Source: Photorhabdus thracensis
GTDB taxonomy: Bacteria > Pseudomonadota > Gammaproteobacteria > Enterobacterales > Enterobacteriaceae
Length of the DNA stretch: 64,000 nucleotides
Assembly: GCF_001010285.1 (NCBI RefSeq)
Contig: NZ_CP011104.1
Span: forward strand, 2,418,001-2,482,000
Direction of reading: 5' to 3'
Part shown: positions 1 through 64,000 of the stretch, one piece after another
Layout: the number at the start of each line of letters is the position of its first letter
How positions within the stretch are numbered: position 1 is the stretch's first letter
Notes under the pieces: model-generated
What the model saw: only the letters and a program-made list of their open reading frames with translations
Told to the model about the DNA's origin: nothing
Database searches by the model: none
Made by a program: the position numbers and the translations under genes

Positions 1-1479
1 CTTCATATCCCGTTGAGCATGAATAAACACTTCCTCGCTGCCGTTTTCATCCTCAAAACGCAATTCGTTAAAGCCATGACCTTTATGGGTCTTGGTTCTG
101 AAGGTGGTGCGGGTCTTTTCCGCCGGTAAATTCAGCGGCGGACGGTTAAGCGCGTTATAGGTACATCCGGTAATGATGGGGCGGTCAATATCGCCGTTGA
201 GATAGGAGATAATCACTTCCTGGCCGACTCGCGGTGTGGCCAGAAAGCCAAATCCATTGCCATTCCAGCCTTGTGCCACCCGTACCCAGCAGGAGGCCTG
301 GTCGTCAGGCGCGTCGTAACGGTTCCAGTGGAAGTGAACGCGAACCGCCCCCTCTTTATTCACATAAATTTCTTCCGTGCCCGGCCCGACAACCGTGGCA
401 ACTTCATCGCCGTCAGCCAGGGGTTTATAGCGGTAGGGTGGACGCCAGTCGTTGCGGCCGGGAATAAACCGGGTCTGTGAGTTGAGGGTGGTGCCGGCTC
501 CGCCATCACCCAAAACGGCAGGGACATGCCCTTTATGCTGGGAAGAGACGACTTGCCAGCGGTCATTCATGGTGTCAATCGGGTGGTGGGTTAATGTGAA
601 GATCCTGCCCGGCATTAATCGAATACAATTACTGTCCGCCTGCCCTGATTTGCTGTCGGCACGTAAAGCTTCCAGCCGGTATTGGGTAAATGGTACGCCC
701 TCTTTGTCTTTCTGAAAACGCCCGTAACTTTCGAAAATGTGAAATGGCGTGCTGTTCTCTGCTGCAAAATCTGTTGCGTTATGCTGCAAGGCATAATTGG
801 GGTTGTGGTAATTTCGGTCTTTTTGGGTGATAGATTCCGGGCGCATGTGGGAACCCAGAGACCATTTGGAGATAACATTTTCTGCTATTGCGCTGGTGAC
901 ATCCGGGTTGTAGATCAGCGTATCCGGTGCTCTCATGTGTAAATGGCTGTCGCTCACATGGAGTCCATCATCGGCGAACCAGAAGAAAATCCCCTCTTCC
1001 GCCGCCAGGCGGGTAAAGAAATCATAGGAGGATTCCCTTTTCATGGTGATGTATTCCCGCACTGAATGCGGGTCATTAAAACGCATATTGGCCCGGAGTT
1101 TCTTCTGTTTCAGTATGCTGCTTAAAATCTCGGGAACGCTGAGTTGGTGATAGATACGGCTGTCCTGATCGAGTGTCAGCAGCCACATTTCTGGTCTGAC
1201 GGTCAGGTGATACAGAGTTTGATGCCGGTTTGTGGTCCCAACAACCGCACTTTCAACCAGTCCTTTCACTTCACGTTGCGGATTATCGTCACGGGTGACG
1301 GTGAACTGTGCGGTTTGGAGCAGAAGGGTATCGGTATCAATATCTGAACGCGGTGCCGCCAATGTCAGAGACAGGGTAAATAATGATGAAAGCGCTTCAT
1401 CTAACGTAAAATTGACGACCGCAAAAGTCATGGGCACCAGGTTGCCGATAGTGCAGGAAAAGCGGAGTCCGGTTTTCAT
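1..1479 (-). CDS. vgrG: VgrG, type VI secretion spike protein (3' end outside window)
   Basis: The reverse strand is open from an ATG at 1477-1479 to the left edge, giving 493 residues without a stop. The start has a GAGGAAAA ribosome site. The protein begins MKTGLRFSC and carries typical VgrG stretches: the N-terminal gp27-like part with ESSYDFFTRLAAEEG, then the gp5/OB-fold part with PRVGQEVII and GDIDRPIITG, and FNELRFEDENGSE just before the edge. VgrG trimers form the puncturing tip of the type VI secretion system and carry effectors, often encoded just downstream, which here lies outside the window. The C-terminal beta-helix and any fused effector domain cannot be seen. No other T6SS gene is present upstream, so this is probably an orphan vgrG island. 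Confidence 0.93.
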   Translation of the reverse strand, partial: MKTGLRFSCTIGNLVPMTFAVVNFTLDEALSSLFTLSLTLAAPRSDIDTDTLLLQTAQFTVTRDDNPQREVKGLVESAVVGTTNRHQTLYHLTVRPEMWLLTLDQDSRIYHQLSVPEILSSILKQKKLRANMRFNDPHSVREYITMKRESSYDFFTRLAAEEGIFFWFADDGLHVSDSHLHMRAPDTLIYNPDVTSAIAENVISKWSLGSHMRPESITQKDRNYHNPNYALQHNATDFAAENSTPFHIFESYGRFQKDKEGVPFTQYRLEALRADSKSGQADSNCIRLMPGRIFTLTHHPIDTMNDRWQVVSSQHKGHVPAVLGDGGAGTTLNSQTRFIPGRNDWRPPYRYKPLADGDEVATVVGPGTEEIYVNKEGAVRVHFHWNRYDAPDDQASCWVRVAQGWNGNGFGFLATPRVGQEVIISYLNGDIDRPIITGCTYNALNRPPLNLPAEKTRTTFRTKTHKGHGFNELRFEDENGSEEVFIHAQRDMK

Positions 1480-2660
1480 GATTTTTCCTCAATGACATAA
1501 TCTTTTGGTGTCCGGGCATTATTGAAAGATGTCCAGTATTCATGACTTTCCAGCCCCGGAGAATATCGGGATCACTCTATTCAGGGATACATGAGGCAAG
1601 GTGTGCTTGCCTCTTTTATGATCAAACGTTAATGGGAATTTATATGTTGATTTAATAAATATCAAGATTGATATTTTAAAGATGTGTAAATCTCACTTTA
1701 TAACAGTCACTGGTTTAAATTTTATCGGTGTTTAAGTAACATAATGATTTAATTTATTTCGAAAAGTTTGGTTTAGGGAAGATTGCTTTAATCAAGTTAT
1801 GGTACCATGATAGCCCAATGTCATAAGCTGGAATTAATAGTTAATGAATTGTTAAGAAGGTGAAAAATGTGACGTTATGTTGTTTTGGTCGGGGATTTGA
1901 TGTCGTATGGAAGCAAGGTATTGTTAGGTCAGGATCTCACTTATTTTGTATGGTTAATTTGATTTTAAATAAACCATAAGGAGGCTTGGAAAACACTTTC
2001 TCTCTCGATTCGATGTTATTAATCACGAAGTATTGAAAGCACGATTAATCGCATTAAAAATTTTTTAAGTAAAAGATGTTACATGGTTGAAAAAGGTTTT
2101 CGAAAAGAGAGATAAATCGTTAAAGAAAGCCAGGAAGCCTTTTGATTAATCGGATTAATAAAGAGAAAAGGATAAAAACGGTTAACGATATTAAAAACGA
2201 TTAAAGAAATAGGTTTTGATTTTAATATCATTGGTATATCTTTTACTCTCTCTGGTTTTAAACCTAAAAAATCAAATACAGGAAAAGGAAAAAACGTCAG
2301 TATCAGTTTAATGGAAATAGGAAAATTTAAATACGAGTCAGAAAATGGAAAAAACGATTGGATTTACAAAAAACGGCACGAAAAATATGAGTTGCTTACC
2401 ATTAAATATCATCTGGTTCTTTTAAAATCATAACAGAATCAATGATAGCTTTGCGATGTGCCTGTAAGACCGCGGTCAACTTCACTGATATGAGGTACTA
2501 TCCGTGATACATCAAAGTCATCACTAATAAAACGGATTGTTCTGGTACTTGTAGCTGATTCCTGTATGGAAAACCGAAATCTTTGCTCTATAAATTAATT
2601 TATCGTTTGCATAAATTTCACGTATAAGTTAATTTCAACCCAGTTGAAGGAGGTCGAAAG
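1480..2660. other. AT-rich intergenic region with a possible decayed ORF
   Basis: About 1.2 kb between vgrG and the toxin-antitoxin pair has no ORF with a good start. One frame is open on the plus strand from 2176 to a TAA at 2431-2433 (about 85 codons) and reads like protein at its end (GKNDWIYKKRHEKYELL), but it has no ATG before about codon 50 and no ribosome site, so it may be the tail of a decayed gene. The rest is very AT-rich, with repeated GATTAA/TTAAAG-like words. I see nothing else I can name. Confidence 0.4.
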
Positions 2661-2978
2661 ATGTTTGAACTTTTGTATCATCCGGAAGCTGCTGAGGAAG
2701 TAGAAGACTTACCGGGTGCGCTTCGGGGTAAGATGGCAAGATTACTGGACCAGTTAGAGCAACGTGGCAACGGGCTACGCTACCCGTTAACAAGACCCGT
2801 TCGGGATAGTTTATTTGAATTACGGGCTTCGGGTTCAGACATCGCGAGGACGCTATTTGTGTTCCAAAAGGGGAAGCGGATTTACATCTTACGATGCTTT
2901 GTGAAAAAAGGAGATAAAACTCCACCACCTGAAATAGAGTTAGCGCTGAAACGACTGGAGGATATGACACATGGCTAA
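2661..2978 (+). CDS. HigB/RelE-type toxin (phage-derived Gp49-like family)
   Basis: This 105-residue protein starts at an ATG behind a perfect AAGGAGG site. It has the RelE/HigB-type fold signature: FELLYHPEAAEEVEDLP at the N-terminus, PVRDSLFELRASG in the middle, and RTLFVFQKGKRIYILRCFVKKGDKTPPPEIELALKR at the end, the usual pattern of Gp49/HigB-like mRNA interferases, written here in overlapping short motifs. Members cleave mRNA at the ribosome. It overlaps the downstream antitoxin gene by 8 bp, so the two are translationally coupled, with toxin first as in higBA systems. Function is assigned from family and gene order only. Confidence 0.85.
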   Translation: MFELLYHPEAAEEVEDLPGALRGKMARLLDQLEQRGNGLRYPLTRPVRDSLFELRASGSDIARTLFVFQKGKRIYILRCFVKKGDKTPPPEIELALKRLEDMTHG

Positions 2979-3258
2979 AGTAACTCCTATCTCACATTCG
3001 GAAGTGAGAAAACGTCTTCTTAATACACCGGAAGCTCTGCAAGCCTATGCTGAGGCCACAGAAGAATATGAGTTGCTAGAACAGCTCACTGAATGGCGGG
3101 AAAAGGCAGGTCTAAAAAAAGTAGATGTGGCTAAACGGATGGGAATTAACCCGTCCGCAGTTACCCGGATTGAGAAGAATGTAACGAGAGCTAGCTGGCA
3201 CACACTTAAACGTTATGCTGCTGCATGCGGAGTTGAATTATCTTTGACTACGAAATAA
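2971..3258 (+). CDS. HigA-type antitoxin, XRE-family HTH protein
   Basis: This 95-residue protein has a helix-turn-helix of the Cro/CI (XRE) type at about residues 45-75 (KKVDVAKRMGINPSAVTRIE). Its N-terminal extension would contact the toxin. In such pairs this protein neutralises the toxin and represses the operon. The ATG lies within the last codons of the toxin gene. A strong hairpin follows 60 bp after the stop. The partner identity follows from the overlap and order, not from a recognised orthologue. Confidence 0.87.
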   Translation: MAKVTPISHSEVRKRLLNTPEALQAYAEATEEYELLEQLTEWREKAGLKKVDVAKRMGINPSAVTRIEKNVTRASWHTLKRYAAACGVELSLTTK

Positions 3259-3320
3259 TGTTGTAAAATGCGTGTCCTGTTGGTGATAACAGGCAGAGGC
3301 ACACTTATCTGGTATGCCCT

Positions 3321-3352
3321 AAAATGGCTTCCAATTAAGGAAGCCATTTTTC
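3321..3352. terminator. Bidirectional rho-independent terminator
   Basis: The stem AAAATGGCTTCC / GGAAGCCATTTT with an AATTAA loop has T-runs on both strands. It sits between the convergent higA-like gene and the CarS-like gene, so it can end both transcripts. Confidence 0.85.
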
Positions 3353-3366
3353 TGCGGTATTCCCAC

Positions 3367-3909
3367 CTAGAATCTCGTTTTTTTCAGCGAAAGTAAAAAC
3401 AACATATTTTTAACGATAAAAGCGCTGATTAAAAACCAGAGGAAAATGAAAAACGCATCAATATAAGTAAGATTAAGGCAAATGAGATAGGCCATTGTAA
3501 TACCAATAGCAGAATCGAGCTGATCGAATAAAATAAACAGCTGCTTATTTTGCTTCGGATGTTGTCCCGGTGGTGCGCCAAGTCTCCTTTTCAACCAGGA
3601 GTTTGGCAATTCGAAAAGAACGTAACCTAAACCCGCCAGGAACCCGGTAAATAAGCAGGATCCAATCGTCCGTGGAATAATGGTGTCCTGTGTTTCGGTA
3701 CAGAGTATTAACCATAGCGGTGAAAATAGCGCGGTAATAATGGGTACAGCGATAAAACCACGCCAGGTCTTGTTGTAACCAAAATAGCGTTGGTGTACCG
3801 GGATAGCCCAGCAGGAAAAATAGTTTTTCGTAACAATCACCATGTGTAAACAACCACCAAGGATAACGGGGATAAGTAAAATCCCCGCGTGATAAAAACT
3901 ATTGAACAT
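3367..3909 (-). CDS. CarS-like (CDP-archaeol synthase family) membrane protein
   Basis: This is a 180-residue polytopic membrane protein. I start it at the ATG at 3909, which has GGAG five bases upstream and overlaps the preceding gene by 11 bp; the longer frame would overlap by 134 bp. Motifs match the CDP-archaeol synthase (CarS, DUF46) family: NKTWRGF at residues 46-52, ELPNSWLKRRLG at 100-111, DQLDS at 129-133, with hydrophobic segments around them. CarS activates an unsaturated archaeal phospholipid precursor with CTP; bacterial relatives exist with unknown substrates. The next gene upstream is a CDP-alcohol phosphatidyltransferase, which would use exactly such a CDP-activated product. 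That pairing is strong context, but the substrate is unknown. Confidence 0.72.
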   Translation of the reverse strand: MFNSFYHAGILLIPVILGGCLHMVIVTKNYFSCWAIPVHQRYFGYNKTWRGFIAVPIITALFSPLWLILCTETQDTIIPRTIGSCLFTGFLAGLGYVLFELPNSWLKRRLGAPPGQHPKQNKQLFILFDQLDSAIGITMAYLICLNLTYIDAFFIFLWFLISAFIVKNMLFLLSLKKTRF

Positions 3910-4522
3910 AGAGACTCCAGAAATGAAGACCTGTAAATAAAACAAACCCTGCAAGTGTTGTACTGACGATAGTACTGAGATGTTTGAATTTATAAAATGG
4001 GCGATCCCATAACATAGCGATACTGAATGCAAGAAGCGCTAATGTCAGTAAAAGATGGGTCAGCCCCGGCGTTGCCACCAAACCTACCAAAGCGTAACCA
4101 CTGACAATAAATAAGCTCCAGAATACGGGCATACCAAGATAGGAAAGCCGATCTTCATCCTGAATATTTCCGACTTCATTAAATACCGATAATCGCAGAC
4201 AACCGCTGATTATCATTAAGATAATAAACAGCGAATACCAGGATTGATAACCGGAAAGGTATAGGATGATGGATGGTGAGATCAGGTAAATAAGTTGATC
4301 CATAAATCCATCAAGATAACGGCCAAAAGGGCGGACAATATTTAAGTTCCTGGCCAGAATACCATCGAGCGCGTCGCCAAGCATGGCAAGATACAAGAAC
4401 GCAATGGCCAGATAATACCAATGCTGTAATGCGGCTGCTACGGAGAGCGCGCTAAATACCGCTCCGCCAATAGTGATATAGTCCGCTCTGTTTAGCTGGA
4501 TGATGAAATGGTTACTGTTCAT
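3899..4522 (-). CDS. CDP-alcohol phosphatidyltransferase family protein
   Basis: A 207-residue integral membrane protein with the full CDP-alcohol phosphotransferase signature: D50, D53-G54, A57-R58, G67, D71 and D75, matching DxxDGxxARx8Gx3Dx3D. These Asp residues bind the metal pair and act in displacing CMP from a CDP-linked donor by an alcohol acceptor. Several hydrophobic segments flank the motif. Its start overlaps the end of the upstream ligase gene by four bases (ATGA), so the two are translationally coupled. It is distinct from the housekeeping PgsA or PssA by context. The acceptor alcohol cannot be read from the sequence. Confidence 0.88.
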   Translation of the reverse strand: MNSNHFIIQLNRADYITIGGAVFSALSVAAALQHWYYLAIAFLYLAMLGDALDGILARNLNIVRPFGRYLDGFMDQLIYLISPSIILYLSGYQSWYSLFIILMIISGCLRLSVFNEVGNIQDEDRLSYLGMPVFWSLFIVSGYALVGLVATPGLTHLLLTLALLAFSIAMLWDRPFYKFKHLSTIVSTTLAGFVLFTGLHFWSLYVQ

Positions 4523-6093
4523 AATTTCTCCTTGTATGGAAAGGAGGATAATTGGCCTTTCCTGAGCATATTTATCAGTGCTATGCGGTTTATTTTGCTG
4601 TTATGGCGAATGTCGACGGGAATAGGATTGGCATAATAAATCCGGGTGACCAGAGTGAGATCCCGTTCGTCTAAAATGGCGGATAAACCTGTCGGCAGGG
4701 TGGTACTTTCCAATATCAGCGCGGCTCCACCCAAAGGATGCAACACGAATGCGCTCCGTGCGACGTTTGACAGTTCATTGATCCTTTTTTCCACCATATA
4801 GGGATGGATAATGCGCCCATCATCTAACTGCACTTTGTCTTTTACCCGTCCAAGCAACCAGAGCTGTCCTGTGGTATCCAGGCAGCCAACATCACCAGTA
4901 CAGTGCCAGATCCCTCCCTGTTTACGCGGGAGTTTGTTTTCTTTCGTTGCTTGAGGATTATCAATATAGTCTTTGAGCACATGAGGCCCGGCAACCAGAA
5001 TTTCACCGATATCACCGGTAGACAGTGGGGTAATTTGCTGGGGATCAGCGGTTATCTCTCTGATACATATTTCCGCTTGTGAGACGGGTTTCCCAACCAG
5101 ATAACCATCATGTGTTGCCCAGTGATTTAATTGCGTTGTCATTTCGACCGTACTGATCGGTTCGACCTCGGTAGAGCCATAGACCACCAGACGCAGAGCA
5201 TGTGGGAAGACTGCCTGGCAGTTTTCAAGCAGTTCCTTATTGGCAGGCGCGCCGCCCACGATGACAGTGCGCACATTAGGGAATGACAAGCTCTTGTTTC
5301 TGGCGTAATCAGTGACTTTGCTCATATAGGCGGGTGCACCGCTGAGGCAGGTGATGCCCTTATCTTGCAATTGCCCGACGATTTTTTGCGCATCAACCGT
5401 TGCAGGATGGGCAAAGTCAAAATCAGGCAGAATACTGCTGTTGCCGCAGCACAATGAATGCAGCACCATGACGGGGAAACTGTGCAGGTCGATCTCGCTC
5501 TTTTCCCCGGGAAAAGTCGCTTTTATGGCATAAAGTTGTGCTAACAGGCTGTCATGTGTACGGTTTGCACCTTTAGGCATACCGGTAGAACCCGAGGTAA
5601 AAGTAATTAATCCCGTCGTATCCGGTGGTAAGTCCCGGCAGATAAAGTTATTCATTGATGAATGTTGGCTGGGTGCTTTCAGTACTTTCATGCCCCAGAT
5701 AGGCTGTTCGATGACAAAACGGCGCAGTCGCCACAGTTCGGGGATCAGAAACCAGAATTTTCCTAACGCAGGTTGGGTGATAACCGCCGATAATTTACTA
5801 TGCCGTAGCGTCTCTCGGAGTTGTTTTCTGGAAAGTCCCCGCTCAAGCATAACCGGAACCAGCCCCAATCCCAGAATGGCGATAAGCAATGGGTAAAGTA
5901 CTAAGCCTGGCTGAACGATCACTAACAAGCGATCGCCGGCCACGAACCCGGCTTGGGTTAACAGATGCTGGAAGTGGGATGCATGAGAAAAAAATTCCCG
6001 AAAACTTAAACCACTGCCGTGTGGTGCTTGCAGGGCTAAATGCTCAGGGTGTTTTTGGGCCGCATCGACAATTGACTGACAAATATTTGTCAT
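4519..6093 (-). CDS. Adenylate-forming (ANL) ligase, OleC/acyl-CoA-synthetase-like
   Basis: A 524-residue ANL-superfamily enzyme. The ATP-binding loop TFTSGSTGMPKG is at residues 164-175, followed by a YGSTEVEPIS motif, CTGDVGCLD and GRVKDKVQLDDG of the hinge region, and the C-terminal catalytic Lys in HNSKINR. It would adenylate a carboxylic acid, then form a thioester, ester or beta-lactone. The internal pattern (FPVMVL... PDFDFAHP... SGAPAYM) is most like the OleC beta-lactone synthetase branch in my memory, though no other ole genes are present. It overlaps the GNAT gene upstream and the CDP-alcohol transferase downstream by four bases each. Substrate unknown. Confidence 0.85.
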   Translation of the reverse strand: MTNICQSIVDAAQKHPEHLALQAPHGSGLSFREFFSHASHFQHLLTQAGFVAGDRLLVIVQPGLVLYPLLIAILGLGLVPVMLERGLSRKQLRETLRHSKLSAVITQPALGKFWFLIPELWRLRRFVIEQPIWGMKVLKAPSQHSSMNNFICRDLPPDTTGLITFTSGSTGMPKGANRTHDSLLAQLYAIKATFPGEKSEIDLHSFPVMVLHSLCCGNSSILPDFDFAHPATVDAQKIVGQLQDKGITCLSGAPAYMSKVTDYARNKSLSFPNVRTVIVGGAPANKELLENCQAVFPHALRLVVYGSTEVEPISTVEMTTQLNHWATHDGYLVGKPVSQAEICIREITADPQQITPLSTGDIGEILVAGPHVLKDYIDNPQATKENKLPRKQGGIWHCTGDVGCLDTTGQLWLLGRVKDKVQLDDGRIIHPYMVEKRINELSNVARSAFVLHPLGGAALILESTTLPTGLSAILDERDLTLVTRIYYANPIPVDIRHNSKINRIALINMLRKGQLSSFPYKEKL

Positions 6094-7145
6094 GCGAGCC
6101 TCCTGTAATAAAGCGCATATTGGTGTCTGGTGGCAGCGGATGTATTGAAAAGCCGTTCTGCGGTCTTTAATGATTTATTATCTTCACGCATCAGGGCACC
6201 CCCCAGGTAGGGATGAATGCGGCTGGCACTTTGCTGATATGAGTGATATAGCGCGTGATATAGCCGACTTCCCCGGTATTGCGGCGCAACTGCTACGGTT
6301 TTCAACAAGCCTATAGCGGGCTGACCTTTTTGGCTCACGGATAAGCTAAGAATTAACCCGGCAATCTCACCACTGTCGGTTTTAGCCAGAAATGACGCAG
6401 GGTAGTGACAAAAAGGTTTAATAAACTCCTCACCGCAATACTGTTGAAATGTTGTCCATGACGGTGTGGTGTAAGCGAAATTCTCGCCGAAGACCGAATC
6501 GATAAAGGAATATAATCTAACCTGTTCCTGTATCCATAATTCCGGTGTTAGAGGCAGTAATGTCGCCTGAGCCTCAGGGAGCTTTTGCCCGCGCTGATAG
6601 TCCAGCCGAAAGTTGTTTGCTACTGCCTGAGTATCGTCGAATATTGAGGTGTAACGGTAACGAGTATCGAACCCTAATCCTTCTAATAATAGGGAGTAAT
6701 AAGGCGGGTTGTAAGGTTCATGCTCAAAGGGGGGGACATCAAAATGATCAAGCCGGACGCGGTAATGCCCGAAGGTCGAAAAGTTAATCGGCCCGTAGAG
6801 ATTGTGTGCGCCATTTTTCTTGGCCCATTGTTCCAGAGCGCCAAACAGCATGGTGTTGCTTGCCATATCATTATCGGTTTCCCAAAAACCGAAAAACGCG
6901 GCGGATTGACCATCAACGGCATGGGGCACTAAAAAACTGGCAAGACGGGTTTTCCCCGGAATACAGCCAATCCAGGCTTTGCTGTGATTAAACCAGGGAT
7001 TTTCCAGACTGAACTGTTGTTGTACCTTCTCCCGGTCTTCGCCAGGCCAGAGCGGCCAGTCACGGTAGATTGTTGCCGGAAGATCGAGAAAACTTTCAGG
7101 CAGTGGGTTGGCCGGGGACCATTCGCCCATGAAGATGTCAGACAT
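6090..7145 (-). CDS. GNAT-like acyltransferase (double-domain family)
   Basis: I place the start at the ATG at 7145 (MSDIFMGEW), which has AAGGAG six bases upstream and overlaps the dikinase gene by 8 bp. The 351-residue protein has an N-terminal region with FGFWE, LYGPINFSTFG and YNPPYYSLLLEGLGF, typical of a family of paired GNAT-fold proteins often found in biosynthetic clusters. The C-terminal half carries an acetyl-CoA-binding-like segment (VAVAPQYRGSRLYHALY). It may transfer an acyl group to an amine or hydroxyl, or be a degenerate acyl-binding protein. It lies in the middle of the translationally coupled operon. Confidence 0.75.
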   Translation of the reverse strand: MSDIFMGEWSPANPLPESFLDLPATIYRDWPLWPGEDREKVQQQFSLENPWFNHSKAWIGCIPGKTRLASFLVPHAVDGQSAAFFGFWETDNDMASNTMLFGALEQWAKKNGAHNLYGPINFSTFGHYRVRLDHFDVPPFEHEPYNPPYYSLLLEGLGFDTRYRYTSIFDDTQAVANNFRLDYQRGQKLPEAQATLLPLTPELWIQEQVRLYSFIDSVFGENFAYTTPSWTTFQQYCGEEFIKPFCHYPASFLAKTDSGEIAGLILSLSVSQKGQPAIGLLKTVAVAPQYRGSRLYHALYHSYQQSASRIHPYLGGALMREDNKSLKTAERLFNTSAATRHQYALYYRRLA

Positions 7146-9882
7146 GTTCGCTCCTTGCAGGTAATTCTTCTGTAGTGGTGTCGTGCAAGCGGATAACACT
7201 CCCGGTTGCACCATCCATACGTACCCGATCGCCATCTTTTAAAATTTGGGTGATCGCTGGAATGCCGACAATGGCGGGGATCCCCAGTTCACGAGCGACA
7301 ACGGCAGAATGCGAGAGGGTGGAACCGCGTTCGATCAATAACCCACCTGCGGTAGGGAATAGTGGCGCCCAACCGGGATCGGTACGGACGGTACAAAGGA
7401 TTTGCCCTGCCAATGACATCTCATCCTGTGGGTTTTTAATTAAGCGGATAGTCGTTTCAACTACCCCAGGATAACAGCCTATACCCTGTAGCATCCCGCT
7501 ATCGGTTGGCGTCTGTTGTTCCTGATAGGGATAGCTGTAATCTTGCTGTTGATACAGTGAGCCTCTGATGAAGAAGTGGTGAGCAGGCTCATCCTCTGTT
7601 TCGTAGCTGGCGTATTCTTGTTTGCGTATAGCGACTAAAGGCTTAAGCTGGGTTTGTACTGCTGTTCCTTCGTAACCGCTGTAGATTTCTTCTAATGTCA
7701 GATAGAAAATATCGCGGGGTTCTGCGAGGAGTCCTTCTAATGCATATGCCTGGCCGAGCTGTATGAAAATATCCCGGTATAGCCCAAACATACGGGTTCG
7801 GGTAAAGCGCATATTTTCCCGGTGGCGTATCGCCTGACGTAATTTACGCAGATTTCTTTTGAAGGCTTCCATACGCCTGGCACCAAGTTGCTCGCGTATT
7901 TGCTGAAATGCCGTGTTTTCAGCCTGAGTACGCAACTTTCTTTCCCGGCTGGACAGGGTTTCTGGCGTAAGGGTATCGATCGCAAGGTAGTTTTTTATTA
8001 TCAGAAATAGAAAACTGGGATCTTGTTTTAGCGTAATGGTTTCCAGCTTGAGCTCACCCATAGTGCGATCGCCATATTTTTCAATATAATCAATGCACTG
8101 CTGGTGGAAAGACGCATCAAGTTTGCGTACCTGAGTTAACAGGGTACGTGCATCGCCGTGTGTCAGCAGGGTGCATAATTCTGAATTCTGGCGTGCGTAC
8201 TGGCATATTTTCAACAACACTTTAGTCGGCTGGGTGCTTTCTATATCTTCATCGCCAGAGAGAAGATCGCCTAATAATGCGGACGAGTTTTCAATACCCG
8301 CAGCGGTCAGCCCCCGGTGTACCCGGCCATTGAACATCATCACGTAGAAGTCATTCAGGATAGGCGTTGTCCAGCGTTGTAGCAGATGTTCATCCAGATA
8401 TTTTAATTTCTCGATCAGTTGGCTGCTGTTGCAGGTGTGCAATTCAGTTCGTCTTATGGCGGCAGCATGTTGTTTAAACTGTTCTAAGAAGAGTTCTACC
8501 CGCTGATCCATCGTTCTGAAAGCATATAGCAAGCGCAGGAGTGCCCACCCCATTTTGGGAAGTTTCTTTATTTTATCGCCCAGTGAAGGCGTTTTATCTT
8601 CAATAAAATCAACCGGGTCTTCCAGCCCCATCATTCTTTCCATATCTTTTTTATTGGTTTGGAAAGAGGGCAGTAATAATAGCCCTTTGTACCAATTGTT
8701 GATGTTGTAATAGATTCTGCCTTTAATTAAACCGAGCATGTTTTCCAACATGGAACGATGCTGATTAACTTGTTTATCCGAACAACCTAAGGCACGTATT
8801 GTCTGTTCATAAACGGTGGCATAACCTGCGCGGGCAAAAGAGAAAGTCAGCGGCGTTGTTATTCCACAATAAGATTCCTGAATATTGGAATTATCGAAAA
8901 TAATATGGCGTTCGCTTTTATCATCCTGACGGGGCAACCGGGTAATTGGCCGGGTCTGTAGAATAAAGATTTGGTGGTTTTGAATTGTCCATTCAATATC
9001 TTGTGGACATCCCCGTGCCGCGGCGATTTTTTTGCCAATATCCCGTAATGCATAGATCTCGCTATCGGGTAAAGTCGGTTCCCACTGTTTTTCTTCCTCG
9101 ACGGGCATCGTTACCGTACCGCCGCCGCGGGTGGTATCGAAAACACTGGTTGTCCCTTTTTGCGTAATATGGCGTTCGATTTCAGGTGTGGTGAGATGAA
9201 CGGAAAATTCATCGGTATCACATTCGCCGGAAACCACACCTTCTCCTGTGCCCCAGGCGGATGAGATGAGGCAATGTTGTCTGCTGCCGGTCACTGGATG
9301 AGCAGTAAACATGACGCCAGAAACCTCACCGGCAACCATGTTCTGAATGATGACAGCGCTACGGATATTGCCCATCGGCAGCTGTTTGTGTAAACGATAT
9401 TGTAACGCGCGGGTATTAAAGGCTGAGGCCATCACGGCGCGTAAGCTGTGGGCAAGGGCGGATTTGCCACGTTGAAACAGATAGCTGTCCATCTGTCCTG
9501 CGAAGGAGGCGTTGGCTGCATCTTCACCAATAGCTGATGAGCGAACAGCAAAAAACGCATCCGGGTAATTCTCTGACAAGAGAGATAATTCTTCTTCTAA
9601 CTCAGCAGGCAACGGAATCGATTGTAGCCATTGGCGCAGAGGGGCGGCGATAGCGTCGAGTTTTTCCTGGCTAATATCATGTGGCACGGCGGCTAATTGT
9701 TCCACAATGTTAATCGCAAACGTATCGTTGATTAATAAATTGTTCAGCACCTCGCTGCTGATGACCCAATAATCAGGTACAGGGAAACCGTTTTGCGTAA
9801 GCCATAATAAATTAGCCGCTTTACCGCCTAAGGAATGTTCTGCTAATTCAATAGCGCTATCTTGAGTATAGAGATATTTCAT
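7138..9882 (-). CDS. PEP-synthase / rifampin-phosphotransferase-like dikinase
   Basis: I start it at the ATG at 9882 (MKYLYTQ), with GGTGG upstream; the TTG seven codons earlier lacks support. The 914-residue protein has an N-terminal ATP-grasp domain (SLGGKAANL, AVRSSAIGEDA, GVMFTAHPVTG, FILQTRPIT), a central domain of about 450 residues that is unlike PEP synthase, and a C-terminal swivelling phosphohistidine domain with STLSHSAVVARELGIPA (catalytic His at about 858). The order ATP-binding, substrate-binding, His domain matches rifampin phosphotransferases, in which ATP gives AMP, phosphate and a phosphorylated small molecule. Its central domain probably binds a cluster-specific alcohol. 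True PEP synthase is unlikely because the PEP/pyruvate TIM barrel is not apparent. Confidence 0.82.
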   Translation of the reverse strand: MKYLYTQDSAIELAEHSLGGKAANLLWLTQNGFPVPDYWVISSEVLNNLLINDTFAINIVEQLAAVPHDISQEKLDAIAAPLRQWLQSIPLPAELEEELSLLSENYPDAFFAVRSSAIGEDAANASFAGQMDSYLFQRGKSALAHSLRAVMASAFNTRALQYRLHKQLPMGNIRSAVIIQNMVAGEVSGVMFTAHPVTGSRQHCLISSAWGTGEGVVSGECDTDEFSVHLTTPEIERHITQKGTTSVFDTTRGGGTVTMPVEEEKQWEPTLPDSEIYALRDIGKKIAAARGCPQDIEWTIQNHQIFILQTRPITRLPRQDDKSERHIIFDNSNIQESYCGITTPLTFSFARAGYATVYEQTIRALGCSDKQVNQHRSMLENMLGLIKGRIYYNINNWYKGLLLLPSFQTNKKDMERMMGLEDPVDFIEDKTPSLGDKIKKLPKMGWALLRLLYAFRTMDQRVELFLEQFKQHAAAIRRTELHTCNSSQLIEKLKYLDEHLLQRWTTPILNDFYVMMFNGRVHRGLTAAGIENSSALLGDLLSGDEDIESTQPTKVLLKICQYARQNSELCTLLTHGDARTLLTQVRKLDASFHQQCIDYIEKYGDRTMGELKLETITLKQDPSFLFLIIKNYLAIDTLTPETLSSRERKLRTQAENTAFQQIREQLGARRMEAFKRNLRKLRQAIRHRENMRFTRTRMFGLYRDIFIQLGQAYALEGLLAEPRDIFYLTLEEIYSGYEGTAVQTQLKPLVAIRKQEYASYETEDEPAHHFFIRGSLYQQQDYSYPYQEQQTPTDSGMLQGIGCYPGVVETTIRLIKNPQDEMSLAGQILCTVRTDPGWAPLFPTAGGLLIERGSTLSHSAVVARELGIPAIVGIPAITQILKDGDRVRMDGATGSVIRLHDTTTEELPARSEHV

Positions 9883-10048
9883 GTTGTTCCACCAATGCAG
9901 CAATAGTACACCTTGCCTACATCATGGCCCTATCTGCGCGTAATAATATTGGCGTAGGTCAATCAATAAGACTCGAATGTATTACAAACTATTGCTGCAC
10001 CCTTTATTTTAGAGGAAGAGTCAGTTAAATAATTTATTTGAGTTACTA

Positions 10049-12571
10049 TTAGTTCCGCGTTAATGAAATAAGCCAGCGGATAGTTTTCATTGTGCGTTCC
10101 ATAAATGGATAGCCAACGACATTATGCGCCATCATATAAAGCGGTATTCTTCTCATCCATAAATCACGTAATGCGAGCTCATAGCCACGTTGCCAACTGA
10201 TTGGATCGAGAGAAATTCCCGATTTTTGTTCAAGTTCGACCCGGTGCAGTTCAATATAATAGGCCACACTGTCCGCATCGCTATGCTGGTCTAAACTAAA
10301 GGCCAGTAATTCAGCAAGGTCGCGCTGTGGCAGATGCAAAGTAGACAATTCCCAATCCCAGGCGCATAAACGCAATCCTTCTTCCTGTTGCCGGAAGGCA
10401 ATATTCCGTGGGTTGAAATCACCGTGGATCAACGTCCTGGGCATTTGTTCGATTTCTTGCCACCAAGTGGCGGCGTTATCTACCCAGTGCTGAAAGTCTT
10501 GTTGTTCTTCGGCGGTGAACAACTCAGGGAATGCCTGGTGAATAAAATTGCCTAGTTTTTGCCACAGGGGCTTCATTTGTGAAACTGTATCGGCGTCAGG
10601 AATTTGCAGTTGTGGGAATTTCCACATAAGCTCTCCTTCCCGCCCTAACCAGATGGAGTGAATATCGGCTACCCCTCTGATGGCGGTTTCAAGATGGTGC
10701 TGTTTCCACGGTGTTTCCAGGTTAATATTGTTCATTAGCACCATATCCTGGAGTAATTCTTCAATCAGGGCATAAGTTCCGGTTGACTCATTTTCAATCA
10801 CACCATAGATAACGGGGATATAGCGCATCAACTGTGGATTTTGCTGATTCATAATAGCCAGCTCACGGCTATGACTTTGGTGAAATTCAAGCTGGTGGGC
10901 AAAATCCTGGAAAACAGCAAATAATTCAGGGGAACAGTGCTTGGCAATATCCAGGACCATTTTAACGATCTCACTCCCCAAAGGTTTCAGTTTCAGCATC
11001 ACTGGCAGAGTACGTTGTGCGGATGTCGTCATCGCAAAGGGAAATAAACCAATTAAACGTTCCGCATAATTCGAACTCAGATGTGTCAGCAGGCTGTGCT
11101 CATCATTGCCAGAAAATTCAGGTTTGATCGTGGTCAGGTGAGTTCCCTGTAACACAGGATTAAAGTTTGCTTGCTGGAAAAATGATAGATCAAGCTCCTG
11201 TAGGGTGCGCGGAATAATACCGCTAGTGTGCGGTGGGCGGTTGCGGCCAAGTCTTTCATGTGATTGAGCAAACTCATCCGCCGCAATCGCTGACAGTGTT
11301 GAAATATCAAGAGCCAGGCAATAACTGGCGATGATTTCAGCCAGGCGGGCAGTGCCGTTTTCATCGGTGCAGCCCAGCATGTTCAGACATTCACGTTGGT
11401 GTGGTAAATAGGTTCCGCCACCGACTGTTCCTACGATTAGCGAGGGCAGTGTGACACTGCAATAGACTCGGTTATCGGCAGTTAATGTCATGTGTAAATG
11501 TGCGACTGATGATTCATGCACACAGGCGATGTCTTGACCGAGCGCGGTAAACATACCGGCGATAACATTTGCTGCATTAATATTTACGCCGACCATCCCT
11601 GAGGCGATAGCCCCCTCGCAGATATGATGATAAGCCGTGACAAGTTGTTGCGGAGTGACTCTCAGGATTTGCTGGCAGGATTCAGCACTAAGATAAACCT
11701 CGGCGACGACACGTGTCCCACGTCCTTCAATAAACGTTTTATAAGAGACTTTTTTATCGCCGGAAGTATTACCATCTATCATAAAGTGGCGCAGTGGTAT
11801 AAACGCCATCTTGGCGAGTTGTTGTTGGATCCATTGGCATGCATACCAGGTGCAGACGGTAGTCATATTTTGGCCTGCTGCTGCTGCTGTATTGTAGATG
11901 AACTGCAAATGGACGCTGCGCCCAATGATTTGCGGTTTTATTTCCTGTAATCGTGCATGTTTGGAGTGGAGGCCAATTTCATGTCGTATTTCGCTGAGAT
12001 GCTCGTTAATCCAATCACTGAACATGACGCTGTGTGCTACGCTATGAAATTCAAAACGGGGGGCTCGTATCATGCGTTGGCCGAGCACACGGGTAGTAGT
12101 GCCGCCTGATTGCATAATGGCGAAGGAGCCACGGGATATCGATGCAATTAAAGCACCTTCTGTGGTGGCGAGTGGTGCATAATATACCCCTTGAGCGTAT
12201 TGTCCCTTTACCAAGAGAGGGCCAGCGATCCCCACAGGGATTTCTATTGAACCAATAAATCCCTCAATGGTTTTTGTTAGTTTCGTCGCATCCAGATGGG
12301 TAGCGGCTACGTGTTCCAGTGGATGCCCAGTATGTTTTGCCAGATAATCCAGGCGCTTTTGCCGGGCTTCCTCGGTATATGTATAGAGGTGGCGGCGGGG
12401 CAATAATTCTGCTTGGGTTGCTTCTGTGCGGACGGCAGATGCTTCTTGGTGTTTAATGCTGAATATGTCACGTGATAATTCGAGAATAGAATCTCGCGCA
12501 CAGTTTTTTATGTGAGCAGTGGTATTATCTGAGACATCAAATACGCATGATTGGATTTCTTTTTGCAACAT
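10049..12571 (-). CDS. HMG-CoA reductase (class I-like) fused to an APH-type kinase domain
   Basis: The start is the ATG at 12571 with an AAGGAAAT site, 20 bp after the prenyltransferase stop; 840 residues. Residues 50-450 are an HMG-CoA reductase of class I/archaeal type: ATTEGA (Glu138), SGDKK (Lys273), GQD (Asp347), GTVGGGTYLP, and SHERLGRNR (His438), so all four catalytic residues are present. The C-terminal 300 residues are an aminoglycoside-phosphotransferase/choline-kinase-like domain with HGDFNPRN (Asp718) and the metal-binding Asp in WDWE (739). The reductase would make mevalonate or an analogue; the fused kinase may phosphorylate that or a later product. Enterobacteria make isoprenoids by the MEP route, so a mevalonate-forming enzyme is out of place. 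A gap of 166 bp separates it from the dikinase gene. Confidence 0.9.
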   Translation of the reverse strand: MLQKEIQSCVFDVSDNTTAHIKNCARDSILELSRDIFSIKHQEASAVRTEATQAELLPRRHLYTYTEEARQKRLDYLAKHTGHPLEHVAATHLDATKLTKTIEGFIGSIEIPVGIAGPLLVKGQYAQGVYYAPLATTEGALIASISRGSFAIMQSGGTTTRVLGQRMIRAPRFEFHSVAHSVMFSDWINEHLSEIRHEIGLHSKHARLQEIKPQIIGRSVHLQFIYNTAAAAGQNMTTVCTWYACQWIQQQLAKMAFIPLRHFMIDGNTSGDKKVSYKTFIEGRGTRVVAEVYLSAESCQQILRVTPQQLVTAYHHICEGAIASGMVGVNINAANVIAGMFTALGQDIACVHESSVAHLHMTLTADNRVYCSVTLPSLIVGTVGGGTYLPHQRECLNMLGCTDENGTARLAEIIASYCLALDISTLSAIAADEFAQSHERLGRNRPPHTSGIIPRTLQELDLSFFQQANFNPVLQGTHLTTIKPEFSGNDEHSLLTHLSSNYAERLIGLFPFAMTTSAQRTLPVMLKLKPLGSEIVKMVLDIAKHCSPELFAVFQDFAHQLEFHQSHSRELAIMNQQNPQLMRYIPVIYGVIENESTGTYALIEELLQDMVLMNNINLETPWKQHHLETAIRGVADIHSIWLGREGELMWKFPQLQIPDADTVSQMKPLWQKLGNFIHQAFPELFTAEEQQDFQHWVDNAATWWQEIEQMPRTLIHGDFNPRNIAFRQQEEGLRLCAWDWELSTLHLPQRDLAELLAFSLDQHSDADSVAYYIELHRVELEQKSGISLDPISWQRGYELALRDLWMRRIPLYMMAHNVVGYPFMERTMKTIRWLISLTRN

Positions 12572-12591
12572 AACTCTATTTCCTTTAATAC

Positions 12592-13536
12592 CTAAGCAAA
12601 CCCAAGCTTTATTAAGATGCTGGCAGTGCAAACTGAGTAACCCAGTACCATAAATATTCCCACTACAGCCTCATCGCGTTTGCGATTCTGGATAGTGGGG
12701 CGATGAAGGAATTTGCCTAATTGCCATAGACATAATGCATAACAAACGACCAAGATAATTAACGCCCATAACGCTATACCATCAGTGGTGATATTGATTA
12801 GCCAAATCTGTAACGCCAACATTACGGTGAGTAATGATGCGATAATAGCGACGGCTATTTTTCTGCCGAAAATAGATGAATAAGTCGGTATTTCCAGACG
12901 CTCTTCATCCGGACCTTTACATTTGCGTGTAATTTCGAAACTGAATCCAGAGAAAAAGCACAATCCCATTAAAACCCATATTGGGAAAGTGAGTGCGACG
13001 TTAGGGCTGGCAATATTGCCCAACCACCAGATAATGAGTGGCATTACCAGCATATGGGAAATGGCGTACCAAGTGAGGTGTTGGTTTAACCATTCACTGA
13101 TAAAGAACTCTTTCCCCATAAGGCAAGTCCAGATAAAGACTAATAGCCAGGCAAAAGTGACCGAGCCAACGCCTCGATCTAAAAATAGGCTTCCACCCAA
13201 TTGCAATGCGATACAGCAGATACCGAGTACCCGTAGATTTTTCAGCGTAATAATACCGCGCTGTAAGATCCGCTGTGGGTGGTGTTCACAATCCAGTTGA
13301 TAATCCTTATGCTCATCGAATATCCGTAATAGTAAAAAATAGGAGAAGGCCATCAGGCAACCGAGCAGGATTTCCCATGACAAAACAGGCTTTTCCCCTA
13401 TTGAATAAAAAGCTACGGAATAGCTGATGATATAAAAAATAAAGAAAAGCGGTGCATTTTGTAGCGGGAAACGCTCATCCATCCATAGCTTTATCCTCTT
13501 ACCAATGAATTTTGAATAGATCTCTTGGCCTTCCAT
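12592..13536 (-). CDS. UbiA-family membrane prenyltransferase
   Basis: A 314-residue protein with about eight hydrophobic segments. The first Asp-rich motif is in RIFDEHKDYQLD followed by HPQRILQRGIIT, and the second polar motif lies in FEITRKCKGPDEE, then IPTYSSIFG. These are the two sites that hold the Mg-diphosphate of a prenyl donor in UbiA enzymes. Relatives attach prenyl chains to aromatic rings or, in archaea, to geranylgeranylglyceryl phosphate. It is the first gene of the seven-gene reverse-strand cluster and has AGGA upstream of the ATG. It is not UbiA of ubiquinone synthesis by sequence or context. Acceptor unknown. Confidence 0.85.
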   Translation of the reverse strand: MEGQEIYSKFIGKRIKLWMDERFPLQNAPLFFIFYIISYSVAFYSIGEKPVLSWEILLGCLMAFSYFLLLRIFDEHKDYQLDCEHHPQRILQRGIITLKNLRVLGICCIALQLGGSLFLDRGVGSVTFAWLLVFIWTCLMGKEFFISEWLNQHLTWYAISHMLVMPLIIWWLGNIASPNVALTFPIWVLMGLCFFSGFSFEITRKCKGPDEERLEIPTYSSIFGRKIAVAIIASLLTVMLALQIWLINITTDGIALWALIILVVCYALCLWQLGKFLHRPTIQNRKRDEAVVGIFMVLGYSVCTASILIKLGFA

Positions 13537-14136
13537 ACGTCATTCCTATTTATTGTATAAAGATTAAACTAATATACGTTTGTAACAATCCAATCCAAGG
13601 ATAATAAATCCAAAAGTAAATCTTAATAAAGTCTATACGTGCTTTTTAGCCGGTAGTCGTAAGAAATACGTGTCGACCAGCGCCATACGTTAAGCCAAAA
13701 ATTTGCAATCCGCTATAATCAGGATGTGTAAATTTAAATATCAGTATGCAACTTATGTTTACATTTTCTTTCATAACTGTATGTTTGTCTGATGTTTTTG
13801 ATTGAAAGGTAATGGGCCTTGATGTCATGTGTCGGTCCGATATAAATGACATCCACCCCGTTATCTACAGCAACTATGCTCCACATAAATAAGCTTTTTG
13901 TGGGGCAAGTCTGTTCTATATGAAATACTGGAATAAAGTAATAATAATTAACAATTGTAATTAACTTAATAGTGAGATGTTTTGATTTAGAGCAGTTTAT
14001 AGGCGGATATTACCTCAATAGTTGAAAGGTACAATTTACAACTGGTTCTGTATTGGATTCTTGATGTAGGATCGGCGAAATACCGATATATTCTGGTTGA
14101 ATAGCTATGCTACTTTATCAAGTAAGGAGTTTGAGC
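13537..14136. other. Intergenic region upstream of the prenyl/HMGR cluster
   Basis: About 600 bp without a credible gene. It must hold the promoter of the reverse-strand cluster, but I find only weak AT-rich -10-like candidates near 13550-13570. The right part borders the degenerate ubiT. In E. coli the ubiU/ubiV genes lie next to ubiT; no trace of them is recognisable here. Confidence 0.4.
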
Positions 14137-14204
14137 TGTGTTAGGAAAAATCCGCGATCTTAATTTGCGCTGGTTTACTACTGTCCGTGATAATCATTTA
14201 GCAA

Positions 14205-15565
14205 AAACCGCCGTAAACCCTTGCCCAGTGCGGGCGGGGATATAAGGCGAAAAGCCCAAAGGGCTTTAAGGCGGGCTACTGCGACGTATCCTGACTGAAT
14301 TGATATCTGCCGGTAAAACAGGCTAAAATGAATGCACTTTATCAATGAGTGTTGAATATGTTAAGAGCGACCAAAGTCCGCCTCTACCCCACACCCGAAC
14401 AGGCCGAGTATCTTAACGGCCAGTTCGGTGCGGTCCGTTTTGCGTACAACAAGGCGCTGTACATCAAAAAGCATACTTACAAACGTCACGGCGTAAGTTT
14501 AAATCCGCGCAAAGACCTCAAACCGTTACTGGCAGTCGCGAAGAAATCCCGCAAGTATGCCTGGCTCAAGACATATGACGCCATCGCGTTACAGCAGGCG
14601 GTGATCAATCTGCATACCGCATTTGATAATTTCTTCAATCCGAAGTTGCGCGCCCAATTTCCCACGTTCAAACGCAAACAGGGCAAGCAATCGAGCTATC
14701 ACTGTGTTGGGGTGAAAGTGCTGGAGGGTGCGGTGAAGCTCCCGAAATTGTCACCGATAAAAGCGCGCATACACCGAGAAATTGAAGGGGAAGTGAAGAG
14801 CATTACGCTGTCCCGAACCGCCACGGGAAAGTATTTCGCCGCTATCCTGTGTGACGATGGAAAAGATGCGCGGGAAAAGCCGGGCGTTATCACCCGCGTG
14901 ACCGGTTGCGATATGGGTTTGTCCCACTATCTTATTGAGTCGAACGGGGAGAAGGTCAATAACCCGCGTCACCTTATCAATGCCACCCGTAACCTGCGTC
15001 GAAAGCAGAAATCGCTGTCCCGCAAACAAAAGGGCAGTGCTAACCGCGGCAAGGCCCGATTACGTCTGGCGGCAGTCCATGAGCGGGTAGCCAATGCCCG
15101 CACCGATTTTCAACACAAACTCTCTCGGACAATGGTTGACGAAAACCAAGCGCTCATTGTTGAGACACTAAAATCGGCCAACATGATGAAGAATCACCGC
15201 ATTGCCCGCGCTATCGGGGATGCGGGCTGGCATGGTTTCATCAAGAAACTGGAATACAAAGCCGCAGCAGCGGGCGTCCATCTGGTCAAACTGGATCAGT
15301 GGTTCGCCAGTTCGAAAACCTGTCATTGTTGCGGTTACAAAATGCCGGAAATGCCGCTGCATAAGCGGATCTGGCAATGCCCTTTCTGCCGAGTCAAACA
15401 TGATCGCGATATCAATGCGGCGCTCAACATCCAGCGCAAGGGCATAACAGCATTACAGGCGGCGGGACTCGTCGTTTCTGCCCACGGAGGCCAGTGTAAA
15501 TCCGTCATAAAGACGGTTGCGGCCTGAGAAGTGGGAAGCCTCGCCGTTTTTTACGGTGGGGAGCA
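14205..15565 (+). mobile_element. TnpB-only IS200/IS605 (IS1341-type) element
   Basis: The element carries only the tnpB-type ORF and no tnpA transposase. Left-end hairpin candidates include AAAGCCC/GGGCTTT at 14252-14268; the right end has the imperfect hairpin CCGTTTTTTACGG at about 15546-15558. Both boundaries are approximate, deduced from where ubiT homology stops and resumes. No terminal inverted repeats or target duplication are expected for this family. Confidence 0.75.
14358..15527 (+). CDS. tnpB: TnpB, RNA-guided nuclease of IS200/IS605 type
   Basis: I choose the ATG at 14358 (MLRATKVRLYPTPEQ); 389 residues. The RuvC-type catalytic residues are in place: Asp185 in GCDMGLS, Glu269 in VETLKSAN, and Asp in DRDINAA (about 349-351). 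A zinc finger with CHCCG and CPFC pairs lies between the last two. The N-terminus has the usual OrfB helix-turn-helix-like segment. TnpB proteins use an omegaRNA from the 3' end of the element to cut DNA at the vacated donor site, and are the ancestors of Cas12. A guide RNA would overlap the gene end and right hairpin at about 15400-15590. The ORF looks intact. Confidence 0.9.
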   Translation: MLRATKVRLYPTPEQAEYLNGQFGAVRFAYNKALYIKKHTYKRHGVSLNPRKDLKPLLAVAKKSRKYAWLKTYDAIALQQAVINLHTAFDNFFNPKLRAQFPTFKRKQGKQSSYHCVGVKVLEGAVKLPKLSPIKARIHREIEGEVKSITLSRTATGKYFAAILCDDGKDAREKPGVITRVTGCDMGLSHYLIESNGEKVNNPRHLINATRNLRRKQKSLSRKQKGSANRGKARLRLAAVHERVANARTDFQHKLSRTMVDENQALIVETLKSANMMKNHRIARAIGDAGWHGFIKKLEYKAAAAGVHLVKLDQWFASSKTCHCCGYKMPEMPLHKRIWQCPFCRVKHDRDINAALNIQRKGITALQAAGLVVSAHGGQCKSVIKTVAA

Positions 15566-15853
15566 GTCACTTGTCAGCCAGCATAAGCATAAGCAGAAAG
15601 AGGTAAATTTCATCGGCGAAACCAGTGATCTGATTCTAATAGCTACTTGTAAAGAAGAGCTGGATATTTTGTTTTTCCAGTGTCGTTGTCGTTTGTGTAT
15701 CGTAGGGGATACAGAATCAGGGTTATATGTTAGAAATTGGGTAAATGCGATGGCGTTGAAGTTTATGTCTGCTGTTATTCGTACCGGTTTATTGCGGTTG
15801 GTTGAGTTTATTAAAGTCAGTTTACCGGAGGGCGCAGAACATGCGCGATTATC

Positions 15854-16357
15854 ATGTTGATCAGGGTAGAAATTCCAGTAGATGCAGCGGGAATAGATCA
15901 GTTGCTGCGGGAATCTTTTGATACCGCGGCAGAAGCGGAATTGGTACAGCAATTACGAGAAGATGGATTACTCACGTTGGGTATGGTTGCTACGGATGAA
16001 GAAGGTCAGGTCATTGGTTACGTGGCATTCAGTCCGGTAGATATTAATGGAGAGGATCGCCAATGGGTTGGTTTAGCGCCGTTAGCGGTTGCTGAAGAAT
16101 ATCGTCGGCAGGGGATTGGTGAAAAACTCGTTTATGAAGGTCTGGATAGCCTAAATGAATTTGGTTACGGCGTAGTCGTTGTTTTAGGTGATCCGCACTA
16201 TTATCGCCGGTTTGGTTTTACGCTTGCCAGTGAGCACCAGTTACATTGTAAGTGGCCAACGTGTGAACCCTATTTTCAGGTATATGAATTAGCTGACAGT
16301 TCCTTGGCTGATTATACTGGGCTGGTTACTTATTCTCCTCATTTTGACTGTTTCTGA
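15854..16357 (+). CDS. yhbS: YhbS, GNAT-family acetyltransferase
   Basis: A 167-residue orthologue of E. coli YhbS: it begins [11 protein letters not shown] and contains [19 protein letters not shown], the acetyl-CoA pyrophosphate-binding loop (RRQGIG), and [12 protein letters not shown]. The substrate is not established. It starts inside the last codons of the ubiT remnant (ATGTTGA overlap), as in the intact operon, so transcription from ubiT would once have covered it. Now the IS element separates it from the original promoter. Its 3' end overlaps the convergent yhbQ by 32 bp. Confidence 0.95.
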
Positions 16358-16640
16358 TTGATGTCAAATATTTTGCTATACAGGTGGGCTGGCAAATAAC
16401 CAGCCTCTCTTTTTGTTGTTTACTTAATTGCTTTACCTGATATTCCAATCGTGAGGCACTGGCTCTGTCTCCGGCATAACTGTTGAAAACCAGTTGTAAT
16501 GGCCCTTTCCCTCTCAGTGCTTTTGCTCCTTTACCTTTTACATGTTGTGCAAAACGGCGGTTGATGTCTGTCGTTATCCCTGTGTACAGCATTCCCGTTT
16601 TTGTTTTCAGCAAGTAAAGAACCCATTGATTTTTAGCCAT
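16326..16640 (-). CDS. yhbQ: YhbQ, GIY-YIG domain endonuclease-like protein
   Basis: A 104-residue single-domain GIY-YIG protein. The nuclease core reads WVLYLLKT (the first motif), [12 protein letters not shown] with the catalytic Arg, and [16 protein letters not shown]. It matches E. coli YhbQ in length and neighbourhood. The biological role of these UPF0213 proteins is unclear; the fold suggests DNA cleavage. The ribosome site is weak. Confidence 0.93.
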
Positions 16641-16848
16641 ATAATTTTTTCTTAATTTTTTATTTTTGTATTTTACTAAGACGTTTTTTCTATATTATTT
16701 TTCCGAATAACTTAGTTAAGTCATTATAATATAACAGTTTTATTAAAATTTGTTACATATCAAATTCCTATATATTGTGTTTTTATTCAAAAAAATTGAA
16801 ATAAAATAGCAATAATTGCTAATTTTTATTCTGGCCGTTAGATCATAC

Positions 16849-16864
16849 TATGATCCACATCACA
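16849..16864 (+). promoter_or_regulatory. Candidate CRP (cAMP receptor protein) site
   Basis: TATGATCCACATCACA matches the two CRP half-sites TGTGA-N6-TCACA at nine of ten positions. It lies about 45-60 bp upstream of the yhcN-like start codon, a plausible activator position. No clear -10 was identified, so this is motif evidence only. Confidence 0.4.
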
Positions 16865-16906
16865 GAGAGTAACTCATTCCATTAAAAATTGATCAAGGAT
16901 CATGTT

Positions 16907-17158
16907 ATGAAAAACGTAAAATATATCGCTGCTGCTTTGGCTTTAAGTGCTATCTCTTTTGGTAGTATGGCAGCAACAGAAGTTCAAACTACTTCACCTG
17001 CCAAGGTTGGCGTGGTTTCTGTAACCGGTGCTGATACCCTGGAAGGCTTGAGTGCCGAATTGTCCAAAAAAGCTGACAAAGCCGGCGCATCTTCTTTCCG
17101 TATTATCTCTACTAGCGGTAAGAACCAATTGTCAGGTGTTGCTGAAATCTATAACTAA
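16907..17158 (+). CDS. YhcN/BhsA family (DUF1471) periplasmic stress protein
   Basis: An 83-residue protein starting at the ATG at 16907 with AAGGA eight bases upstream. Residues 1-22 are a signal peptide ending in FGSMA. The mature part has the DUF1471 pattern: KVGVVSVTGADTLEGLSAELSKKADKAGASSFRII, read here in pieces: VGVVSVTGA, LSAELSKKAD, SFRIISTSG. Family members (YhcN, BhsA, McbA) respond to acid, oxidative or metal stress at the cell envelope. It sits alone between yhbQ and yhbP. The exact orthologue cannot be told apart. Confidence 0.85.
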   Translation: MKNVKYIAAALALSAISFGSMAATEVQTTSPAKVGVVSVTGADTLEGLSAELSKKADKAGASSFRIISTSGKNQLSGVAEIYN

Positions 17159-17281
17159 TTTATAGTAGAACACACTGAACCCTGACTTTGTCGGGAGATG
17201 TCAGAACACGCCGCAGGATGATGTTTATCCCGGCGTGGTTCTGGGTTTCCAGGCTAATAAAATCCTCCCATTGGAGGGAGT

Positions 17282-17713
17282 GTGAATACCACTGAAAACT
17301 TTCAGATTATCCGCCAATACCTCGCAAGACAGCACGTCTTCACGCTTTGCACAACAACAGAAAATGATATCTGGTGTGCAAGTTGTTTCTATGTTTTCGA
17401 TGCCGAGAAAATAGCTTTTTGGTTTATGACTGAATCCCATACCCGTCATGGTGAAATGATGCAGATAAACTCACAGGTGGCAGGTACCGTTGCCGGGCAG
17501 ATTCGTAATATCGTGCAGATAAAAGGTATTCAGTTCAAAGGGGAAGTCATTCGTCTGGAAGGAGAAGAAGATAAAGCTGCCAGAGCACGTTATTGCCGCC
17601 GCTTTCCTGTGGCAATTGCGGCTAAAACACCTGTTTGGCAACTGAATCTCAGTGAAATAAAAATGACTGATAACACGCTGGGATTTGGTAAGAAAATCTG
17701 CTGGCAGCGATAA
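17282..17713 (+). CDS. yhbP: YhbP, UPF0306 family protein
   Basis: A 143-residue protein starting at GTG 17282 with GGAGG just upstream (TTGGAGGGAGT). It matches E. coli YhbP along its length (NTTENFQIIRQYLARQHV, FWFMTESHTRHGEMM, QIKGIQFKGEV). The family has a split-barrel flavin-binding-like fold, but no reaction is known. It ends two bases before the convergent nrdG stop, with no terminator between. Confidence 0.9.
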   Translation: MNTTENFQIIRQYLARQHVFTLCTTTENDIWCASCFYVFDAEKIAFWFMTESHTRHGEMMQINSQVAGTVAGQIRNIVQIKGIQFKGEVIRLEGEEDKAARARYCRRFPVAIAAKTPVWQLNLSEIKMTDNTLGFGKKICWQR

Positions 17714-17715
17714 AA

Positions 17716-18180
17716 TTATCTCAGTCGATGAATAATCTGGTTGCGGCTGCCGCGCCATAATAAGCCGGGATCATAAAGATTCTGGATAAACTTGCCATCT
17801 ACCAGCACATTAATATAGCTAACAACTTCTTGTTGGGCTTCGCTGAGCTCACTTAGTAAATAGCCGGTCCACAGCCAGATATCCTTTTCAGGGCACTCTG
17901 CTGTGACCTGTTTTACCAGTTTCAGGATCACGGATATGTTGTGTGGATGAAGAGGATCGCCACCAGACAGAGACAGCCCTTGCCGTTTAATGCGGCTATC
18001 CTGTAAATCAGCGACAATATGTTCTGCCATTTCCTGGGTAAATAGTTGGCCGGAGTTTGTTCGCCAGGTGTTTTTGTTATAGCAGCCGGGACATTGGTGC
18101 TCGCATCCGGCGACAAACAGCGTACAGCGGGTTCCGGGACCGTTAACCACATCAACCGGGTAATATTGGTGGTAATTCAT
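17716..18180 (-). CDS. nrdG: NrdG, anaerobic ribonucleotide reductase activase
   Basis: A 154-residue radical-SAM enzyme. The CxxxCxxC cluster motif is in AGCEHQCPGCY at about residues 25-35 and a GGDPL loop that binds S-adenosylmethionine follows at about 75. It makes the glycyl radical on NrdD under anaerobic conditions. It overlaps nrdD by four bases (ATGA), so both are made together. Confidence 0.96.
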   Translation of the reverse strand: MNYHQYYPVDVVNGPGTRCTLFVAGCEHQCPGCYNKNTWRTNSGQLFTQEMAEHIVADLQDSRIKRQGLSLSGGDPLHPHNISVILKLVKQVTAECPEKDIWLWTGYLLSELSEAQQEVVSYINVLVDGKFIQNLYDPGLLWRGSRNQIIHRLR

Positions 18181-20336
18181 TTTTTAGCCTGCTTGAATGC
18201 ATCTAATTGCCCATTTGTCAGATGTTTTACTCTGCGTTTTACCTCTTCTTGCTTGCCTGAATTGAAGGGGCGAGCGTCAGGACTTCCCAGATAACCGCAG
18301 ACACGGCGGGTTACCGATACCCTGGAGGGGGTATGATTGCCGCAACGGGGGCAGGTAAACCCTTTACTGGTGCAGGAGAATTCACCGGTAAATCCGCAGT
18401 CATAGCATTCGTCAATCGGGGTATTAGTCCCGTAATAAGGAATGTGTAAGTAGCTGTAATCCCAGACATCTTCCAGTGCTTTCAAATTATGTTGCAGATT
18501 AGGATATTCGCCGTAACAGATAAAACCGCCGTTTGTCAGTGGTGGATAAGATGCTTCAAAATCCAGTTTATCGTAAGGATTGGCCTTCTTTTCAACGTCA
18601 AGATGGAAACTGTTGGTGTAATAGCCTTTGTCTGTCACCCCTTCGATAACACCAAATTCAGCGGCATCAAGGCGGCAGAAACGATCACACAGGTTTTCAC
18701 TTGGTGTGCTGTACAGGCTAAAACCATAACCCGTCTCTTTTTTCCATTGATCAGTTGCTTTCCGCAGATGGCTAACAATTGCGAGAGCCTTTACACGTAA
18801 TTGCTGGTCATCAAATAGATGAATCTGATTGCCATACAATGCGTTAATGGTTTCATGAATGCCAATATAGCCCAGAGAGATAGAAGCCCGGCCATGTTTA
18901 AAGATTTCAGCGATATTATCATCGGCTTTCAGGCGAACCCCGCAAGCACCTTCCATATAAAGGATTGGAGCAACCCGTGCTTTGACACCTTCCAGACGGG
19001 CAATGCGAGTCATCAATGCTTGTTTTGCCAGTGCCAGACGCTTATCCAGCAATTGCCAGAAATGTTTTTCATCTTGTCTAGCTTCGATAGCAATCCGAGG
19101 CAGGTTTAAACTGATAACCCCCAAATTATTGCGGCCTTCATGAATTTGCTCACCATTTTCTTCATAAACACCGAGGAAACTGCGGCAGCCCATTGGGGTT
19201 TTAAAGGAGCCAGTGACTTTAACAACCTGATCGTAGTTAAGAATATCAGGATACATCCGCTTGCTGGCACATTTTAGAGCCAATTGTTTGATATCGTAGT
19301 TAGGGTTACCAAGCTTATGATTCAGGCCATCACGGATAGCAAATACCAGTTTGGGGAATACTGCCGTTTTGTGGTTCTTGCCCAACCCGGCAATACGGTT
19401 ACGCAGAATAGATTGTTGGATTAGGCGGCACTCTTTTGAAGTACCCAGACCAAAACCAAAAGTGACAAAAGGTGTCTGTCCGTTGGCGGTATGCAGTGTA
19501 TTAACTTCATATTCCAGTGACTGGAAAGCGTCGTAACACTCTTTTTCTGTCTGGGCTTCAGCGTAAGATTTTTTATCGGCAATATCCCACTCTCCAGCCA
19601 CGGCCAAATGTTTGTCATAGCTGGCTTTAACGAATGGCGCCAATACTTCATCTATACGGTTAATCGTGGTACCGCCATAAATATGGCTGGCAACCTGGGC
19701 AATAATTTGAGCAGTTACCGCTGTTGCGGTTGCAATGGATTTGGGGGGCTCTATTTCAGCATTACCCATCTTGAACCCGTTGGTTAACATGCCTTTCAGG
19801 TCGATCAGCATACAGTTGAACATCGGGAAAAAGGGTGCATAGTCCAAATCGTGATAGTGGATTTCACCTCTTTCATGAGCCAGTACCACATCACGCGGCA
19901 GCATGTGCTGTTTGGCATAATGCTTGGCAACAATTCCTGCCAGCAGATCGCGTTGGGTTGGAATAACTTTACTGTCTTTATTCGCGTTTTCATTGAGCAG
20001 GGAAATATTGCTCTGTTCGACCAACCCCCTGATTTCCTGATTAAGGCGGCTGCGAGATTCCCGGGCAAGATCCCTGTCATGACGATATTCAATATAGAGA
20101 CGGGCAAGGTGCTTATAGTTGCCTGCCATCAATTGGTTTTCTACCGCGTGCTGAATATTTCGTATATCAACTTGACTATGGTCAGCCATTAATTGCGTTA
20201 CTGCGGATGCAACTTGAGCACAGTACTCATCATCTGTGACTCCAGCGGCAGAGGCGGCCTGTTTTACGGCATCTCTGATACGGATTTCATCAAATGGTAC
20301 CTGACGACCATCTCGTTTTATCACAACAGTTTTCAC
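18177..20336 (-). CDS. nrdD: NrdD, anaerobic ribonucleoside-triphosphate reductase
   Basis: I start it at GTG 20336 (KTVVIKRDGRQVPFDE), with AAGGAGT nine bases upstream; the longer frame has no support. At 719 residues it is close to E. coli NrdD. It has the N-terminal ATP cone (residues 3-90), the 10-stranded barrel, the zinc site CYDCGFTGEF / CPRCGNHT near the C-terminus, and the glycyl-radical loop RRVCGYLGSP. It reduces NTPs to dNTPs with formate without oxygen. Two NrdR boxes lie upstream. Confidence 0.96.
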   Translation of the reverse strand: MKTVVIKRDGRQVPFDEIRIRDAVKQAASAAGVTDDEYCAQVASAVTQLMADHSQVDIRNIQHAVENQLMAGNYKHLARLYIEYRHDRDLARESRSRLNQEIRGLVEQSNISLLNENANKDSKVIPTQRDLLAGIVAKHYAKQHMLPRDVVLAHERGEIHYHDLDYAPFFPMFNCMLIDLKGMLTNGFKMGNAEIEPPKSIATATAVTAQIIAQVASHIYGGTTINRIDEVLAPFVKASYDKHLAVAGEWDIADKKSYAEAQTEKECYDAFQSLEYEVNTLHTANGQTPFVTFGFGLGTSKECRLIQQSILRNRIAGLGKNHKTAVFPKLVFAIRDGLNHKLGNPNYDIKQLALKCASKRMYPDILNYDQVVKVTGSFKTPMGCRSFLGVYEENGEQIHEGRNNLGVISLNLPRIAIEARQDEKHFWQLLDKRLALAKQALMTRIARLEGVKARVAPILYMEGACGVRLKADDNIAEIFKHGRASISLGYIGIHETINALYGNQIHLFDDQQLRVKALAIVSHLRKATDQWKKETGYGFSLYSTPSENLCDRFCRLDAAEFGVIEGVTDKGYYTNSFHLDVEKKANPYDKLDFEASYPPLTNGGFICYGEYPNLQHNLKALEDVWDYSYLHIPYYGTNTPIDECYDCGFTGEFSCTSKGFTCPRCGNHTPSRVSVTRRVCGYLGSPDARPFNSGKQEEVKRRVKHLTNGQLDAFKQAKK

Positions 20337-20412
20337 AATATAACTCCTTGAGAATGTTATCCAAAGGTATAAGCCATTCCCGTTCTGATATTCAGCTTCA
20401 ATAGAGGTGATG

Positions 20413-20454
20413 CTATATATGGTTTTTATTTTTATATTTAAGCACAATATGTAG
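20413..20454 (-). promoter_or_regulatory. Two NrdR boxes upstream of nrdDG
   Basis: Read on the reverse strand, CTACATATTG (20445-20454) and CCATATATAG (20413-20422) each match the NrdR core CwAtATaTwG at nine of ten positions. Their start-to-start distance is 32 bp, three helical turns, as is typical of paired NrdR boxes. NrdR represses ribonucleotide reductase operons when dATP/ATP is bound. Confidence 0.8.
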
Positions 20455-20532
20455 TAAGTTGAAGTGAAATAATAACGACCTGATTTGATCTAACACAAAG
20501 AACAGGAAGCTATATCTGGGAGATGGGCAAAA

Positions 20533-20572
20533 GTAAAAAACCCTTGGTCAATGGGTGAACTGACCAAGGGTT
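20533..20572 (-). terminator. Rho-independent terminator of ridA
   Basis: On the reverse strand a 12-bp perfect stem (AACCCTTGGTCA / TGACCAAGGGTT, 10-base loop) is followed by a T-run. It lies 20 bp after the ridA stop. Confidence 0.93.
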
Positions 20573-20592
20573 GATAGGAAATGGAATCGGGA

Positions 20593-20979
20593 TTATTTAC
20601 GAACGGCGATAGCTTCGATTTCGATTTTAACGTCTTTTGGCAGACGGGCTACTTCAACACAGGAACGTGCTGGGAAAGCGGCATTGTGTTCTTTGAAGAA
20701 TGCTTCATAAGTTGCGTTAACAGTGCCGAAGTCATTCAGATCTTTAACGAAAACAGTTGTTTTAACGATGTCGCCGACAGTCAGACTTGCTTTCTCAACG
20801 ATAGCTTTAACGTTTTCCAGTGATTGACGAGCCTGGGCAGCGATATCTTCTGCGACATCACCTGTTTCTGGATTGACTGGAATCTGACCGGAAGTGATTA
20901 CCATACTGCCCAGATCAACACCCTGAACATATGGGCCAATTGCAGCAGGGGCTTTCTCGGTATTAATCTCGTATGACAT
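20593..20979 (-). CDS. ridA: RidA, enamine/imine deaminase
   Basis: A 128-residue protein that begins SYEINTEKAPAAIGPYVQGV and carries the RidA signature ARSCVEVARLPKDVKIEIEAIA, read here as ARSCVEVARLP plus VKIEIEAIA, with the Arg that binds the substrate carboxylate. It hydrolyses reactive 2-aminoacrylate from PLP enzymes and so protects them. It lies just downstream of pyrI, as in E. coli where ridA (yjgF) follows pyrBI. Confidence 0.96.
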   Translation of the reverse strand: MSYEINTEKAPAAIGPYVQGVDLGSMVITSGQIPVNPETGDVAEDIAAQARQSLENVKAIVEKASLTVGDIVKTTVFVKDLNDFGTVNATYEAFFKEHNAAFPARSCVEVARLPKDVKIEIEAIAVRK

Positions 20980-21071
20980 AGGTTCTCCTGTTAATTGTGA
21001 TAACTGAATAAATATTTCACCAAAGGGACTATTATAGTGCCCGTACTTGCCTCAGCAACTGTATAGATTGT

Positions 21072-21536
21072 TTACTTGTTGAGTATCACCACATTGCGAT
21101 CAAACTCTTTCTCGCAGTATTTGCAGGTCAATACCACATCTTCAAATGTGACTTTGACCCGAAAACTGCTTTCTACCGGCTCATTGTGGCTGATGCAATT
21201 GCTATTAGGACAGACTAACACGCTATCAATACGCTCAGGCAGGTTAATTGGCAGTTTCTTCACAACTTCATAGTCTTCAATACAGTTCACCGTTGCATTC
21301 GGCGCATACATAGCAAGCTGATTAGCTTGTTGTTCTGTCAGAAATGTGTTTTCGATTTTGATGAGATCTTTTTTACCTAACTGATTGGAAGGCAGGTTCA
21401 GGCCGATGGTAATGCGCTGATCGGTTTCAGTCAGCTTAAATAGAGAGAGTAACTTGAAACCTACCTGAGCTGGGATATGGTCAATCACCGTACCGCATTT
21501 AATGGCTTCGACTTGTAGTTGATGATCTTGGGTCAT
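21072..21536 (-). CDS. pyrI: PyrI, aspartate carbamoyltransferase regulatory chain
   Basis: A 154-residue regulatory subunit. The N-terminal nucleotide-binding part starts [18 protein letters not shown] and the C-terminal zinc domain has CPNSNC and CKYC pairs. It binds CTP, UTP and ATP and controls PyrB allosterically. In E. coli pyrI follows pyrB by about 15 bp; here about 2.7 kb of foreign DNA lies between the two stop/start codons, so pyrI must either use its own promoter or depend on long read-through. The coding sequence looks intact. Confidence 0.96.
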
Positions 21537-21779
21537 AGTGTTCTGTATGAATACATTTTAGTTTAGTGACAACTATTTCTGTATTCATCCTCCAGATATA
21601 TTGTTAAGAATCGACACGTCTTCCATTTTAGGTGGTGCCATCCTGTTTATCCAGATAAGACGCAAGTAATTCAGTGTCATCCTACGGTGGTTATTCTATA
21701 CATTGGCTTTAGCTGTCATAGCCATAAGGTGCTATATTTAGTTTAGTAATTTCATAAATTGTCAACCAAGAGGCCACAT

Positions 21780-22553
21780 ATGGCTAAACCTTTAAACTGG
21801 ATATTAAACAATACTGCTCCAGGCCAAATTTTGCTCCAATCATGGCTGTCGGAACACGGTATTGATCGTAGTGTGTCTTGGAAGTATGTTCAAAATGGCT
21901 GGTTGGAAAGATTGGCTTTTGGTGTTTACTTCCGGACAGGGCGAACTCCTGATTGGGTGGATGCGGTACAGTGCCTTCAGGCACAATGGAATTCACAGGT
22001 TCATGTTGCTGGTTTAACAAGCCTGAATCAACAGGGCTTCTCACATTACCTCGAACTGCGTCGAACCCATGTGGGGCTATGTTTACCTACGAGAACATAT
22101 CTTCCCGGTTGGCTAAACTATTTTAATAATATTAAGTGGTCAGCAATATCTGACCGTAGCTTGAATATTGAACTGGGGGATTTTCTCACGGATATCATGA
22201 TTTCTGGGCGTACAATTAAATCGAGTTCAATGGAGCTTGCTGCTTATGAGATAGCGAACAGTGTGCCTAAGCTCATTACCTTCACTTATGCTGATGAGCT
22301 ATTTCAAGGTTTATCTAGTCTCAGTCCGAGAAAACTACAAAAGATTTTGTCTTCAAGCCAATCGATACGGACTAACCGTGTGTTCCTTTTTCTGGCTCAT
22401 CATAACCGTCACATTTGGGCTTCACGTCTTAATGAAACCGAAATCAAGCTGGGTACGGGCAATCGACAGGTTGAGGTAGGAGGTAAGTTGGATACCACCT
22501 ACAAAATAACTGCTCCCAGTAAGTTCATAGATAAAGAGTGTTTTCATGGATAG
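21780..22553 (+). CDS. abiEi: AbiEi-type antitoxin
   Basis: A 257-residue protein starting at the ATG at 21780 with AAGAGG upstream. The N-terminal winged-helix part reads AKPLNWILNNTAPGQILLQSWLSEHGI, seen as NWILNN and LLQSWLSEHGI, then QNGWLERLAFGVYFRTG, as in AbiEi proteins. It should repress the operon and counter the AbiEii toxin. It overlaps abiEii by 8 bp. The locus lies on the opposite strand to pyrB and pyrI, between them. Direct repeats of TTTAGTTTAGT occur upstream at about 21557 and 21737 and could be operator elements. Confidence 0.85.
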   Translation: MAKPLNWILNNTAPGQILLQSWLSEHGIDRSVSWKYVQNGWLERLAFGVYFRTGRTPDWVDAVQCLQAQWNSQVHVAGLTSLNQQGFSHYLELRRTHVGLCLPTRTYLPGWLNYFNNIKWSAISDRSLNIELGDFLTDIMISGRTIKSSSMELAAYEIANSVPKLITFTYADELFQGLSSLSPRKLQKILSSSQSIRTNRVFLFLAHHNRHIWASRLNETEIKLGTGNRQVEVGGKLDTTYKITAPSKFIDKECFHG

Positions 22554-23474
22554 TCATATTTCGCAATATCGAGAACAAGTTAGATTGTTGATTAATTCAT
22601 TGCCGCAGGTGGCTAAGGAGAAATGCTTTGCCCTTAAGGGAGGCACGGCTATCAATCTATTCGTAATGGATTTTCCTCGGTTATCGGTAGATATCGACCT
22701 CGCTTATGTACCGGTATCAGACCGTACTACTGACCTTAAGGCCATATCAGAAGCGCTGGATCGCATCGTCACAGACTTGAATACAAAAGCTGGTATCCGG
22801 GCCGAAAAGTTGCGGGGCCAGGGAGAAGAGATTCGTATCCACGTTTACTCGCGTGAGACGATGATAAAAATAGAGGTGAATCATGTTTGGCGTGGTTTAT
22901 TGATAAATCCAAGTGAACTTGAAGTGTCAGAAAGAGTTGAGGATGAATTTGGTTTTGCTGCTATTAATGTTGTGTCTCGGCCAGATCTCATGGTGGGAAG
23001 GTCTGCGCTGCTTTGGATCGACAACATCCGCGCGACTTTTTTGATATCAAAATGCTTATGGATTCTACTGGTATCGCATCGGATATTTATTACGGATTTT
23101 TGGCGTATTTGCTGGGGCATAATCGTCCTATGGCTGATCTGCTCAATCCAAACTGGAAAAACAATACAAAGATCTTCGAAACCGAGTTTCAGGGTATGAC
23201 AAGGCAGGATTTTTCATTAGATGAGCTGAACACTATTCCACAGCAGATGTTAGCAGAACTGAAAAGGCATTTCACTCAGCAAGATTTTGCTTTCCTGATA
23301 TCGTATAAGCAGTTAGAACCTGAGTGGAGACTATTCCCCTATAATATTGAGCATCTGCCAGCTATACGTTGGAAACAACGTAACCTCCGACAATTGAAGG
23401 AAAAGAACCCGGAGAAATGGGCCGCTTCTGTGGAGAAACTCAAAGTAACATTGCTCTGTAATTGGCTGAATTAG
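22546..23474 (+). pseudogene. abiEii: AbiEii-type nucleotidyltransferase toxin, frameshifted
   Basis: The first frame (from ATG 22546) has the DNA polymerase beta-like nucleotidyltransferase motif: CFALKGGTAINLF then SVDIDLAY with the paired Asp residues. At about 22997 the expected sequence changes frame: the continuation CAALDRQHPRDFFDIKML is in another frame and runs to 23474 (HLPAIRWKQRNLRQLK near the end). One missing base explains it. AbiEii toxins block growth by nucleotide transfer to tRNA. The truncated product keeps the catalytic motif but loses the C-terminal half, so it is probably inactive. A sequencing error is the alternative. Confidence 0.85.
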
Positions 23475-23489
23475 TTTGTATATTCCACT

Positions 23490-23514
23490 ATTTGTGGCTT
23501 TAAAGGCCACAAAT
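23490..23514 (+). terminator. Hairpin after the abiE locus
   Basis: ATTTGTGGC / GCCACAAAT with a short internal CTTTAAAG lies 16 bp after the abiEii stop. No long T-run follows, so termination is likely but not certain. Confidence 0.5.
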
Positions 23515-23661
23515 GTCATATAAATTAAACTGATGGGCAACTGTCAGTGTGCCTTTAACGTTAGATTACTGATCCTGCCGTTGATAAAAGTGTGAAGGTA
23601 ATACCTGATTCATGAGTTGGTGTATTCTCCTAAAAATCCTAATATCTTGGTACATTCCCTT

Positions 23662-23828
23662 CTAAGAGCCTATCCCAGTAGGCGTAATTGTTGCAGGCTG
23701 CTCTTATGAATGAACAGTGAGCATAGGCAGTGTTCAGAAAATCGTGGCGTATACAGAGTACGTGAGGAGTGATTCGCTCTTTTTGACAAAGTGGTAAATA
23801 AAATAGCCCTAATGGGATGGGCTCTTAG
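23662..23828. mobile_element. MITE-like element with terminal inverted repeats
   Basis: A 167-bp non-coding unit begins CTAAGAGCCTATCCCAGTAGG and ends with its near-perfect inverse (about 21 bp, two or three mismatches). No transposase ORF fits inside. Size and terminal repeats fit a miniature inverted-repeat transposable element mobilised by a related IS elsewhere in the genome. Confidence 0.7.
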
Positions 23829-23839
23829 TCGGACCTATT

Positions 23840-23920
23840 ATGGTTATTGGCACAGTAGGATATGTGATTGGTAACTATGTTGGAGCTATTGTTTATTTTA
23901 TTGTTATAGAAATTATGTGA
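23840..23920 (+). CDS. Possible 26-residue hydrophobic peptide or gene tail
   Basis: An ATG ORF just beyond the MITE encodes a glycine-rich hydrophobic peptide with VIGTVGYVIGNYVGAIVYF. It could be a membrane-active small protein, or the surviving end of a class II bacteriocin-like gene cut by the MITE. There is no clear ribosome site. Function unknown. Confidence 0.3.
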   Translation: MVIGTVGYVIGNYVGAIVYFIVIEIM

Positions 23921-24227
23921 AATTAATTATAATACTTTGAGAATAATATTAATAACTTATCTCATCAGGTTATATTATTTGCCATTCTTTGTACTAAAGA
24001 ACCGAGCCGGGCAGTACTGAGACAAAAGTAATCGCTTTTGAACACACTTTTTAGTAGTGCCCAAGCATACTGTCGTCTTGCTCACGAATGGGCAAGACGT
24101 ATTTTGGTATCAGATTAAGTTTGTCTTCGATACCGAAGGTGAGTAAACAGACTTCTTAATCGCTATTTCAAAAGAGAATAATAACGGGTTATATTTACGG
24201 ATATAAAAAATACTTTCTTTATTTTAA
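23921..24227. other. Non-coding stretch downstream of pyrB
   Basis: About 300 bp with no gene. It contains a hairpin CGTCTTGC / GCAAGACG at 24074-24099 followed on the plus strand by TATTTT, which looks like a terminator for plus-strand transcripts. Confidence 0.45.
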
Positions 24228-25151
24228 TCATTCATTTAAAACTAAAGACAATAGTGCCTGACGGGCATAAATACCATTTTCCGCCTGTTGAAAATAATAG
24301 GCATAGGGGGTTTTATCCACATCAACAGAAATTTCATCAATACGTGGCAATGGATGCAAAATTTTGAGGTTCTCTTTCGCGCCTGTCAGATCGGCGGCAC
24401 GCAGAACAAATTGCGCTTTTACATTGGCGTATTCTGATGGATCAAGGCGCTCTTTTTGCACACGAGTCATATAAAGGATGTCTAGTTCCGGTAACACTTC
24501 TTCTATGTTGGTATGCAGGCTGTAAGTTGCCCTTTTTTCATTCAGCATATGAAGAATATGATTTGGCATTGCCAATGCTTCCGGGGCGATAAAATAAAAA
24601 TGGTTGCCATTAAATTTCGCCAACGCTTGTGACAGTGAATGAACCGTGCGGCCATATTTCAGGTCACCAACCATAGCAATATTTAGACTATCCAGCCGTT
24701 GCTGAGTTTCTTGAATAGTGAACAGATCCAGCAAGGTTTGAGTTGGATGTTGGTTAGCCCCGTCACCGGCATTGATAATCGGAGTATGACCGGAAAATTC
24801 GGAGGCTAGGCGCGGGGAACCTTCCTGCGGGTGGCGCATCACGATAGCATCAACATATTGGCTGATAACGGAAATAGTATCTGCCAGTGTTTCCCCTTTC
24901 TTACCCAGAGAAGTGTTGCTGCTGTCTGAAAAGCCAACCACGGAAGCACCAAGGCGGTGGATTGCGGTTTCAAAAGAGAGGCGGGTACGGGTAGAGGCTT
25001 CAAAGAAACAGCTGGCGATAACCTTGTGTTTCAGCAATTCAGGCTGTGGTCTGGTTTTCAGTGTGGCAGCGGTTCGCAACACCAATTCCAGATCTTCGCG
25101 GCTCAGATCATTTATTGAGATGATATGTTTGCGATATAACGGATTAGCCAT
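24228..25151 (-). CDS. pyrB: PyrB, aspartate carbamoyltransferase catalytic chain
   Basis: A 307-residue enzyme with the carbamoyl-phosphate loop [11 protein letters not shown], the [12 protein letters not shown] motif and HPLPR near the C-terminus. It joins carbamoyl phosphate and aspartate, the first committed step of pyrimidine synthesis, and normally assembles with PyrI. It follows the pyrL attenuator. The pyrI partner is displaced by the abiE insertion. Confidence 0.97.
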
Positions 25152-25209
25152 TTTTCACTCTCCTCTAATGCTGACATCCGGGGTGGTGATCATCAATTGA
25201 TTACCGGGC

Positions 25210-25234
25210 AAAAAAAAGCCCCTCATCGAGGGGC
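25210..25234 (-). terminator. pyrBI attenuator
   Basis: On the reverse strand GCCCC TCGATGA GGGGC is followed by eight T residues. The pyrL stop codon (TGA) lies in the hairpin loop. Close coupling of RNA polymerase and ribosome, when UTP is low, would stop this hairpin forming and let transcription reach pyrB. Confidence 0.95.
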
Positions 25235-25336
25235 ATTAAATAATTGGTTTAGCAACGGGAAAAACAATGATTGCTGGCTGCCTTCAGGCAGTTGCACCCG
25301 TACTTTAGCTTGATGAAAAGAGGTGCTGTTTTTCAT
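25223..25336 (-). CDS. pyrL: PyrL, pyrBI operon leader peptide
   Basis: A 37-residue leader peptide starting at the ATG at 25336 with GGGAGAAATT upstream. It runs MKNSTSFHQAKV to QLFNAPR and stops inside the attenuator hairpin. A uridine-rich stretch coding for SLFFPLL lies just before the hairpin, which is the UTP-sensing pause region known for pyrBI. The peptide itself is not conserved with E. coli PyrL; placement and architecture define it. Confidence 0.85.
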   Translation of the reverse strand: MKNSTSFHQAKVRVQLPEGSQQSLFFPLLNQLFNAPR

Positions 25337-25361
25337 AATTTCTCCCGGCAAATTGTGGCGC

Positions 25362-25389
25362 ATTATACTCGTGAAAAATCTCACAGCAA
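25362..25389 (-). promoter_or_regulatory. Promoter of pyrL-pyrB
   Basis: On the reverse strand TTGCTG (-35) and TATAAT (-10) are 16 bp apart and lie 26 bp before the pyrL start. Confidence 0.75.
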
Positions 25390-25463
25390 GCGTTTGCCTG
25401 AAGAAAAATGATATTGGCAGGAGCACCTCTTTACGGACATATTCCCGCGGATATCATAAGTGA

Positions 25464-26480
25464 CTAGATTTTAAGATCACTTGCCAGTGTCGCTACCATT
25501 ACCGCTTTAATGGTATGCAGACGATTTTCTGCTTGATCAAACACAATGCTATGCTCTGACTCAAAAACTTCATTGGTGACTTCCAGCCCTCCATACATAT
25601 TAAATTCAGCGGCGAGTTGCTTGCCTAACGTCGTTTCTTCATCATGGAATGCGGGCAGGCAGTGCAGGAATTTTACCTGTGGGTTGCCTGTCATTTTCAC
25701 CACATCCATATTCACCTGATAAGGTTTTAATAGGTTAACCCGTTGTTGCCAAACTTCTTTTGGCTCTCCCATAGAAACCCAGACATCGGTATAAAGAAAA
25801 TCAGCGTCTTTAACCCCCTCAGGGACATTTTCGGTTAGCGTAATTTTCCCGCCTGTTTTTTCGGCCAGTTTCTGACATTCAGCAACCAGTGTTGCATCTG
25901 GCCAGTACTGTTCAGGAGCAATTAACCGAACATCCATGCCTGTCAATGCCGCGGCTTCCAACATGGTATTACCCATATTGTTACGAGCATCCCCCAAGTA
26001 GGCGAATTTGATTTCTGATAGCGGTTTCTCTGATTGGTGCTCCTGAATAGTCAGCAAATCTGCCAGTAACTGAGTAGGGTGAAATTCATCCGTTAGCCCA
26101 TTCCATACAGGAATATCTGCATATTCTGCCAGGGCTTCAACCACTTTCTGAGCATAGCCGCGATATTGAATACCGTCATACATGCGGCCAAGTATACGGG
26201 CGGTATCCTTAATTGATTCTTTATGACCAATCTGGCTACCACTGGAACCAAGATAGGTGATATTTGCCCCCTGATCGTAAGCGGCTACTTCAAATGAACA
26301 TCGGGTGCGGGTGGAGTCTTTTTCAAAAATCAGCACAATATTTTTACCTGTTAGCCAGGCTTTTTCTGTGCCGGATTTTTTAGTCGATTTTAATTCAGCC
26401 GCCAGTTTTAGGAGGACATGGATTTCTGCTGAGGAAAAATCAAGCAGTCTTAGGAAATTACGTTGATAGAATGGATTCAT
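25464..26480 (-). CDS. argI: Ornithine carbamoyltransferase
   Basis: I start it at the ATG at 26480 ([10 protein letters not shown]), with GGAG upstream; 338 residues. It has the carbamoyl-phosphate loop [23 protein letters not shown] and the ornithine-binding HCLPAFHD motif. It makes citrulline in arginine synthesis. The neighbours pyrB and rraB match the argI locus of E. coli. Two ARG boxes precede it. Confidence 0.96.
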
Positions 26481-26505
26481 TGTTGGATATCTCCACATTT
26501 ATTTC

Positions 26506-26544
26506 TTGCATTTAAATTCAATTTATATCTATAAAAATTCAATT
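26506..26544 (-). promoter_or_regulatory. Two tandem ARG boxes (ArgR operator)
   Basis: On the reverse strand two 18-bp sites, AATTGAATTTTTATAGAT (26527-26544) and AATTGAATTTAAATGCAA (26506-26523), are separated by 3 bp. Size, TGAAT core and spacing match the ArgR hexamer operator. Confidence 0.85.
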
Positions 26545-26644
26545 TCAACTCAGTGTTAGATTTCTTTGATGTAAACAGTGGTTAGCCTGCTTGTGGTGTG
26601 GGAGAATGAACGTTGGGACGGCCAACTGATTGAGGGTATTGGGT

Positions 26645-27061
26645 ATGGCAAATCAAAAAGACTTAGAAGAACAACGCGAAGAAACGCGCCTTATTATTGA
26701 AGAATTACTGGAAGATGGTAGTGATCCAGATGCGCTTTATGCCATTGAACACCACTTTTCTGCGGAAGATTTTAATCTGTTGGAAAAGGCGGCAGTTGAA
26801 GCCTTTAAGCTGGGTTATGAAGTGACTGACGCGGAAGAATTGGAAATCGAAGATGGTTCTATTCTGATGTGTTGTGATGTCATTAGCGAATGTGGGTTGA
26901 ATGCTGAATTGATCGATGCTCAGGTTGAACAACTGGTAAATCTGGCTCAGAAGATGGGTGTTAATTATGACGGCTGGGGCACTTATTTCGAAGATCCTGA
27001 TGAGCAAGATGAAGACGGCGAAGATGATTTGCCAGAGCAGGGTGAGACCAGACTTCATTAA
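26645..27061 (+). CDS. rraB: RraB, regulator of ribonuclease E
   Basis: A 138-residue very acidic protein ([28 protein letters not shown] at the start, seen as [35 protein letters not shown] at the end), as for E. coli RraB (YjgD). It binds RNase E and alters degradosome composition and mRNA decay. It is divergent from argI as in E. coli. I take the second ATG at 26645 rather than the start five codons upstream. Confidence 0.93.
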
Positions 27062-27127
27062 TAAAATCAGTTCGTTATAAATCTTGTGCTAGCCCTGGTT
27101 GTGGCTGATGCATGTAATTCAAAATAA

Positions 27128-27170
27128 AATAGTCCTTATATGCTTTTGCGAATAAGGACTATTGTATTTT
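27128..27170 (+). terminator. Rho-independent terminator after rraB
   Basis: AATAGTCCTTAT / ATAAGGACTATT with a 12-base loop and TGTATTTT after it. Confidence 0.85.
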
Positions 27171-27176
27171 AGTGGA

Positions 27177-28036
27177 TTATCTTATCAAACCATGTTCTCT
27201 GACCTTTGAAAGAATCGTCCCTCTTCTGATTTGGTTTGCCTCATTGACTTCCCGCTTTAATTCTTGTCCCAGCTCATTAGAAACCAGATCTTTATGTTTT
27301 TCTGCGAGTTCTCCTAACTCTTCTGCGGTATGAACAACGCCGGTCACTTTCCATGCCAGAGACAGGCCTTTTAATGCCACTTTAGCCACTGGATGTGGTG
27401 TAATTGCTGCTGCTGTATCTCGCGGCCGGTTGCTGACCAGGTAAGAGACCGCACAATAACTTTTTCGGATTGGCCTTTTAGCGTTAACCAACTCCCTTTC
27501 AGTTGGCCTGCCACGTCATAAGCCAGCCGTTGTACATTTCCCTTCGCATCGATCTGGGTTAGCAGAGCACCAATGGCATCGGTTTTATTTTGAGTCGTGA
27601 GTATATTGTCATTCAGTTTTGTCCGCCTATTATTTTCATCGTCGCTGCGCCAGTCAGCTTCCTGATCGTCGGCTATCAGCTGACGGGATTGCGATAAAAT
27701 GGTTCCTGTCAGGGAAAGGCTTTCCAGTTGTACCAGCCCCGCAGTGTCATAATGGCGTACACATTGTCCGGCGAGATTTTGGTTTTTCTCCGCATCTGAA
27801 TGACTTGCCCAGATAAGGCGTTCTGTGATTTTCTCGCTTTCTTGCACCAACTCGGTGACGGTGAGTCAGCGGCCGGGCAGGGTGTTATCTTCATAGTGAT
27901 TGGTTTGACGAACACCTATTGCATTGATGTTTAGTACTGGGCGTCCTTCGATATCGTTCAATGTAATGGTCCGGCCAGCATCAATACTTTCTTCACGCAG
28001 TGTGTTGCCAACCAGATTAAAGACACGAGTAAAGTT
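27177..28036 (-). pseudogene. tccC-like insecticidal toxin complex gene, remnant
   Basis: Reverse-strand pieces resemble the Rhs/YD-repeat core of Photorhabdus TccC toxins: RVFNLVGNTLREESIDAG, LNDIEGRPVLNINAIG, LAGQCVRHYDTAGL and GNVQRLAYDVAGQLKGSW. A stop codon interrupts the frame at about 27853 and a frame change occurs at about 27430. A further piece (27177-27430; VALKGLSLAWKVTGVVHTAEEL) may come from a toxin C-terminal domain. The N-terminal several hundred residues are missing. TccC proteins carry ADP-ribosyltransferase-type toxins inside the Tc cocoon; nothing functional remains here. Confidence 0.85.
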
Positions 28037-28435
28037 CCAACTAAATGATATTGAATGGGGTTAATTTAAAGTTGTTTTTGGGTATATGTTAAAGATTTGT
28101 TTTATCATTGAGTATGTTTTTGATATTACAGATTTATTTCCGGATGTTTAAATAAAGTATATAAGGCACTTTGGTTGTTCTTTATATTAACTCTCTGATG
28201 TGAAATAAATTAAGATTAATTATTGCAATTGTCTATAATATAGGTATTGGTAAAGGATGTAAAGAATTCTAATTTATTAACCGAAGAAAATAATTCAGTT
28301 TTATAATTGGTTTTCCTAACACATTGATATTGTTTGGCATGATTTTACTCTATATTAGTAAGTTAATAGTAATATCATATATATTAACATTAATTACCTT
28401 AGGAAAATAACATTAACTTAAAAAAGGTGTTTCAA
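28037..28435. other. AT-rich intergenic stretch
   Basis: About 400 bp of low-G+C DNA between the toxin remnant and the orphan gene. It presumably holds that gene's promoter; I see no ORF or RNA gene. Confidence 0.4.
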
Positions 28436-28822
28436 ATGGCTAGCGTAACTCATATTAGGAAAATTATTAATGATACTCCCAGAAAAATCTATATTGTGGA
28501 AGGTCAAAATAATGGCAGGACTCATACTATTAACGCTAATTCTGGATTGATAAGTAACATTAAGGTGCCATGGATTGGGAATCAAGAGGAGAGTAATAAG
28601 GCTATCCGTATAACGATAGTGGGTGAACCAAGCACCGCGATTATTTGGGTTTTTCAAGATTATTGGAATCCTCCTCATAAGGATCAAATGAAATATTATA
28701 AAGGAGAGAATTTTAGCTATGCAAATGCAAAGAATATAGAAGGGCCAAGTTCAGGAGGCGGGAATAAAACTTTGCGTTTCTATATAGATAATAATCAGGT
28801 GTTGAAATTCAAAATAATTTAA
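28436..28822 (+). CDS. Unrecognised 128-residue protein next to toxin remnant
   Basis: The ATG at 28436 has AAGGTG upstream; a GTG three codons earlier is less likely. The protein has no signal peptide or membrane segment. It is rich in Asn, Ile and aromatic residues with alternating hydrophobic stretches (KIYIVEGQNN, AIRITIVGEP, AIIWVFQDYWNPP, TLRFYIDNNQVLKFKII), which suggests a beta-sandwich, such as a lectin-like or crystal-type protein. I do not recognise a family with confidence. It stands alone, with its own terminator, beside tccC debris, so a role in host interaction is possible but only inferred. Confidence 0.7.
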   Translation: MASVTHIRKIINDTPRKIYIVEGQNNGRTHTINANSGLISNIKVPWIGNQEESNKAIRITIVGEPSTAIIWVFQDYWNPPHKDQMKYYKGENFSYANAKNIEGPSSGGGNKTLRFYIDNNQVLKFKII

Positions 28823-28831
28823 TGAAGAGAA

Positions 28832-28866
28832 AACCGCCTCTTGCAAAAAGAGGCGGTTATTTTCTT
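28832..28866. terminator. Bidirectional terminator
   Basis: AACCGCCTCTT / AAGAGGCGGTT (six-base loop) with A/T-rich flanks on both sides lies between the orphan gene and the convergent transporter operon. Confidence 0.85.
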
Positions 28867-29638
28867 ATTTAGAAACGTCGGTGCCAAAATATTGAGTAGA
28901 AATACGCAAATAAGTGCCATCAGCTTTGATATCGGCTAACGCTTTATCGATAGCAGCTTGTAATTCTGGTTCGCCTTTTCGTATTAGAATACCGACTTGA
29001 TCACCATTGGGTTCAGTTGCGACAATTTTTACCGGTGCATTAGGTTTGTGTTTCTTGAAATCCAGATAGGAGAGATTATCGTTGATAGTAGCATCGGCTC
29101 TGCCTGTAGCAACCAAATCAATTGACTGATTAAATCCTTCAGTGGGGACGATTTCTGCGCCGTGACGTTTTGCTAACTGAGCGTAATTGCTGGTCAAGCT
29201 GTGGCTTGATGTTTTACCTTTCAGGTCGTTGAACGTTTTAATACTGTCATTATTTTTGCGGGTGATAAGTACGGCTTTAGAGATAATATAAGGCGCGGAA
29301 AAGTCATATTTCTTTTTACGCTCTGGCGTAATAGCGACTTGATTAATTACTGCGTCATAGCGTTTGGCATCAAGTCCGGCAATAAGCCCATCCCATTTTC
29401 CTTCAGTGAATTCCGCTTTGACATTCAGACGGCGTGCGATTTCGCGACCAATATCAACATCAAAGCCGGTTAAGGTTCCTGAAGCATCGTGATAGGTAAA
29501 TGGCGGATAGGTTCCTTCGGTAGCGATTTTAAACACGCCGGCTGATTTAATGTTATTAAGACCAGACTCTGCACTGGCAGAATATGCAATGCCAAATTGA
29601 ATGACGCCAGCCAATAATACGGTAAGGAATGCTTTCAT
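28865..29638 (-). CDS. Periplasmic amino acid (cystine-type) binding protein 1
   Basis: A 257-residue family 3 solute-binding protein. The signal peptide (residues 1-23) ends SASA. It carries EGTYPPFTYHDASG, LTGFDVDIGREIARRL, KWDGLIAGLDAKRYDAVINQVAIT, read here as motifs that match TcyJ/FliY-like cystine-binding proteins. It is the last gene of the transporter set and lies 93 bp after the ATPase gene. It is a close paralogue of the protein at 31449-32222. Substrate is inferred from similarity; other polar amino acids are possible. Confidence 0.88.
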   Translation of the reverse strand: MKAFLTVLLAGVIQFGIAYSASAESGLNNIKSAGVFKIATEGTYPPFTYHDASGTLTGFDVDIGREIARRLNVKAEFTEGKWDGLIAGLDAKRYDAVINQVAITPERKKKYDFSAPYIISKAVLITRKNNDSIKTFNDLKGKTSSHSLTSNYAQLAKRHGAEIVPTEGFNQSIDLVATGRADATINDNLSYLDFKKHKPNAPVKIVATEPNGDQVGILIRKGEPELQAAIDKALADIKADGTYLRISTQYFGTDVSK

Positions 29639-29730
29639 TTTATTTCTCCAAACTGTCAGAAAATTTATTTAATCGTAATTGACTTGATGGATTCAAAGCG
29701 CAATTACGGCAAGGTATTTTTAACGGTGGG

Positions 29731-30495
29731 TTATATCTCCCAATCCGGTAAGGTATTCGTTAAAGTTGAAACAAATTCAACTGTCCGCTGCTTGAGGGCA
29801 CGGGTAAAGATCGTTTTCGACGTCCCCGATTCAACAATTTCGCCAGATTCTAAAAATATGACGTTGTAGGCAAGATTAGCTGCCAGACGCAGATCGTGTG
29901 TTGCCATCAACATCGTCGTTCCTTCTTTAGCCAACTGTTTCAATACAGCAACCACTTCCAGCGATAATTCCGGATCAAGCGCGGAAGTTGGTTCATCACA
30001 CAATAACACTTTGGGGGAAGGTGCCAGCGCCCTGGCAATTGCTACACGCTGTTGCTGACCACCGGATAGTGTGGCAGGCAAGACATCGGCTTTGTGTGAC
30101 ATACCAACCTTTTCCAGTAGCTCAAGCACCCGCTTTTTAGCCTTTTCAGGCGACCATTTCTGTACCCAAATAAGCCCTTCCATAATGTTTTCAATCACCG
30201 TCAGATGAGGGAAAAGCTGAAAATTTTGAAACACCATGCCGGTTTGCTGGCGGATCCGTTGTATATCCTTATGGGCAATGCGCTCTTTACCGATGAAGGT
30301 CATGCTTTCACTGCCGATTTGGAGTTTCCCGGCCTGGGGAATTTCTAATAAATTGATGCAGCGTAACAGCGTGCTTTTGCCACTTCCTGATGGGCCAATC
30401 AGGGCGGTAAGACTGCCTTCCTCAATGGTAAGATCGATATTTTTCAGGACTTTTTGTCCGTCAAAACTTTTTTCAATGCCGGAGAGCTGAATCAT
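29731..30495 (-). CDS. Amino acid ABC transporter ATP-binding protein
   Basis: A 254-residue ABC ATPase with Walker A GPSGSGKST, signature LSGGQQQR, Walker B VLLCDEPTSALDP and the switch His in ATHDLRLA. It is of the polar amino acid (GlnQ/TcyN) class. Its start overlaps the permease gene by 23 bp. Confidence 0.95.
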   Translation of the reverse strand: MIQLSGIEKSFDGQKVLKNIDLTIEEGSLTALIGPSGSGKSTLLRCINLLEIPQAGKLQIGSESMTFIGKERIAHKDIQRIRQQTGMVFQNFQLFPHLTVIENIMEGLIWVQKWSPEKAKKRVLELLEKVGMSHKADVLPATLSGGQQQRVAIARALAPSPKVLLCDEPTSALDPELSLEVVAVLKQLAKEGTTMLMATHDLRLAANLAYNVIFLESGEIVESGTSKTIFTRALKQRTVEFVSTLTNTLPDWEI

Positions 30496-31174
30496 CTTTT
30501 AATTCCTTTGTATCACTCTGTTGTGAAAACTTCTTTTCCAGACGAGTTTGCAATGATGACAATACTGAACTGATTATCAGATAAAGTATTGCAGCCTCGG
30601 TATAAAGAATGAGGGGTTGATAAGTCACCGCAGCAATACGTTGTGCAGCAAGGAAAAGCTCCGGTACGGTAATGACTGAGGCTAATGAAGTATCTTTCAC
30701 CAGAGAAATAAATGTGTTTGAGAGTGGCGGAATAGCGATTCTCGCAGCTTGAGGCAGAATGATCCGGCGTAATGATTGTGTCCAGCTCATACCAATAGAA
30801 TAAGCCGCTTCCCATTGTCCTTTTGGCACAGACAATAAAGTGGCGCGAATCACCTCAGATGTATAGGCGCCAATATTCAGAGTGAAACCAATAACGGCTG
30901 AGGTAAATGCGCCCAGCGTAATACCGACGCTGGGTAAGGCATAAAAAATTAGAAACAGTTGTACAAGTAACGGTGTACCACGGATCAGCCATACGTAGAA
31001 TTTGACGACAGCAATAAGTGGTTTTGGCCCGTAAAGCCGGATTAGTGCAACGATAAACCCAAGTATGATACCAAGAGTAAAGGTAATAAGCGTCAGCGGA
31101 ATAGTGAAAGTAAAGCCTGCATAAAGCATAGGCCAAAAAGAATCGAGTACTAAATTAAACCAGGATGGCTCCAT
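30473..31174 (-). CDS. Amino acid ABC transporter permease
   Basis: A 233-residue inner-membrane protein of the HisM/TcyL type: five hydrophobic segments, the leader LYAGFTFTIPLTLITF, RGTPLLVQLFLIFY, and the EAA loop EAAYSIGMSWTQSLRRIILPQA that contacts the ATPase. It is the only permease here, so it probably works as a homodimer. It shares an upstream region with the second binding protein gene. Confidence 0.94.
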   Translation of the reverse strand: MEPSWFNLVLDSFWPMLYAGFTFTIPLTLITFTLGIILGFIVALIRLYGPKPLIAVVKFYVWLIRGTPLLVQLFLIFYALPSVGITLGAFTSAVIGFTLNIGAYTSEVIRATLLSVPKGQWEAAYSIGMSWTQSLRRIILPQAARIAIPPLSNTFISLVKDTSLASVITVPELFLAAQRIAAVTYQPLILYTEAAILYLIISSVLSSLQTRLEKKFSQQSDTKELKDDSALRH

Positions 31175-31189
31175 ATACTTTCCCTATTG

Positions 31190-31300
31190 TGTAATATAAA
31201 AATATATTTATTTTTATGAGATTGTTTTAAATATCATATGGCAAGCTGGGAGTTTATATATATAAAATAAAGTTATATCATATTGTCATTTTAGATATAT
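31190..31300 (-). repeat. Upstream region repeated before the permease and the second binding protein
   Basis: The stretch upstream of the permease (including 31254-31300) is similar to 32275-32380 upstream of the second binding protein gene: both hold ATATATAAAATAAA, TTATATCATATTGT and AGATATAT in the same order and spacing. This looks like a duplicated promoter/operator region; the regulator is unknown. Confidence 0.65.
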
Positions 31301-31448
31301 CAAAGAATTTGTATAAATCAATCTATTTCATGTTTGATGAAAATATTTCCTGATTCTTCAATTCAACTGGATTAACGATAAAGTTCCCTGGTCAGAATTT
31401 GTATCCAACGTTGAGGGAACTGGTGTATTTGAGTAAGGTATGCTTCAC

Positions 31449-32222
31449 TTATTTGGGAGTATTGTCGCCAAAGTATTGAGCCCAGATGCGCTGATAGGTG
31501 CCATCGGCTTTGATATCAACGATTGCTTTATCAATAGCCGTTTTTAGTTCTGATTCGCCTTGGCGGAGTAAAATTGCTGTCTGCCCTGCGTTTGGATCAG
31601 ACGCAACAATTTTCACCGGTGCATTTGGCTTGTGCTTCTTATAGTCCAGATAAGAGAGGCTATCGTTGATAGTGGCATCGGCTCTACCGGTACTGACCAG
31701 TTCGATTTCCTGGCTAAATCCATTCGTGCCGATGATTTCCGCACCATTATTTCTCGCTATCTGAGCGAAGTTGTTGGTCAGAGTATGTGCTGAGGTTTTG
31801 CCTTTCAAGTCACTGAATGTTTTTATGCTGTTGTTATTTTTATTGGTGATAAGTACGGCTTGAGATGTGATATATGGAATAGAAAAATCATATTTTTTCT
31901 GGCGTTCAGGGGTAATTGCAATTTGATTAATAACAGCGTCGGAACGTCCGGCATCCAGCCCGGCAATAAGACCATCCCATTTTCCTTCAATAAATGTCGG
32001 TTTGACATTTAACCGATGGGCAATTTCACGACCGATATCGACATCAAAACCAGTCAAAGAACCTGACGCGTCGCGATAGGTAAAGGGAGGGTAAGCCCCT
32101 TCAGTTGCAATTCTGAATATGCCGGTGGATTGAATCTTATCAAGCGTTGATTCTGCATTAGCAGAATGTACAAGACCAAATTGAACAGTACTTGCCAATA
32201 ACAGGGTAAAAATTATTTTCAT
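31449..32222 (-). CDS. Periplasmic amino acid (cystine-type) binding protein 2
   Basis: A 257-residue paralogue of the 28865-29638 protein, with the same length and closely matching sequence throughout (EGAYPPFTYRDASG, KWDGLIAGLDAGRSDAVINQIAIT). The signal peptide ends NANAES-like (SANA). It is separated from the permease by 274 bp containing the repeated regulatory region, so it may be transcribed separately. Two binding proteins sharing one permease recall the TcyJ/TcyK pair of Bacillus. It may widen the substrate range. Confidence 0.88.
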   Translation of the reverse strand: MKIIFTLLLASTVQFGLVHSANAESTLDKIQSTGIFRIATEGAYPPFTYRDASGSLTGFDVDIGREIAHRLNVKPTFIEGKWDGLIAGLDAGRSDAVINQIAITPERQKKYDFSIPYITSQAVLITNKNNNSIKTFSDLKGKTSAHTLTNNFAQIARNNGAEIIGTNGFSQEIELVSTGRADATINDSLSYLDYKKHKPNAPVKIVASDPNAGQTAILLRQGESELKTAIDKAIVDIKADGTYQRIWAQYFGDNTPK

Positions 32223-32274
32223 TTTATTTCTCCAGATTATTAGAGTTATTAAATTATAATTTGATGTTTTACTG

Positions 32275-32380
32275 GTAATAATATATTTATTTGTGTGATT
32301 TTATTCCAGATATAATATGAGAAATTTAATGATTTATATATAAAATAAAATTATATCATATTGTAATTTCAGATATATAA
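32275..32380 (-). repeat. Second copy of the repeated upstream region
   Basis: Partner of the 31190-31300 region; see that entry. It directly precedes the second binding protein gene. Confidence 0.65.
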
Positions 32381-32472
32381 ATGTGAAAAATTAATAAAAT
32401 AAATATTTATTATATGTGTAATTATTAATGAAATAGATGTTATTATTTTCAATATATTTGATGATGTTTATA

Positions 32473-33622
32473 AATAAGATTTCATAATTGTGCTACACCC
32501 ATTTTTTGTCTTCCTGGCTTTTGCTGTGATGAAAACGATGCCAAAAAGGCATCAACATAATTCAGTAACTGCCACATAAATTGACAACAATGATTTCGCG
32601 TTATTGTCTCATGGAGCGATTGCCATAACCGTTCTATTTTATTTAGCCCCGGTAAATAGACCGGTAAAAACAACAGGGTAAATTTTGGATGTCGTGCCAG
32701 CCAGTCCTTTACCTTCTGACTTTTATGAATACAGTAGTTATCTAAGATTAATGTGAGGGTTTCCGCATGGGGATATTGATGATTCAGTTCATCTAACATT
32801 TTGATAAATAAATCAGAATTCTTTTTTATTCCTTTAACATAGGTGATTTGCTCTGTTTGGGCATTAAGGCAGCCCGCAAGGTAATGTTTTTCGTTTTTTC
32901 CCGGGGTGATAACCCGTTTTTGTTGTCCTTTGAAGCACCAGTCCGCGCCGATTTTCGGGTTTAAATCAATATCCACCTCATCTTCATAAAAAACGGGATG
33001 TTTTTCTGAAATGTTCGCTTTGGCTTCCGCGATCTTTGCCATTTTCTCATCGTATTCGGGATCAGGTTGTTTCACTGTGGGTGCCGCTCTACGCCAGACA
33101 ATCCCCACCTGAGCAAAGTAACGATAAAGGACATTTTGCGTCAGAGAGAGGTTGAGTAATTCATTGAGGGTATGAGTCATGAGTTCAAGGCTCCAGCGAG
33201 AGCGGAGATAGCCTAACTTTTGGGGGGATTGCTGTAATAAGAAAAGTAAGAGGTTATAGAGTGGGGAGAGATCCCAGACAACAGGTCGGCCAACGGGTAA
33301 ACTTTCGAGTCCTTCCAGCCCATATAATGTAAACCACTGAACCCAACGATTGACGGAAGAGCGTGCGGCATGAAGGGTCTTGGCGACATAAGTCACTGTC
33401 AATCCTTCATTGAGCATCAATAACGCCGTTAATCGACGGGAATAGTTCTTATCACGGGTTTTATGGATAAGTTTTCTCATTTTCTGGCATTCATCTTGAG
33501 GTATAGGTGCTATGATAGGCATCACTCAGTCCGTGTTGGGGTTTGGGATTTTTCGCAATTGATCAGATCGCAAAAATCGGACTGAGTTCCCTCCAAGTGA
33601 TCTATTATTTTGAAAAGTTATT
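32473..33622 (-). mobile_element. IS630-family element, copy 1
   Basis: A 1150-bp element bounded by terminal repeats AATAACTTTTCA and (inverse) AATAAGATTTCA and flanked by the TA dinucleotides usual for IS630/Tc1-mariner insertions. It is almost identical to the copy at 44898-46047, in the opposite orientation. Confidence 0.92.
32482..33522 (-). CDS. IS630-family transposase
   Basis: A 346-residue transposase. The N-terminal helix-turn-helix part reads NEGLTVTYVAKTLHAARSSVNRWV (shown here in part: VAKTLHAARSSVNRW) and the DDE core has YEDEVDIDLNP, LILDNYCIHKS and NKIERLWQ. Compared with the second copy, this one keeps an open frame but differs in the conserved stretch near the last acidic residue: VYLPGLNKIE instead of VYSPWLNKIE. 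Those changes (Ser to Leu, Trp to Gly) could reduce activity. Confidence 0.93.
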   Translation of the reverse strand: MPIIAPIPQDECQKMRKLIHKTRDKNYSRRLTALLMLNEGLTVTYVAKTLHAARSSVNRWVQWFTLYGLEGLESLPVGRPVVWDLSPLYNLLLFLLQQSPQKLGYLRSRWSLELMTHTLNELLNLSLTQNVLYRYFAQVGIVWRRAAPTVKQPDPEYDEKMAKIAEAKANISEKHPVFYEDEVDIDLNPKIGADWCFKGQQKRVITPGKNEKHYLAGCLNAQTEQITYVKGIKKNSDLFIKMLDELNHQYPHAETLTLILDNYCIHKSQKVKDWLARHPKFTLLFLPVYLPGLNKIERLWQSLHETITRNHCCQFMWQLLNYVDAFLASFSSQQKPGRQKMGVAQL

Positions 33623-33677
33623 TATAGAATGACCTGGATTTACACTTTTTTATAAATTTTATCGTTTACGTTTTGAA

Positions 33678-33712
33678 TTAAAAAGCCACTGACAACGAAT
33701 TGCAGTGGCTTT
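33678..33712 (-). terminator. Rho-independent terminator of valS
   Basis: AAAGCCACTG / CAGTGGCTTT with an 11-base loop, followed by TTTTT on the reverse strand, 25 bp after the valS stop. Confidence 0.92.
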
Positions 33713-33737
33713 GATGAAAATTTACTTGTTGAGAATA

Positions 33738-36635
33738 TTACAGCGCAGCAATGGTTTCCTTCTGAGCTAACAGCTTCTCTTTTGATGCATTACAGGTTGC
33801 CAGGCGTTCACGCTCTTTAGTAACAACGGCTTCGGGCGCCCGGCTGACAAAGCCTTCATTCAACAGTTTACCTTCAATGCTGCCAATCTCTTTATCCAGC
33901 TTCTCAATCTCTTTATCCAAACGGCTCAACTCGGCTTGTTTATCGACTAAGCCCGCCATTGGGATTAACACCTCTGCGCCATTAATCAGCTTGGTCACAG
34001 AAACCGGAGCTTCTTCACCAGCAGACAGAATAGTGACAGAAGAGAGGCGGCCCATTGCCTGAATAAAATTCAGATTTTCTGCTACACGACGTTGCGCGCC
34101 AGCATCAGCATTACGCAGCAGAACTTCCAGTGGTTTGCCTGGCGCGATGTTCATTTCAGCACGGATATTACGTACTGCAATAATCGCTTCTTTAATCCAT
34201 TCCAGATCGGTCAGGGCCAATTCATCCGCTTTCGTCTGATCAAATTCTGGGAACGGTTGCAACATAATGGTATCTGCTTCAATCCCCTTAACCACTTTCA
34301 CCCGCTGCCAAATGGTTTCGGTGATAAATGGAATAATAGGATGAGCCAGGCGCAATAACCCTTCCAGAACTTCAATCAATGTATGACGGGCACCACGAAC
34401 TTCTGCTTCTGAACCTTTGTTGATCGCTGGTTTAGACAGCTCCAGATACCAGTCACAGAACTGATTCCAGGTGAATTCATAAAGAATATTGGCAGCCATA
34501 TCAAAACGATAGGTATCCAGTGCTTCACGATAGGTTTTTACTGTCTGGTTAAATTCAGCCAGGATCCAGCGATCAGCCAGTGACAGCACCATTTTGCCGC
34601 CATTTTGGCCGCAATCCTGACCTTCCGTATTCATCAGAACAAAACGGCTGGCGTTCCACAGTTTGTTACAGAAGTTACGATAACCTTGCAGACGTTTCAT
34701 ATCCCAGTTGATATCACGGCCTGTAGAAGCCAATGCCGCCAGTGTAAAGCGCAAGGCATCGGTACCGTGAGATTCAATACCCGTCGGGAATTGCTTCTCT
34801 GTGCGCTTACGGATTTTTTCAGCCAGTTGTGGCTGCATCATATTACCGGTACGTTTTTCCAGCAGGTCTTCCAGGGAAATACCGTCAACCATATCCAGCG
34901 GGTCAATGACATTTCCTTTGGATTTGGACATCTTCTGGCCTTCGTCATCCCGGATAAGGCCAGTCATGTAGACGGTCTTAAATGGAACCTGAGGTTTGCC
35001 ATTTTCATCTTTGATGAAATGCATGGTCATCATGATCATACGGGCAATCCAGAAGAAGATGATATCAAAGCCACTCACCAACACGTCCGTTGGATGGAAA
35101 GTCTTCAGTGCTTCAGTTTGTTCTGGCCAGCCAAGAGTAGAAAAAGTCCACAGACCGGAAGAGAACCAAGTATCCAGGACATCTTCATCCTGGTTTAGGG
35201 CGACATCTGTACCCAGATTATTTTCACGACGTACTTCTTCTTCGTTGCGGCCTACATAGACATTACCTTCAGCGTCATACCACGCCGGGATACGGTGGCC
35301 CCACCACAATTGACGGGAGATACACCAGTCTTGAATGTCGCGCATCCAGGAGTAATACATATTTTCATACTGCTTAGGTACGAACTGGATATCGCCATTT
35401 TCAACGGCTTCAATAGCCACTTTCGCCAGTGGCGCTGTACGGACATACCACTGATCAGTCAGCATTGGCTCAATAACCACACCGCCACGATCGCCATAAG
35501 GAACGGTCAGATCATGAGCTTTGATTTCGACCAACAGACCCAGTTTTTCAAACTCAGCAACCATCGCTTTACGGGCGGCAAAACGCTCCACGCCCTGGTA
35601 TTCAGCCGGAATATCAGAACGGTAAGCATCAGAAATTTCGCCATTGGTATCGAAAACTTCTGCTTCATTACGGATATTGCCATCAAGTGTCATGATATTG
35701 ATCATTGGCAGAGCATGGCGTTTACCCACTTCATAGTCATTGAAGTCATGGGCTGGTGTGATTTTCACGCAACCGGTGCCTTTTTCCATATCCGCGTGTT
35801 CATCACCGACAATAGGAATGCGGCGGTTAACCAATGGCAGAATGATCTCTTTGCCGATTAAATCCTTATAACGCGGATCTTCCGGGTTAACGGCTACGCC
35901 GGTATCGCCCAGCATAGTTTCAGGCCGGGTAGTTGCAACGATCAGATAATTTTTACCTTCTGCGGTTGTTACGCCGTCAGCCAGCGGATAACGCAGATGC
36001 CACATAGAACCTTTAACTTCCCGGTTTTCAACTTCCAGATCAGAAATTGCAGTGTGCAGTTTCGGGTCCCAGTTAACCAGACGTTTGCCCCGGTAAATCA
36101 GGTTTTCTTTATATAAACGGACAAAAGCTTCTTTTACGGCGTTGGACAGACCTTCATCCATGGTAAAACGTTCACGCTCCCAGTCAACAGAGTTACCCAG
36201 ACGGCGCATCTGATTGGTAATCGTGCCGCCGGACTCTGCTTTCCACTGCCAGATTTTATCGATAAAAGCATCGCGGCCATAATCGTGACGGGTTTTGCCT
36301 TCTTCTGCTGCGATCTTACGTTCAACTACCATTTGAGTAGCAATACCGGCATGGTCAGTACCAGATTGCCACAAGGTGTTTTTACCCTGCATCCGCTGAT
36401 AACGGATCATCGTATCCATAATGGTTTGCTGGAACGCATGGCCCATATGCAGACTGCCAGTTACATTTGGTGGCGGGATAACAATGCAGAAGCTTTCGCG
36501 GCTGGTGTCACCATTAGGTTTGAAATAACCACTTTTCTCCCAATGGGTATAAAGAGGCTGCTCAATTTCTTTAGGATTGTAAGTTTTATCGAGAGATGGC
36601 TCGGATTGCGTTTGGTTAGCGGGTGTTTTTTCCAT
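33738..36635 (-). CDS. valS: Valyl-tRNA synthetase
   Basis: A 965-residue class Ia synthetase. It has the HIGH-type motif [15 protein letters not shown], the editing domain ([15 protein letters not shown]), KMSKSKGN, and a C-terminal coiled-coil arm (from about 890: [20 protein letters not shown] in part). It charges tRNA-Val and deacylates Thr-tRNA-Val. It lies 13 bp after holC in the conserved pepA-holC-valS order. Confidence 0.98.
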
Positions 36636-36648
36636 TTTATCTTGATAC

Positions 36649-37098
36649 TTAGTATGTTGGCGGCGTTGCCATGGTCAAATTAAAGCCGACGCTGCGATAT
36701 GTTTTATATCGTTCACGCGCCAACTGTTTCAAATTTTCATCTATAGGAACGAAGTCTATCACTTCATGGAAAGCGGTGGCAAAGTCTGCAAAGTGCGGCA
36801 GCAGATTTATCAGGATATCACGGGGGGCATTTCCCCGTTTTTGTGGCCAACATAACTCAACCGGAGCGCCATATCTTGGCCCTTCACCCGCGAGGTTATG
36901 CGGGACGAACTGATGAGGTTCCCGTTGCCATAAAGCTTCATCTAACTTTTCTGCCTGTTGTTGATCTTTACAAGCAATCAGCACCCGCTTTCCTGCTCGC
37001 CATTGGTCAGCAGCAAGTTGACATGCCAGCCATTCGTGAGCCTGCAAATCCTCTTGAGGTGATGGCTGTTCCAGTAAATAAAACGTGGCACTTTTCAT
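36649..37098 (-). CDS. holC: DNA polymerase III chi subunit
   Basis: A 149-residue protein ([12 protein letters not shown] at the start, [22 protein letters not shown] in the middle, shown in part) that matches HolC in length and position. Chi binds psi (HolD) and single-strand binding protein and links the clamp loader to SSB-coated DNA. Confidence 0.96.
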
Positions 37099-37111
37099 TA
37101 ATGTCTCTGTT

Positions 37112-37140
37112 ACGAAAAAAGGGCATTGTAAATGCCCTTT
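37112..37140 (-). terminator. Rho-independent terminator between pepA and holC
   Basis: AAAGGGCATT / AATGCCCTTT with a three-base loop and a T-run on the reverse strand. It should reduce read-through from pepA into holC-valS. Confidence 0.88.
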
Positions 37141-37160
37141 AATAAGCGGGGGAGATCAAA

Positions 37161-38681
37161 TCAATCGTCGTTATTGATACCAGCATTGCCTGCACGATTT
37201 AACAGGAATTGCGACAGTAATGCAACCGGGCGGCCTGTTGCGCCTTTCGCTTTACCTGAACGCCATGCAGTACCGGCGATATCTAGATGTGCCCAATGAT
37301 ATTTTGTGGCGAAGCGGGACAGGAAGCAGGCCGCGGTAATTGCACCACCCCCACTGCCACCGGTATTTGCCAGATCGGCGAAATTAGAATCGATTTGCTC
37401 AAAAAACTCATCGGTCATTGGCAGGCGCCATGCGCGATCACCTGATTGTTCAGAAGCATTTAGCAGCTCATGAGCCAGTGGATTATGGTTGGATAGTAAT
37501 CCACTGTAATGATTACCGAGAGCAGTGATGCAAGCACCAGTCAGCGTGGCGATATCAATGACCAGTTCCGGATCAAAACGTTCAACGTAAGTTAATGCAT
37601 CACACAGAACCAGCCGGCCTTCCGCATCAGTATTGAGCACTTCGACAGTCTGACCAGATAGGGTGGTTAAAATATCTCCTGGGCGGTAAGCACGGCCCCC
37701 AGGCATATTCTCACAACCTGCCATGACACCGATAACATTGAGTGGTAGTTGCAACTCAGCAACCACACGCATAACGCCATAAACTGTTGCGGCACCACAC
37801 ATATCGTATTTCATCTCATCCATGCCGCCCGCAGGTTTGATTGAAATACCACCGGAGTCAAAAGTCAGGCCCTTGCCAACCAGGATAATGGGTTTGGCAT
37901 TTTTATCCCGACTGCCTTTATATTCCATGACTGACATTAGAGATTCATTCTGAGAACCCTGACCAACAGCCAGATAGGCGTTCATTCCCAGCTCTTTCAT
38001 CTGCTCTTCACCAATGACTTTGGTTGTAATGTGGCTATTGGCAGAATCTGCGAGTTGGCGTGCCTGAGAGGCTAGGTAAGCTGCGTTACAGATATTTGGT
38101 GGCATATTGCCAAGATCTTTGGCCGCTTTGATACCGGCAGCAATAGCAAGGCCGTGTTGAATTGCACGTTCACCGCTAGTCAGTTCCCGGCGAGTCGGAA
38201 CATTGAAGACCATTTTACGCAGTGGGCGACGTAACTCATTTTTATTACTTTTAAGCTGGTCGAAAACGTAGAGAGACTCTTTGGCTGTTTCTACCGCCTG
38301 GCGTACTTTCCAGTAATTATTGCGGCCTTTAACATGCAACTCTGTTAAGAAGCAGACCGCTTCCATTGAACCTGTTTCATTAAGGGTGTTGATCGTTTTA
38401 TGGACAATCTGTTTATACTGACGTTCATCCAGTTCGCGCTCTTTACCGCAGCCGATGAGCAAAATACGTTCAGATAACACATTGGGAACATGATGCAGCA
38501 GCAGAGATTGACCAACTTTTCCTTCCAGTTCACCACGGCGCAGCAAAGCGCTGATATAACCATCACTTATTTTATCGAGCTGTTCGGCAATAGGGGAAAG
38601 GCGGCGGGGTTCGAAAACGCCGACAATGATACACGCACTGCGTTGTTTCTCCGGGCTACCGCTTTTTACACTAAATTCCAT
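37161..38681 (-). CDS. pepA: Leucyl aminopeptidase A (also DNA-binding XerA)
   Basis: A 506-residue M17 aminopeptidase with the metal-site motifs [23 protein letters not shown] and KYDMCGAA. It removes N-terminal residues from peptides. In E. coli it also binds DNA for Xer recombination at cer and represses carAB, a pyrimidine link with the nearby pyr genes. It is divergent from lptF. Confidence 0.97.
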
Positions 38682-38972
38682 GCGTTCTCCTGAATCTTAA
38701 AGACAAAGACGGACGCTATCGTTAAAATATAGCGTTCCGCATTAATCTACCCCATAGAAAGTTCACTCTTTATGTTAAGCTAAACGTACTACTTAATAAT
38801 TGTTTAGCTAACTATTTAAGTATGTTCTGATTGGGAACCTAAATAAATATGAAATGCTTCGAGAACATTTTAGCAATAGGGAAGCCAAACTGATGCATAT
38901 AATAAATAGTAGATATACAATGAAGTTAGCCATTTTCCTGCAAAAAGACAAGTTTTCACAGGCGTAATAAGC

Positions 38973-40073
38973 GTGATCATCATTAGATATCTGGTACGGG
39001 AAACCCTGAAAAGCCAAGTTGCGATACTCTTTATCCTTTTACTGATCTTTTTCTGTCAAAAATTAGTAGAAATTCTGGGTGCAGCAGTGGAAGGAAACGT
39101 CCCGGCAAATTTGGTTTTATCCTTGTTAGGGCTGGGTGTGCCTGAAATGGCGCAGCTTATTTTACCCCTGAGCCTTTTTCTTGGGGTGTTGATGACGTTC
39201 AGCAAACTCTATATTGAAAGTGAAATTACTGTTATGCATGCGTGTGGCTTGGGCAAACGCGTGTTGGTGGTTTCGGCACTTATCTTGGCGTTGTTGACTT
39301 CCGCGCTGGCTGCGGTGAATGTTATTTGGGCAATGCCGTGGTCCTCAGTATATCAGGAGCATGTGCTGGCTGACGCCAAGGCTAACCCAAGCTTGGCGGC
39401 GATAATGGAAGGAAGATTCAAACCTTCTAATAACGGCAATTTGGTGCTCTATATTGGTAACGTGCACGGCGACAAATTCGAAAATGTATTTCTTGCCCAG
39501 CTTCGTCCGGTTGATAACCAGCGCCCTTCAGTTGTGATCTCGGATGGCGGTCATATGGTGGAACGGCCTGATGGTAAACAGATGGTTGTCCTTAACCACG
39601 GTACCCGTTACGAAGGTACTGCAATGCTGCGGGATTTCAGAATTACCGAATTCAATGATTATCAGGCAGTTGTTGGGCATCAGGCTTCGACTGTAGATGG
39701 TGATAAAATTGAACAAAAGTCCATGACTCAGTTATGGCAAAATGATGATAAAGATTCCCGCGCTGAGTTCCATTGGCGCTTGACCTTGGTGCTCTCGGTA
39801 TTGATTATGACGATGATGGTTGTGCCGTTAAGTGCGGTGAACCCACGCCAGGGCCGGGTACTCAGCATGTTGCCTGCAATGCTGCTTTACCTGATCTTCT
39901 TCTTACTGCAAAGCTCCCTGCGTTCTAACGGTAGCAAGGGCAAATTGGATCCGATGATCTGGATGTGGACGGTTAACGGGGCTTATCTGATGCTGGCGCT
40001 GATTCTCAATACTTGGGATACCGTACCGATGCGTAGGATTCGGGCTCGTTTCAAAGGTAGAGGAGTAGCCTGA
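38973..40073 (+). CDS. lptF: LptF, LPS export ABC transporter permease
   Basis: A 366-residue inner-membrane protein starting at GTG 38973 (IIIRYLVRETLKSQ). It has three N-terminal and three C-terminal membrane segments around a periplasmic beta-jellyroll. With LptG and LptB it extracts LPS from the inner membrane. The stop overlaps the lptG start (TGATG). Confidence 0.97.
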   Translation: MIIIRYLVRETLKSQVAILFILLLIFFCQKLVEILGAAVEGNVPANLVLSLLGLGVPEMAQLILPLSLFLGVLMTFSKLYIESEITVMHACGLGKRVLVVSALILALLTSALAAVNVIWAMPWSSVYQEHVLADAKANPSLAAIMEGRFKPSNNGNLVLYIGNVHGDKFENVFLAQLRPVDNQRPSVVISDGGHMVERPDGKQMVVLNHGTRYEGTAMLRDFRITEFNDYQAVVGHQASTVDGDKIEQKSMTQLWQNDDKDSRAEFHWRLTLVLSVLIMTMMVVPLSAVNPRQGRVLSMLPAMLLYLIFFLLQSSLRSNGSKGKLDPMIWMWTVNGAYLMLALILNTWDTVPMRRIRARFKGRGVA

Positions 40074-41149
40074 TGTTTGGTGTATTGGATCGTTATATTG
40101 GGCGGACTATTCTACAAACCATTCTGATGACACTATTTATGCTGGTATCACTCTCCGGCATTATTAAGTTTGTTGACGAGTTGAGAAGAGTGGGGCGGGG
40201 GGAATATACCACTCTTTCCGCTGGTCTTTATGCTTTGCTGAGTGTGCCGAAAGATATTCAAATATTCTTCCCGATGGCAGCTTTACTTGGGGCTTTACTG
40301 GGGCTTGGCACGCTGGCAACCCGCAGCGAGCTGGTGGTTATGCAGGCTTCTGGTTTTACCCGTATGCAGGTTGCTGGCTCAGTCATGAAAACGGCAATTC
40401 CGCTGGTGATCCTGACTATGGTTATTGGTGAATGGGTTGCGCCACAAGGTGAACAGATGGCACGTAACTACCGGGCTCAGAAGATATTTGGTGGTTCTTT
40501 GGTTTCAACAACCAAAGGCATGTGGGCGAAAGACGGGGCTGATTTTATCTACATCCAGCAGTTAACGAGTGATACAGAGATTAAAGGCGTCAATATCTAT
40601 CATTTTGATGATGATAAAAAACTACTCTCTGTAAGATATGCTGCCAGTGCTGTTTATGATGAAGATAGTGACTTGTGGAAGCTTTCCCAAGTGGAAGAAT
40701 CTGACCTGACAGACAGCAAAAAAATCACGGGATCACAGAGTATCTCTGGTGACTGGAAAACCCGGCTGACACCACAAAAATTGGGTGTTGTCGCGCTCGA
40801 TCCTGACGCGCTTTCCATCAGTGGCTTGTATCAGTACATCAAGTATCTCAAACAGAGTGAGCAGGAATCAGGGCGTTATCAATTGAATATGTGGAAAAAG
40901 ATATTTGCCCCACTTTCAGTTGCGGTAATGATGTTGATGGCGCTCTCTTTCATCTTCGGACCGCTGCGTACCGTACCGATGGGTGTTAAGATAGTAACGG
41001 GGATCAGTTTTGGCTTCTTATTTTATGTCCTCAACGAGATCTTTGGCCCGCTGAGTCTGGTTTACAGTATGCCGGCAGTTCTGGCAGCGCTGCTACCAAG
41101 TTTTCTGTTCCTTATTGTGAGTGTTTATTTACTGCTTAAGAGACAGTAA
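40073..41149 (+). CDS. lptG: LptG, LPS export ABC transporter permease
   Basis: A 358-residue paralogue partner of LptF, starting FGVLDRYIGRTILQTI, with the same 3+3 membrane layout and periplasmic jellyroll. It completes the LptB2FG extractor. The lptFG pair divergent from pepA is conserved in enterobacteria. Confidence 0.97.
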   Translation: MFGVLDRYIGRTILQTILMTLFMLVSLSGIIKFVDELRRVGRGEYTTLSAGLYALLSVPKDIQIFFPMAALLGALLGLGTLATRSELVVMQASGFTRMQVAGSVMKTAIPLVILTMVIGEWVAPQGEQMARNYRAQKIFGGSLVSTTKGMWAKDGADFIYIQQLTSDTEIKGVNIYHFDDDKKLLSVRYAASAVYDEDSDLWKLSQVEESDLTDSKKITGSQSISGDWKTRLTPQKLGVVALDPDALSISGLYQYIKYLKQSEQESGRYQLNMWKKIFAPLSVAVMMLMALSFIFGPLRTVPMGVKIVTGISFGFLFYVLNEIFGPLSLVYSMPAVLAALLPSFLFLIVSVYLLLKRQ

Positions 41150-41202
41150 CTTTTAGCAATCGTGGTGCGGGTGATAGGAACCAGATATTAGAGAAGCCGC
41201 AG

Positions 41203-41232
41203 GGATGGAGAACTAAGCGGGAAACTCCATCC
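41203..41232. terminator. Hairpin between convergent lptG and ampH
   Basis: GGATGGAG / CTCCATCC with a 14-base loop. There is no proper T-run, so its role as terminator is uncertain. Confidence 0.4.
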
Positions 41233-41260
41233 TAGGTATCTCGATTTATAAAACTCGGAT

Positions 41261-42478
41261 TCAAACTTGTTTGTGATTCCTCGACAATGCAGTTACCAGT
41301 TGATTAACCCCGGTCGTTACACTGCTGAACTTACTGCGTTGCTTTCGGGTAATCACCACAAATACTCCGATATTTTGCTCGGGGATCATTGCCATATACG
41401 TATTGAACCCACCGCCGCCACCGGTTTTCTGATAAATGCCCGGTACATCACCACGGGCGTTCATGTAAACCCAGCCAAGGCCGATGCCATCTGCCTGACC
41501 GGCAACATCCATCCCTTTAATTGAAGCCAGAGCGGAACGCTTAAAATAAACTCCCTGCTCGCGGCTGGCGGTCTGCTTACGTAACTGACTGTTTGATGAC
41601 AAAAACTGCTGCATCCAGCGCTGCATATCTCTTGGCGTTGAATAAATTCCACCACTACCCGCAGCTGCAACAGTATTAAGGCATGGGCTGGATTTATCAC
41701 TTTCCATCAGACGGGCGCACTGAGAGCGGCTTGGTGTCAGTGTCGTGTCTTTCATGTAATAAGGGCCGGTGATCTTATCGTGCAACAGGCGGGTATATGG
41801 CTTACCTGCGGCCTTAGCGAGCGCATCCGCTAATAAATCGTAAGCCAGATTGGAATAGGATACCGTTGTACCTGGAGATACATCTAATTGAGCTGTTTTC
41901 AACCAAGTCCAGCGATTGGCTTGTGTAGGCCAGACAAAAACAGGGCGTCCCCATTGACCTCCCGGCTGTTCACGAGGTAAACCACTGGTATGGCTTGCCA
42001 GGTGGAACAACCGGATAGGCTGAAGAGGGCTGTATTGAGGCACTCTCACGCCATAATAGCTGTAATCCTGCAATGGGTCGGTGGAACGCAGAACCTTATC
42101 CTCTTCCAGCTTGATCATAATCTCACTGGTCATCAGCTTAGTCAGCGAGGCGATGCGGATAACTGAATCAGGCTTAGGACGGATGCCGTTTCCCGGACGG
42201 GTTTCACCGAAGCTGCGGTAAACCGCCTGATTATTATCAATCACCACCATTGCCATGCCTTGGGCATTGCTGCCATTGAAAATATCCTGCGCGTACTGAT
42301 CAACCAATTGCGAAGCTAGCTTTTTAGTTCTCGCGTTTCCTTCAAACACCTCCCATTTCAATGGTTGTTTCTTCGGTTGCAGAAACTTTGGCGAATAGGT
42401 TTTATCGGAAGAAGAACAAGCTGCGAGAGCCAACACCATGGCAGAAACAGGGAAGATCTTAAAAAACTGTTTATTCAT
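41261..42478 (-). CDS. ampH: AmpH, beta-lactamase-like DD-carboxypeptidase/endopeptidase
   Basis: A 405-residue serine hydrolase of the class C beta-lactamase fold. Ser111-x-x-Lys114 (IASLTKLM), YSN in SYSNLAYD and KTG in QKTGGGGGF give the catalytic set. It matches E. coli AmpH over most of its length (GMAMVVIDNNQ, SGGIYSTPRDMQRWMQQ). AmpH trims peptidoglycan peptides. Unlike E. coli AmpH it has a lipobox (LALAAC, Cys21), so it is predicted to be a lipoprotein. Confidence 0.93.
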   Translation of the reverse strand: MNKQFFKIFPVSAMVLALAACSSSDKTYSPKFLQPKKQPLKWEVFEGNARTKKLASQLVDQYAQDIFNGSNAQGMAMVVIDNNQAVYRSFGETRPGNGIRPKPDSVIRIASLTKLMTSEIMIKLEEDKVLRSTDPLQDYSYYGVRVPQYSPLQPIRLFHLASHTSGLPREQPGGQWGRPVFVWPTQANRWTWLKTAQLDVSPGTTVSYSNLAYDLLADALAKAAGKPYTRLLHDKITGPYYMKDTTLTPSRSQCARLMESDKSSPCLNTVAAAGSGGIYSTPRDMQRWMQQFLSSNSQLRKQTASREQGVYFKRSALASIKGMDVAGQADGIGLGWVYMNARGDVPGIYQKTGGGGGFNTYMAMIPEQNIGVFVVITRKQRSKFSSVTTGVNQLVTALSRNHKQV

Positions 42479-42543
42479 TTTGAATTAACCAATTGGCATA
42501 CTTCCAGTGAACTCATGGACAGGATAGAGATATCGAAATACGG

Positions 42544-42630
42544 TTACTTATTCTTTTTAAACAGCATCATCAACGCGCCAATGATAATGCCCAAAAAGAT
42601 ACCGGCCCCAATCCAGCTAATAATCGTCAT
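42544..42630 (-). CDS. 28-residue single-pass membrane protein
   Basis: A small ORF with GAGG nine bases upstream of its ATG encodes MTIISWIGAGIFLGIIIGAL followed by a Lys/Asn-rich end. It has one glycine-zipper-like membrane helix with a positive cytosolic tail, the form of many small stress or regulatory membrane proteins of enterobacteria. An in-frame ATG two codons upstream is an alternative start. No family name can be given. Confidence 0.65.
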   Translation of the reverse strand: MTIISWIGAGIFLGIIIGALMMLFKKNK

Positions 42631-42919
42631 AACCATTTACCTCATAGTGAATTATCATCCAGATTATATAAGGTGATTATAAGTTGTCTATCGGCGTCAG
42701 GTGTTTCAGCCAACTATGGTGATATAAAACTGTTTTAGGGTGTTTATCCGGTTGTGAACTGGTGCTTAGTTGGAGATTTATTTCAGACTGAAAGGATATT
42801 GCTGAGTATGTTTTATACTCATGCGGGCCTTTTGTGTTTAAGAATTGAGCGTTAATTTGTATTGAATAGATGAAAATGATCTTTTTTTCGACACTTAAAC
42901 TGAATCAGTAGGATAATTA
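42631..42919. other. Intergenic region before leuX
   Basis: About 290 bp with no gene. It ends in the leuX promoter. Confidence 0.5.
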
Positions 42920-42947
42920 TTGCTAACAGATCACTGACAGGTATAAT
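42920..42947 (+). promoter_or_regulatory. leuX promoter
   Basis: TTGCTA and TATAAT are separated by 16 bp and followed by a G/C-rich discriminator (GGCCCC), the form of stringently controlled stable-RNA promoters. The tRNA begins 28 bp after the -10. Confidence 0.8.
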
Positions 42948-42975
42948 GGCCCCGTTCTCCGCATACTACTTCAGT

Positions 42976-43060
42976 GCCGAAGTGGCGAAATCGGTAGACG
43001 CAGTTGATTCAAAATCAACCGCCTTCGGGTGTGCCGGTTCGAGTCCGGCCTTCGGCACCA
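42976..43060 (+). tRNA. leuX: tRNA-Leu (anticodon CAA)
   Basis: An 85-nt type II tRNA: acceptor stem GCCGAAG / CTTCGGC, anticodon loop with CAA, a long variable arm, T-arm GGTTCGAGTCC and encoded CCA. It matches E. coli leuX and is the integration target of the island that follows. Confidence 0.98.
43038..43060 (+). repeat. attL of island 1 (3' end of leuX)
   Basis: The last 23 bp of leuX recur at 51472-51493 with a single base missing. Integration of island 1 kept the tRNA intact on the left. Confidence 0.88.
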
Positions 43061-43171
43061 TGACTATGTTCATAGCAGTTCACCAAAGTCCACTTATCCA
43101 AGAAAACTCCTTATAAATCAAATAAAATAGTCTATCAAGGTCTATTATCGTCCGTTGCAATCCACATATCT

Positions 43172-43193
43172 GTGGGGGCATAATTGGGGGCAT
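43172..43193 (+). promoter_or_regulatory. Probable integrase arm sites, left
   Basis: Two direct GGGGGCAT copies spaced 12 bp lie between attL and the integrase start; an inverse GCCCCC follows at 43214. A similar pair is found just inside the right att copy (51399-51420). Confidence 0.55.
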
Positions 43194-43224
43194 CTTCCGA
43201 TTCGATTAATAATGTGCCCCCAAC

Positions 43225-44487
43225 ATGAAACTCAATGCCAGGCAAATAGAGGCAGCAAAGCCAAAAGATAAAGCCTATAAACTCGCTGATGGTGGCGGGT
43301 TGTATCTGGAAATTACTCCGAGAGGTTCAAAATACTGGCGTATGAAATACCGCCGACCTACTGATAAAAAAGAAGACAGGTTAGCATTTGGGGTTTACCC
43401 GGTAATTTCTCTTGCTGATGCCAGAGCTAAACGTGATGAGGCTAAAAAACTGATAGCTAGTGGTATAGATCCCAAAGCAACACAGAAAAAGACACAAGCT
43501 GAGGCATCAGGCGAATTCAATTTTGAAACTATTGCTAGGAAATGGCACTCCAGTAATAAGCGGTGGGGTGACTATAACCGGGCGCGTGTACTGCGCAGCC
43601 TTGAACAATACATCTTTCCTCATATTGGTAAAATTGATATCCGTCAGTTAAAGACTAGCCATCTATTAGTACCTATCCGAATGGTGGATGATGCAGGAAA
43701 GCATGATGTAGCTCAACGGCTCCAACAGCGGGTAACTGCTATCATGCGCTATGCTGTACAAAATGACATTATCGACAGTAATCCGGCTATAGATATGGCC
43801 GGGGCGCTGACCATGCCTAAAACTAAACATTATCCTGCATTGCCATCCAATTGCTTTCCTGAATTATTGGAACGTATAAGTCATTACCGTGGCAGGAAAA
43901 TTACACGTTTAGCGGTGGTACTGACTTTACTCACTTTTGTGCATTCTAGTGAGTTACGTTTTGCACGATGGGATGAAATTGACTTTAATAGTTCAGTGTG
44001 GGAGATACCTGGTCAACGAAATCCAATCGAAGGAGTTCGTTATTCTTACCGTGGCATGAAAATGAAATCAGCCCATATTGTGCCGTTGAGTAATCAGGCA
44101 ATAGATATCTTACAGCAACTTAAAGAGCTTAGTGGGGACAATGAACGGCTTTTTCCCGGCGACCATGATCCTAATAAAGTTATGAGTGAAAATACGGTAA
44201 ATAATGCATTACGAGTGATGGGATATGATACAAAAACGGAAGTATGCGGGCATGGTTTCAGAGCGATGGCTTGTAGCGCTTTAGTTGAATCAGGGCTATG
44301 GTCAAAAGATGCAGTTGAAAGACAAATGAGCCACACAGAGCGTAATGGTGTCCGAGCTGCTTATATCCATACATCTGAACATTTGGAGGAACGGCGATTA
44401 ATGATACAATGGTGGGCGGATTATTTGGATCAATGTAAAAAAGAATTTATTGCTCCTTACGTTTTCTCAAAGAAAAATAGTAAATAG
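43225..44487 (+). CDS. P4-type tyrosine integrase of island 1
   Basis: A 420-residue integrase with the N-terminal DUF4102 arm-binding domain (KLNARQIEAAKPKDKAYKLADGGGL in part) and a C-terminal catalytic domain: Arg in SSELRFARW, HGFR, SHTER, and the Tyr in RAAYIHTSE. It directly follows leuX and should integrate and excise island 1. The frame is intact. It is clearly related to the broken integrase at 51692-52945. Confidence 0.95.
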   Translation: MKLNARQIEAAKPKDKAYKLADGGGLYLEITPRGSKYWRMKYRRPTDKKEDRLAFGVYPVISLADARAKRDEAKKLIASGIDPKATQKKTQAEASGEFNFETIARKWHSSNKRWGDYNRARVLRSLEQYIFPHIGKIDIRQLKTSHLLVPIRMVDDAGKHDVAQRLQQRVTAIMRYAVQNDIIDSNPAIDMAGALTMPKTKHYPALPSNCFPELLERISHYRGRKITRLAVVLTLLTFVHSSELRFARWDEIDFNSSVWEIPGQRNPIEGVRYSYRGMKMKSAHIVPLSNQAIDILQQLKELSGDNERLFPGDHDPNKVMSENTVNNALRVMGYDTKTEVCGHGFRAMACSALVESGLWSKDAVERQMSHTERNGVRAAYIHTSEHLEERRLMIQWWADYLDQCKKEFIAPYVFSKKNSK

Positions 44488-44571
44488 TCATATAAAAACA
44501 CATTAATTCACTGTGTAAGAAAGCCCACTTTGAATAGTGGGCAATAGATGTCTTGAGTTAATAATGTTTTT

Positions 44572-44823
44572 TTAAGAATTATAAAGTCTCTCTGGTATGG
44601 ATATTTTAATGCCGTTATTTTCATAACGGGAAGGCCAGATAATTTCAGGCGGAACTCCTAACGCATCAGAAATAATTCTTTCTCCTTTAGGCCAGTGGCG
44701 TGTCAGTGCATTTGCTAGTGTGGATGAAGCCAGTCCAACGCTCCTTGATAAAGCGGCTAATGTTATTCCTTTCTTTTTCAGTCCGGCAATAATATCGGCT
44801 GGATGCCAATCCTGTTGAATCAT
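44572..44823 (-). CDS. Ner/Nlp-like HTH regulator
   Basis: An 83-residue protein of the phage Mu Ner / SfsB family: DWHPADIIAGLKKKGITLAALS, then helix-turn-helix SVGLASSTLANALTRHWPKGE and GVPPEIIWPSRY (shown in parts). Such proteins repress early phage or island promoters. It faces the integrase gene, between it and the IS copy. Confidence 0.85.
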   Translation of the reverse strand: MIQQDWHPADIIAGLKKKGITLAALSRSVGLASSTLANALTRHWPKGERIISDALGVPPEIIWPSRYENNGIKISIPERLYNS

Positions 44824-44897
44824 ATTTTATATTTCCCTGAGTGGTGACATAAAATAATTATCCTTTCATGGACTCTATCTGTAAATAGTTAAAGTTA

Positions 44898-46047
44898 AAT
44901 AACTTTTCAAAATAATAGATCACTTGGAGGGAACTCAGTCCGATTTTTGCGATCTGATCAATTGCGAAAAATCCCAAACCCCAACACGGACTGAGTGATG
45001 CCTATCATAGCACCTATACCTCAAGATGAATGCCAGAAAATGAGAAAACTTATCCATAAAACCCGTGATAAGAACTATTCCCGTCGATTAACGGCGTTAT
45101 TGATGCTCAATGAAGGATTGACAGTGACTTATGTCGCCAAGACCCTTCATGCCGCACGCTCTTCCGTCAATCGTTGGGTTCAGTGGTTTACATTATATGG
45201 GCTGGAAGGACTCGAAAGTTTACCCGTTGGCCGACCTGTTGTCTGGGATCTCTCCCCACTCTATAACCTCTTACTTTTCTTATTACAGCAATCCCCCCAA
45301 AAGTTAGGCTATCTCCGCTCTCGCTGAAGCCTTGAACTCATGACTCATACCCTCAATGAATTACTCAACCTCTCTCTGACGCAAAATGTCCTTTATCGTT
45401 ACTTTGCTCAGGTGGGGATTGTCTGGCGTAGAGCGGCACCCACAGTGAAACAACCTGATCCCGAATACGATGAGAAAATGGCAAAGATCGCGGAAGCCAA
45501 AGCGAACATTTCAGAAAAACATCCCGTTTTTTATGAAGATGAGGTGGATATTGATTTAAACCCGAAAATCGGCGCGGACTGGTGCTTCAAAGGACAACAA
45601 AAACGGGTTATCACCCCGGGAAAAAACGAAAAACATTACCTTGCGGGCTGCCTTAATGCCCAAACAGAGCAAATCACCTATGTTAAAGGAATAAAAAAGA
45701 ATTCTGATTTATTTATCAAAATGTTAGATGAACTGAATCATCAATATCCCCATGCGGAAACCCTCACATTAATCTTAGATAACTACTGTATTCATAAAAG
45801 TCAGAAGGTAAAGGACTGGCTGGCACGACATCCAAAATTTACCCTGTTGTTTTTACCGGTCTATTCACCGTGGCTAAATAAAATAGAACGGTTATGGCAA
45901 TCGCTCCATGAGACAATAACGCGAAATCATTGTTGTCAATTTATGTGGCAGTTACTGAATTATGTTGATGCCTTTTTGGCATCGTTTTCATCACAGCAAA
46001 AGCCAGGAAGACAAAAAATGGGTGTAGCACAATTATGAAATCTTATT
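44898..46047 (+). mobile_element. IS630-family element, copy 2
   Basis: A 1150-bp element with the same ends as copy 1 (AATAACTTTTCA and its inverse partner) and flanking TA (44896-44897 and 46048-46049). It separates the Ner-like gene from the CCCCCA repeat region. Confidence 0.92.
44998..46038 (+). pseudogene. IS630 transposase with an internal stop
   Basis: The frame matches copy 1, but a TGG has become TGA after LGYLRSR (at about 45325-45327), about residue 110 of 346. The following part restarts at an ATG (45340) in the same frame. The DDE core is intact and keeps VYSPWLNKIE. Full-length transposase cannot be made without read-through. Confidence 0.9.
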
Positions 46048-46070
46048 TAAAAAACACCATTATTTTATTA

Positions 46071-46449
46071 CTTCCCCCATTTAAATAAAACTCCCCCACT
46101 GATTACCCATTTTATTTTTCTTTAAATAAAGAGAAGATGATTTTCTAATTATAAAATAATGTGAGTACTCTATTGGACGTTAATAAATGGGATGGTGTTA
46201 AGCATACATTATGAATGAATTAAATAGCTCTATACCGACAGAAGGAAAATACCTACTCTTCCCCCATTTTGTCCCCCACGATATATGGATTTTTATTGCC
46301 CCCACATTGATATTATTAAAATCGCTTAAAGCCAGACAGAATAAGGGTTTCACGTGCTTCCCCCATTTAGGTGAGCTTAATAAGTGGTAAGTGGGGAGCA
46401 TTGCTGGATTTTTGACAATATCCCCCACATTTACCATTTATTCCCCCAT
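46071..46449. repeat. Row of CCCCCA repeats, possible iterons
   Basis: Eight copies of TCCCCCAY or GCCCCCAC occur in about 380 bp, at about 46073, 46092, 46260, 46272, 46299, 46359, 46421 and 46441. Some form pairs 12-19 bp apart. The DNA between is AT-rich and non-coding. The row ends at the 3' end of the primase/helicase gene. Iteron-type origin of a P4-like replicon is a natural explanation, not proven. Confidence 0.6.
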
Positions 46450-48468
46450 ATTAGAGTGGCGTTGATTAATGCGGATATCTTCACCCAACACGGTCAATAA
46501 TCCATCATTTTCCAGTTTGTCCAGCCAGCGGCTGAATTTCTTTGATACATCAATGCCTTTCGCTCGTAAGTCATCCCGCACCTGTGATTTTGTGCAGGAA
46601 TCGCTTTGGGCTGTTCGGTTACGAATAGATTCCCATAGTGCCAGATGATTGCCTGACAGACGCCGGACATGGGCCAGTGCCATATCACCAGCTGCGGCAT
46701 CCTGCGGTTGTCTGGGCTGATCTGACAACACCAGAGAGGTAATCTCTTCGCCGTCTTCATCAATACAAATGCTGACCGGATACAAGTCATAAGCGACTTG
46801 TGGCGGTTCATCAGCATCTTTCATTTTGGTACAGCTTAATATCAGCGCTTCTTTATCATTTTCACGGCGGATATTAAACTCCGCATCCAGTGCTGCCCGA
46901 AAGGCGCTGGAGCCTCTTGCGCCTTTATCTTGGTCTTTGCCGGAATGGTGCACAACAAGCACGGTGGCGTTTGTTTTGGCTTTGATATAGTCGCAACCCT
47001 GAATAAATGCGCCCATATCTTTAGCGGTGTTTTCGTCCGAGCCGCCAAAACAGTGGGCGAGGGTGTCCAGTACAATCAGACGGACAGGCAATCCGGTTTC
47101 CTGTTCGACATCTTTCGCTGCACAAATCACTTGCTCAGCACTTTCCTGACTAGCAGGAAACACCGGGCAGTCTATACGGTAAAGGGCATCTATCGGGCTG
47201 TTATCGTTCAGGCTGCTTTCCCATGCCCGGATACGACGCGGAACTCCCAGACCACCTTCACCGACCACATAAACCACCGCTCCCCGATTGACGCGTTTAC
47301 CTGCCCATGCTTTACCCGTGGCGATATGATATGCCCAGGACACCGCCAAAAAAGATTTATAAGAACCACTGGGGCCGTAAATACTGGCTAAGGCGTTACT
47401 GGGCAAATGGCCTTTAATCAGATAATCCTGATGAGTATCAAAGCCCTCAGAACCTCTGCGTAAAGGTAATGATGTGCTGTAGGCCGTGGGGAGACGAGTC
47501 ACAGAAAGGGAACCGGTGATTTTACCGGTCTGGTGATAAAAGGTTGTTCGGGTTGCTTCATCACCATATTGCTTACGGTAATCATCCCAGTCAGCTTGAT
47601 AGTCTGTTGGTGGCAGTGCAACCTTTCCCTGTATTGCATTCGCGGCCTGTTCCGCCTTAATTTTTCCTGTGTTCTTTTCATCTGCATCAACATCATTATC
47701 CCCTGCGATAATAAAAACACCTTGCGGATGTTGCGCTTTAAGCGCTTTTGCTACATTGAGCAGGTTATTAGCGGAAATGGCGGCATAGATTGCACTGTTT
47801 CGGCTAATAACGGCCAGTGATAAGCCAGTGGCATAACCTTCTGTGATGATAATGTCATCATAAGAATCGGGTTCATGGACAACAGCAAAAGCCCCTTTTA
47901 ACTGACTGCCGGGTAATAATCGCTTGCTGCCGTCAGGGTGAATCAATTGGGCACCGCAATATTCTCCGGCAATATTAACCAGTGGTAACACCAAGGTATT
48001 TTCTGGAAAAATCACATTGCCTGTTTTTTGACAGTAAGCCGGTGGGAACAAAAAAACACGTTCAGCTAAACTCTTGCGAATTAAATAAGGGCTGGCGCCC
48101 TTAATACACTGACTTAATAACGAATTGACCCGTTCAGCAATCGGCACTTGAATAACAGAGGCTTTTTTTCTGGCTGGCGCCGTTGACGGGAGTTCTGACA
48201 ACTCAGATATCCACCTTGCCGCCTCAATTAATTGACAGCCTTTAAATTTTGCCAATAAATCCAGTCCATCTCCATGACCGCATTTAGCCCGATTACAAAT
48301 CCATGTACCATTACCGTTTTTATCATCAAATCGGAACCGGTCTTTCCCACCGCACATGGGACAAGGCCCATGACGATTATTGGCGGGCACAACAATGCCT
48401 GCCTGAGACAGGATCGCGGGCCAGCGGTGGCGGGATTGCCGGACAATATCAGAAATGAAGGAGGGCAT
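46438..48468 (-). CDS. P4-type primase / RepA-like helicase fusion
   Basis: I start it at the ATG at 48468 (MPSFISDIV), which has an AGAGGAGG site; 676 residues. The zinc finger uses Cys36, Cys39, Cys58 and Cys63 (CPMCGGKDRFRFDD region). A TOPRIM-like primase part follows (DIIITEGYATGLSLA, FIIAGDNDVDAD). From about 360 a RecA/RepA-like ATPase begins with Walker A GPSGSYKS, then LIVLDTLAHC and LVVHHSGKD. It should prime and unwind DNA for island replication, as alpha protein does in P4. It is the last gene of the reverse-strand operon. Confidence 0.92.
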   Translation of the reverse strand: MPSFISDIVRQSRHRWPAILSQAGIVVPANNRHGPCPMCGGKDRFRFDDKNGNGTWICNRAKCGHGDGLDLLAKFKGCQLIEAARWISELSELPSTAPARKKASVIQVPIAERVNSLLSQCIKGASPYLIRKSLAERVFLFPPAYCQKTGNVIFPENTLVLPLVNIAGEYCGAQLIHPDGSKRLLPGSQLKGAFAVVHEPDSYDDIIITEGYATGLSLAVISRNSAIYAAISANNLLNVAKALKAQHPQGVFIIAGDNDVDADEKNTGKIKAEQAANAIQGKVALPPTDYQADWDDYRKQYGDEATRTTFYHQTGKITGSLSVTRLPTAYSTSLPLRRGSEGFDTHQDYLIKGHLPSNALASIYGPSGSYKSFLAVSWAYHIATGKAWAGKRVNRGAVVYVVGEGGLGVPRRIRAWESSLNDNSPIDALYRIDCPVFPASQESAEQVICAAKDVEQETGLPVRLIVLDTLAHCFGGSDENTAKDMGAFIQGCDYIKAKTNATVLVVHHSGKDQDKGARGSSAFRAALDAEFNIRRENDKEALILSCTKMKDADEPPQVAYDLYPVSICIDEDGEEITSLVLSDQPRQPQDAAAGDMALAHVRRLSGNHLALWESIRNRTAQSDSCTKSQVRDDLRAKGIDVSKKFSRWLDKLENDGLLTVLGEDIRINQRHSNMGE

Positions 48469-49072
48469 GGCTTTCCTCCTCTGTGGTTTCTCCAACCAGC
48501 ATTTTACTGAGCAGTTCAATACGTTCCCATAAAACGAAAGTCAGGATTTCCTTAAATGCGAGATTATTTTGCTCAATAATACTGTTGATAAGTGCCCGGC
48601 AATGGTCGAGTACTTCTTCTGAGTTTTCAGGGCGGTAATCATGCATAAAACACCCCTGCCAGAGAAAAAGCCTTAGAAAGAGAGAATAGCTGACGTTGTA
48701 GATAAAATAGCCAGTCTTGGGGTGGTAGGTAGAGGTTAAGAGGGGGTATAGCCATAAGGCAGCCTCCATTGTGTGCGAACTATCGCTACCACCAGAGACG
48801 CTAACCTCAAGGGTGGCAGCCCAGACAGGGTTAGCGTTACCGGACACAATGGAAACCGGCGCTTCTTTCGAAGCCCCTGCCTGAGCCACCATAGACAACA
48901 GGTGTACAAAAGCACCAGCATTGAATAGCCTAAAACAGGCGTGTAATGCTGCCATCATGTTAATCGGAACGCTAACTCCGGCTGCGGATTTTGCCGCAGC
49001 GCGTGAACTATACCTCAGTAATTTACTGATTATCAACTTATAATTAAGGTGAAAAGCCTCATTCAGACTCAT
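48449..49072 (-). CDS. Ash-family (P4 icd/ash-like) protein
   Basis: A 207-residue protein overlapping alpA by four bases and the primase by 20 bp. Residues 55-105 contain MVAQAGASKEAPVSIVSGNA, NPVWAATLEVSVSGG and DSSHTMEAA, the signature of the phage Ash family found next to AlpA in P4-like islands. The C-terminal part is an unrelated helical stretch (LWERIELLSKMLVGETTEEE). P4-region genes of this kind affect cell division or prophage control. Whether the whole frame is translated is not certain. Confidence 0.75.
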   Translation of the reverse strand: MSLNEAFHLNYKLIISKLLRYSSRAAAKSAAGVSVPINMMAALHACFRLFNAGAFVHLLSMVAQAGASKEAPVSIVSGNANPVWAATLEVSVSGGSDSSHTMEAALWLYPLLTSTYHPKTGYFIYNVSYSLFLRLFLWQGCFMHDYRPENSEEVLDHCRALINSIIEQNNLAFKEILTFVLWERIELLSKMLVGETTEEESHALLHF

Positions 49073-49269
49073 CCCTGTGTTTCCTCGCGGTTGTTGATTT
49101 TATTGATAATCCATTCATCAATTTCTTTTTCTACCCATGCTACTGAGCGTGCTCCCAGACTGACAGATTTAGGGAATTCCCCTTGCTGCATCAAATGGTA
49201 AATCCATGATTTCTTTAAACCGACTTTTTTCATGACATCCGCCAGACGTATTAAGGTTGTCTCTGCCAT
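49069..49269 (-). CDS. alpA: AlpA-family excisionase/transcription activator
   Basis: A 66-residue MerR-like winged HTH: LIRLADVMKKVGLKKSWIY followed by GEFPKSVSLGARSVAWVE, as in AlpA. Family members act as directionality factors and activate island genes. It lies 3 bp after the integrase-like gene. Confidence 0.93.
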   Translation of the reverse strand: MAETTLIRLADVMKKVGLKKSWIYHLMQQGEFPKSVSLGARSVAWVEKEIDEWIINKINNREETQG

Positions 49270-49272
49270 TTC

Positions 49273-50151
49273 TCAATCCTCCTTTTGACTGTAAACTCGT
49301 TCAACATAACGCCCGCGACCATCACCATGACCTAAATCCATTGAGACTAAAGCCCTGGCTTCCTGACGAGTAAAATCGCTTTCTTGGTAAAACCTCAGCG
49401 CATCCTGTGCCCATGCGTAGCGCAAACTATGTGGGGCATAACAGCCGGTTAATCCCAGATGAGCGGTATGGGCACGCCAGTAGTTCATCGCTCGTTTGAG
49501 ATCGGGTTTATCAATCAGCCTGCCGCCGCGCTGCTCTGCAATTTCAATGGCTCTATCAACCGCTTTTTTCACAGCGTCCACATTCAGTACACGAGTTTGT
49601 CTGGGGCGGCCGCCTTTAGTACCAAAAACTACATGGAGCTTAGGCTCTGGCTGATTAAGCTGTTTTTGCCAGCTTTTCAGCGAAGCACAACACTGAACGG
49701 CTTCCTGAGAACGTAGCCCCATCAAACGGGTAAGCTGGAGGGTGATTGCCAGTCCGGCATCGTATTTTGCTGCTTTCTGATAAATAGCCTGAAAAAGTAC
49801 ATCAGGAATGGCTTGTTTTGTCCCTGCACGACTGGCGCCACTCAGTCCCAATGCCTGATTACTCAATCGGGGAGAGGTACTTAACTTCGTCCGGCCTGCC
49901 AGAAGAAAGATATGGCGGAGCGCCGACATTTCATTTTGCAGGGTGCGTTTGGCTATGCCCTGAGACAGTCGGGCATGGATATAACTTTCAATGTGTTTGG
50001 TCTTTAAATAGTTGAGGCTTTTCACCTGAATATTCAGTTTCAACAAAAACTCACCTAGCCGCCTCGCTATCCGAATGCGGTCATGACAGGTTTTATGACT
50101 GCCTCCAGCCTGCCGGGCAAAGGTCTGCATTTCCCTGACTAATCGACTCAT
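49273..50151 (-). CDS. Tyrosine recombinase (Integrase_1 family)
   Basis: A 292-residue recombinase with an N-terminal SAM-like domain (QAGGSHKTCHDRIRIARRLGEFLL in part), the catalytic Arg in MGLRSQEAV, the HSLR box (APHSLRYAWAQD), a His in LGHGDGR and the Tyr in RGRYVERVY. It differs from the P4 type integrase at the left end; its kind often lies inside island operons next to AlpA. It may serve a second recombination or resolution step. Confidence 0.88.
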   Translation of the reverse strand: MSRLVREMQTFARQAGGSHKTCHDRIRIARRLGEFLLKLNIQVKSLNYLKTKHIESYIHARLSQGIAKRTLQNEMSALRHIFLLAGRTKLSTSPRLSNQALGLSGASRAGTKQAIPDVLFQAIYQKAAKYDAGLAITLQLTRLMGLRSQEAVQCCASLKSWQKQLNQPEPKLHVVFGTKGGRPRQTRVLNVDAVKKAVDRAIEIAEQRGGRLIDKPDLKRAMNYWRAHTAHLGLTGCYAPHSLRYAWAQDALRFYQESDFTRQEARALVSMDLGHGDGRGRYVERVYSQKED

Positions 50152-50166
50152 ATCACTCCTTATTTT

Positions 50167-50361
50167 TCACCTGATAACATTAAATCTCTGGCGCGCGACA
50201 GTTCTGACAAAACAGGGGTTATCTGCTTTGCCCTTGAACGATACCTGTGCGCCAGAGTGAACGCTGTTGAGGTATTGTGGGGTATCGGTTTGAGTACGCT
50301 GTACTACCGCCTGCATAGGCAGGTTATCCCCTCTGGCAAAAGCCAGCCTCGGTATCGTCAA
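50167..50361 (-). CDS. Small P4-region protein (64 residues)
   Basis: The ORF starts with TTG behind AAAAGGAG and ends 15 bp before the integrase-like gene. It contains QRTQTDTPQYLNSVHSGAQV and FKGKADNPCFVRTVA, a pattern I associate with short ORFs in this place in P4-like islands. Function unknown. It is supported by the ribosome site and operon spacing. Confidence 0.5.
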   Translation of the reverse strand: MTIPRLAFARGDNLPMQAVVQRTQTDTPQYLNSVHSGAQVSFKGKADNPCFVRTVARQRFNVIR

Positions 50362-50463
50362 GCTCTCCTTTTTGATGGTGTTTTAATCTTAATTAGCAGT
50401 GACAGAAGCACTGATTTGTTGAGCAGGCATACGCCTGTAATGTGGATGTTACCTTTATGTGGC

Positions 50464-50502
50464 GGCGTCACTTTCAGCGGTAAACCGGCGAAAAGTGACG
50501 CC
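50464..50502. repeat. Large hairpin in the operon leader
   Basis: A perfect 11-bp stem GGCGTCACTTT / AAAGTGACGCC encloses an inner CGG/CCG pair. It lies about 100 bp upstream of the small ORF at 50361, so it may control transcription or translation of the operon. There is no T-run. Confidence 0.55.
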
Positions 50503-50946
50503 TGAACATCGGAGTCAGTAAACAGAAGCAGGGCAGGTGCTTGCTGATGCCTGATGGCATAGCAAAGTGTTGCCCGTAGTAGTGTAAAACTGTCGCAATA
50601 TGCTGATATTGAGAAATAGCCTACCTGACCGCCTGATAACTCAGGCAGCAGTTAGTTAAGGTGTGAGCCAGGCAAACCGGATGCTTTAGCTTACGTAAAT
50701 GAAATGAGGCTAAACTCGTGGCTTAATCTCATTAGAGCGAAAGGCAGGTAAAGCTGTCCTGTCTGACGATTGGATATAAGAAGAACTCGCTTCCTCCAGG
50801 ATAGAAGACCCGTGAGTGAGTTAAATGTATAAATGCACCTTCATCGCTTTCATTTCGCGATCCCCACTTTCAAAGGATAAGCGGGGTTATCAGCCTCATG
50901 CTATCTGACGGCCTTCTCTTTTCAGATCAGGGAGAATTTTAGGTAT

Positions 50947-51082
50947 GGTCGCTCGAAAGCGCTTCTTCACAGACCTTTTAGAAGCATTGAGTGCTGTCAA
51001 TGGCAGCAATAGCGGATCACTCGAAAGCGTTTCCTCACAGATCCCTCGGAAACATTGGCGGCTGTCGATGACAGCAATTAAG
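50947..51082 (-). repeat. Two tandem ~67-bp repeats with hairpins, candidate small RNA
   Basis: Unit 1 (50947-51012) and unit 2 (51014-51082) share CTCGAAAGCG, TTC-TCACAGA and GCTGTC-ATG-CAGCAAT. Each unit has a stem (GCTGTC GAT GACAGC in unit 2). They lie in the leader of the island operon, on its transcribed strand. Phage P4 makes a CI immunity RNA of about this size from its operon leader. A 71-residue reverse ORF (50896-51111) spans both units but lacks a ribosome site. Confidence 0.5.
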
Positions 51083-51231
51083 TGTAGCAAGGTTAGCGCA
51101 GGATGTAACACGTAGCAATAGGGAACAGATAATTTAATCAGTTAGTTAGACTATTGATTAGATACGCTGACGAAATCAGCTTACTGATGACTATAACATG
51201 GGTGTTTTCTAGCTGACGCGCTACGCTTGTC

Positions 51232-51278
51232 TTCTCTTAGTTGACTTGTTAAAAAATTTAACAAGTCAACTAAGAGAA
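51232..51278. repeat. Perfect 22-bp inverted repeat
   Basis: Arms 51232-51253 and 51257-51278 are fully complementary with a three-base loop. Such a perfect palindrome could be a cruciform, an operator for a dimeric regulator, or a hairpin RNA. No T-run follows on either strand. Confidence 0.85.
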
Positions 51279-51398
51279 TTGAAAAAACACAGAGTTATCT
51301 TGTATCTCAAATGAAATAAAATCACACCATATCTGTTGTATTAATTTTTCATTTAAATTTAATTAGTTACATGAAGTAGTAGTAAATAATTTTTTGTT

Positions 51399-51420
51399 TG
51401 GGGGCATAAAAAGGGGCATC
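51399..51420 (+). promoter_or_regulatory. Probable integrase arm sites, right
   Basis: TGGGGGCAT and AGGGGCATC lie 12 bp apart, the same arrangement as at 43172-43193 near the left end. Confidence 0.5.
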
Positions 51421-51471
51421 ATAATAATGTTTTTTAATAAATTTTTTTAAAAACAATATGTTACTTTATTA

Positions 51472-51493
51472 TTCGAGTCCGGCCTTCGCACCA
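51472..51493 (+). repeat. attR of island 1 (second copy of leuX 3' end)
   Basis: TTCGAGTCCGGCCTTCGCAC plus CA repeats the 3' end of leuX with one G missing. It marks the junction between island 1 and island 2. Confidence 0.9.
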
Positions 51494-51507
51494 GCGGAAC
51501 ATCAATG

Positions 51508-51530
51508 GACGTCAACTGACGTCTTTTTTT
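51508..51530 (+). terminator. Terminator next to the att junction
   Basis: A GACGTCA / TGACGTC hairpin is followed by seven T residues, 15 bp after the att copy. It probably served as the leuX terminator before island 1 inserted. Confidence 0.7.
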
Positions 51531-51616
51531 GTGCCTGAAATCCAGTATCTGCAAGGCTTTCCTCGCTTTTTCACTCAACCTAAGTCAACCTGATTCAATC
51601 TACATCAACTTACTGA

Positions 51617-51637
51617 TGCGGGTACAACTGCGGGTAT
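51617..51637 (+). promoter_or_regulatory. Direct repeats before the second integrase
   Basis: Two copies of TGCGGGTA spaced 12 bp apart, with an inverse TGTACCCACA at about 51656, lie upstream of the island 2 integrase. Layout matches the arm sites of island 1 with a different sequence. Confidence 0.45.
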
Positions 51638-51691
51638 ATTCCGGTTCGATAATGTTTGTACCCACACAGAACCCTTGAAAGGATACTCATC

Positions 51692-52945
51692 ATGGCTCTG
51701 TGTGATGTGAAGGTTCGTACCGCCAAGCCTGAAGCAAAAGCCTATAAGCTTACTGACGGCGAAGGCATGGTATTGCTGGTTCACCCTGAACGGCTCCAAA
51801 TACTGGCGATTACGTTATCGCTTCGGCGGTAAAGAAAAGATGCTGGCGCTGGGGAAATACCCTGAGGTTTCGCTGGCGGATGCCAGAGCTCGGCGTGATG
51901 AAGCGCGTAAGCTGTTAGCTAACGGCGTTGATCCCAGTGAGAACAAGAAAGCCGTTAAGGTAGAGCAAGAGCAGGAAGCGATAACTTTTGAAGTAGTCGC
52001 CAGAGAATGGCACGCCAGTAATCAAAAATGGTCTGTATCGCATAGTGCTCGTGTACTGAAGAGCCTGGAGGATAATCTGCTATCGGTAAGCGGAACATTG
52101 CGGAACTGAAGACGCGAGATCTACTTGTACCTATCAAAGCGGTGGAGTCATCCGGTCGTCTTGAAGTCGCCGCCCGTTTACAGCAACGAACTACAGCAAT
52201 CATGCGTTTTGCCGTGCAGAGCGGCTTAATCGACTATAACCCCGCGCAAGAGATTGCCGGTGCGGTTGCAACTGCGAAAAGACAGCACCGTGCTGCTCTG
52301 GAACTTAACCGCATACCTGAATTACTTCATCGCATCGATCACTATTCTGGAAGACCATTAACCCGATTGGCTGTCGAACTCACCTTGTTAGTTTTTATTC
52401 GCTCAAGCGAGTTGCGTTTTGCCCGCTGGTCAGAAGTAGATTTTGAAACAGCTATGTGGACGATTCCGGGCGAATGCGAGCCTCTGGAAGGTGTTAAACA
52501 CTCTCAACGTGGGTCGAAGATGCGGACTCCGCATCTTGTACCTTTGTCGAAGCAAGCTCTCGCCATTCTCCAGCAGATTAAAAGCCTGAATGGGAATCGT
52601 GAGCTGATCTTCGTGGGAGATCACGATCCGCGTAAGCCGATGAGTGAAAATACGGTGAACAAGGCTCTGCGGGTTATGGGCTATGACACGAAAACGGAAG
52701 TTTGTGGGCATGGTTTCAGGACAATGGCCTGTAGCTCACTGATTGAGTCGGGATTGTGGTCGAGGGATGCGGTAGAGCGGCAGATGAGCCATCAGGAACG
52801 TAGCTCTGTGCGTGCGGCTTACATCCATAAGGCGGAGCATTTGGGGGAACGCAGGCTAATGCTGCAGTGGTGGGCGGATTATCTGGATGTGAACCGGGGG
52901 AAGGGGATTAGTCCTTTTGATTTTAGGAAGCTAAACAGTGACTGA
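51692..52945 (+). pseudogene. P4-type integrase of island 2, frameshifted
   Basis: The ATG at 51692 begins MALCDVKVRTAKPEAKAYKL, but the frame breaks at about 51785 and again at about 52080. Restoring both gives a protein parallel to the first integrase (GKYPEVSLADARARRDEA, SSELRFARWSEVDF, HGFRTMAC, SHQERSS, RAAYIHKAE). The catalytic residues remain in the third segment (52142-52945), but a full protein cannot be made. Island 2 is therefore probably immobile on its own. Confidence 0.92.
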
Positions 52946-53178
52946 TGGTTCTCCAATGCTATTGGTGGTGTTAAGACAAAACTGAAAGCCGGCCTATAAA
53001 AACAGCACGCACCCTATACAATTGTTGAGGAGCCCTGTCCTCAGGGCGCGGGTTGTTAGAAAGGCTCTGATACTGACACCGGCAAAGTGACTCTTGGATA
53101 TCTCCATCAATCCAGATATGTGTTTGCTGTGTGTCTTTGGCTTGATAAACTACACTCAGTAGTAACATGAGGTAAGAA

Positions 53179-54150
53179 ATGGCCAGAGCCGACTTAGTGC
53201 TAAGTTTAGTTGAAACTGGAATGAAGGGTGACCTTCCGCGTTTCAAAATAACTGCAGAAGCAATCGCTGCGGAAGCTACAGCACGCCATCAATATCAGCT
53301 TGCCGATAAGCTGAAAAATATACTTACCAGTACAGGCTCTGGTGAGGTGCGCCGTTATACCTACGATAATGATCTTCAGAATGCTTTTTATGAAATTCAG
53401 CCGCGTAAGATTCTGAGTGATTTGATCATTCCTGAAACTATTACAACGCAGTTTATGGAGCTCATAGAAGAGCATGCGCGTCGCGATCTACTACGCTCGT
53501 ATAACCTCGAACCACGTCATAAACTGTTGCTATCTGGACCACCAGGGAACGGCAAAACTTCAATCGCTGAAGCGCTTGCTAATCATCTCTCACTACCTTT
53601 CTTCACGGTTAAATATGAAGGAATAATTAACCGTTATCTTGGAGAGACGGCGCAGCAAATAGACAAGCTATTTGAATTTGTTAAAACGCAGCGCTGCGTT
53701 CTTTTCTTTGATGAATTTGACGCCATAGGTAAAGAGCGCGAAGATGCAAATGACAATGGTGAAATGAAGCGAGTAGTGAACTCTCTGCTTAAACAGATTG
53801 ATCTGTTACCCAGTCATGTTGTGGTTGTAGGAGCTACTAATCATGAATCCATGCTCGATAAGGCCATCTGGCGTAGGTTCCAGTTACAAATAAATGTACC
53901 TGCTCCAACACAGAGTATGGCGACGAAATGGTTTGAGGAGTTTGAGAAGCGCGTAGGCCATTCTCTCGGTTTCGCTCCTTCTACACTTGCAAAAAAGCTG
54001 TCTGGCCTTAGCTTTGCCGAACTTGAAGAATTTGCTCTCGATGTGCAACGTAAATATATTCTTGGCCTTCCTGCAAGCGAAAAAAAACTGAAAGATATTT
54101 CCGCTCGATGCCTTAAGTACTGGTCGGAAAGATATCGGCAAGAAAACTAA
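53179..54150 (+). CDS. ietA: AAA ATPase, IetA-like
   Basis: A 323-residue AAA+ ATPase. Walker A GPPGNGKT is at residues 120-127, Walker B VLFFDEFDA with Asp178-Glu179, sensor-1 VVVVGATNH, and an arginine finger in IWRRF. The N-terminal 100 residues (with EAIAAEATARHQYQLADKL) form a separate domain. It is followed 21 bp later by a subtilisin-like protease gene. The pair matches the IetAS module described as a plasmid stability system of Agrobacterium and listed among antiphage systems, where the ATPase restrains or directs the protease. The start has GAGGTAAGAA; TTGCTG and TAAACT 16 bp apart at about 53119-53146 are a possible promoter. Confidence 0.87.
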   Translation: MARADLVLSLVETGMKGDLPRFKITAEAIAAEATARHQYQLADKLKNILTSTGSGEVRRYTYDNDLQNAFYEIQPRKILSDLIIPETITTQFMELIEEHARRDLLRSYNLEPRHKLLLSGPPGNGKTSIAEALANHLSLPFFTVKYEGIINRYLGETAQQIDKLFEFVKTQRCVLFFDEFDAIGKEREDANDNGEMKRVVNSLLKQIDLLPSHVVVVGATNHESMLDKAIWRRFQLQINVPAPTQSMATKWFEEFEKRVGHSLGFAPSTLAKKLSGLSFAELEEFALDVQRKYILGLPASEKKLKDISARCLKYWSERYRQEN

Positions 54151-54171
54151 TTCACAAATAAGGAACGTGAA

Positions 54172-56775
54172 ATGGCGCAGAACCCTCTCCTAATATTCAC
54201 CCCGCCGAAACAAATCAAAGAGAGGGACGGTTTACCGCCCAATCGTTCATCGATTCACTTCCCAAATATAGATATCCAGGCTACACGCGTATTTCCAAAG
54301 GTCGAAAGGCTTCAACGTAATTTCGCAGAGTACATCGAGCTTGCTGAGACTGCTGACGGTTTTCTTCCTGAAAAAGTGCTTGTGCTAGAGGTCGTCGGTG
54401 AAATAGAAGGACTCGCCACCGCACTTGCCCGAGTTAAAGGTTTTGAATATCTTTCGTCCGCATTACTCGAAAAATCCTTTGATAGTGAAGATTATTACAC
54501 CTTAAGCAATGGAACCCGTAGATCGGCCACTAGAAATGCTTATTTAACAATGAGCAATCAAGCTGGACTTAGCCGCCTATTAACACTATGGCGTGAATAT
54601 CAGAAAAACAAGAAAGTAGATTGGGGATATGGTGCGCTGAAAGATGTATTCGATCGGCTTACTGATATTCGTTTCTGGGATACCAGAGACAGGCTGGCTG
54701 CTACCTTCATCTTGGAGGATTGGCAGGGACGTGTTGAGGATGCAGCAGCGGGTTATGATGATTCCGTACCGTTCGAAATTGAGCTCTGGTATCGATCATC
54801 TCCTGAGGCGCAATCTAAAGCGGAATCTCGCATAAGAGGATTAATATCCCGCGCAGGTGGCAGCATTACAGGGGGATGTAATTATAAGGCTATCAGCTAT
54901 CATGCACTTATAGGTAACCTTCCTGTCAGTAAAGTTAAAGAGGTCCTTGCACTGGGTGGTGACATTCTGGAGCTGATGCGTTGTGATGATGTAATGTTTT
55001 TTAGACCACTGGGCCAGTGTGCTTTTCCTGTCATCGAAGAAAATTATGACGCTGGAGCTGAGCTATTGGCACTGGATGAGCAGAACCTTCCAGACTCCTA
55101 TGTTAGTCCTATTGTCGCTTTACTAGATGGCCTACCACTTGAGAATCATGCGGCTCTTAGAGGCAGGCTTGAAATTGATGATCCGGATGATTTCGAATCC
55201 CTTTACACTTCCCCGTCCCATCAGAATCATGGTACGTCAATGGCATCACTGATCGTGCATGGCGATCTTTCGAATCCGGTTGAGCCACCTCTATCCAAGC
55301 GCGTATACGTTAGACCAATTATGATTCCCGGTAGCATCAGCTTTGATGGTAGCGTTAGAGAGCAAATTCCTACCCAATTTATTCCTGCAGACCTAATCCA
55401 TCGTGCCGTTGTCAGAATGAAAAAAGGCGAAAATGGTCTACCGCCCACTGCTCCTGATGTCTCAATTATTAATCTATCTATAGGTGATCCTTGCCGTATG
55501 TACGACGCCCAGATGAGTCCATGGGCACGAATGCTGGACTGGTTATCTATTGAGTATCAAGTGCTGTTTGTTGTTAGCGCAGGAAACTCATGTATGCCTT
55601 TGATTCTGGATAATGTTGTTGGTGATGATTTTGCCGCTCTTACTTCCCAAGAGTTAGAGGAAAATGCCCTGAAAGCTATTGCTGCACAACGTCCGCTGCG
55701 CCGTCTACTTTCACCTGCTGAATCAATTAACGCACTGACAGTAGGTGCAGCCCATCAGGATGGTTTTACCGGTAATATTCCACCAAGACATGTTGATGTG
55801 TTCTCAACCCAGGGAATGTTTTCACCGATTAATACTATCGCATTAGGAAGACGAAAGTCGGTTAAGCCAGAGATTCATATGCCTGGAGGACGTCAAACCT
55901 ACGTGAACAAGACGACCACAGCACGCGATCTGGTCAGACTTGATATCTCAAAAGCAGTACGTTTTGGACCGGGGTTGAAATCGGCTATGCCAGGAGGTGA
56001 GGGTGGACTCAATCAGTATGGCTTCACTGCTGGCACGAGTAACGCAGCAGCACTCGCGACCCGAAGACTCGCGATATTGCATGACATGCTTCAGGAAATG
56101 AAAGCATTTGGCTATCAGCAGGCGCTTTCAAAAGCATCAGATGCCCTCATTTTGAAAGCAATGTTGATCCACGGCGCTGAACACAATATCCTTTCAAGGA
56201 AACTAATTAGCCGCCATCTGGATGTTAACGGTAGTAGAACGTTCAAATCCGATCTCAATCAGTATCTAGGGTTTGGCCAGGTAAACGAAAGCCGAATTCA
56301 CTTCTGTGCAGACAATCAGGCAACACTGATTTATTCCAATGTCATTGAAGCCGAGACTGCCCAAGATTATTTTTTCCCGCTTCCACCAAGTCTTGCTGCA
56401 AAGACCGTTAATCGTCGTTTGATAGTTACTGTAGCGTGGTTCTCGCCAGTCAATCACGGGCATAAGGATTATCGTGGTGCTCAACTCTGGGCGAGCCCGG
56501 CATATGGTGATATTAATCTTGAAGAATTTGATTATTACCCTTCGCATTTGAAAAATGGCACTGTGTTTCACGATGTTCGTAAAGGAAATCGTGCTTCAGC
56601 ATTTACCAAGGGAGACCATCTGGCTATCAGAATTAATTGTAACGGACGAGCGGGCATAAAAAAGCTTAAGGTTCCCTATGTGGTCATTGCCACATTAGAT
56701 ACTCCAGGAACAGCGTTACCAGTTTATGAAGAAGTGCGAGAGGAGCTACGTATTATGGCGAAACAGAATGCTTGA
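54172..56775 (+). CDS. ietS: Subtilisin-like (S8) serine protease, IetS-like
   Basis: An 867-residue protein starting behind AAGGAACG. The S8 catalytic residues are Asp319 (VALLDGLP), His353 (NHGTSMASL) and Ser623 (TAGTSNAAALATR), with the oxyanion Asn in VVSAGNSC. There is no signal peptide, so it acts in the cytoplasm. About 310 residues precede the protease domain, and 200 residues follow it, ending in a possible beta-sandwich. The long insertion between Asn and Ser is unusual for secreted subtilisins. In IetAS modules this is the toxic effector. It is transcribed together with ietA and followed by a strong terminator. Confidence 0.88.
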   Translation: MAQNPLLIFTPPKQIKERDGLPPNRSSIHFPNIDIQATRVFPKVERLQRNFAEYIELAETADGFLPEKVLVLEVVGEIEGLATALARVKGFEYLSSALLEKSFDSEDYYTLSNGTRRSATRNAYLTMSNQAGLSRLLTLWREYQKNKKVDWGYGALKDVFDRLTDIRFWDTRDRLAATFILEDWQGRVEDAAAGYDDSVPFEIELWYRSSPEAQSKAESRIRGLISRAGGSITGGCNYKAISYHALIGNLPVSKVKEVLALGGDILELMRCDDVMFFRPLGQCAFPVIEENYDAGAELLALDEQNLPDSYVSPIVALLDGLPLENHAALRGRLEIDDPDDFESLYTSPSHQNHGTSMASLIVHGDLSNPVEPPLSKRVYVRPIMIPGSISFDGSVREQIPTQFIPADLIHRAVVRMKKGENGLPPTAPDVSIINLSIGDPCRMYDAQMSPWARMLDWLSIEYQVLFVVSAGNSCMPLILDNVVGDDFAALTSQELEENALKAIAAQRPLRRLLSPAESINALTVGAAHQDGFTGNIPPRHVDVFSTQGMFSPINTIALGRRKSVKPEIHMPGGRQTYVNKTTTARDLVRLDISKAVRFGPGLKSAMPGGEGGLNQYGFTAGTSNAAALATRRLAILHDMLQEMKAFGYQQALSKASDALILKAMLIHGAEHNILSRKLISRHLDVNGSRTFKSDLNQYLGFGQVNESRIHFCADNQATLIYSNVIEAETAQDYFFPLPPSLAAKTVNRRLIVTVAWFSPVNHGHKDYRGAQLWASPAYGDINLEEFDYYPSHLKNGTVFHDVRKGNRASAFTKGDHLAIRINCNGRAGIKKLKVPYVVIATLDTPGTALPVYEEVREELRIMAKQNA

Positions 56776-56795
56776 TGATCTTTAATGCCATATAT

Positions 56796-56834
56796 AAGCA
56801 CTCCTTCGCAAGTTCGAGAAGGAGTGCTTATTAT
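56796..56834 (+). terminator. Terminator of the ietAS-like operon
   Basis: AAGCACTCCTTC / GAAGGAGTGCTT with a 10-base loop, followed by ATTAT. It separates the pair from the convergent hsdR. Confidence 0.8.
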
Positions 56835-56878
56835 CTTGCCAATATTTTATCAATAAAAAACATTCTTGTGGAATTGGG

Positions 56879-59814
56879 TTAAATCGAGCCTCTGGCTCTA
56901 CCAGGTTCCCCCACAGACCAACTAGATGACAGAGCTTCGGCCTGCTGCAAAACTGTTTGCACCGCTATGTCCTGAAGGTCAGGTGGATATCCATACTTAC
57001 GTAGGATACGCTTTACCAGTACTCTCATGCGCGCACGAGCTGAGTCACGACGAGCCCAGTCAACCGATATATTTTCTCGTAGGCTCATAAGCAGTTCGTG
57101 AACGATGATTCTAAGTTTTTCATCGCCCATTACTTGTACAGCATTATCATTTTCAGCCAGTGCGTCGTAGAAGGCGATTTCTTCATCAGACAATCCAGAT
57201 TTTTCGCCTCTTTGACGGGCGGCACGGATATCTTTTGCGAGTCGGATCAGTTCTTGCAGTACTTCAGCCGTAGTGATGGCATTAGCATGATAGCGAGCAA
57301 CAGCTTCTTCTAAGCGTTCAGAGAAGGCCTTGGTTTGTACCACATTCGCTTTGCTACGTGAGCGAATCCCATCATTAAGCAGCTTGCGCAAAGCTTCCAG
57401 GGCAAGATTTTTTTTCTCCATCTGCTGAACTTCAGCCAGGAACTCATCTGAGAGGATAGAGATATCTGGGCTTTTAATGCCCACGGCCCCCAAAATATCT
57501 ACAATCTCAGTCGAAATTACTGCGCGGCTAACAATCTGCTGAATAGCCAATTCTCGTTCTTGTTGCGTTACACCGGAACCGGTACTGCTTTTGACCAATG
57601 CGGTGTGAATCGCCTGGAAAAAACCAACTTCTTCTCGAATTTCACGAGCTTCGTCGGAGGCTGAGGCCAAAGCGAAGGCTTTGGATAGCGCCAACACCGC
57701 ATCCTGATAACGGCGGTGAGCGTTCCTTTTACCTTCTTTGGAATTCTCTTTTGCTGCTAGATTCTGCTGTAAATTGAGAATCCACTCGATAGCTCCAGCC
57801 ATCATTGCTAATCGTTGCTGCGGTGTTCCGGACATGGCAGATTCGTAGTCGAAACCATGGTACATGTCACGTACGATTTCGTACTTCTCTACCATTACAG
57901 CTATTGCCTGTGCTTCGTCAACGCCGGTATTTTCTTGGTCGTGCTGTGAATATTGTTGCAGGGCTGATTTTAGATTTTGCGCAATACCAATGTAATCCAC
58001 GATAAGCCCAGCAGGCTTATCACGAAATACTCGGTTTACGCGTGCTATGGCCTGCATCAGACCGTGCCCTTTCATCGGCTTATCCACATACATCGTATGC
58101 ATACAGGGGGCGTCGAAACCTGTGAGCCACATATCACGAACGATAACTAGCTTTAGTGGGTCTTGTGGATCGCGGGCACGCTTAGCAAGTAAATCTCGGC
58201 GTGTTTTATTGCCGATGTGTTGCTGCCAATCATGTGGGTCGCTCGCAGCGCCTGTCATGACTATCTTCACACTGCCTGCATTATCATCCATACTGTGCCA
58301 ATCGGGACGTAGCTTAATAATCTCGTCGTACAAAGCGACACATATACGGCGGCTCATGCAAACTACCATCGCTTTTCCTTCCAGAGCAGCGACACGGTCT
58401 TCGAAATGCGTAACCATATCCTGCGCAACAAGAGCAAGGCGTTTATTACTGCCTACCAGCGCTTCGACAGTTGACCATTTTTGCTTGAAACGCTCTTGAT
58501 CAATTTCGGAATCATCCTCGGTCAGTTCATTAACCTCGGTATCAATATTTGGCTTTTCATCTTCGTTAAGCTCAATACGAGCCAGTCGTGACTCGTAGTA
58601 AATAGGGACGGTGGCACCGTCTTCTACTGCCCGACTGATGTCATAAACATCAATATAATGACCAAACACTGCAGGAGTATTTATGTCATCTGCCTCGATA
58701 GGTGTACCTGTAAAGCCAATAAAAGATGCATTGGGCAATGCATCCCGCATATATTTAGCGAAGCCATAAGAGATTTCACCGGTCTTAGTATCGACTTTAG
58801 CTCTAAAGCCATACTGACTGCGGTGAGCCTCATCGGCTATAACCACCACATTACGCCGTGTAGTGAGCGGTTCAGCGACCTCACCAAATTTTTGCAAGGT
58901 AGTGAAAATCACACCTTCCGATGCGCGATTTAAAACTTTTTGTAAGTCTTCGCGGCTTTCTGCTTGAACTGGGGTTTGCCGGATGAGGTCACGGCACATT
59001 GAAAAGGTAGCAAACAACTGATCGTCTAAGTCATTTCTATCCGTCAGCACTATCAACGTTGGGCTTGCCATTGCAGGGTGCTTTACCAACTGTCCAGCAT
59101 AGAAGGCCATTAACAGACTTTTTCCAGAGCCCTGCGTATGCCATATAACGCCAGCACGTTTATCGCCTTGGGACTGTGAATTAACCGAGCGTTGACCATA
59201 CGTTGCGGGATCTTCTGCTGCGCCTTCAACAGAGGCCCGAATAGTAGATGCAACAGCGCGGTTTACTGCATGAAATTGATGATAACCGGCGATGATTTTT
59301 GCAAGCCCTGAGCCTGTTTCACCGAATACCGTGAAGTAATATAAAAGCTCAAGCAGTCGCTTATGTTCAAATACACCCTCTATTAAGGTGGCAAGTTCTG
59401 GTGAACCTTTTGGAGCAACATTCTTGCCATCAGTTGTCCGCCATGGCATAAACCGTTCAAGATTGGCAGATAGCGATCCCACTCGCGCAGTGACACCGTC
59501 AGATGCGACTAACAATGCATTAGTGTTAAACAACCCAGGAATTTGATTTTTATAGGTTTGAAGTTGGTTAAATGCACCAAGTAAATTAGCTGTAGAGCTA
59601 CCCGGGGCTTTTAACTCAATTACGGCGAGTGGTAAGCCATTAACGAATACAACTACATCAGGCCGCCGTTTGTAATTACCAGTAATAACTACGAATTGAT
59701 TAACCGCCAACCAGTCATTATGCTCGGGTAACTCTACATCAATGAGCTTGACCTTACCGGCAGTCAATGTTCCGTCGTCTGCGTAATACTCAACATCCAC
59801 ACCTTCTGTCATTA
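56879..59814 (-). pseudogene. hsdR: Type I restriction endonuclease subunit R, 5' end lost to an IS
   Basis: The frame encodes 977 residues from [11 protein letters not shown] onward. Visible parts: the PD-(D/E)xK nuclease site (Asp52, Glu66-x-Lys68 in PDVVVF and VIELK), Walker [13 protein letters not shown]-like [16 protein letters not shown], and a C-terminal helical region. HsdR normally has about 90 more N-terminal residues; the homology stops where IS982-type terminal sequence begins at 59815. The first Met is an internal codon with no ribosome site. No hsdM or hsdS is present, so no working type I system is visible. Confidence 0.88.
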
Positions 59815-60786
59815 ACCTGAGGTTTGCTTAAGAAGGGAACTTAGTGCCTGAGGCACGATCAAAGTTTTTGCTAGATAAAACAAAATCGTGGAGATCCTCA
59901 GGCATGTCTAATTTAGAAGAACTTTACTGCTGCGTCGATGACTTTTGCCAAAAATTTATTCCTCTCTGGCATCAACAGTTAATTGAAAATGGCTTGCTCA
60001 AACGTCGTCGCGAAGCTTCCCTTTCTCTCAGTGAAGTCATGACGATACTCATTTTATTCCACATGAGCCATTATCGTGATTTTAAAACGTTTTATATTCA
60101 GCATGTTAAACACTATCTTCAGGCCGATTTTCCCCGGTTGGTCAGCTACACCCGGATGTTAACCTTGAAGCAAAGGGCGCTTATTCCTCTCTGTGCTTTT
60201 CTTTCGTCACGCAAGGCTGAAACCCAGGGGATCGCTTTTATTGATTCAACCAAAATTGCCGTTTGCCACAATCTCCGTATTCCCCGTCATCGCGTATTTC
60301 AGGGCGTCGCACAGCGAGGGAAAACCAGTACCGGCTGGTTCTATGGCTTTAAACTTCATCGGGTTATCAATGATTGTGGTGAACTTTTGGCGGTTAAGTT
60401 GACCTCGGGCAATAAAGATGATCGTCATCCCGTCAAAGCACTGGTACAAGGGTTAACAGGGTGTTGGCGATAAAGGGTATTTGTCACAGGTCTTGTGTGA
60501 TGAACTGGAAGCAGAAGGAATAACGTTAATCACTCATGTCCGTAGTAACATGAAGGCAAAAGCGTTATCTCTCTGGGATAAGCTGATGTTAAGAAGGCGA
60601 TTTTTGATAGAAACGGTCGTGGATCAGCTCAAAAATATTTCTCAGATAGCGCATTCAAGACACCGCAGTCAGCTCGGTTTTTTATTGGAAATTGTCGCTG
60701 GCTTAATTGCTTATACATTCCAACCTAAAAAACCGAGCTTGAATTTACGGGATTGTGATATCGCTATTTTTAAACGAAGCTGAGGT
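59815..60786 (+). mobile_element. IS982-family element
   Basis: A 972-bp element. The left end ACCTGAGGTTTGCTTAAG and the inverse of the right end ACCTCAGCTTCGTTTAAA match at about 13 of 18 positions. It carries one transposase gene and has removed the start of hsdR. No clear target duplication is seen, because the right flank is another IS remnant. Confidence 0.8.
59904..60783 (+). pseudogene. IS982-family transposase, frameshifted
   Basis: The first frame (MSNLEELYCCVDDF... GIAFIDSTKIAVCHN... GKTSTGWFYGFKLH) ends early at 60473 after GLTGCWR. The rest (GDKGYLSQVLCDELEAEG, LRRRFLIETVVDQLKN) continues in another frame to 60783. The frame change at about 60463 disrupts the catalytic domain. 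It is probably a dead copy. Confidence 0.87.
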
Positions 60787-60889
60787 TAGTTACATACCGA
60801 TGACGGATGATAAGGAAACAGGGTGCGGATGACATCATGGCGCGAGCAAATAAGCCCTTTATGACGCCGGATATATGGTCGCAAACCGT

Positions 60890-61379
60890 ATCAATTTAGT
60901 GCTTGCATAATCGGGGCGTCCATATATGGTTTTATGGTTTCAAATTACACTTGGTTGTCAATCACTAGGGTGAAATTCTGGCGCTTAAAATCACTGCTGG
61001 TAATGTGGATGAGCGGGAACCTGTTCGCGAATTAACAACAGAATTAACGGGTTTGCTTTACGGCGATAAAGGTTATCTCAGTCAGGAACTGGCAGACGAT
61101 TTAGGCAAAACCGGCGTCACTTTCGTCACCCAAAAGCGCCGAAATATGAAAGCACAGCGGCTGGCTGAGTGGGATAAAATAATGTTATCAAGGCGTTTCA
61201 TCATCGAAACGATTCATGGGCAATTAAAAACCGTTTCTCAAATAGAGCATTCTCGCCATCGAAGTATAAAAGGATTTATGTTGACCGTTTTAGGCGGTTT
61301 GATTGCTTATTGCCTTAAATGGCAGAAGCCATCACTGAAAGTTTTCTATTCGGAAGACGATTTTTCAGTGACGGCTTAA
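60890..61379 (+). pseudogene. Second IS982-type transposase fragment
   Basis: Only the C-terminal part of a different IS982-type transposase is left: WFYGFKLHLVV, a stop, then EILALKITAGNVDER, YGDKGYLSQELADDLGKTGV and LSRRFIIETIHGQLKT to 61379. The N-terminal half is missing. It shows that several IS982-type elements have landed here. Confidence 0.85.
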
Positions 61380-61867
61380 ACAGAATTCAGGTTAATTACT
61401 TTAAGTCTATGACAAAAGGATGTGTAGTTATGGGAAGTGATGAGTTTAAACAATGGGATACAATTGTAGATGCTAACGGTAATTTTAAAGATAATTCTGT
61501 GTTGTAGAGTTATTTTTTAAAGATATTAAATAGTTTTTTTGTTACGATATTCGTAGTATCCAAATGAATACTCGTCGGCAACATCATGATATTTTTAGTC
61601 AATATCTTAAAGATGTTTGCTTACTCAGGAGGCTATTTATTACTGGCGAGAAGTAGTCGAAGTCGGTACTCGAGTGGGTGAAGTGTGCTGTAAAAGAGGA
61701 AATTTAGGGGGCCATTTTTTAATTGAAAGAAAAAATTTGGCTATATGTCCCAGAAATTATTGACCTTGTGAATAATTTAAATTACAGACTCTATTCGGTA
61801 AAACGACTCTATTTAAAGTTGTCCACAATGAAAATAGAGTCGTTTTTTAAATGAAGATTAAAATTCA
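61380..61867. other. Mostly non-coding stretch with a terminator-like hairpin
   Basis: A short plus-strand ORF (61409-61507, 32 residues, ending NGNFKDNSVL) has no clear ribosome site. At 61800-61848 a stem ACGACTCTATTT / AAATAGAGTCGT with T-run looks like a terminator. The rest is AT-rich and looks like gene debris. Confidence 0.45.
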
Positions 61868-61987
61868 CTAAAAATATGTTATTTTCACGTGATTATTTGA
61901 ATAGAGATATTCTTCATTTAAAGAACTTAGGCGTTTTTTCTGTACAGGAAAAAAACCTTTTGCTAATAATTCTTTTAATTTATCCAT
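61868..61987 (-). CDS. Possible 39-residue protein downstream of the helicase
   Basis: The ATG has GGAG eight bases upstream. The product is basic (MDKLKELLAKGFFPVQKKRL then SSLNEEYLYSNNHVKITYF). It lies 45 bp after the helicase stop on the same strand, so the two may be cotranscribed. No family recognised. Confidence 0.45.
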   Translation of the reverse strand: MDKLKELLAKGFFPVQKKRLSSLNEEYLYSNNHVKITYF

Positions 61988-62032
61988 GATTTCTTCTCCG
62001 TATATTCCTATATTTTAGGGAGTAATCTTAAA

Positions 62033-64000
62033 TTAGTCTTGATAGTAGTTCATATTGTCGCTGTGGCTACTGCTTTTTGTTCTCAATTCTGACGCTACCA
62101 TATTAAAGTAGGGTTTATCCTGCCAGACGTTAATGTCACCAATAATATAAATATTTTTACGGGCACGAGTGAGAGCAACATTCAGTAAATTAGGTTTACT
62201 TGCAGCCCACACTGCGCCACCAGCATTTTGAATATCACATCCAAGGACAAATATTACGGTATGGTTCTCTTTCCCCTGAAAGGTATGTACGGTTCCTATA
62301 TTTTGACTAATCCATTTAGAGAATTGTTTCTTTTTATCCTCCCTTTCAAGATATTGATAAAAATAATCTTTATGGGACGATAGTTCTTTACTTAGCTGCT
62401 GTTTAACCGCTTTGAATGGCGAAATAATATAAATCTGAGAAAGATTTTTTTCTTTTTCTACTAATGTAGTTAATAGCGTTAAGACTTCTTGAGCCAATGA
62501 TGGTTTGTACTGTTTTACAGTACAGCTCCCACCAGAGTGAATCCAACGATTATTGCCTAATATAGGATGAGGTTGTGGTTCGATTTTACTTGCCGATTCA
62601 CCGTGAATCATGCGGTTATCGTAGGCGATTTTGTTTGCCAGGCTAAACATAGGCTCAATACAGCGGCGATGAACCCATAAAGGAATTCCAATCCAAGCTG
62701 TTTTATCCATGATTGGAAGTTCACAACCGTAACGATTTGCTCTGTCAGCAATAGTTTGCACTGACCATTTATTAGGGCTCCATTCTTCAGAGTCTTTTTT
62801 TAGTAAGGTATTACTGATGTATTCAACTAACTTGGGAGGAGTTGTAAAAACAGGTTCTACTTGTAAAGGATCTCCAACCACGATAGCCCTTTTACTACGC
62901 CATAAACCTCCCACCGCAGCTTGAGGTATAGCTTGTCCTGCTTCGTCAATCAGTAACCAACCAAGCTCTTCACTTCCTAAGCTTCTAAACATCGAACCTA
63001 AGGAGGCAAAAGTTGTTGATACTACAGGCACTATCATAAATAGCAGCTGCCATATTTTTTTATCGTTAGGATCAGTCTTTCCATCAAGCATCTCTGGCAA
63101 TTTAAAAACTTTTTTGCGGAATATTTCATGCTTTAGTACTTCTAAAAGCCAAGCTTGGTGTAAGTCGAGTGCAGCGATAAAAAGCTGTGAGCGGAGATGG
63201 TTTATCGTTGGATCTTGCCAGTAGGCATTTCTTTGTAGCTCACTATCATTAATGTATTTTTCAGTGCTCGGAAGCTTCATCTCAGGATGTTCATTACAGA
63301 AACGAGCAAGTTTCTGCTGTTTAAGTGTATATGCGTCGTGTTTTTCCTGTAGTAACTGTTCTGCTTCTCGCTGCTTTTGTAACAATAACGGTTGCTGTTG
63401 AGTACAGGTATTAATTTCTTTGAGTAAATCTATACGTTGTTGCTTTAATGTCCGTTGTTGAAGATTAACGGTGCTGACATGCTTCTGATAGCTAGAATAG
63501 AGGGAGGGCCTAAAAATTCGGGTAAAAATATTAGGCTTATTGCGCTTCAGTTCTACTGCTTGTAAGTCTTTAATTTCTATCTCGCTTTCTAATACTTCCA
63601 GATGATGGTTTTGTTGTGCCAATCTCTGTTGGAGATTAGTGTAATCAGAAGATGCTTTGTCTCTGGCTTGCTTAAATGTCAGTAACCAGGTCTCAAGATT
63701 ATTCTTTTTAAGAAATAAGGCTATTTCATTGGCTGACTGACAACTTGTTATAAGCTGTTCTAGATTTTCCAGTATTTGATTAAAACGTTTTTTAGCGTCA
63801 GAGAAACTCTCTCTGGTTTGAAGTTCTCGCCAACGCCAGAAGTTCAAAAAATCTTTTGATTCCAGGCGATTAGCTTCTTCTTGGCTATATTTTTCGTAGT
63901 ATTTATCGAAGAAGAAGCGTTGTTTGAATTTTATCCTGTTTTTTTTGCGTCCAAGCACGGCAGAAATAGTTCCCCAGCAACGTTCCTCAAGGGATGTTAT
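62033..64000 (-). CDS. SF1 (UPF1/DNA2-like) helicase, C-terminal part
   Basis: The frame is still open at the right window edge and reads EERCWGTISAVLGRKKNR there, so the GTG at 63958 is not the start. At least 655 residues are visible. A long coiled-coil insertion (roughly the first 60-230 of the visible part, rich in Gln, Glu and Leu) is followed by helicase motif II LLIDEAGQAIPQA, motif III VVGDPLQVEP, motif V GTVHTFQGKENHTVIF and motif VI NVALTRARKNIYIIGD. The Walker A motif is outside. Such large helicases are common in defence islands. Role unknown. Confidence 0.88.
   Translation of the reverse strand: MTSLEERCWGTISAVLGRKKNRIKFKQRFFFDKYYEKYSQEEANRLESKDFLNFWRWRELQTRESFSDAKKRFNQILENLEQLITSCQSANEIALFLKKNNLETWLLTFKQARDKASSDYTNLQQRLAQQNHHLEVLESEIEIKDLQAVELKRNKPNIFTRIFRPSLYSSYQKHVSTVNLQQRTLKQQRIDLLKEINTCTQQQPLLLQKQREAEQLLQEKHDAYTLKQQKLARFCNEHPEMKLPSTEKYINDSELQRNAYWQDPTINHLRSQLFIAALDLHQAWLLEVLKHEIFRKKVFKLPEMLDGKTDPNDKKIWQLLFMIVPVVSTTFASLGSMFRSLGSEELGWLLIDEAGQAIPQAAVGGLWRSKRAIVVGDPLQVEPVFTTPPKLVEYISNTLLKKDSEEWSPNKWSVQTIADRANRYGCELPIMDKTAWIGIPLWVHRRCIEPMFSLANKIAYDNRMIHGESASKIEPQPHPILGNNRWIHSGGSCTVKQYKPSLAQEVLTLLTTLVEKEKNLSQIYIISPFKAVKQQLSKELSSHKDYFYQYLEREDKKKQFSKWISQNIGTVHTFQGKENHTVIFVLGCDIQNAGGAVWAASKPNLLNVALTRARKNIYIIGDINVWQDKPYFNMVASELRTKSSSHSDNMNYYQD

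What the first reader, a model, noticed from the sequence alone, without database searches (positions are those of the whole stretch)
3367..13536. A compact cluster that combines archaeal-lipid-like enzymes in an enterobacterium
Seven reverse-strand genes, most overlapping by 4-11 bp, encode a UbiA prenyltransferase, an HMG-CoA reductase/kinase fusion, a PEP-synthase-like dikinase, a double-GNAT protein, an OleC-like ligase, a CDP-alcohol phosphatidyltransferase and a CarS-like CTP-activating protein. Archaea use HMGR, a UbiA-type prenyltransferase, CarS and CDP-alcohol transferases in that order to make ether phospholipids. Seeing four analogous activities plus two kinases and a ligase in one operon suggests a dedicated prenylated or polar lipid, or a lipid-linked secondary metabolite. 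No prenyl-glycerol-phosphate synthase or prenyl reductase is visible, so the product need not be archaeol. I know of no description of this combination.
Basis: partly seen in the sequence, partly recalled or inferred. Interest (0 to 1): 0.88.

Follow-up and report, generated by a model that had tools for sequence, protein, structure and literature searches.

The report
Uncharacterised bacterial polar-lipid gene cluster
Photorhabdus carries a seven-gene set, with relatives in distant bacteria, that most likely builds an undescribed membrane lipid using archaea-like enzymes and a cholesterol-pathway enzyme that seems to have changed its substrate.

Summary
In detail: seven same-strand genes at 3367-13536 of a Photorhabdus chromosome, under purifying selection (dN/dS 0.05-0.16) and at one fixed place in all 13 Photorhabdus loci compared. 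Related clusters occur in Gammaproteobacteria, Spirochaetes, Myxococcota, Bacteroidota and one actinomycete. Of 49 non-Photorhabdus loci of at least 20 kb found through the dikinase gene, 45 also encode UbiA, tandem GNAT and AMP ligase.

New here: (1) Head-group modules swap: 25 of 49 loci have CDP-alcohol transferase plus CarS, 21 have DUF3419 (BtaA-like), none both, 3 neither. (2) All 52 HMG-CoA-reductase domains compared keep the catalytic residues, but none keeps Ser684 (now Asp/Glu) or Lys735 of the HMG pocket; 12 of 13 such genomes tested have the MEP pathway, and HMG-CoA synthase was found in 1. (3) 33 of 49 add an MMPL exporter.

Best reading: a dedicated polar lipid. The "HMG-CoA reductase" is a repurposed acyl-thioester reductase whose alcohol the fused kinase phosphorylates; UbiA, CarS and PS-synthase-like enzymes finish the lipid. 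Product unknown; true archaeol unlikely (no convincing GGGP synthase in the CarS-type genomes tested). Seven open-access full-text searches found no description.

The parts
12592..13536 (-). UbiA-superfamily membrane transferase, 314 aa (family PRK05951); closest solved structure is DGGGP synthase
   Evidence: 430 bits vs cut-off 239; RxxDExKDxxxD and RK motifs invariant in 25 sequences; 6m31, E 6e-8
11237..12403 (-). HMG-CoA-reductase-like (class I) domain of the fusion protein (gene 10049-12571); catalytic Glu/Lys/Asp/His kept, HMG pocket altered (S684->D, K735 lost, H752->N), NADPH-site D653->A
   Evidence: pocket definition from one passage of PMC7503714
10049..11221 (-). APH/choline-kinase-fold small-molecule kinase domain fused C-terminally to the HMGR-like domain
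   Evidence: HxDxNxRN and DWE invariant in 34 sequences; pLDDT 93.7
7138..9882 (-). Dikinase-type phosphotransferase ('PEP synthase' by name only): ATP-binding domain, middle region, mobile His domain, no PEP-binding barrel matched
   Evidence: NF004883 1931 bits vs 1063; 5fbs, E 8.7e-79; that this entry is Listeria Rph is recalled
6090..7145 (-). Tandem-GNAT acyltransferase, 351 aa
4519..6093 (-). AMP-forming acyl ligase (PRK09274 family)
3899..4522 (-). CDP-alcohol phosphatidyltransferase, PS-synthase/archaetidylserine-synthase-like
   Evidence: 68.3 and 67.7 bits, both under their equivalog cut-offs; DxxDGxxAR...GxxxDxxxD intact; 7pow, E 8.5e-12
3367..3909 (-). CarS-like CTP:lipid-phosphate cytidylyltransferase
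   Evidence: 28.2 bits vs 22; 5guf CDP-archaeol synthase, E 8.5e-4, the only hit
3321..3350 (-). 12-bp perfect hairpin just after the last stop codon, a possible terminator
   Evidence: read directly from the sequence; the terminator scan did not list it
13537..14348 (.). Upstream non-coding region that would hold the promoter; no convincing sigma-70 site
   Evidence: 18 promoter-like sites in 2900-14400 vs 20.8 in shuffles

Best explanation
The operon makes a dedicated polar (amphiphilic) lipid. Proposed order: (i) the AMP ligase activates a carboxylic acid as a thioester [inferred]. (ii) The HMGR-fold domain, which no longer has the residues that hold the carboxylate of HMG, reduces that acyl-thioester to an alcohol with NAD(P)H [catalytic residues kept and pocket changed: shown; reaction: inferred]. 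(iii) The fused APH-fold kinase phosphorylates the alcohol [fold and catalytic motifs: shown on a predicted model and alignment; substrate: inferred]. (iv) The dikinase adds or transfers a further phosphoryl group, and the DGGGP-synthase-like UbiA joins a prenyl or alkyl chain to a lipid acceptor [inferred]. (v) CarS turns the lipid phosphate into a CDP-lipid, and the PS-synthase-like enzyme exchanges CMP for an alcohol, probably serine [inferred from closest relatives]. (vi) The tandem GNAT N-acylates an amine of the backbone or head group [inferred]. Other bacteria replace step (v) with a DUF3419/BtaA-like enzyme that would attach an aminocarboxypropyl (homoserine-type) head group. Many add an MMPL exporter, which was not found in the Photorhabdus genomes searched.
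For: All seven genes in the same order in 8 of 8 Photorhabdus regions, and the same functions in order in three further same-order genomes (Limnobaculum L029 and L030, L031; some ORFs split or fused); same chromosomal neighbours in 13 of 13 Photorhabdus loci; dN/dS 0.05-0.16 against 4 species. In 49 non-Photorhabdus loci of at least 20 kb: UbiA 46, kinase 43, GNAT 45, AMP ligase 46, HMGR 27, CarS+CDP 25, DUF3419 21, both head modules 0, neither 3, MMPL 33. A class-wide sample searched with the dikinase profile gave 4 further genomes: UbiA and HMGR beside the dikinase in 3, AMP ligase in 2, GNAT in 2; CarS in 1, DUF3419 in 3, never both (one contig is only 8 kb). Head type needs 2 parsimony steps on the dikinase tree vs 20.5 on average in 200 label shuffles; L129 with CarS groups with L130-L132 with DUF3419, support 1.0. 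HMG pocket changed in 52 of 52 rows (two rows repeat another row's contig) and 3 of 3 further domains. In one actinomycete MAG (L095) the same kinase is fused to a thioester-reductase-like SDR instead of HMGR, which points to thioester reduction as the role of the N-terminal domain. Closest solved structures of the membrane enzymes are lipid-pathway enzymes.
Against: No product is known and no substrate was tested. Fourteen Bacteroidota loci keep the kinase without an HMGR domain in the cluster, and no relative of the L095 reductase was found in them (other reductase families were not searched), so step (ii) is not universal. The kinase persists in DUF3419-type clusters, so its phosphate need not feed CarS. 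The L095 fusion is a single case, under the NCBIfam thioester-reductase cut-off (117.6 vs 213.35) though over Pfam's NAD_binding_4 cut-off. Changed pockets also occur in HMGRs outside these clusters, and only two canonical enzymes served as references, since the three intended bacterial controls could not be compared. The matches of UbiA (E 6e-8) and CarS (E 8.5e-4) to archaeal-type enzymes are distant. No MMPL of this type was found in 4 Photorhabdus genomes.
Confidence: 0.6

Rival explanations
1. The HMGR domain is a true HMG-CoA reductase: the operon makes mevalonate, the fused kinase makes phosphomevalonate, and these feed an isoprenoid or a mevalonate-containing product.
For: All four catalytic residues and Arg590, Asp690, Lys692, Asn755 (human numbering) are kept in 52 of 52; the domain's best solved match is HMG-CoA reductase 6hr7, E 7.7e-79.
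Against: Ser684 is Asp or Glu in 52 of 52, Lys735 is Lys in 0 of 52, His752 is Asn in 52 of 52. Of 13 genomes tested with a cluster HMGR, 12 have DXR and 1 (G066, which lacks DXR) has HMG-CoA synthase PF01154 over cut-off. Over all genomes searched PF01154 is over cut-off in 2 of 25 and TIGR00748 in 0 of 18, with weaker matches in 3 and 10 (FabH-type relatives also ring in the controls). PF01154 missed two Bacteroidota that have HMGR and lack DXR, so absence is not proven, and HMG-CoA from leucine breakdown was not tested.
Confidence: 0.15
2. A true archaeal-type ether phospholipid (archaetidylserine-like) is made by an imported archaeal pathway.
For: UbiA, CarS and CDP-OH-P have DGGGP synthase, CDP-archaeol synthase and PS synthases 7pow/7b1k as closest solved structures (that the PS synthases are from M. 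jannaschii is recalled).
Against: GGGP synthase (PF01884) is over cut-off in 0 of 9 other CarS-type genomes tested (three have matches just under it). In Photorhabdus there is one weak hit (37 bits vs 23.9) with a stop inside, among transposase-like ORFs. The AMP ligase, HMGR-kinase, dikinase and GNAT have no role in that pathway. G1P dehydrogenase and prenyl reductases were not searched.
Confidence: 0.12
3. A secreted or lipid-linked secondary metabolite rather than a membrane lipid: the enzymes build a small amphiphile with a signalling or antagonistic role.
For: Patchy distribution: 5 of 369 sampled genomes of the class at E <= 1e-200, the window's own included. The dikinase family is related to PigC/RedH and Rph.
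Against: Fixed place and strong purifying selection in the Photorhabdus species compared; three membrane lipid enzymes; no carrier protein, NRPS or PKS domain among the seven genes; DUF3419 as the alternative module is a lipid head-group family (recalled).
Confidence: 0.2
4. A prenylated quinone or pigment pathway.
For: UbiA superfamily enzyme; the kinase plus dikinase could make a prenyl diphosphate.
Against: No aromatic-precursor enzyme was recognised among the cluster genes scanned (not every neighbour was scanned); the head-group modules and CDP chemistry do not fit a quinone.
Confidence: 0.04

Closest known systems
Archaeal ether-phospholipid pathway (GGGP synthase, DGGGP synthase, CarS, archaetidylserine synthase)
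   Same: UbiA, CarS and CDP-OH-P proteins are distant relatives of its last three enzymes
   Different: No convincing GGGP synthase in the CarS-type genomes tested; extra AMP ligase, HMGR-kinase, dikinase and tandem GNAT; CarS/CDP-OH-P replaceable by DUF3419
Class I HMG-CoA reductase
   Same: Fold family and catalytic tetrad
   Different: Two HMG-binding residues replaced; fused to a kinase; HMG-CoA synthase over cut-off in 1 of 13 HMGR-cluster genomes tested
BtaA betaine-lipid head-group synthase (DUF3419; link from general knowledge)
   Same: PF11899 over cut-off in three relatives' clusters scanned (242.5, 145 and 141.7 bits vs 28.2)
   Different: Not beside the operon in Photorhabdus; BtaB methyltransferase was not searched for; sits with UbiA, dikinase and GNAT
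Rifampin phosphotransferase (Rph) and PigC/RedH ligases
   Same: ATP-binding plus mobile His domain without a matched PEP-binding barrel
   Different: Own family NF004883; Rph 359.9 vs cut-off 999 and PigC 341.3 vs 1300
OleC beta-lactone synthetase
   Same: AMP-forming ligase superfamily; an RHNxKI-type C-terminal motif like OleC's (recalled)
   Different: 224.6 vs cut-off 900; belongs to PRK09274; none of the other six genes is an OleA, OleB or OleD family member
Ca. Cloacimonetes archaeal-lipid genes (PMC7852524; start of abstract in a listing and passages seen)
   Same: Bacteria with archaeal-type lipid enzymes
   Different: They have GGGP and DGGGP synthases and no detected CarS; here CarS but no convincing GGGP synthase

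Membership tests
HMG-CoA reductase (EC 1.1.1.34) | Catalytic Glu559, Lys691, Asp767, His866 (human numbering) | tested here: met
   52 of 52 cluster rows
HMG-CoA reductase (EC 1.1.1.34) | HMG-binding Ser684 and Lys735 | tested here: not met
   Ser 0 of 52 (Asp 22, Glu 30); Lys735 0 of 52. The Lys735 column lies beside a gap, so that call rests on local alignment; the Ser684 call is anchored by the DKK motif. NCBIfam TIGR00533 302.8 vs 441.8
HMG-CoA reductase (EC 1.1.1.34) | HMG-CoA supply: HMG-CoA synthase in the genome | tested here: inconclusive
   PF01154 over cut-off in 2 of 25 (one at exactly the cut-off), TIGR00748 in 0 of 18; PF01154 misses some Bacteroidota enzymes
Archaeal ether-lipid pathway | DGGGP-synthase-type UbiA | tested here: inconclusive
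   Closest solved structure 6m31, E 6e-8; activity not testable
Archaeal ether-lipid pathway | GGGP synthase in the genome | tested here: not met
   PF01884: 0 of 9 other CarS-type genomes over cut-off; G000 37 bits with an internal stop. DUF3419-type genomes: 5 of 5 Bacteroidota yes, 0 of 4 others
Archaeal ether-lipid pathway | G1P dehydrogenase and prenyl reductase | not tested
   No search was run
CDP-archaeol synthase (CarS) | Family profile over cut-off | tested here: inconclusive
   Pfam PF01864 28.2 vs 22 (met), but the NCBIfam equivalog PRK04032 is 34.6 vs 148 (not met): same superfamily, equivalence not shown
CDP-alcohol phosphatidyltransferase | DxxDGxxAR(x8)GxxxDxxxD motif | tested here: met
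   Present in all 14 aligned sequences
PEP synthase | C-terminal PEP-binding barrel (PF02896; number recalled) | tested here: not met
   Only PF01326 and PF00391 match at E up to 0.1
Rifampin phosphotransferase | NCBIfam equivalog cut-off | tested here: not met
   359.9 vs 999
OleC beta-lactone synthetase | NCBIfam equivalog cut-off | tested here: not met
   224.6 vs 900 and 201.1 vs 850
APH/choline-kinase-fold small-molecule kinase | Fold and HxDxxxxN / DxE catalytic motifs | tested here: met
Tandem GNAT acyltransferase | Two GNAT domains | tested here: met

The most novel reading that the evidence does not exclude
The clusters define an undescribed lipid class shared by several phyla. An HMGR-fold enzyme has been recruited as an acyl-thioester-to-alcohol reductase, and with its fused kinase and the dikinase it turns a carboxylic acid into a phosphorylated, perhaps diphosphorylated, lipid alcohol. 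An archaeal-type UbiA then uses this to build an ether- or C-linked tail, and the lipid is finished with one of two interchangeable amino-acid head groups (phosphoserine through CarS + PS-synthase-like enzyme, or homoserine through DUF3419).
Probability: 0.3. Interest if true: 0.9.

Novelty: new variant of a known kind. Interest (0 to 1): 0.74.

Why it matters
If true, a whole class of bacterial membrane lipids has gone unnoticed in genera such as Photorhabdus, Marinobacter and Hymenobacter. The statin target's fold would have a second chemistry, and three archaeal-type membrane-lipid enzymes would have a bacterial setting without the archaeal backbone enzyme, which bears on the lipid divide. 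The two natural head-group modules give a clean genetic handle for testing what the shared core makes.

Tried and rejected
Literature: ten full-text searches were run. Seven bear on the cluster or its enzyme combinations and their listings show no paper on this combination; two were on ceramide synthase and one on HMGR residues. The library holds open-access papers only. The lipocone paper (PMC12419801, passages) and the kinase-architecture paper (PMC1262709, passages) mention some of the words but, in the passages seen, not this system. A link from the tandem GNAT to bacterial ceramide synthase was a guess from memory; the searches gave no sequence to test it. The closest sequence match of the kinase is ACAD11's kinase domain (E 6e-6, about 60 positions), but structure comparison ties many small-molecule kinases, so no substrate was inferred. 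PHROGs gave nothing for the GNAT and CarS proteins.

One search timed out and was redone in smaller form. A first GNAT profile covered only 260 positions, so one search uses a rebuilt full-length profile. The 'kin' flag marks the kinase, not the HMGR fusion; one search separates the two. Three HMGRs meant as internal mevalonate-pathway controls (L134-L136) failed the motif filter and were not compared (probably class II). Rows dropped before the main count: 12 Photorhabdus loci and 19 loci under 20 kb of the 80; all 68 non-Photorhabdus loci are also tallied. In the 85-locus and 52-row tallies, L023 and L025 are second copies of the contigs of L041 and L044. One search kept the best 80 of 103 confirmed loci and depends on two short peptide patterns, so the distribution is a lower bound. 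The Foldseek list for the GNAT model was not obtained, only the VIA-align second look. In the kinase list no ACAD11-type chain appears among the 50 rows shown.

Full report
WHAT IS THERE. The window is part of a single-contig 5.15 Mb genome. Its closest records are Photorhabdus khanii and P. tasmaniensis at 97% in the dikinase protein. Seven reverse-strand ORFs fill 3367-13536. In order of transcription they are UbiA (314 aa), an HMGR-like domain fused to an APH/EcKL kinase (840 aa), a dikinase-type phosphotransferase (914 aa), a tandem GNAT (351 aa), an AMP ligase (524 aa), a CDP-alcohol phosphatidyltransferase (207 aa) and a CarS-like protein (180 aa). Four of six junctions overlap. A 12-bp perfect hairpin follows the last gene. 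No convincing promoter was found.

IT IS CONSERVED. Homologues of all seven genes lie in the same order in 8 of 8 Photorhabdus regions fetched, and in Limnobaculum, where the UbiA and dikinase ORFs are split. Two further same-order genomes (L030, L031) have the same functions in the same order, with CDP-OH-P and CarS fused and, in L030, UbiA split. All 13 Photorhabdus loci compared (12 and L026) carry the genes beside the same yhbQ-like and yhbS-like neighbours, and 12 of 13 show the nrdG- and nrdD-like genes too (gene names recalled). Against four species dN/dS is 0.049-0.157 for every gene.

IT IS WIDESPREAD. A scan of one genome for each of 84,980 species with a profile of the dikinase gave 103 confirmed loci, of which 80 were kept: Photorhabdus (12), Pseudomonadales, Marinobacter, Thalassolituus, Spirochaetes, Myxococcota, Hymenobacter, Pontibacter, Pedobacter, actinomycetes and others. 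Of 49 non-Photorhabdus loci of at least 20 kb, 46 hold UbiA, 45 GNAT, 46 AMP ligase, 43 the kinase, 27 the HMGR domain and 33 an MMPL protein; 45 hold UbiA, GNAT and AMP ligase together. The same single tallies for all 68 non-Photorhabdus loci are 60, 54, 58, 58, 36 and 39. The exceptions among the 49 are three actinomycete loci (L089, L097, L100), which lack UbiA, GNAT and an AMP ligase over the threshold and may be another system, and L061, which lacks GNAT. In a class sample of 369 genomes, 5, the window's own included, have the dikinase at E <= 1e-200. Of the 4 others, fetched as a check, 3 hold UbiA and HMGR, 2 the AMP ligase and 2 a GNAT; L132 shows only the dikinase and DUF3419 among the families searched, and L130 is a contig of 8 kb.

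HEAD-GROUP SWAP. Of the 49 loci, 25 have CDP-OH-P plus CarS, 21 have DUF3419 (PF11899), 0 have both and 3 have neither. All 85 loci scanned, Photorhabdus included (two of them repeats of another row's contig), show 45 CarS, 26 DUF3419 and 0 both; 13 show no head module, 10 of these being under 20 kb. DUF3419 is the BtaA family, which attaches a 3-amino-3-carboxypropyl group to lipids (general knowledge, not from a call). On a midpoint-rooted dikinase tree of 63 typed loci the head type needs 2 changes, against 20.5 on average in 200 label shuffles; L129 (CarS) groups with L130-L132 (DUF3419) at support 1.0. Eleven untyped loci were pruned for this count. Both modules would act on a lipid hydroxyl or phosphate, so I infer that the core makes a lipid with such a group.

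EXPORT. The family just upstream of UbiA in many loci is an MMPL/RND protein; the representative from L030 also matches the sterol-sensing domain (30.1 bits vs 22.3). Eleven of 49 loci have a LolA-like protein (PF17131 in the representative) and eleven a protein whose representative has no Pfam match. In 4 Photorhabdus genomes no such MMPL was found; the single hit is 18.8 bits.

THE HMGR-LIKE DOMAIN HAS CHANGED ITS POCKET. The HMG site of human HMGR is formed by Ser684, Asp690, Lys691, Lys692, Asp767, Glu559, Lys735, Asn755, Leu853 and His866 (PMC7503714, one passage seen). In 52 of 52 cluster rows Glu559, Asp690, Lys691, Lys692, Asn755, Asp767 and His866 are kept, while Ser684 is Asp (22) or Glu (30), Lys735 is never Lys and His752 is Asn (Leu853 was not examined; two rows are repeats; one row is L089). 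Both reference enzymes (6hr7, 8ecg) have Ser, Lys and His. Three further domains (L129-L131) also have Glu and no Lys; two of the three keep His752. Photorhabdus and Limnobaculum also lack Asp653 of the NADPH site (Ala in 16 of 52). Putting an acid where a carboxylate must bind, and removing the lysine beside it, argues for another substrate. Of 13 genomes tested with a cluster HMGR, 12 have DXR (22 of all 25) and 1, the one without DXR, has HMG-CoA synthase PF01154 over cut-off (2 of all 25, the other exactly at the cut-off). TIGR00748 is over cut-off in 0 of 18, with weaker matches in 10. The limits: two Bacteroidota without DXR but with HMGR gave no PF01154 match, so the profile misses some enzymes; HMG-CoA from leucine breakdown was not tested; and changed pockets are also seen in HMGRs outside these clusters, so the change may belong to a wider group of orphan bacterial HMGRs.

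REDUCTASE PLUS KINASE. Sixteen of 49 loci have the kinase without HMGR: 14 Bacteroidota, L070 (gene cut by the end of the stretch) and L095. In L095 the kinase is fused to a thioester-reductase-like SDR instead of HMGR. This is one case, but it is what one expects if the N-terminal domain reduces a thioester and the kinase takes the alcohol. No relative of that SDR was found in the Bacteroidota loci. The kinase model (pLDDT 93.7) is a small-molecule hydroxyl kinase of the APH/choline-kinase fold whose best matches are tied in Z. The GNAT model (pLDDT 93.7) is a tandem GNAT.

MEMBRANE ENZYMES. Profile searches of solved structures give DGGGP synthase 6m31 for UbiA (E 6e-8; next, chlorophyll a synthase, 7e-4), PS synthases 7pow and 7b1k for CDP-OH-P (E 8.5e-12, 3e-11) and CDP-archaeol synthase 5guf for CarS (E 8.5e-4) as best hits. 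GGGP synthase PF01884 is over cut-off in 6 of 19 genomes: 5 of 5 Bacteroidota and Photorhabdus. The Photorhabdus hit is weak (37 bits), has an internal stop and lies among ORFs that look like transposases (naming recalled); 0 of the 9 other CarS-type and 0 of the 4 other DUF3419-type genomes have one. A full archaeal pathway is therefore unlikely.

VERDICT. The product remains unknown. I rate 'dedicated polar lipid made by these genes' as likely, and the exact order of steps as a working model.

Noticed in passing
L137, L138 (Hymenobacter), L139 (HdN1), L140 (Moraxellaceae), L141 (Pseudomonadales), L034 8538-9797, L032, L033: Stand-alone class-I-like HMGRs outside these clusters also lack the canonical pocket: Glu/Ala/Asp at 684 and Ser/Thr at 735 in six; L032 and L033 keep Ser684 but have Ala at 735. 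The five genomes behind L137-L141 have DXR and no PF01154 over cut-off; those of L032-L034 were not tested. Orphan HMGRs of MEP-pathway bacteria may be repurposed more widely.
   Followed up: partly
L035 5465-11729 (P. asymbiotica), L036 (P. australis): A second HMGR (429 aa, Ser684 and Lys735 positions not conserved) lies, in L035, in an operon-like run with a carboxyltransferase, a biotin carboxylase, a biotin carrier and an MmgE/PrpD protein; the neighbours in L036 were not scanned.
   Followed up: partly
L128 2173-2829 (G000 C1:522696-523349): A weak PcrB/GGGP-synthase-like ORF (34.5 bits) between transposase-like ORFs, with a stop inside the matched stretch.
   Followed up: partly
window 14349-15527: A TnpB/OrfB-type transposase-like ORF sits between the operon and the yhbS-like GNAT gene in this strain; the 12 Photorhabdus loci show no match to it at that place (naming recalled).
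   Followed up: partly
L089, L097, L100: Actinomycete loci with the dikinase relative beside large AMP-binding proteins, a NAD_binding_4-type reductase and a MacB/FtsX-type permease family, without UbiA or head-group genes: perhaps a separate natural-product system.
   Followed up: no
L129 4507-7778: In this CarS-type gammaproteobacterial cluster the AMP ligase is fused to an alpha/beta hydrolase and preceded by a formyltransferase-like protein, with no tandem GNAT found.
   Followed up: no
window 32482-33525 and 45340-46038: Two nearly identical transposase-like ORFs (by eye), one of them shorter at its start.
   Followed up: no
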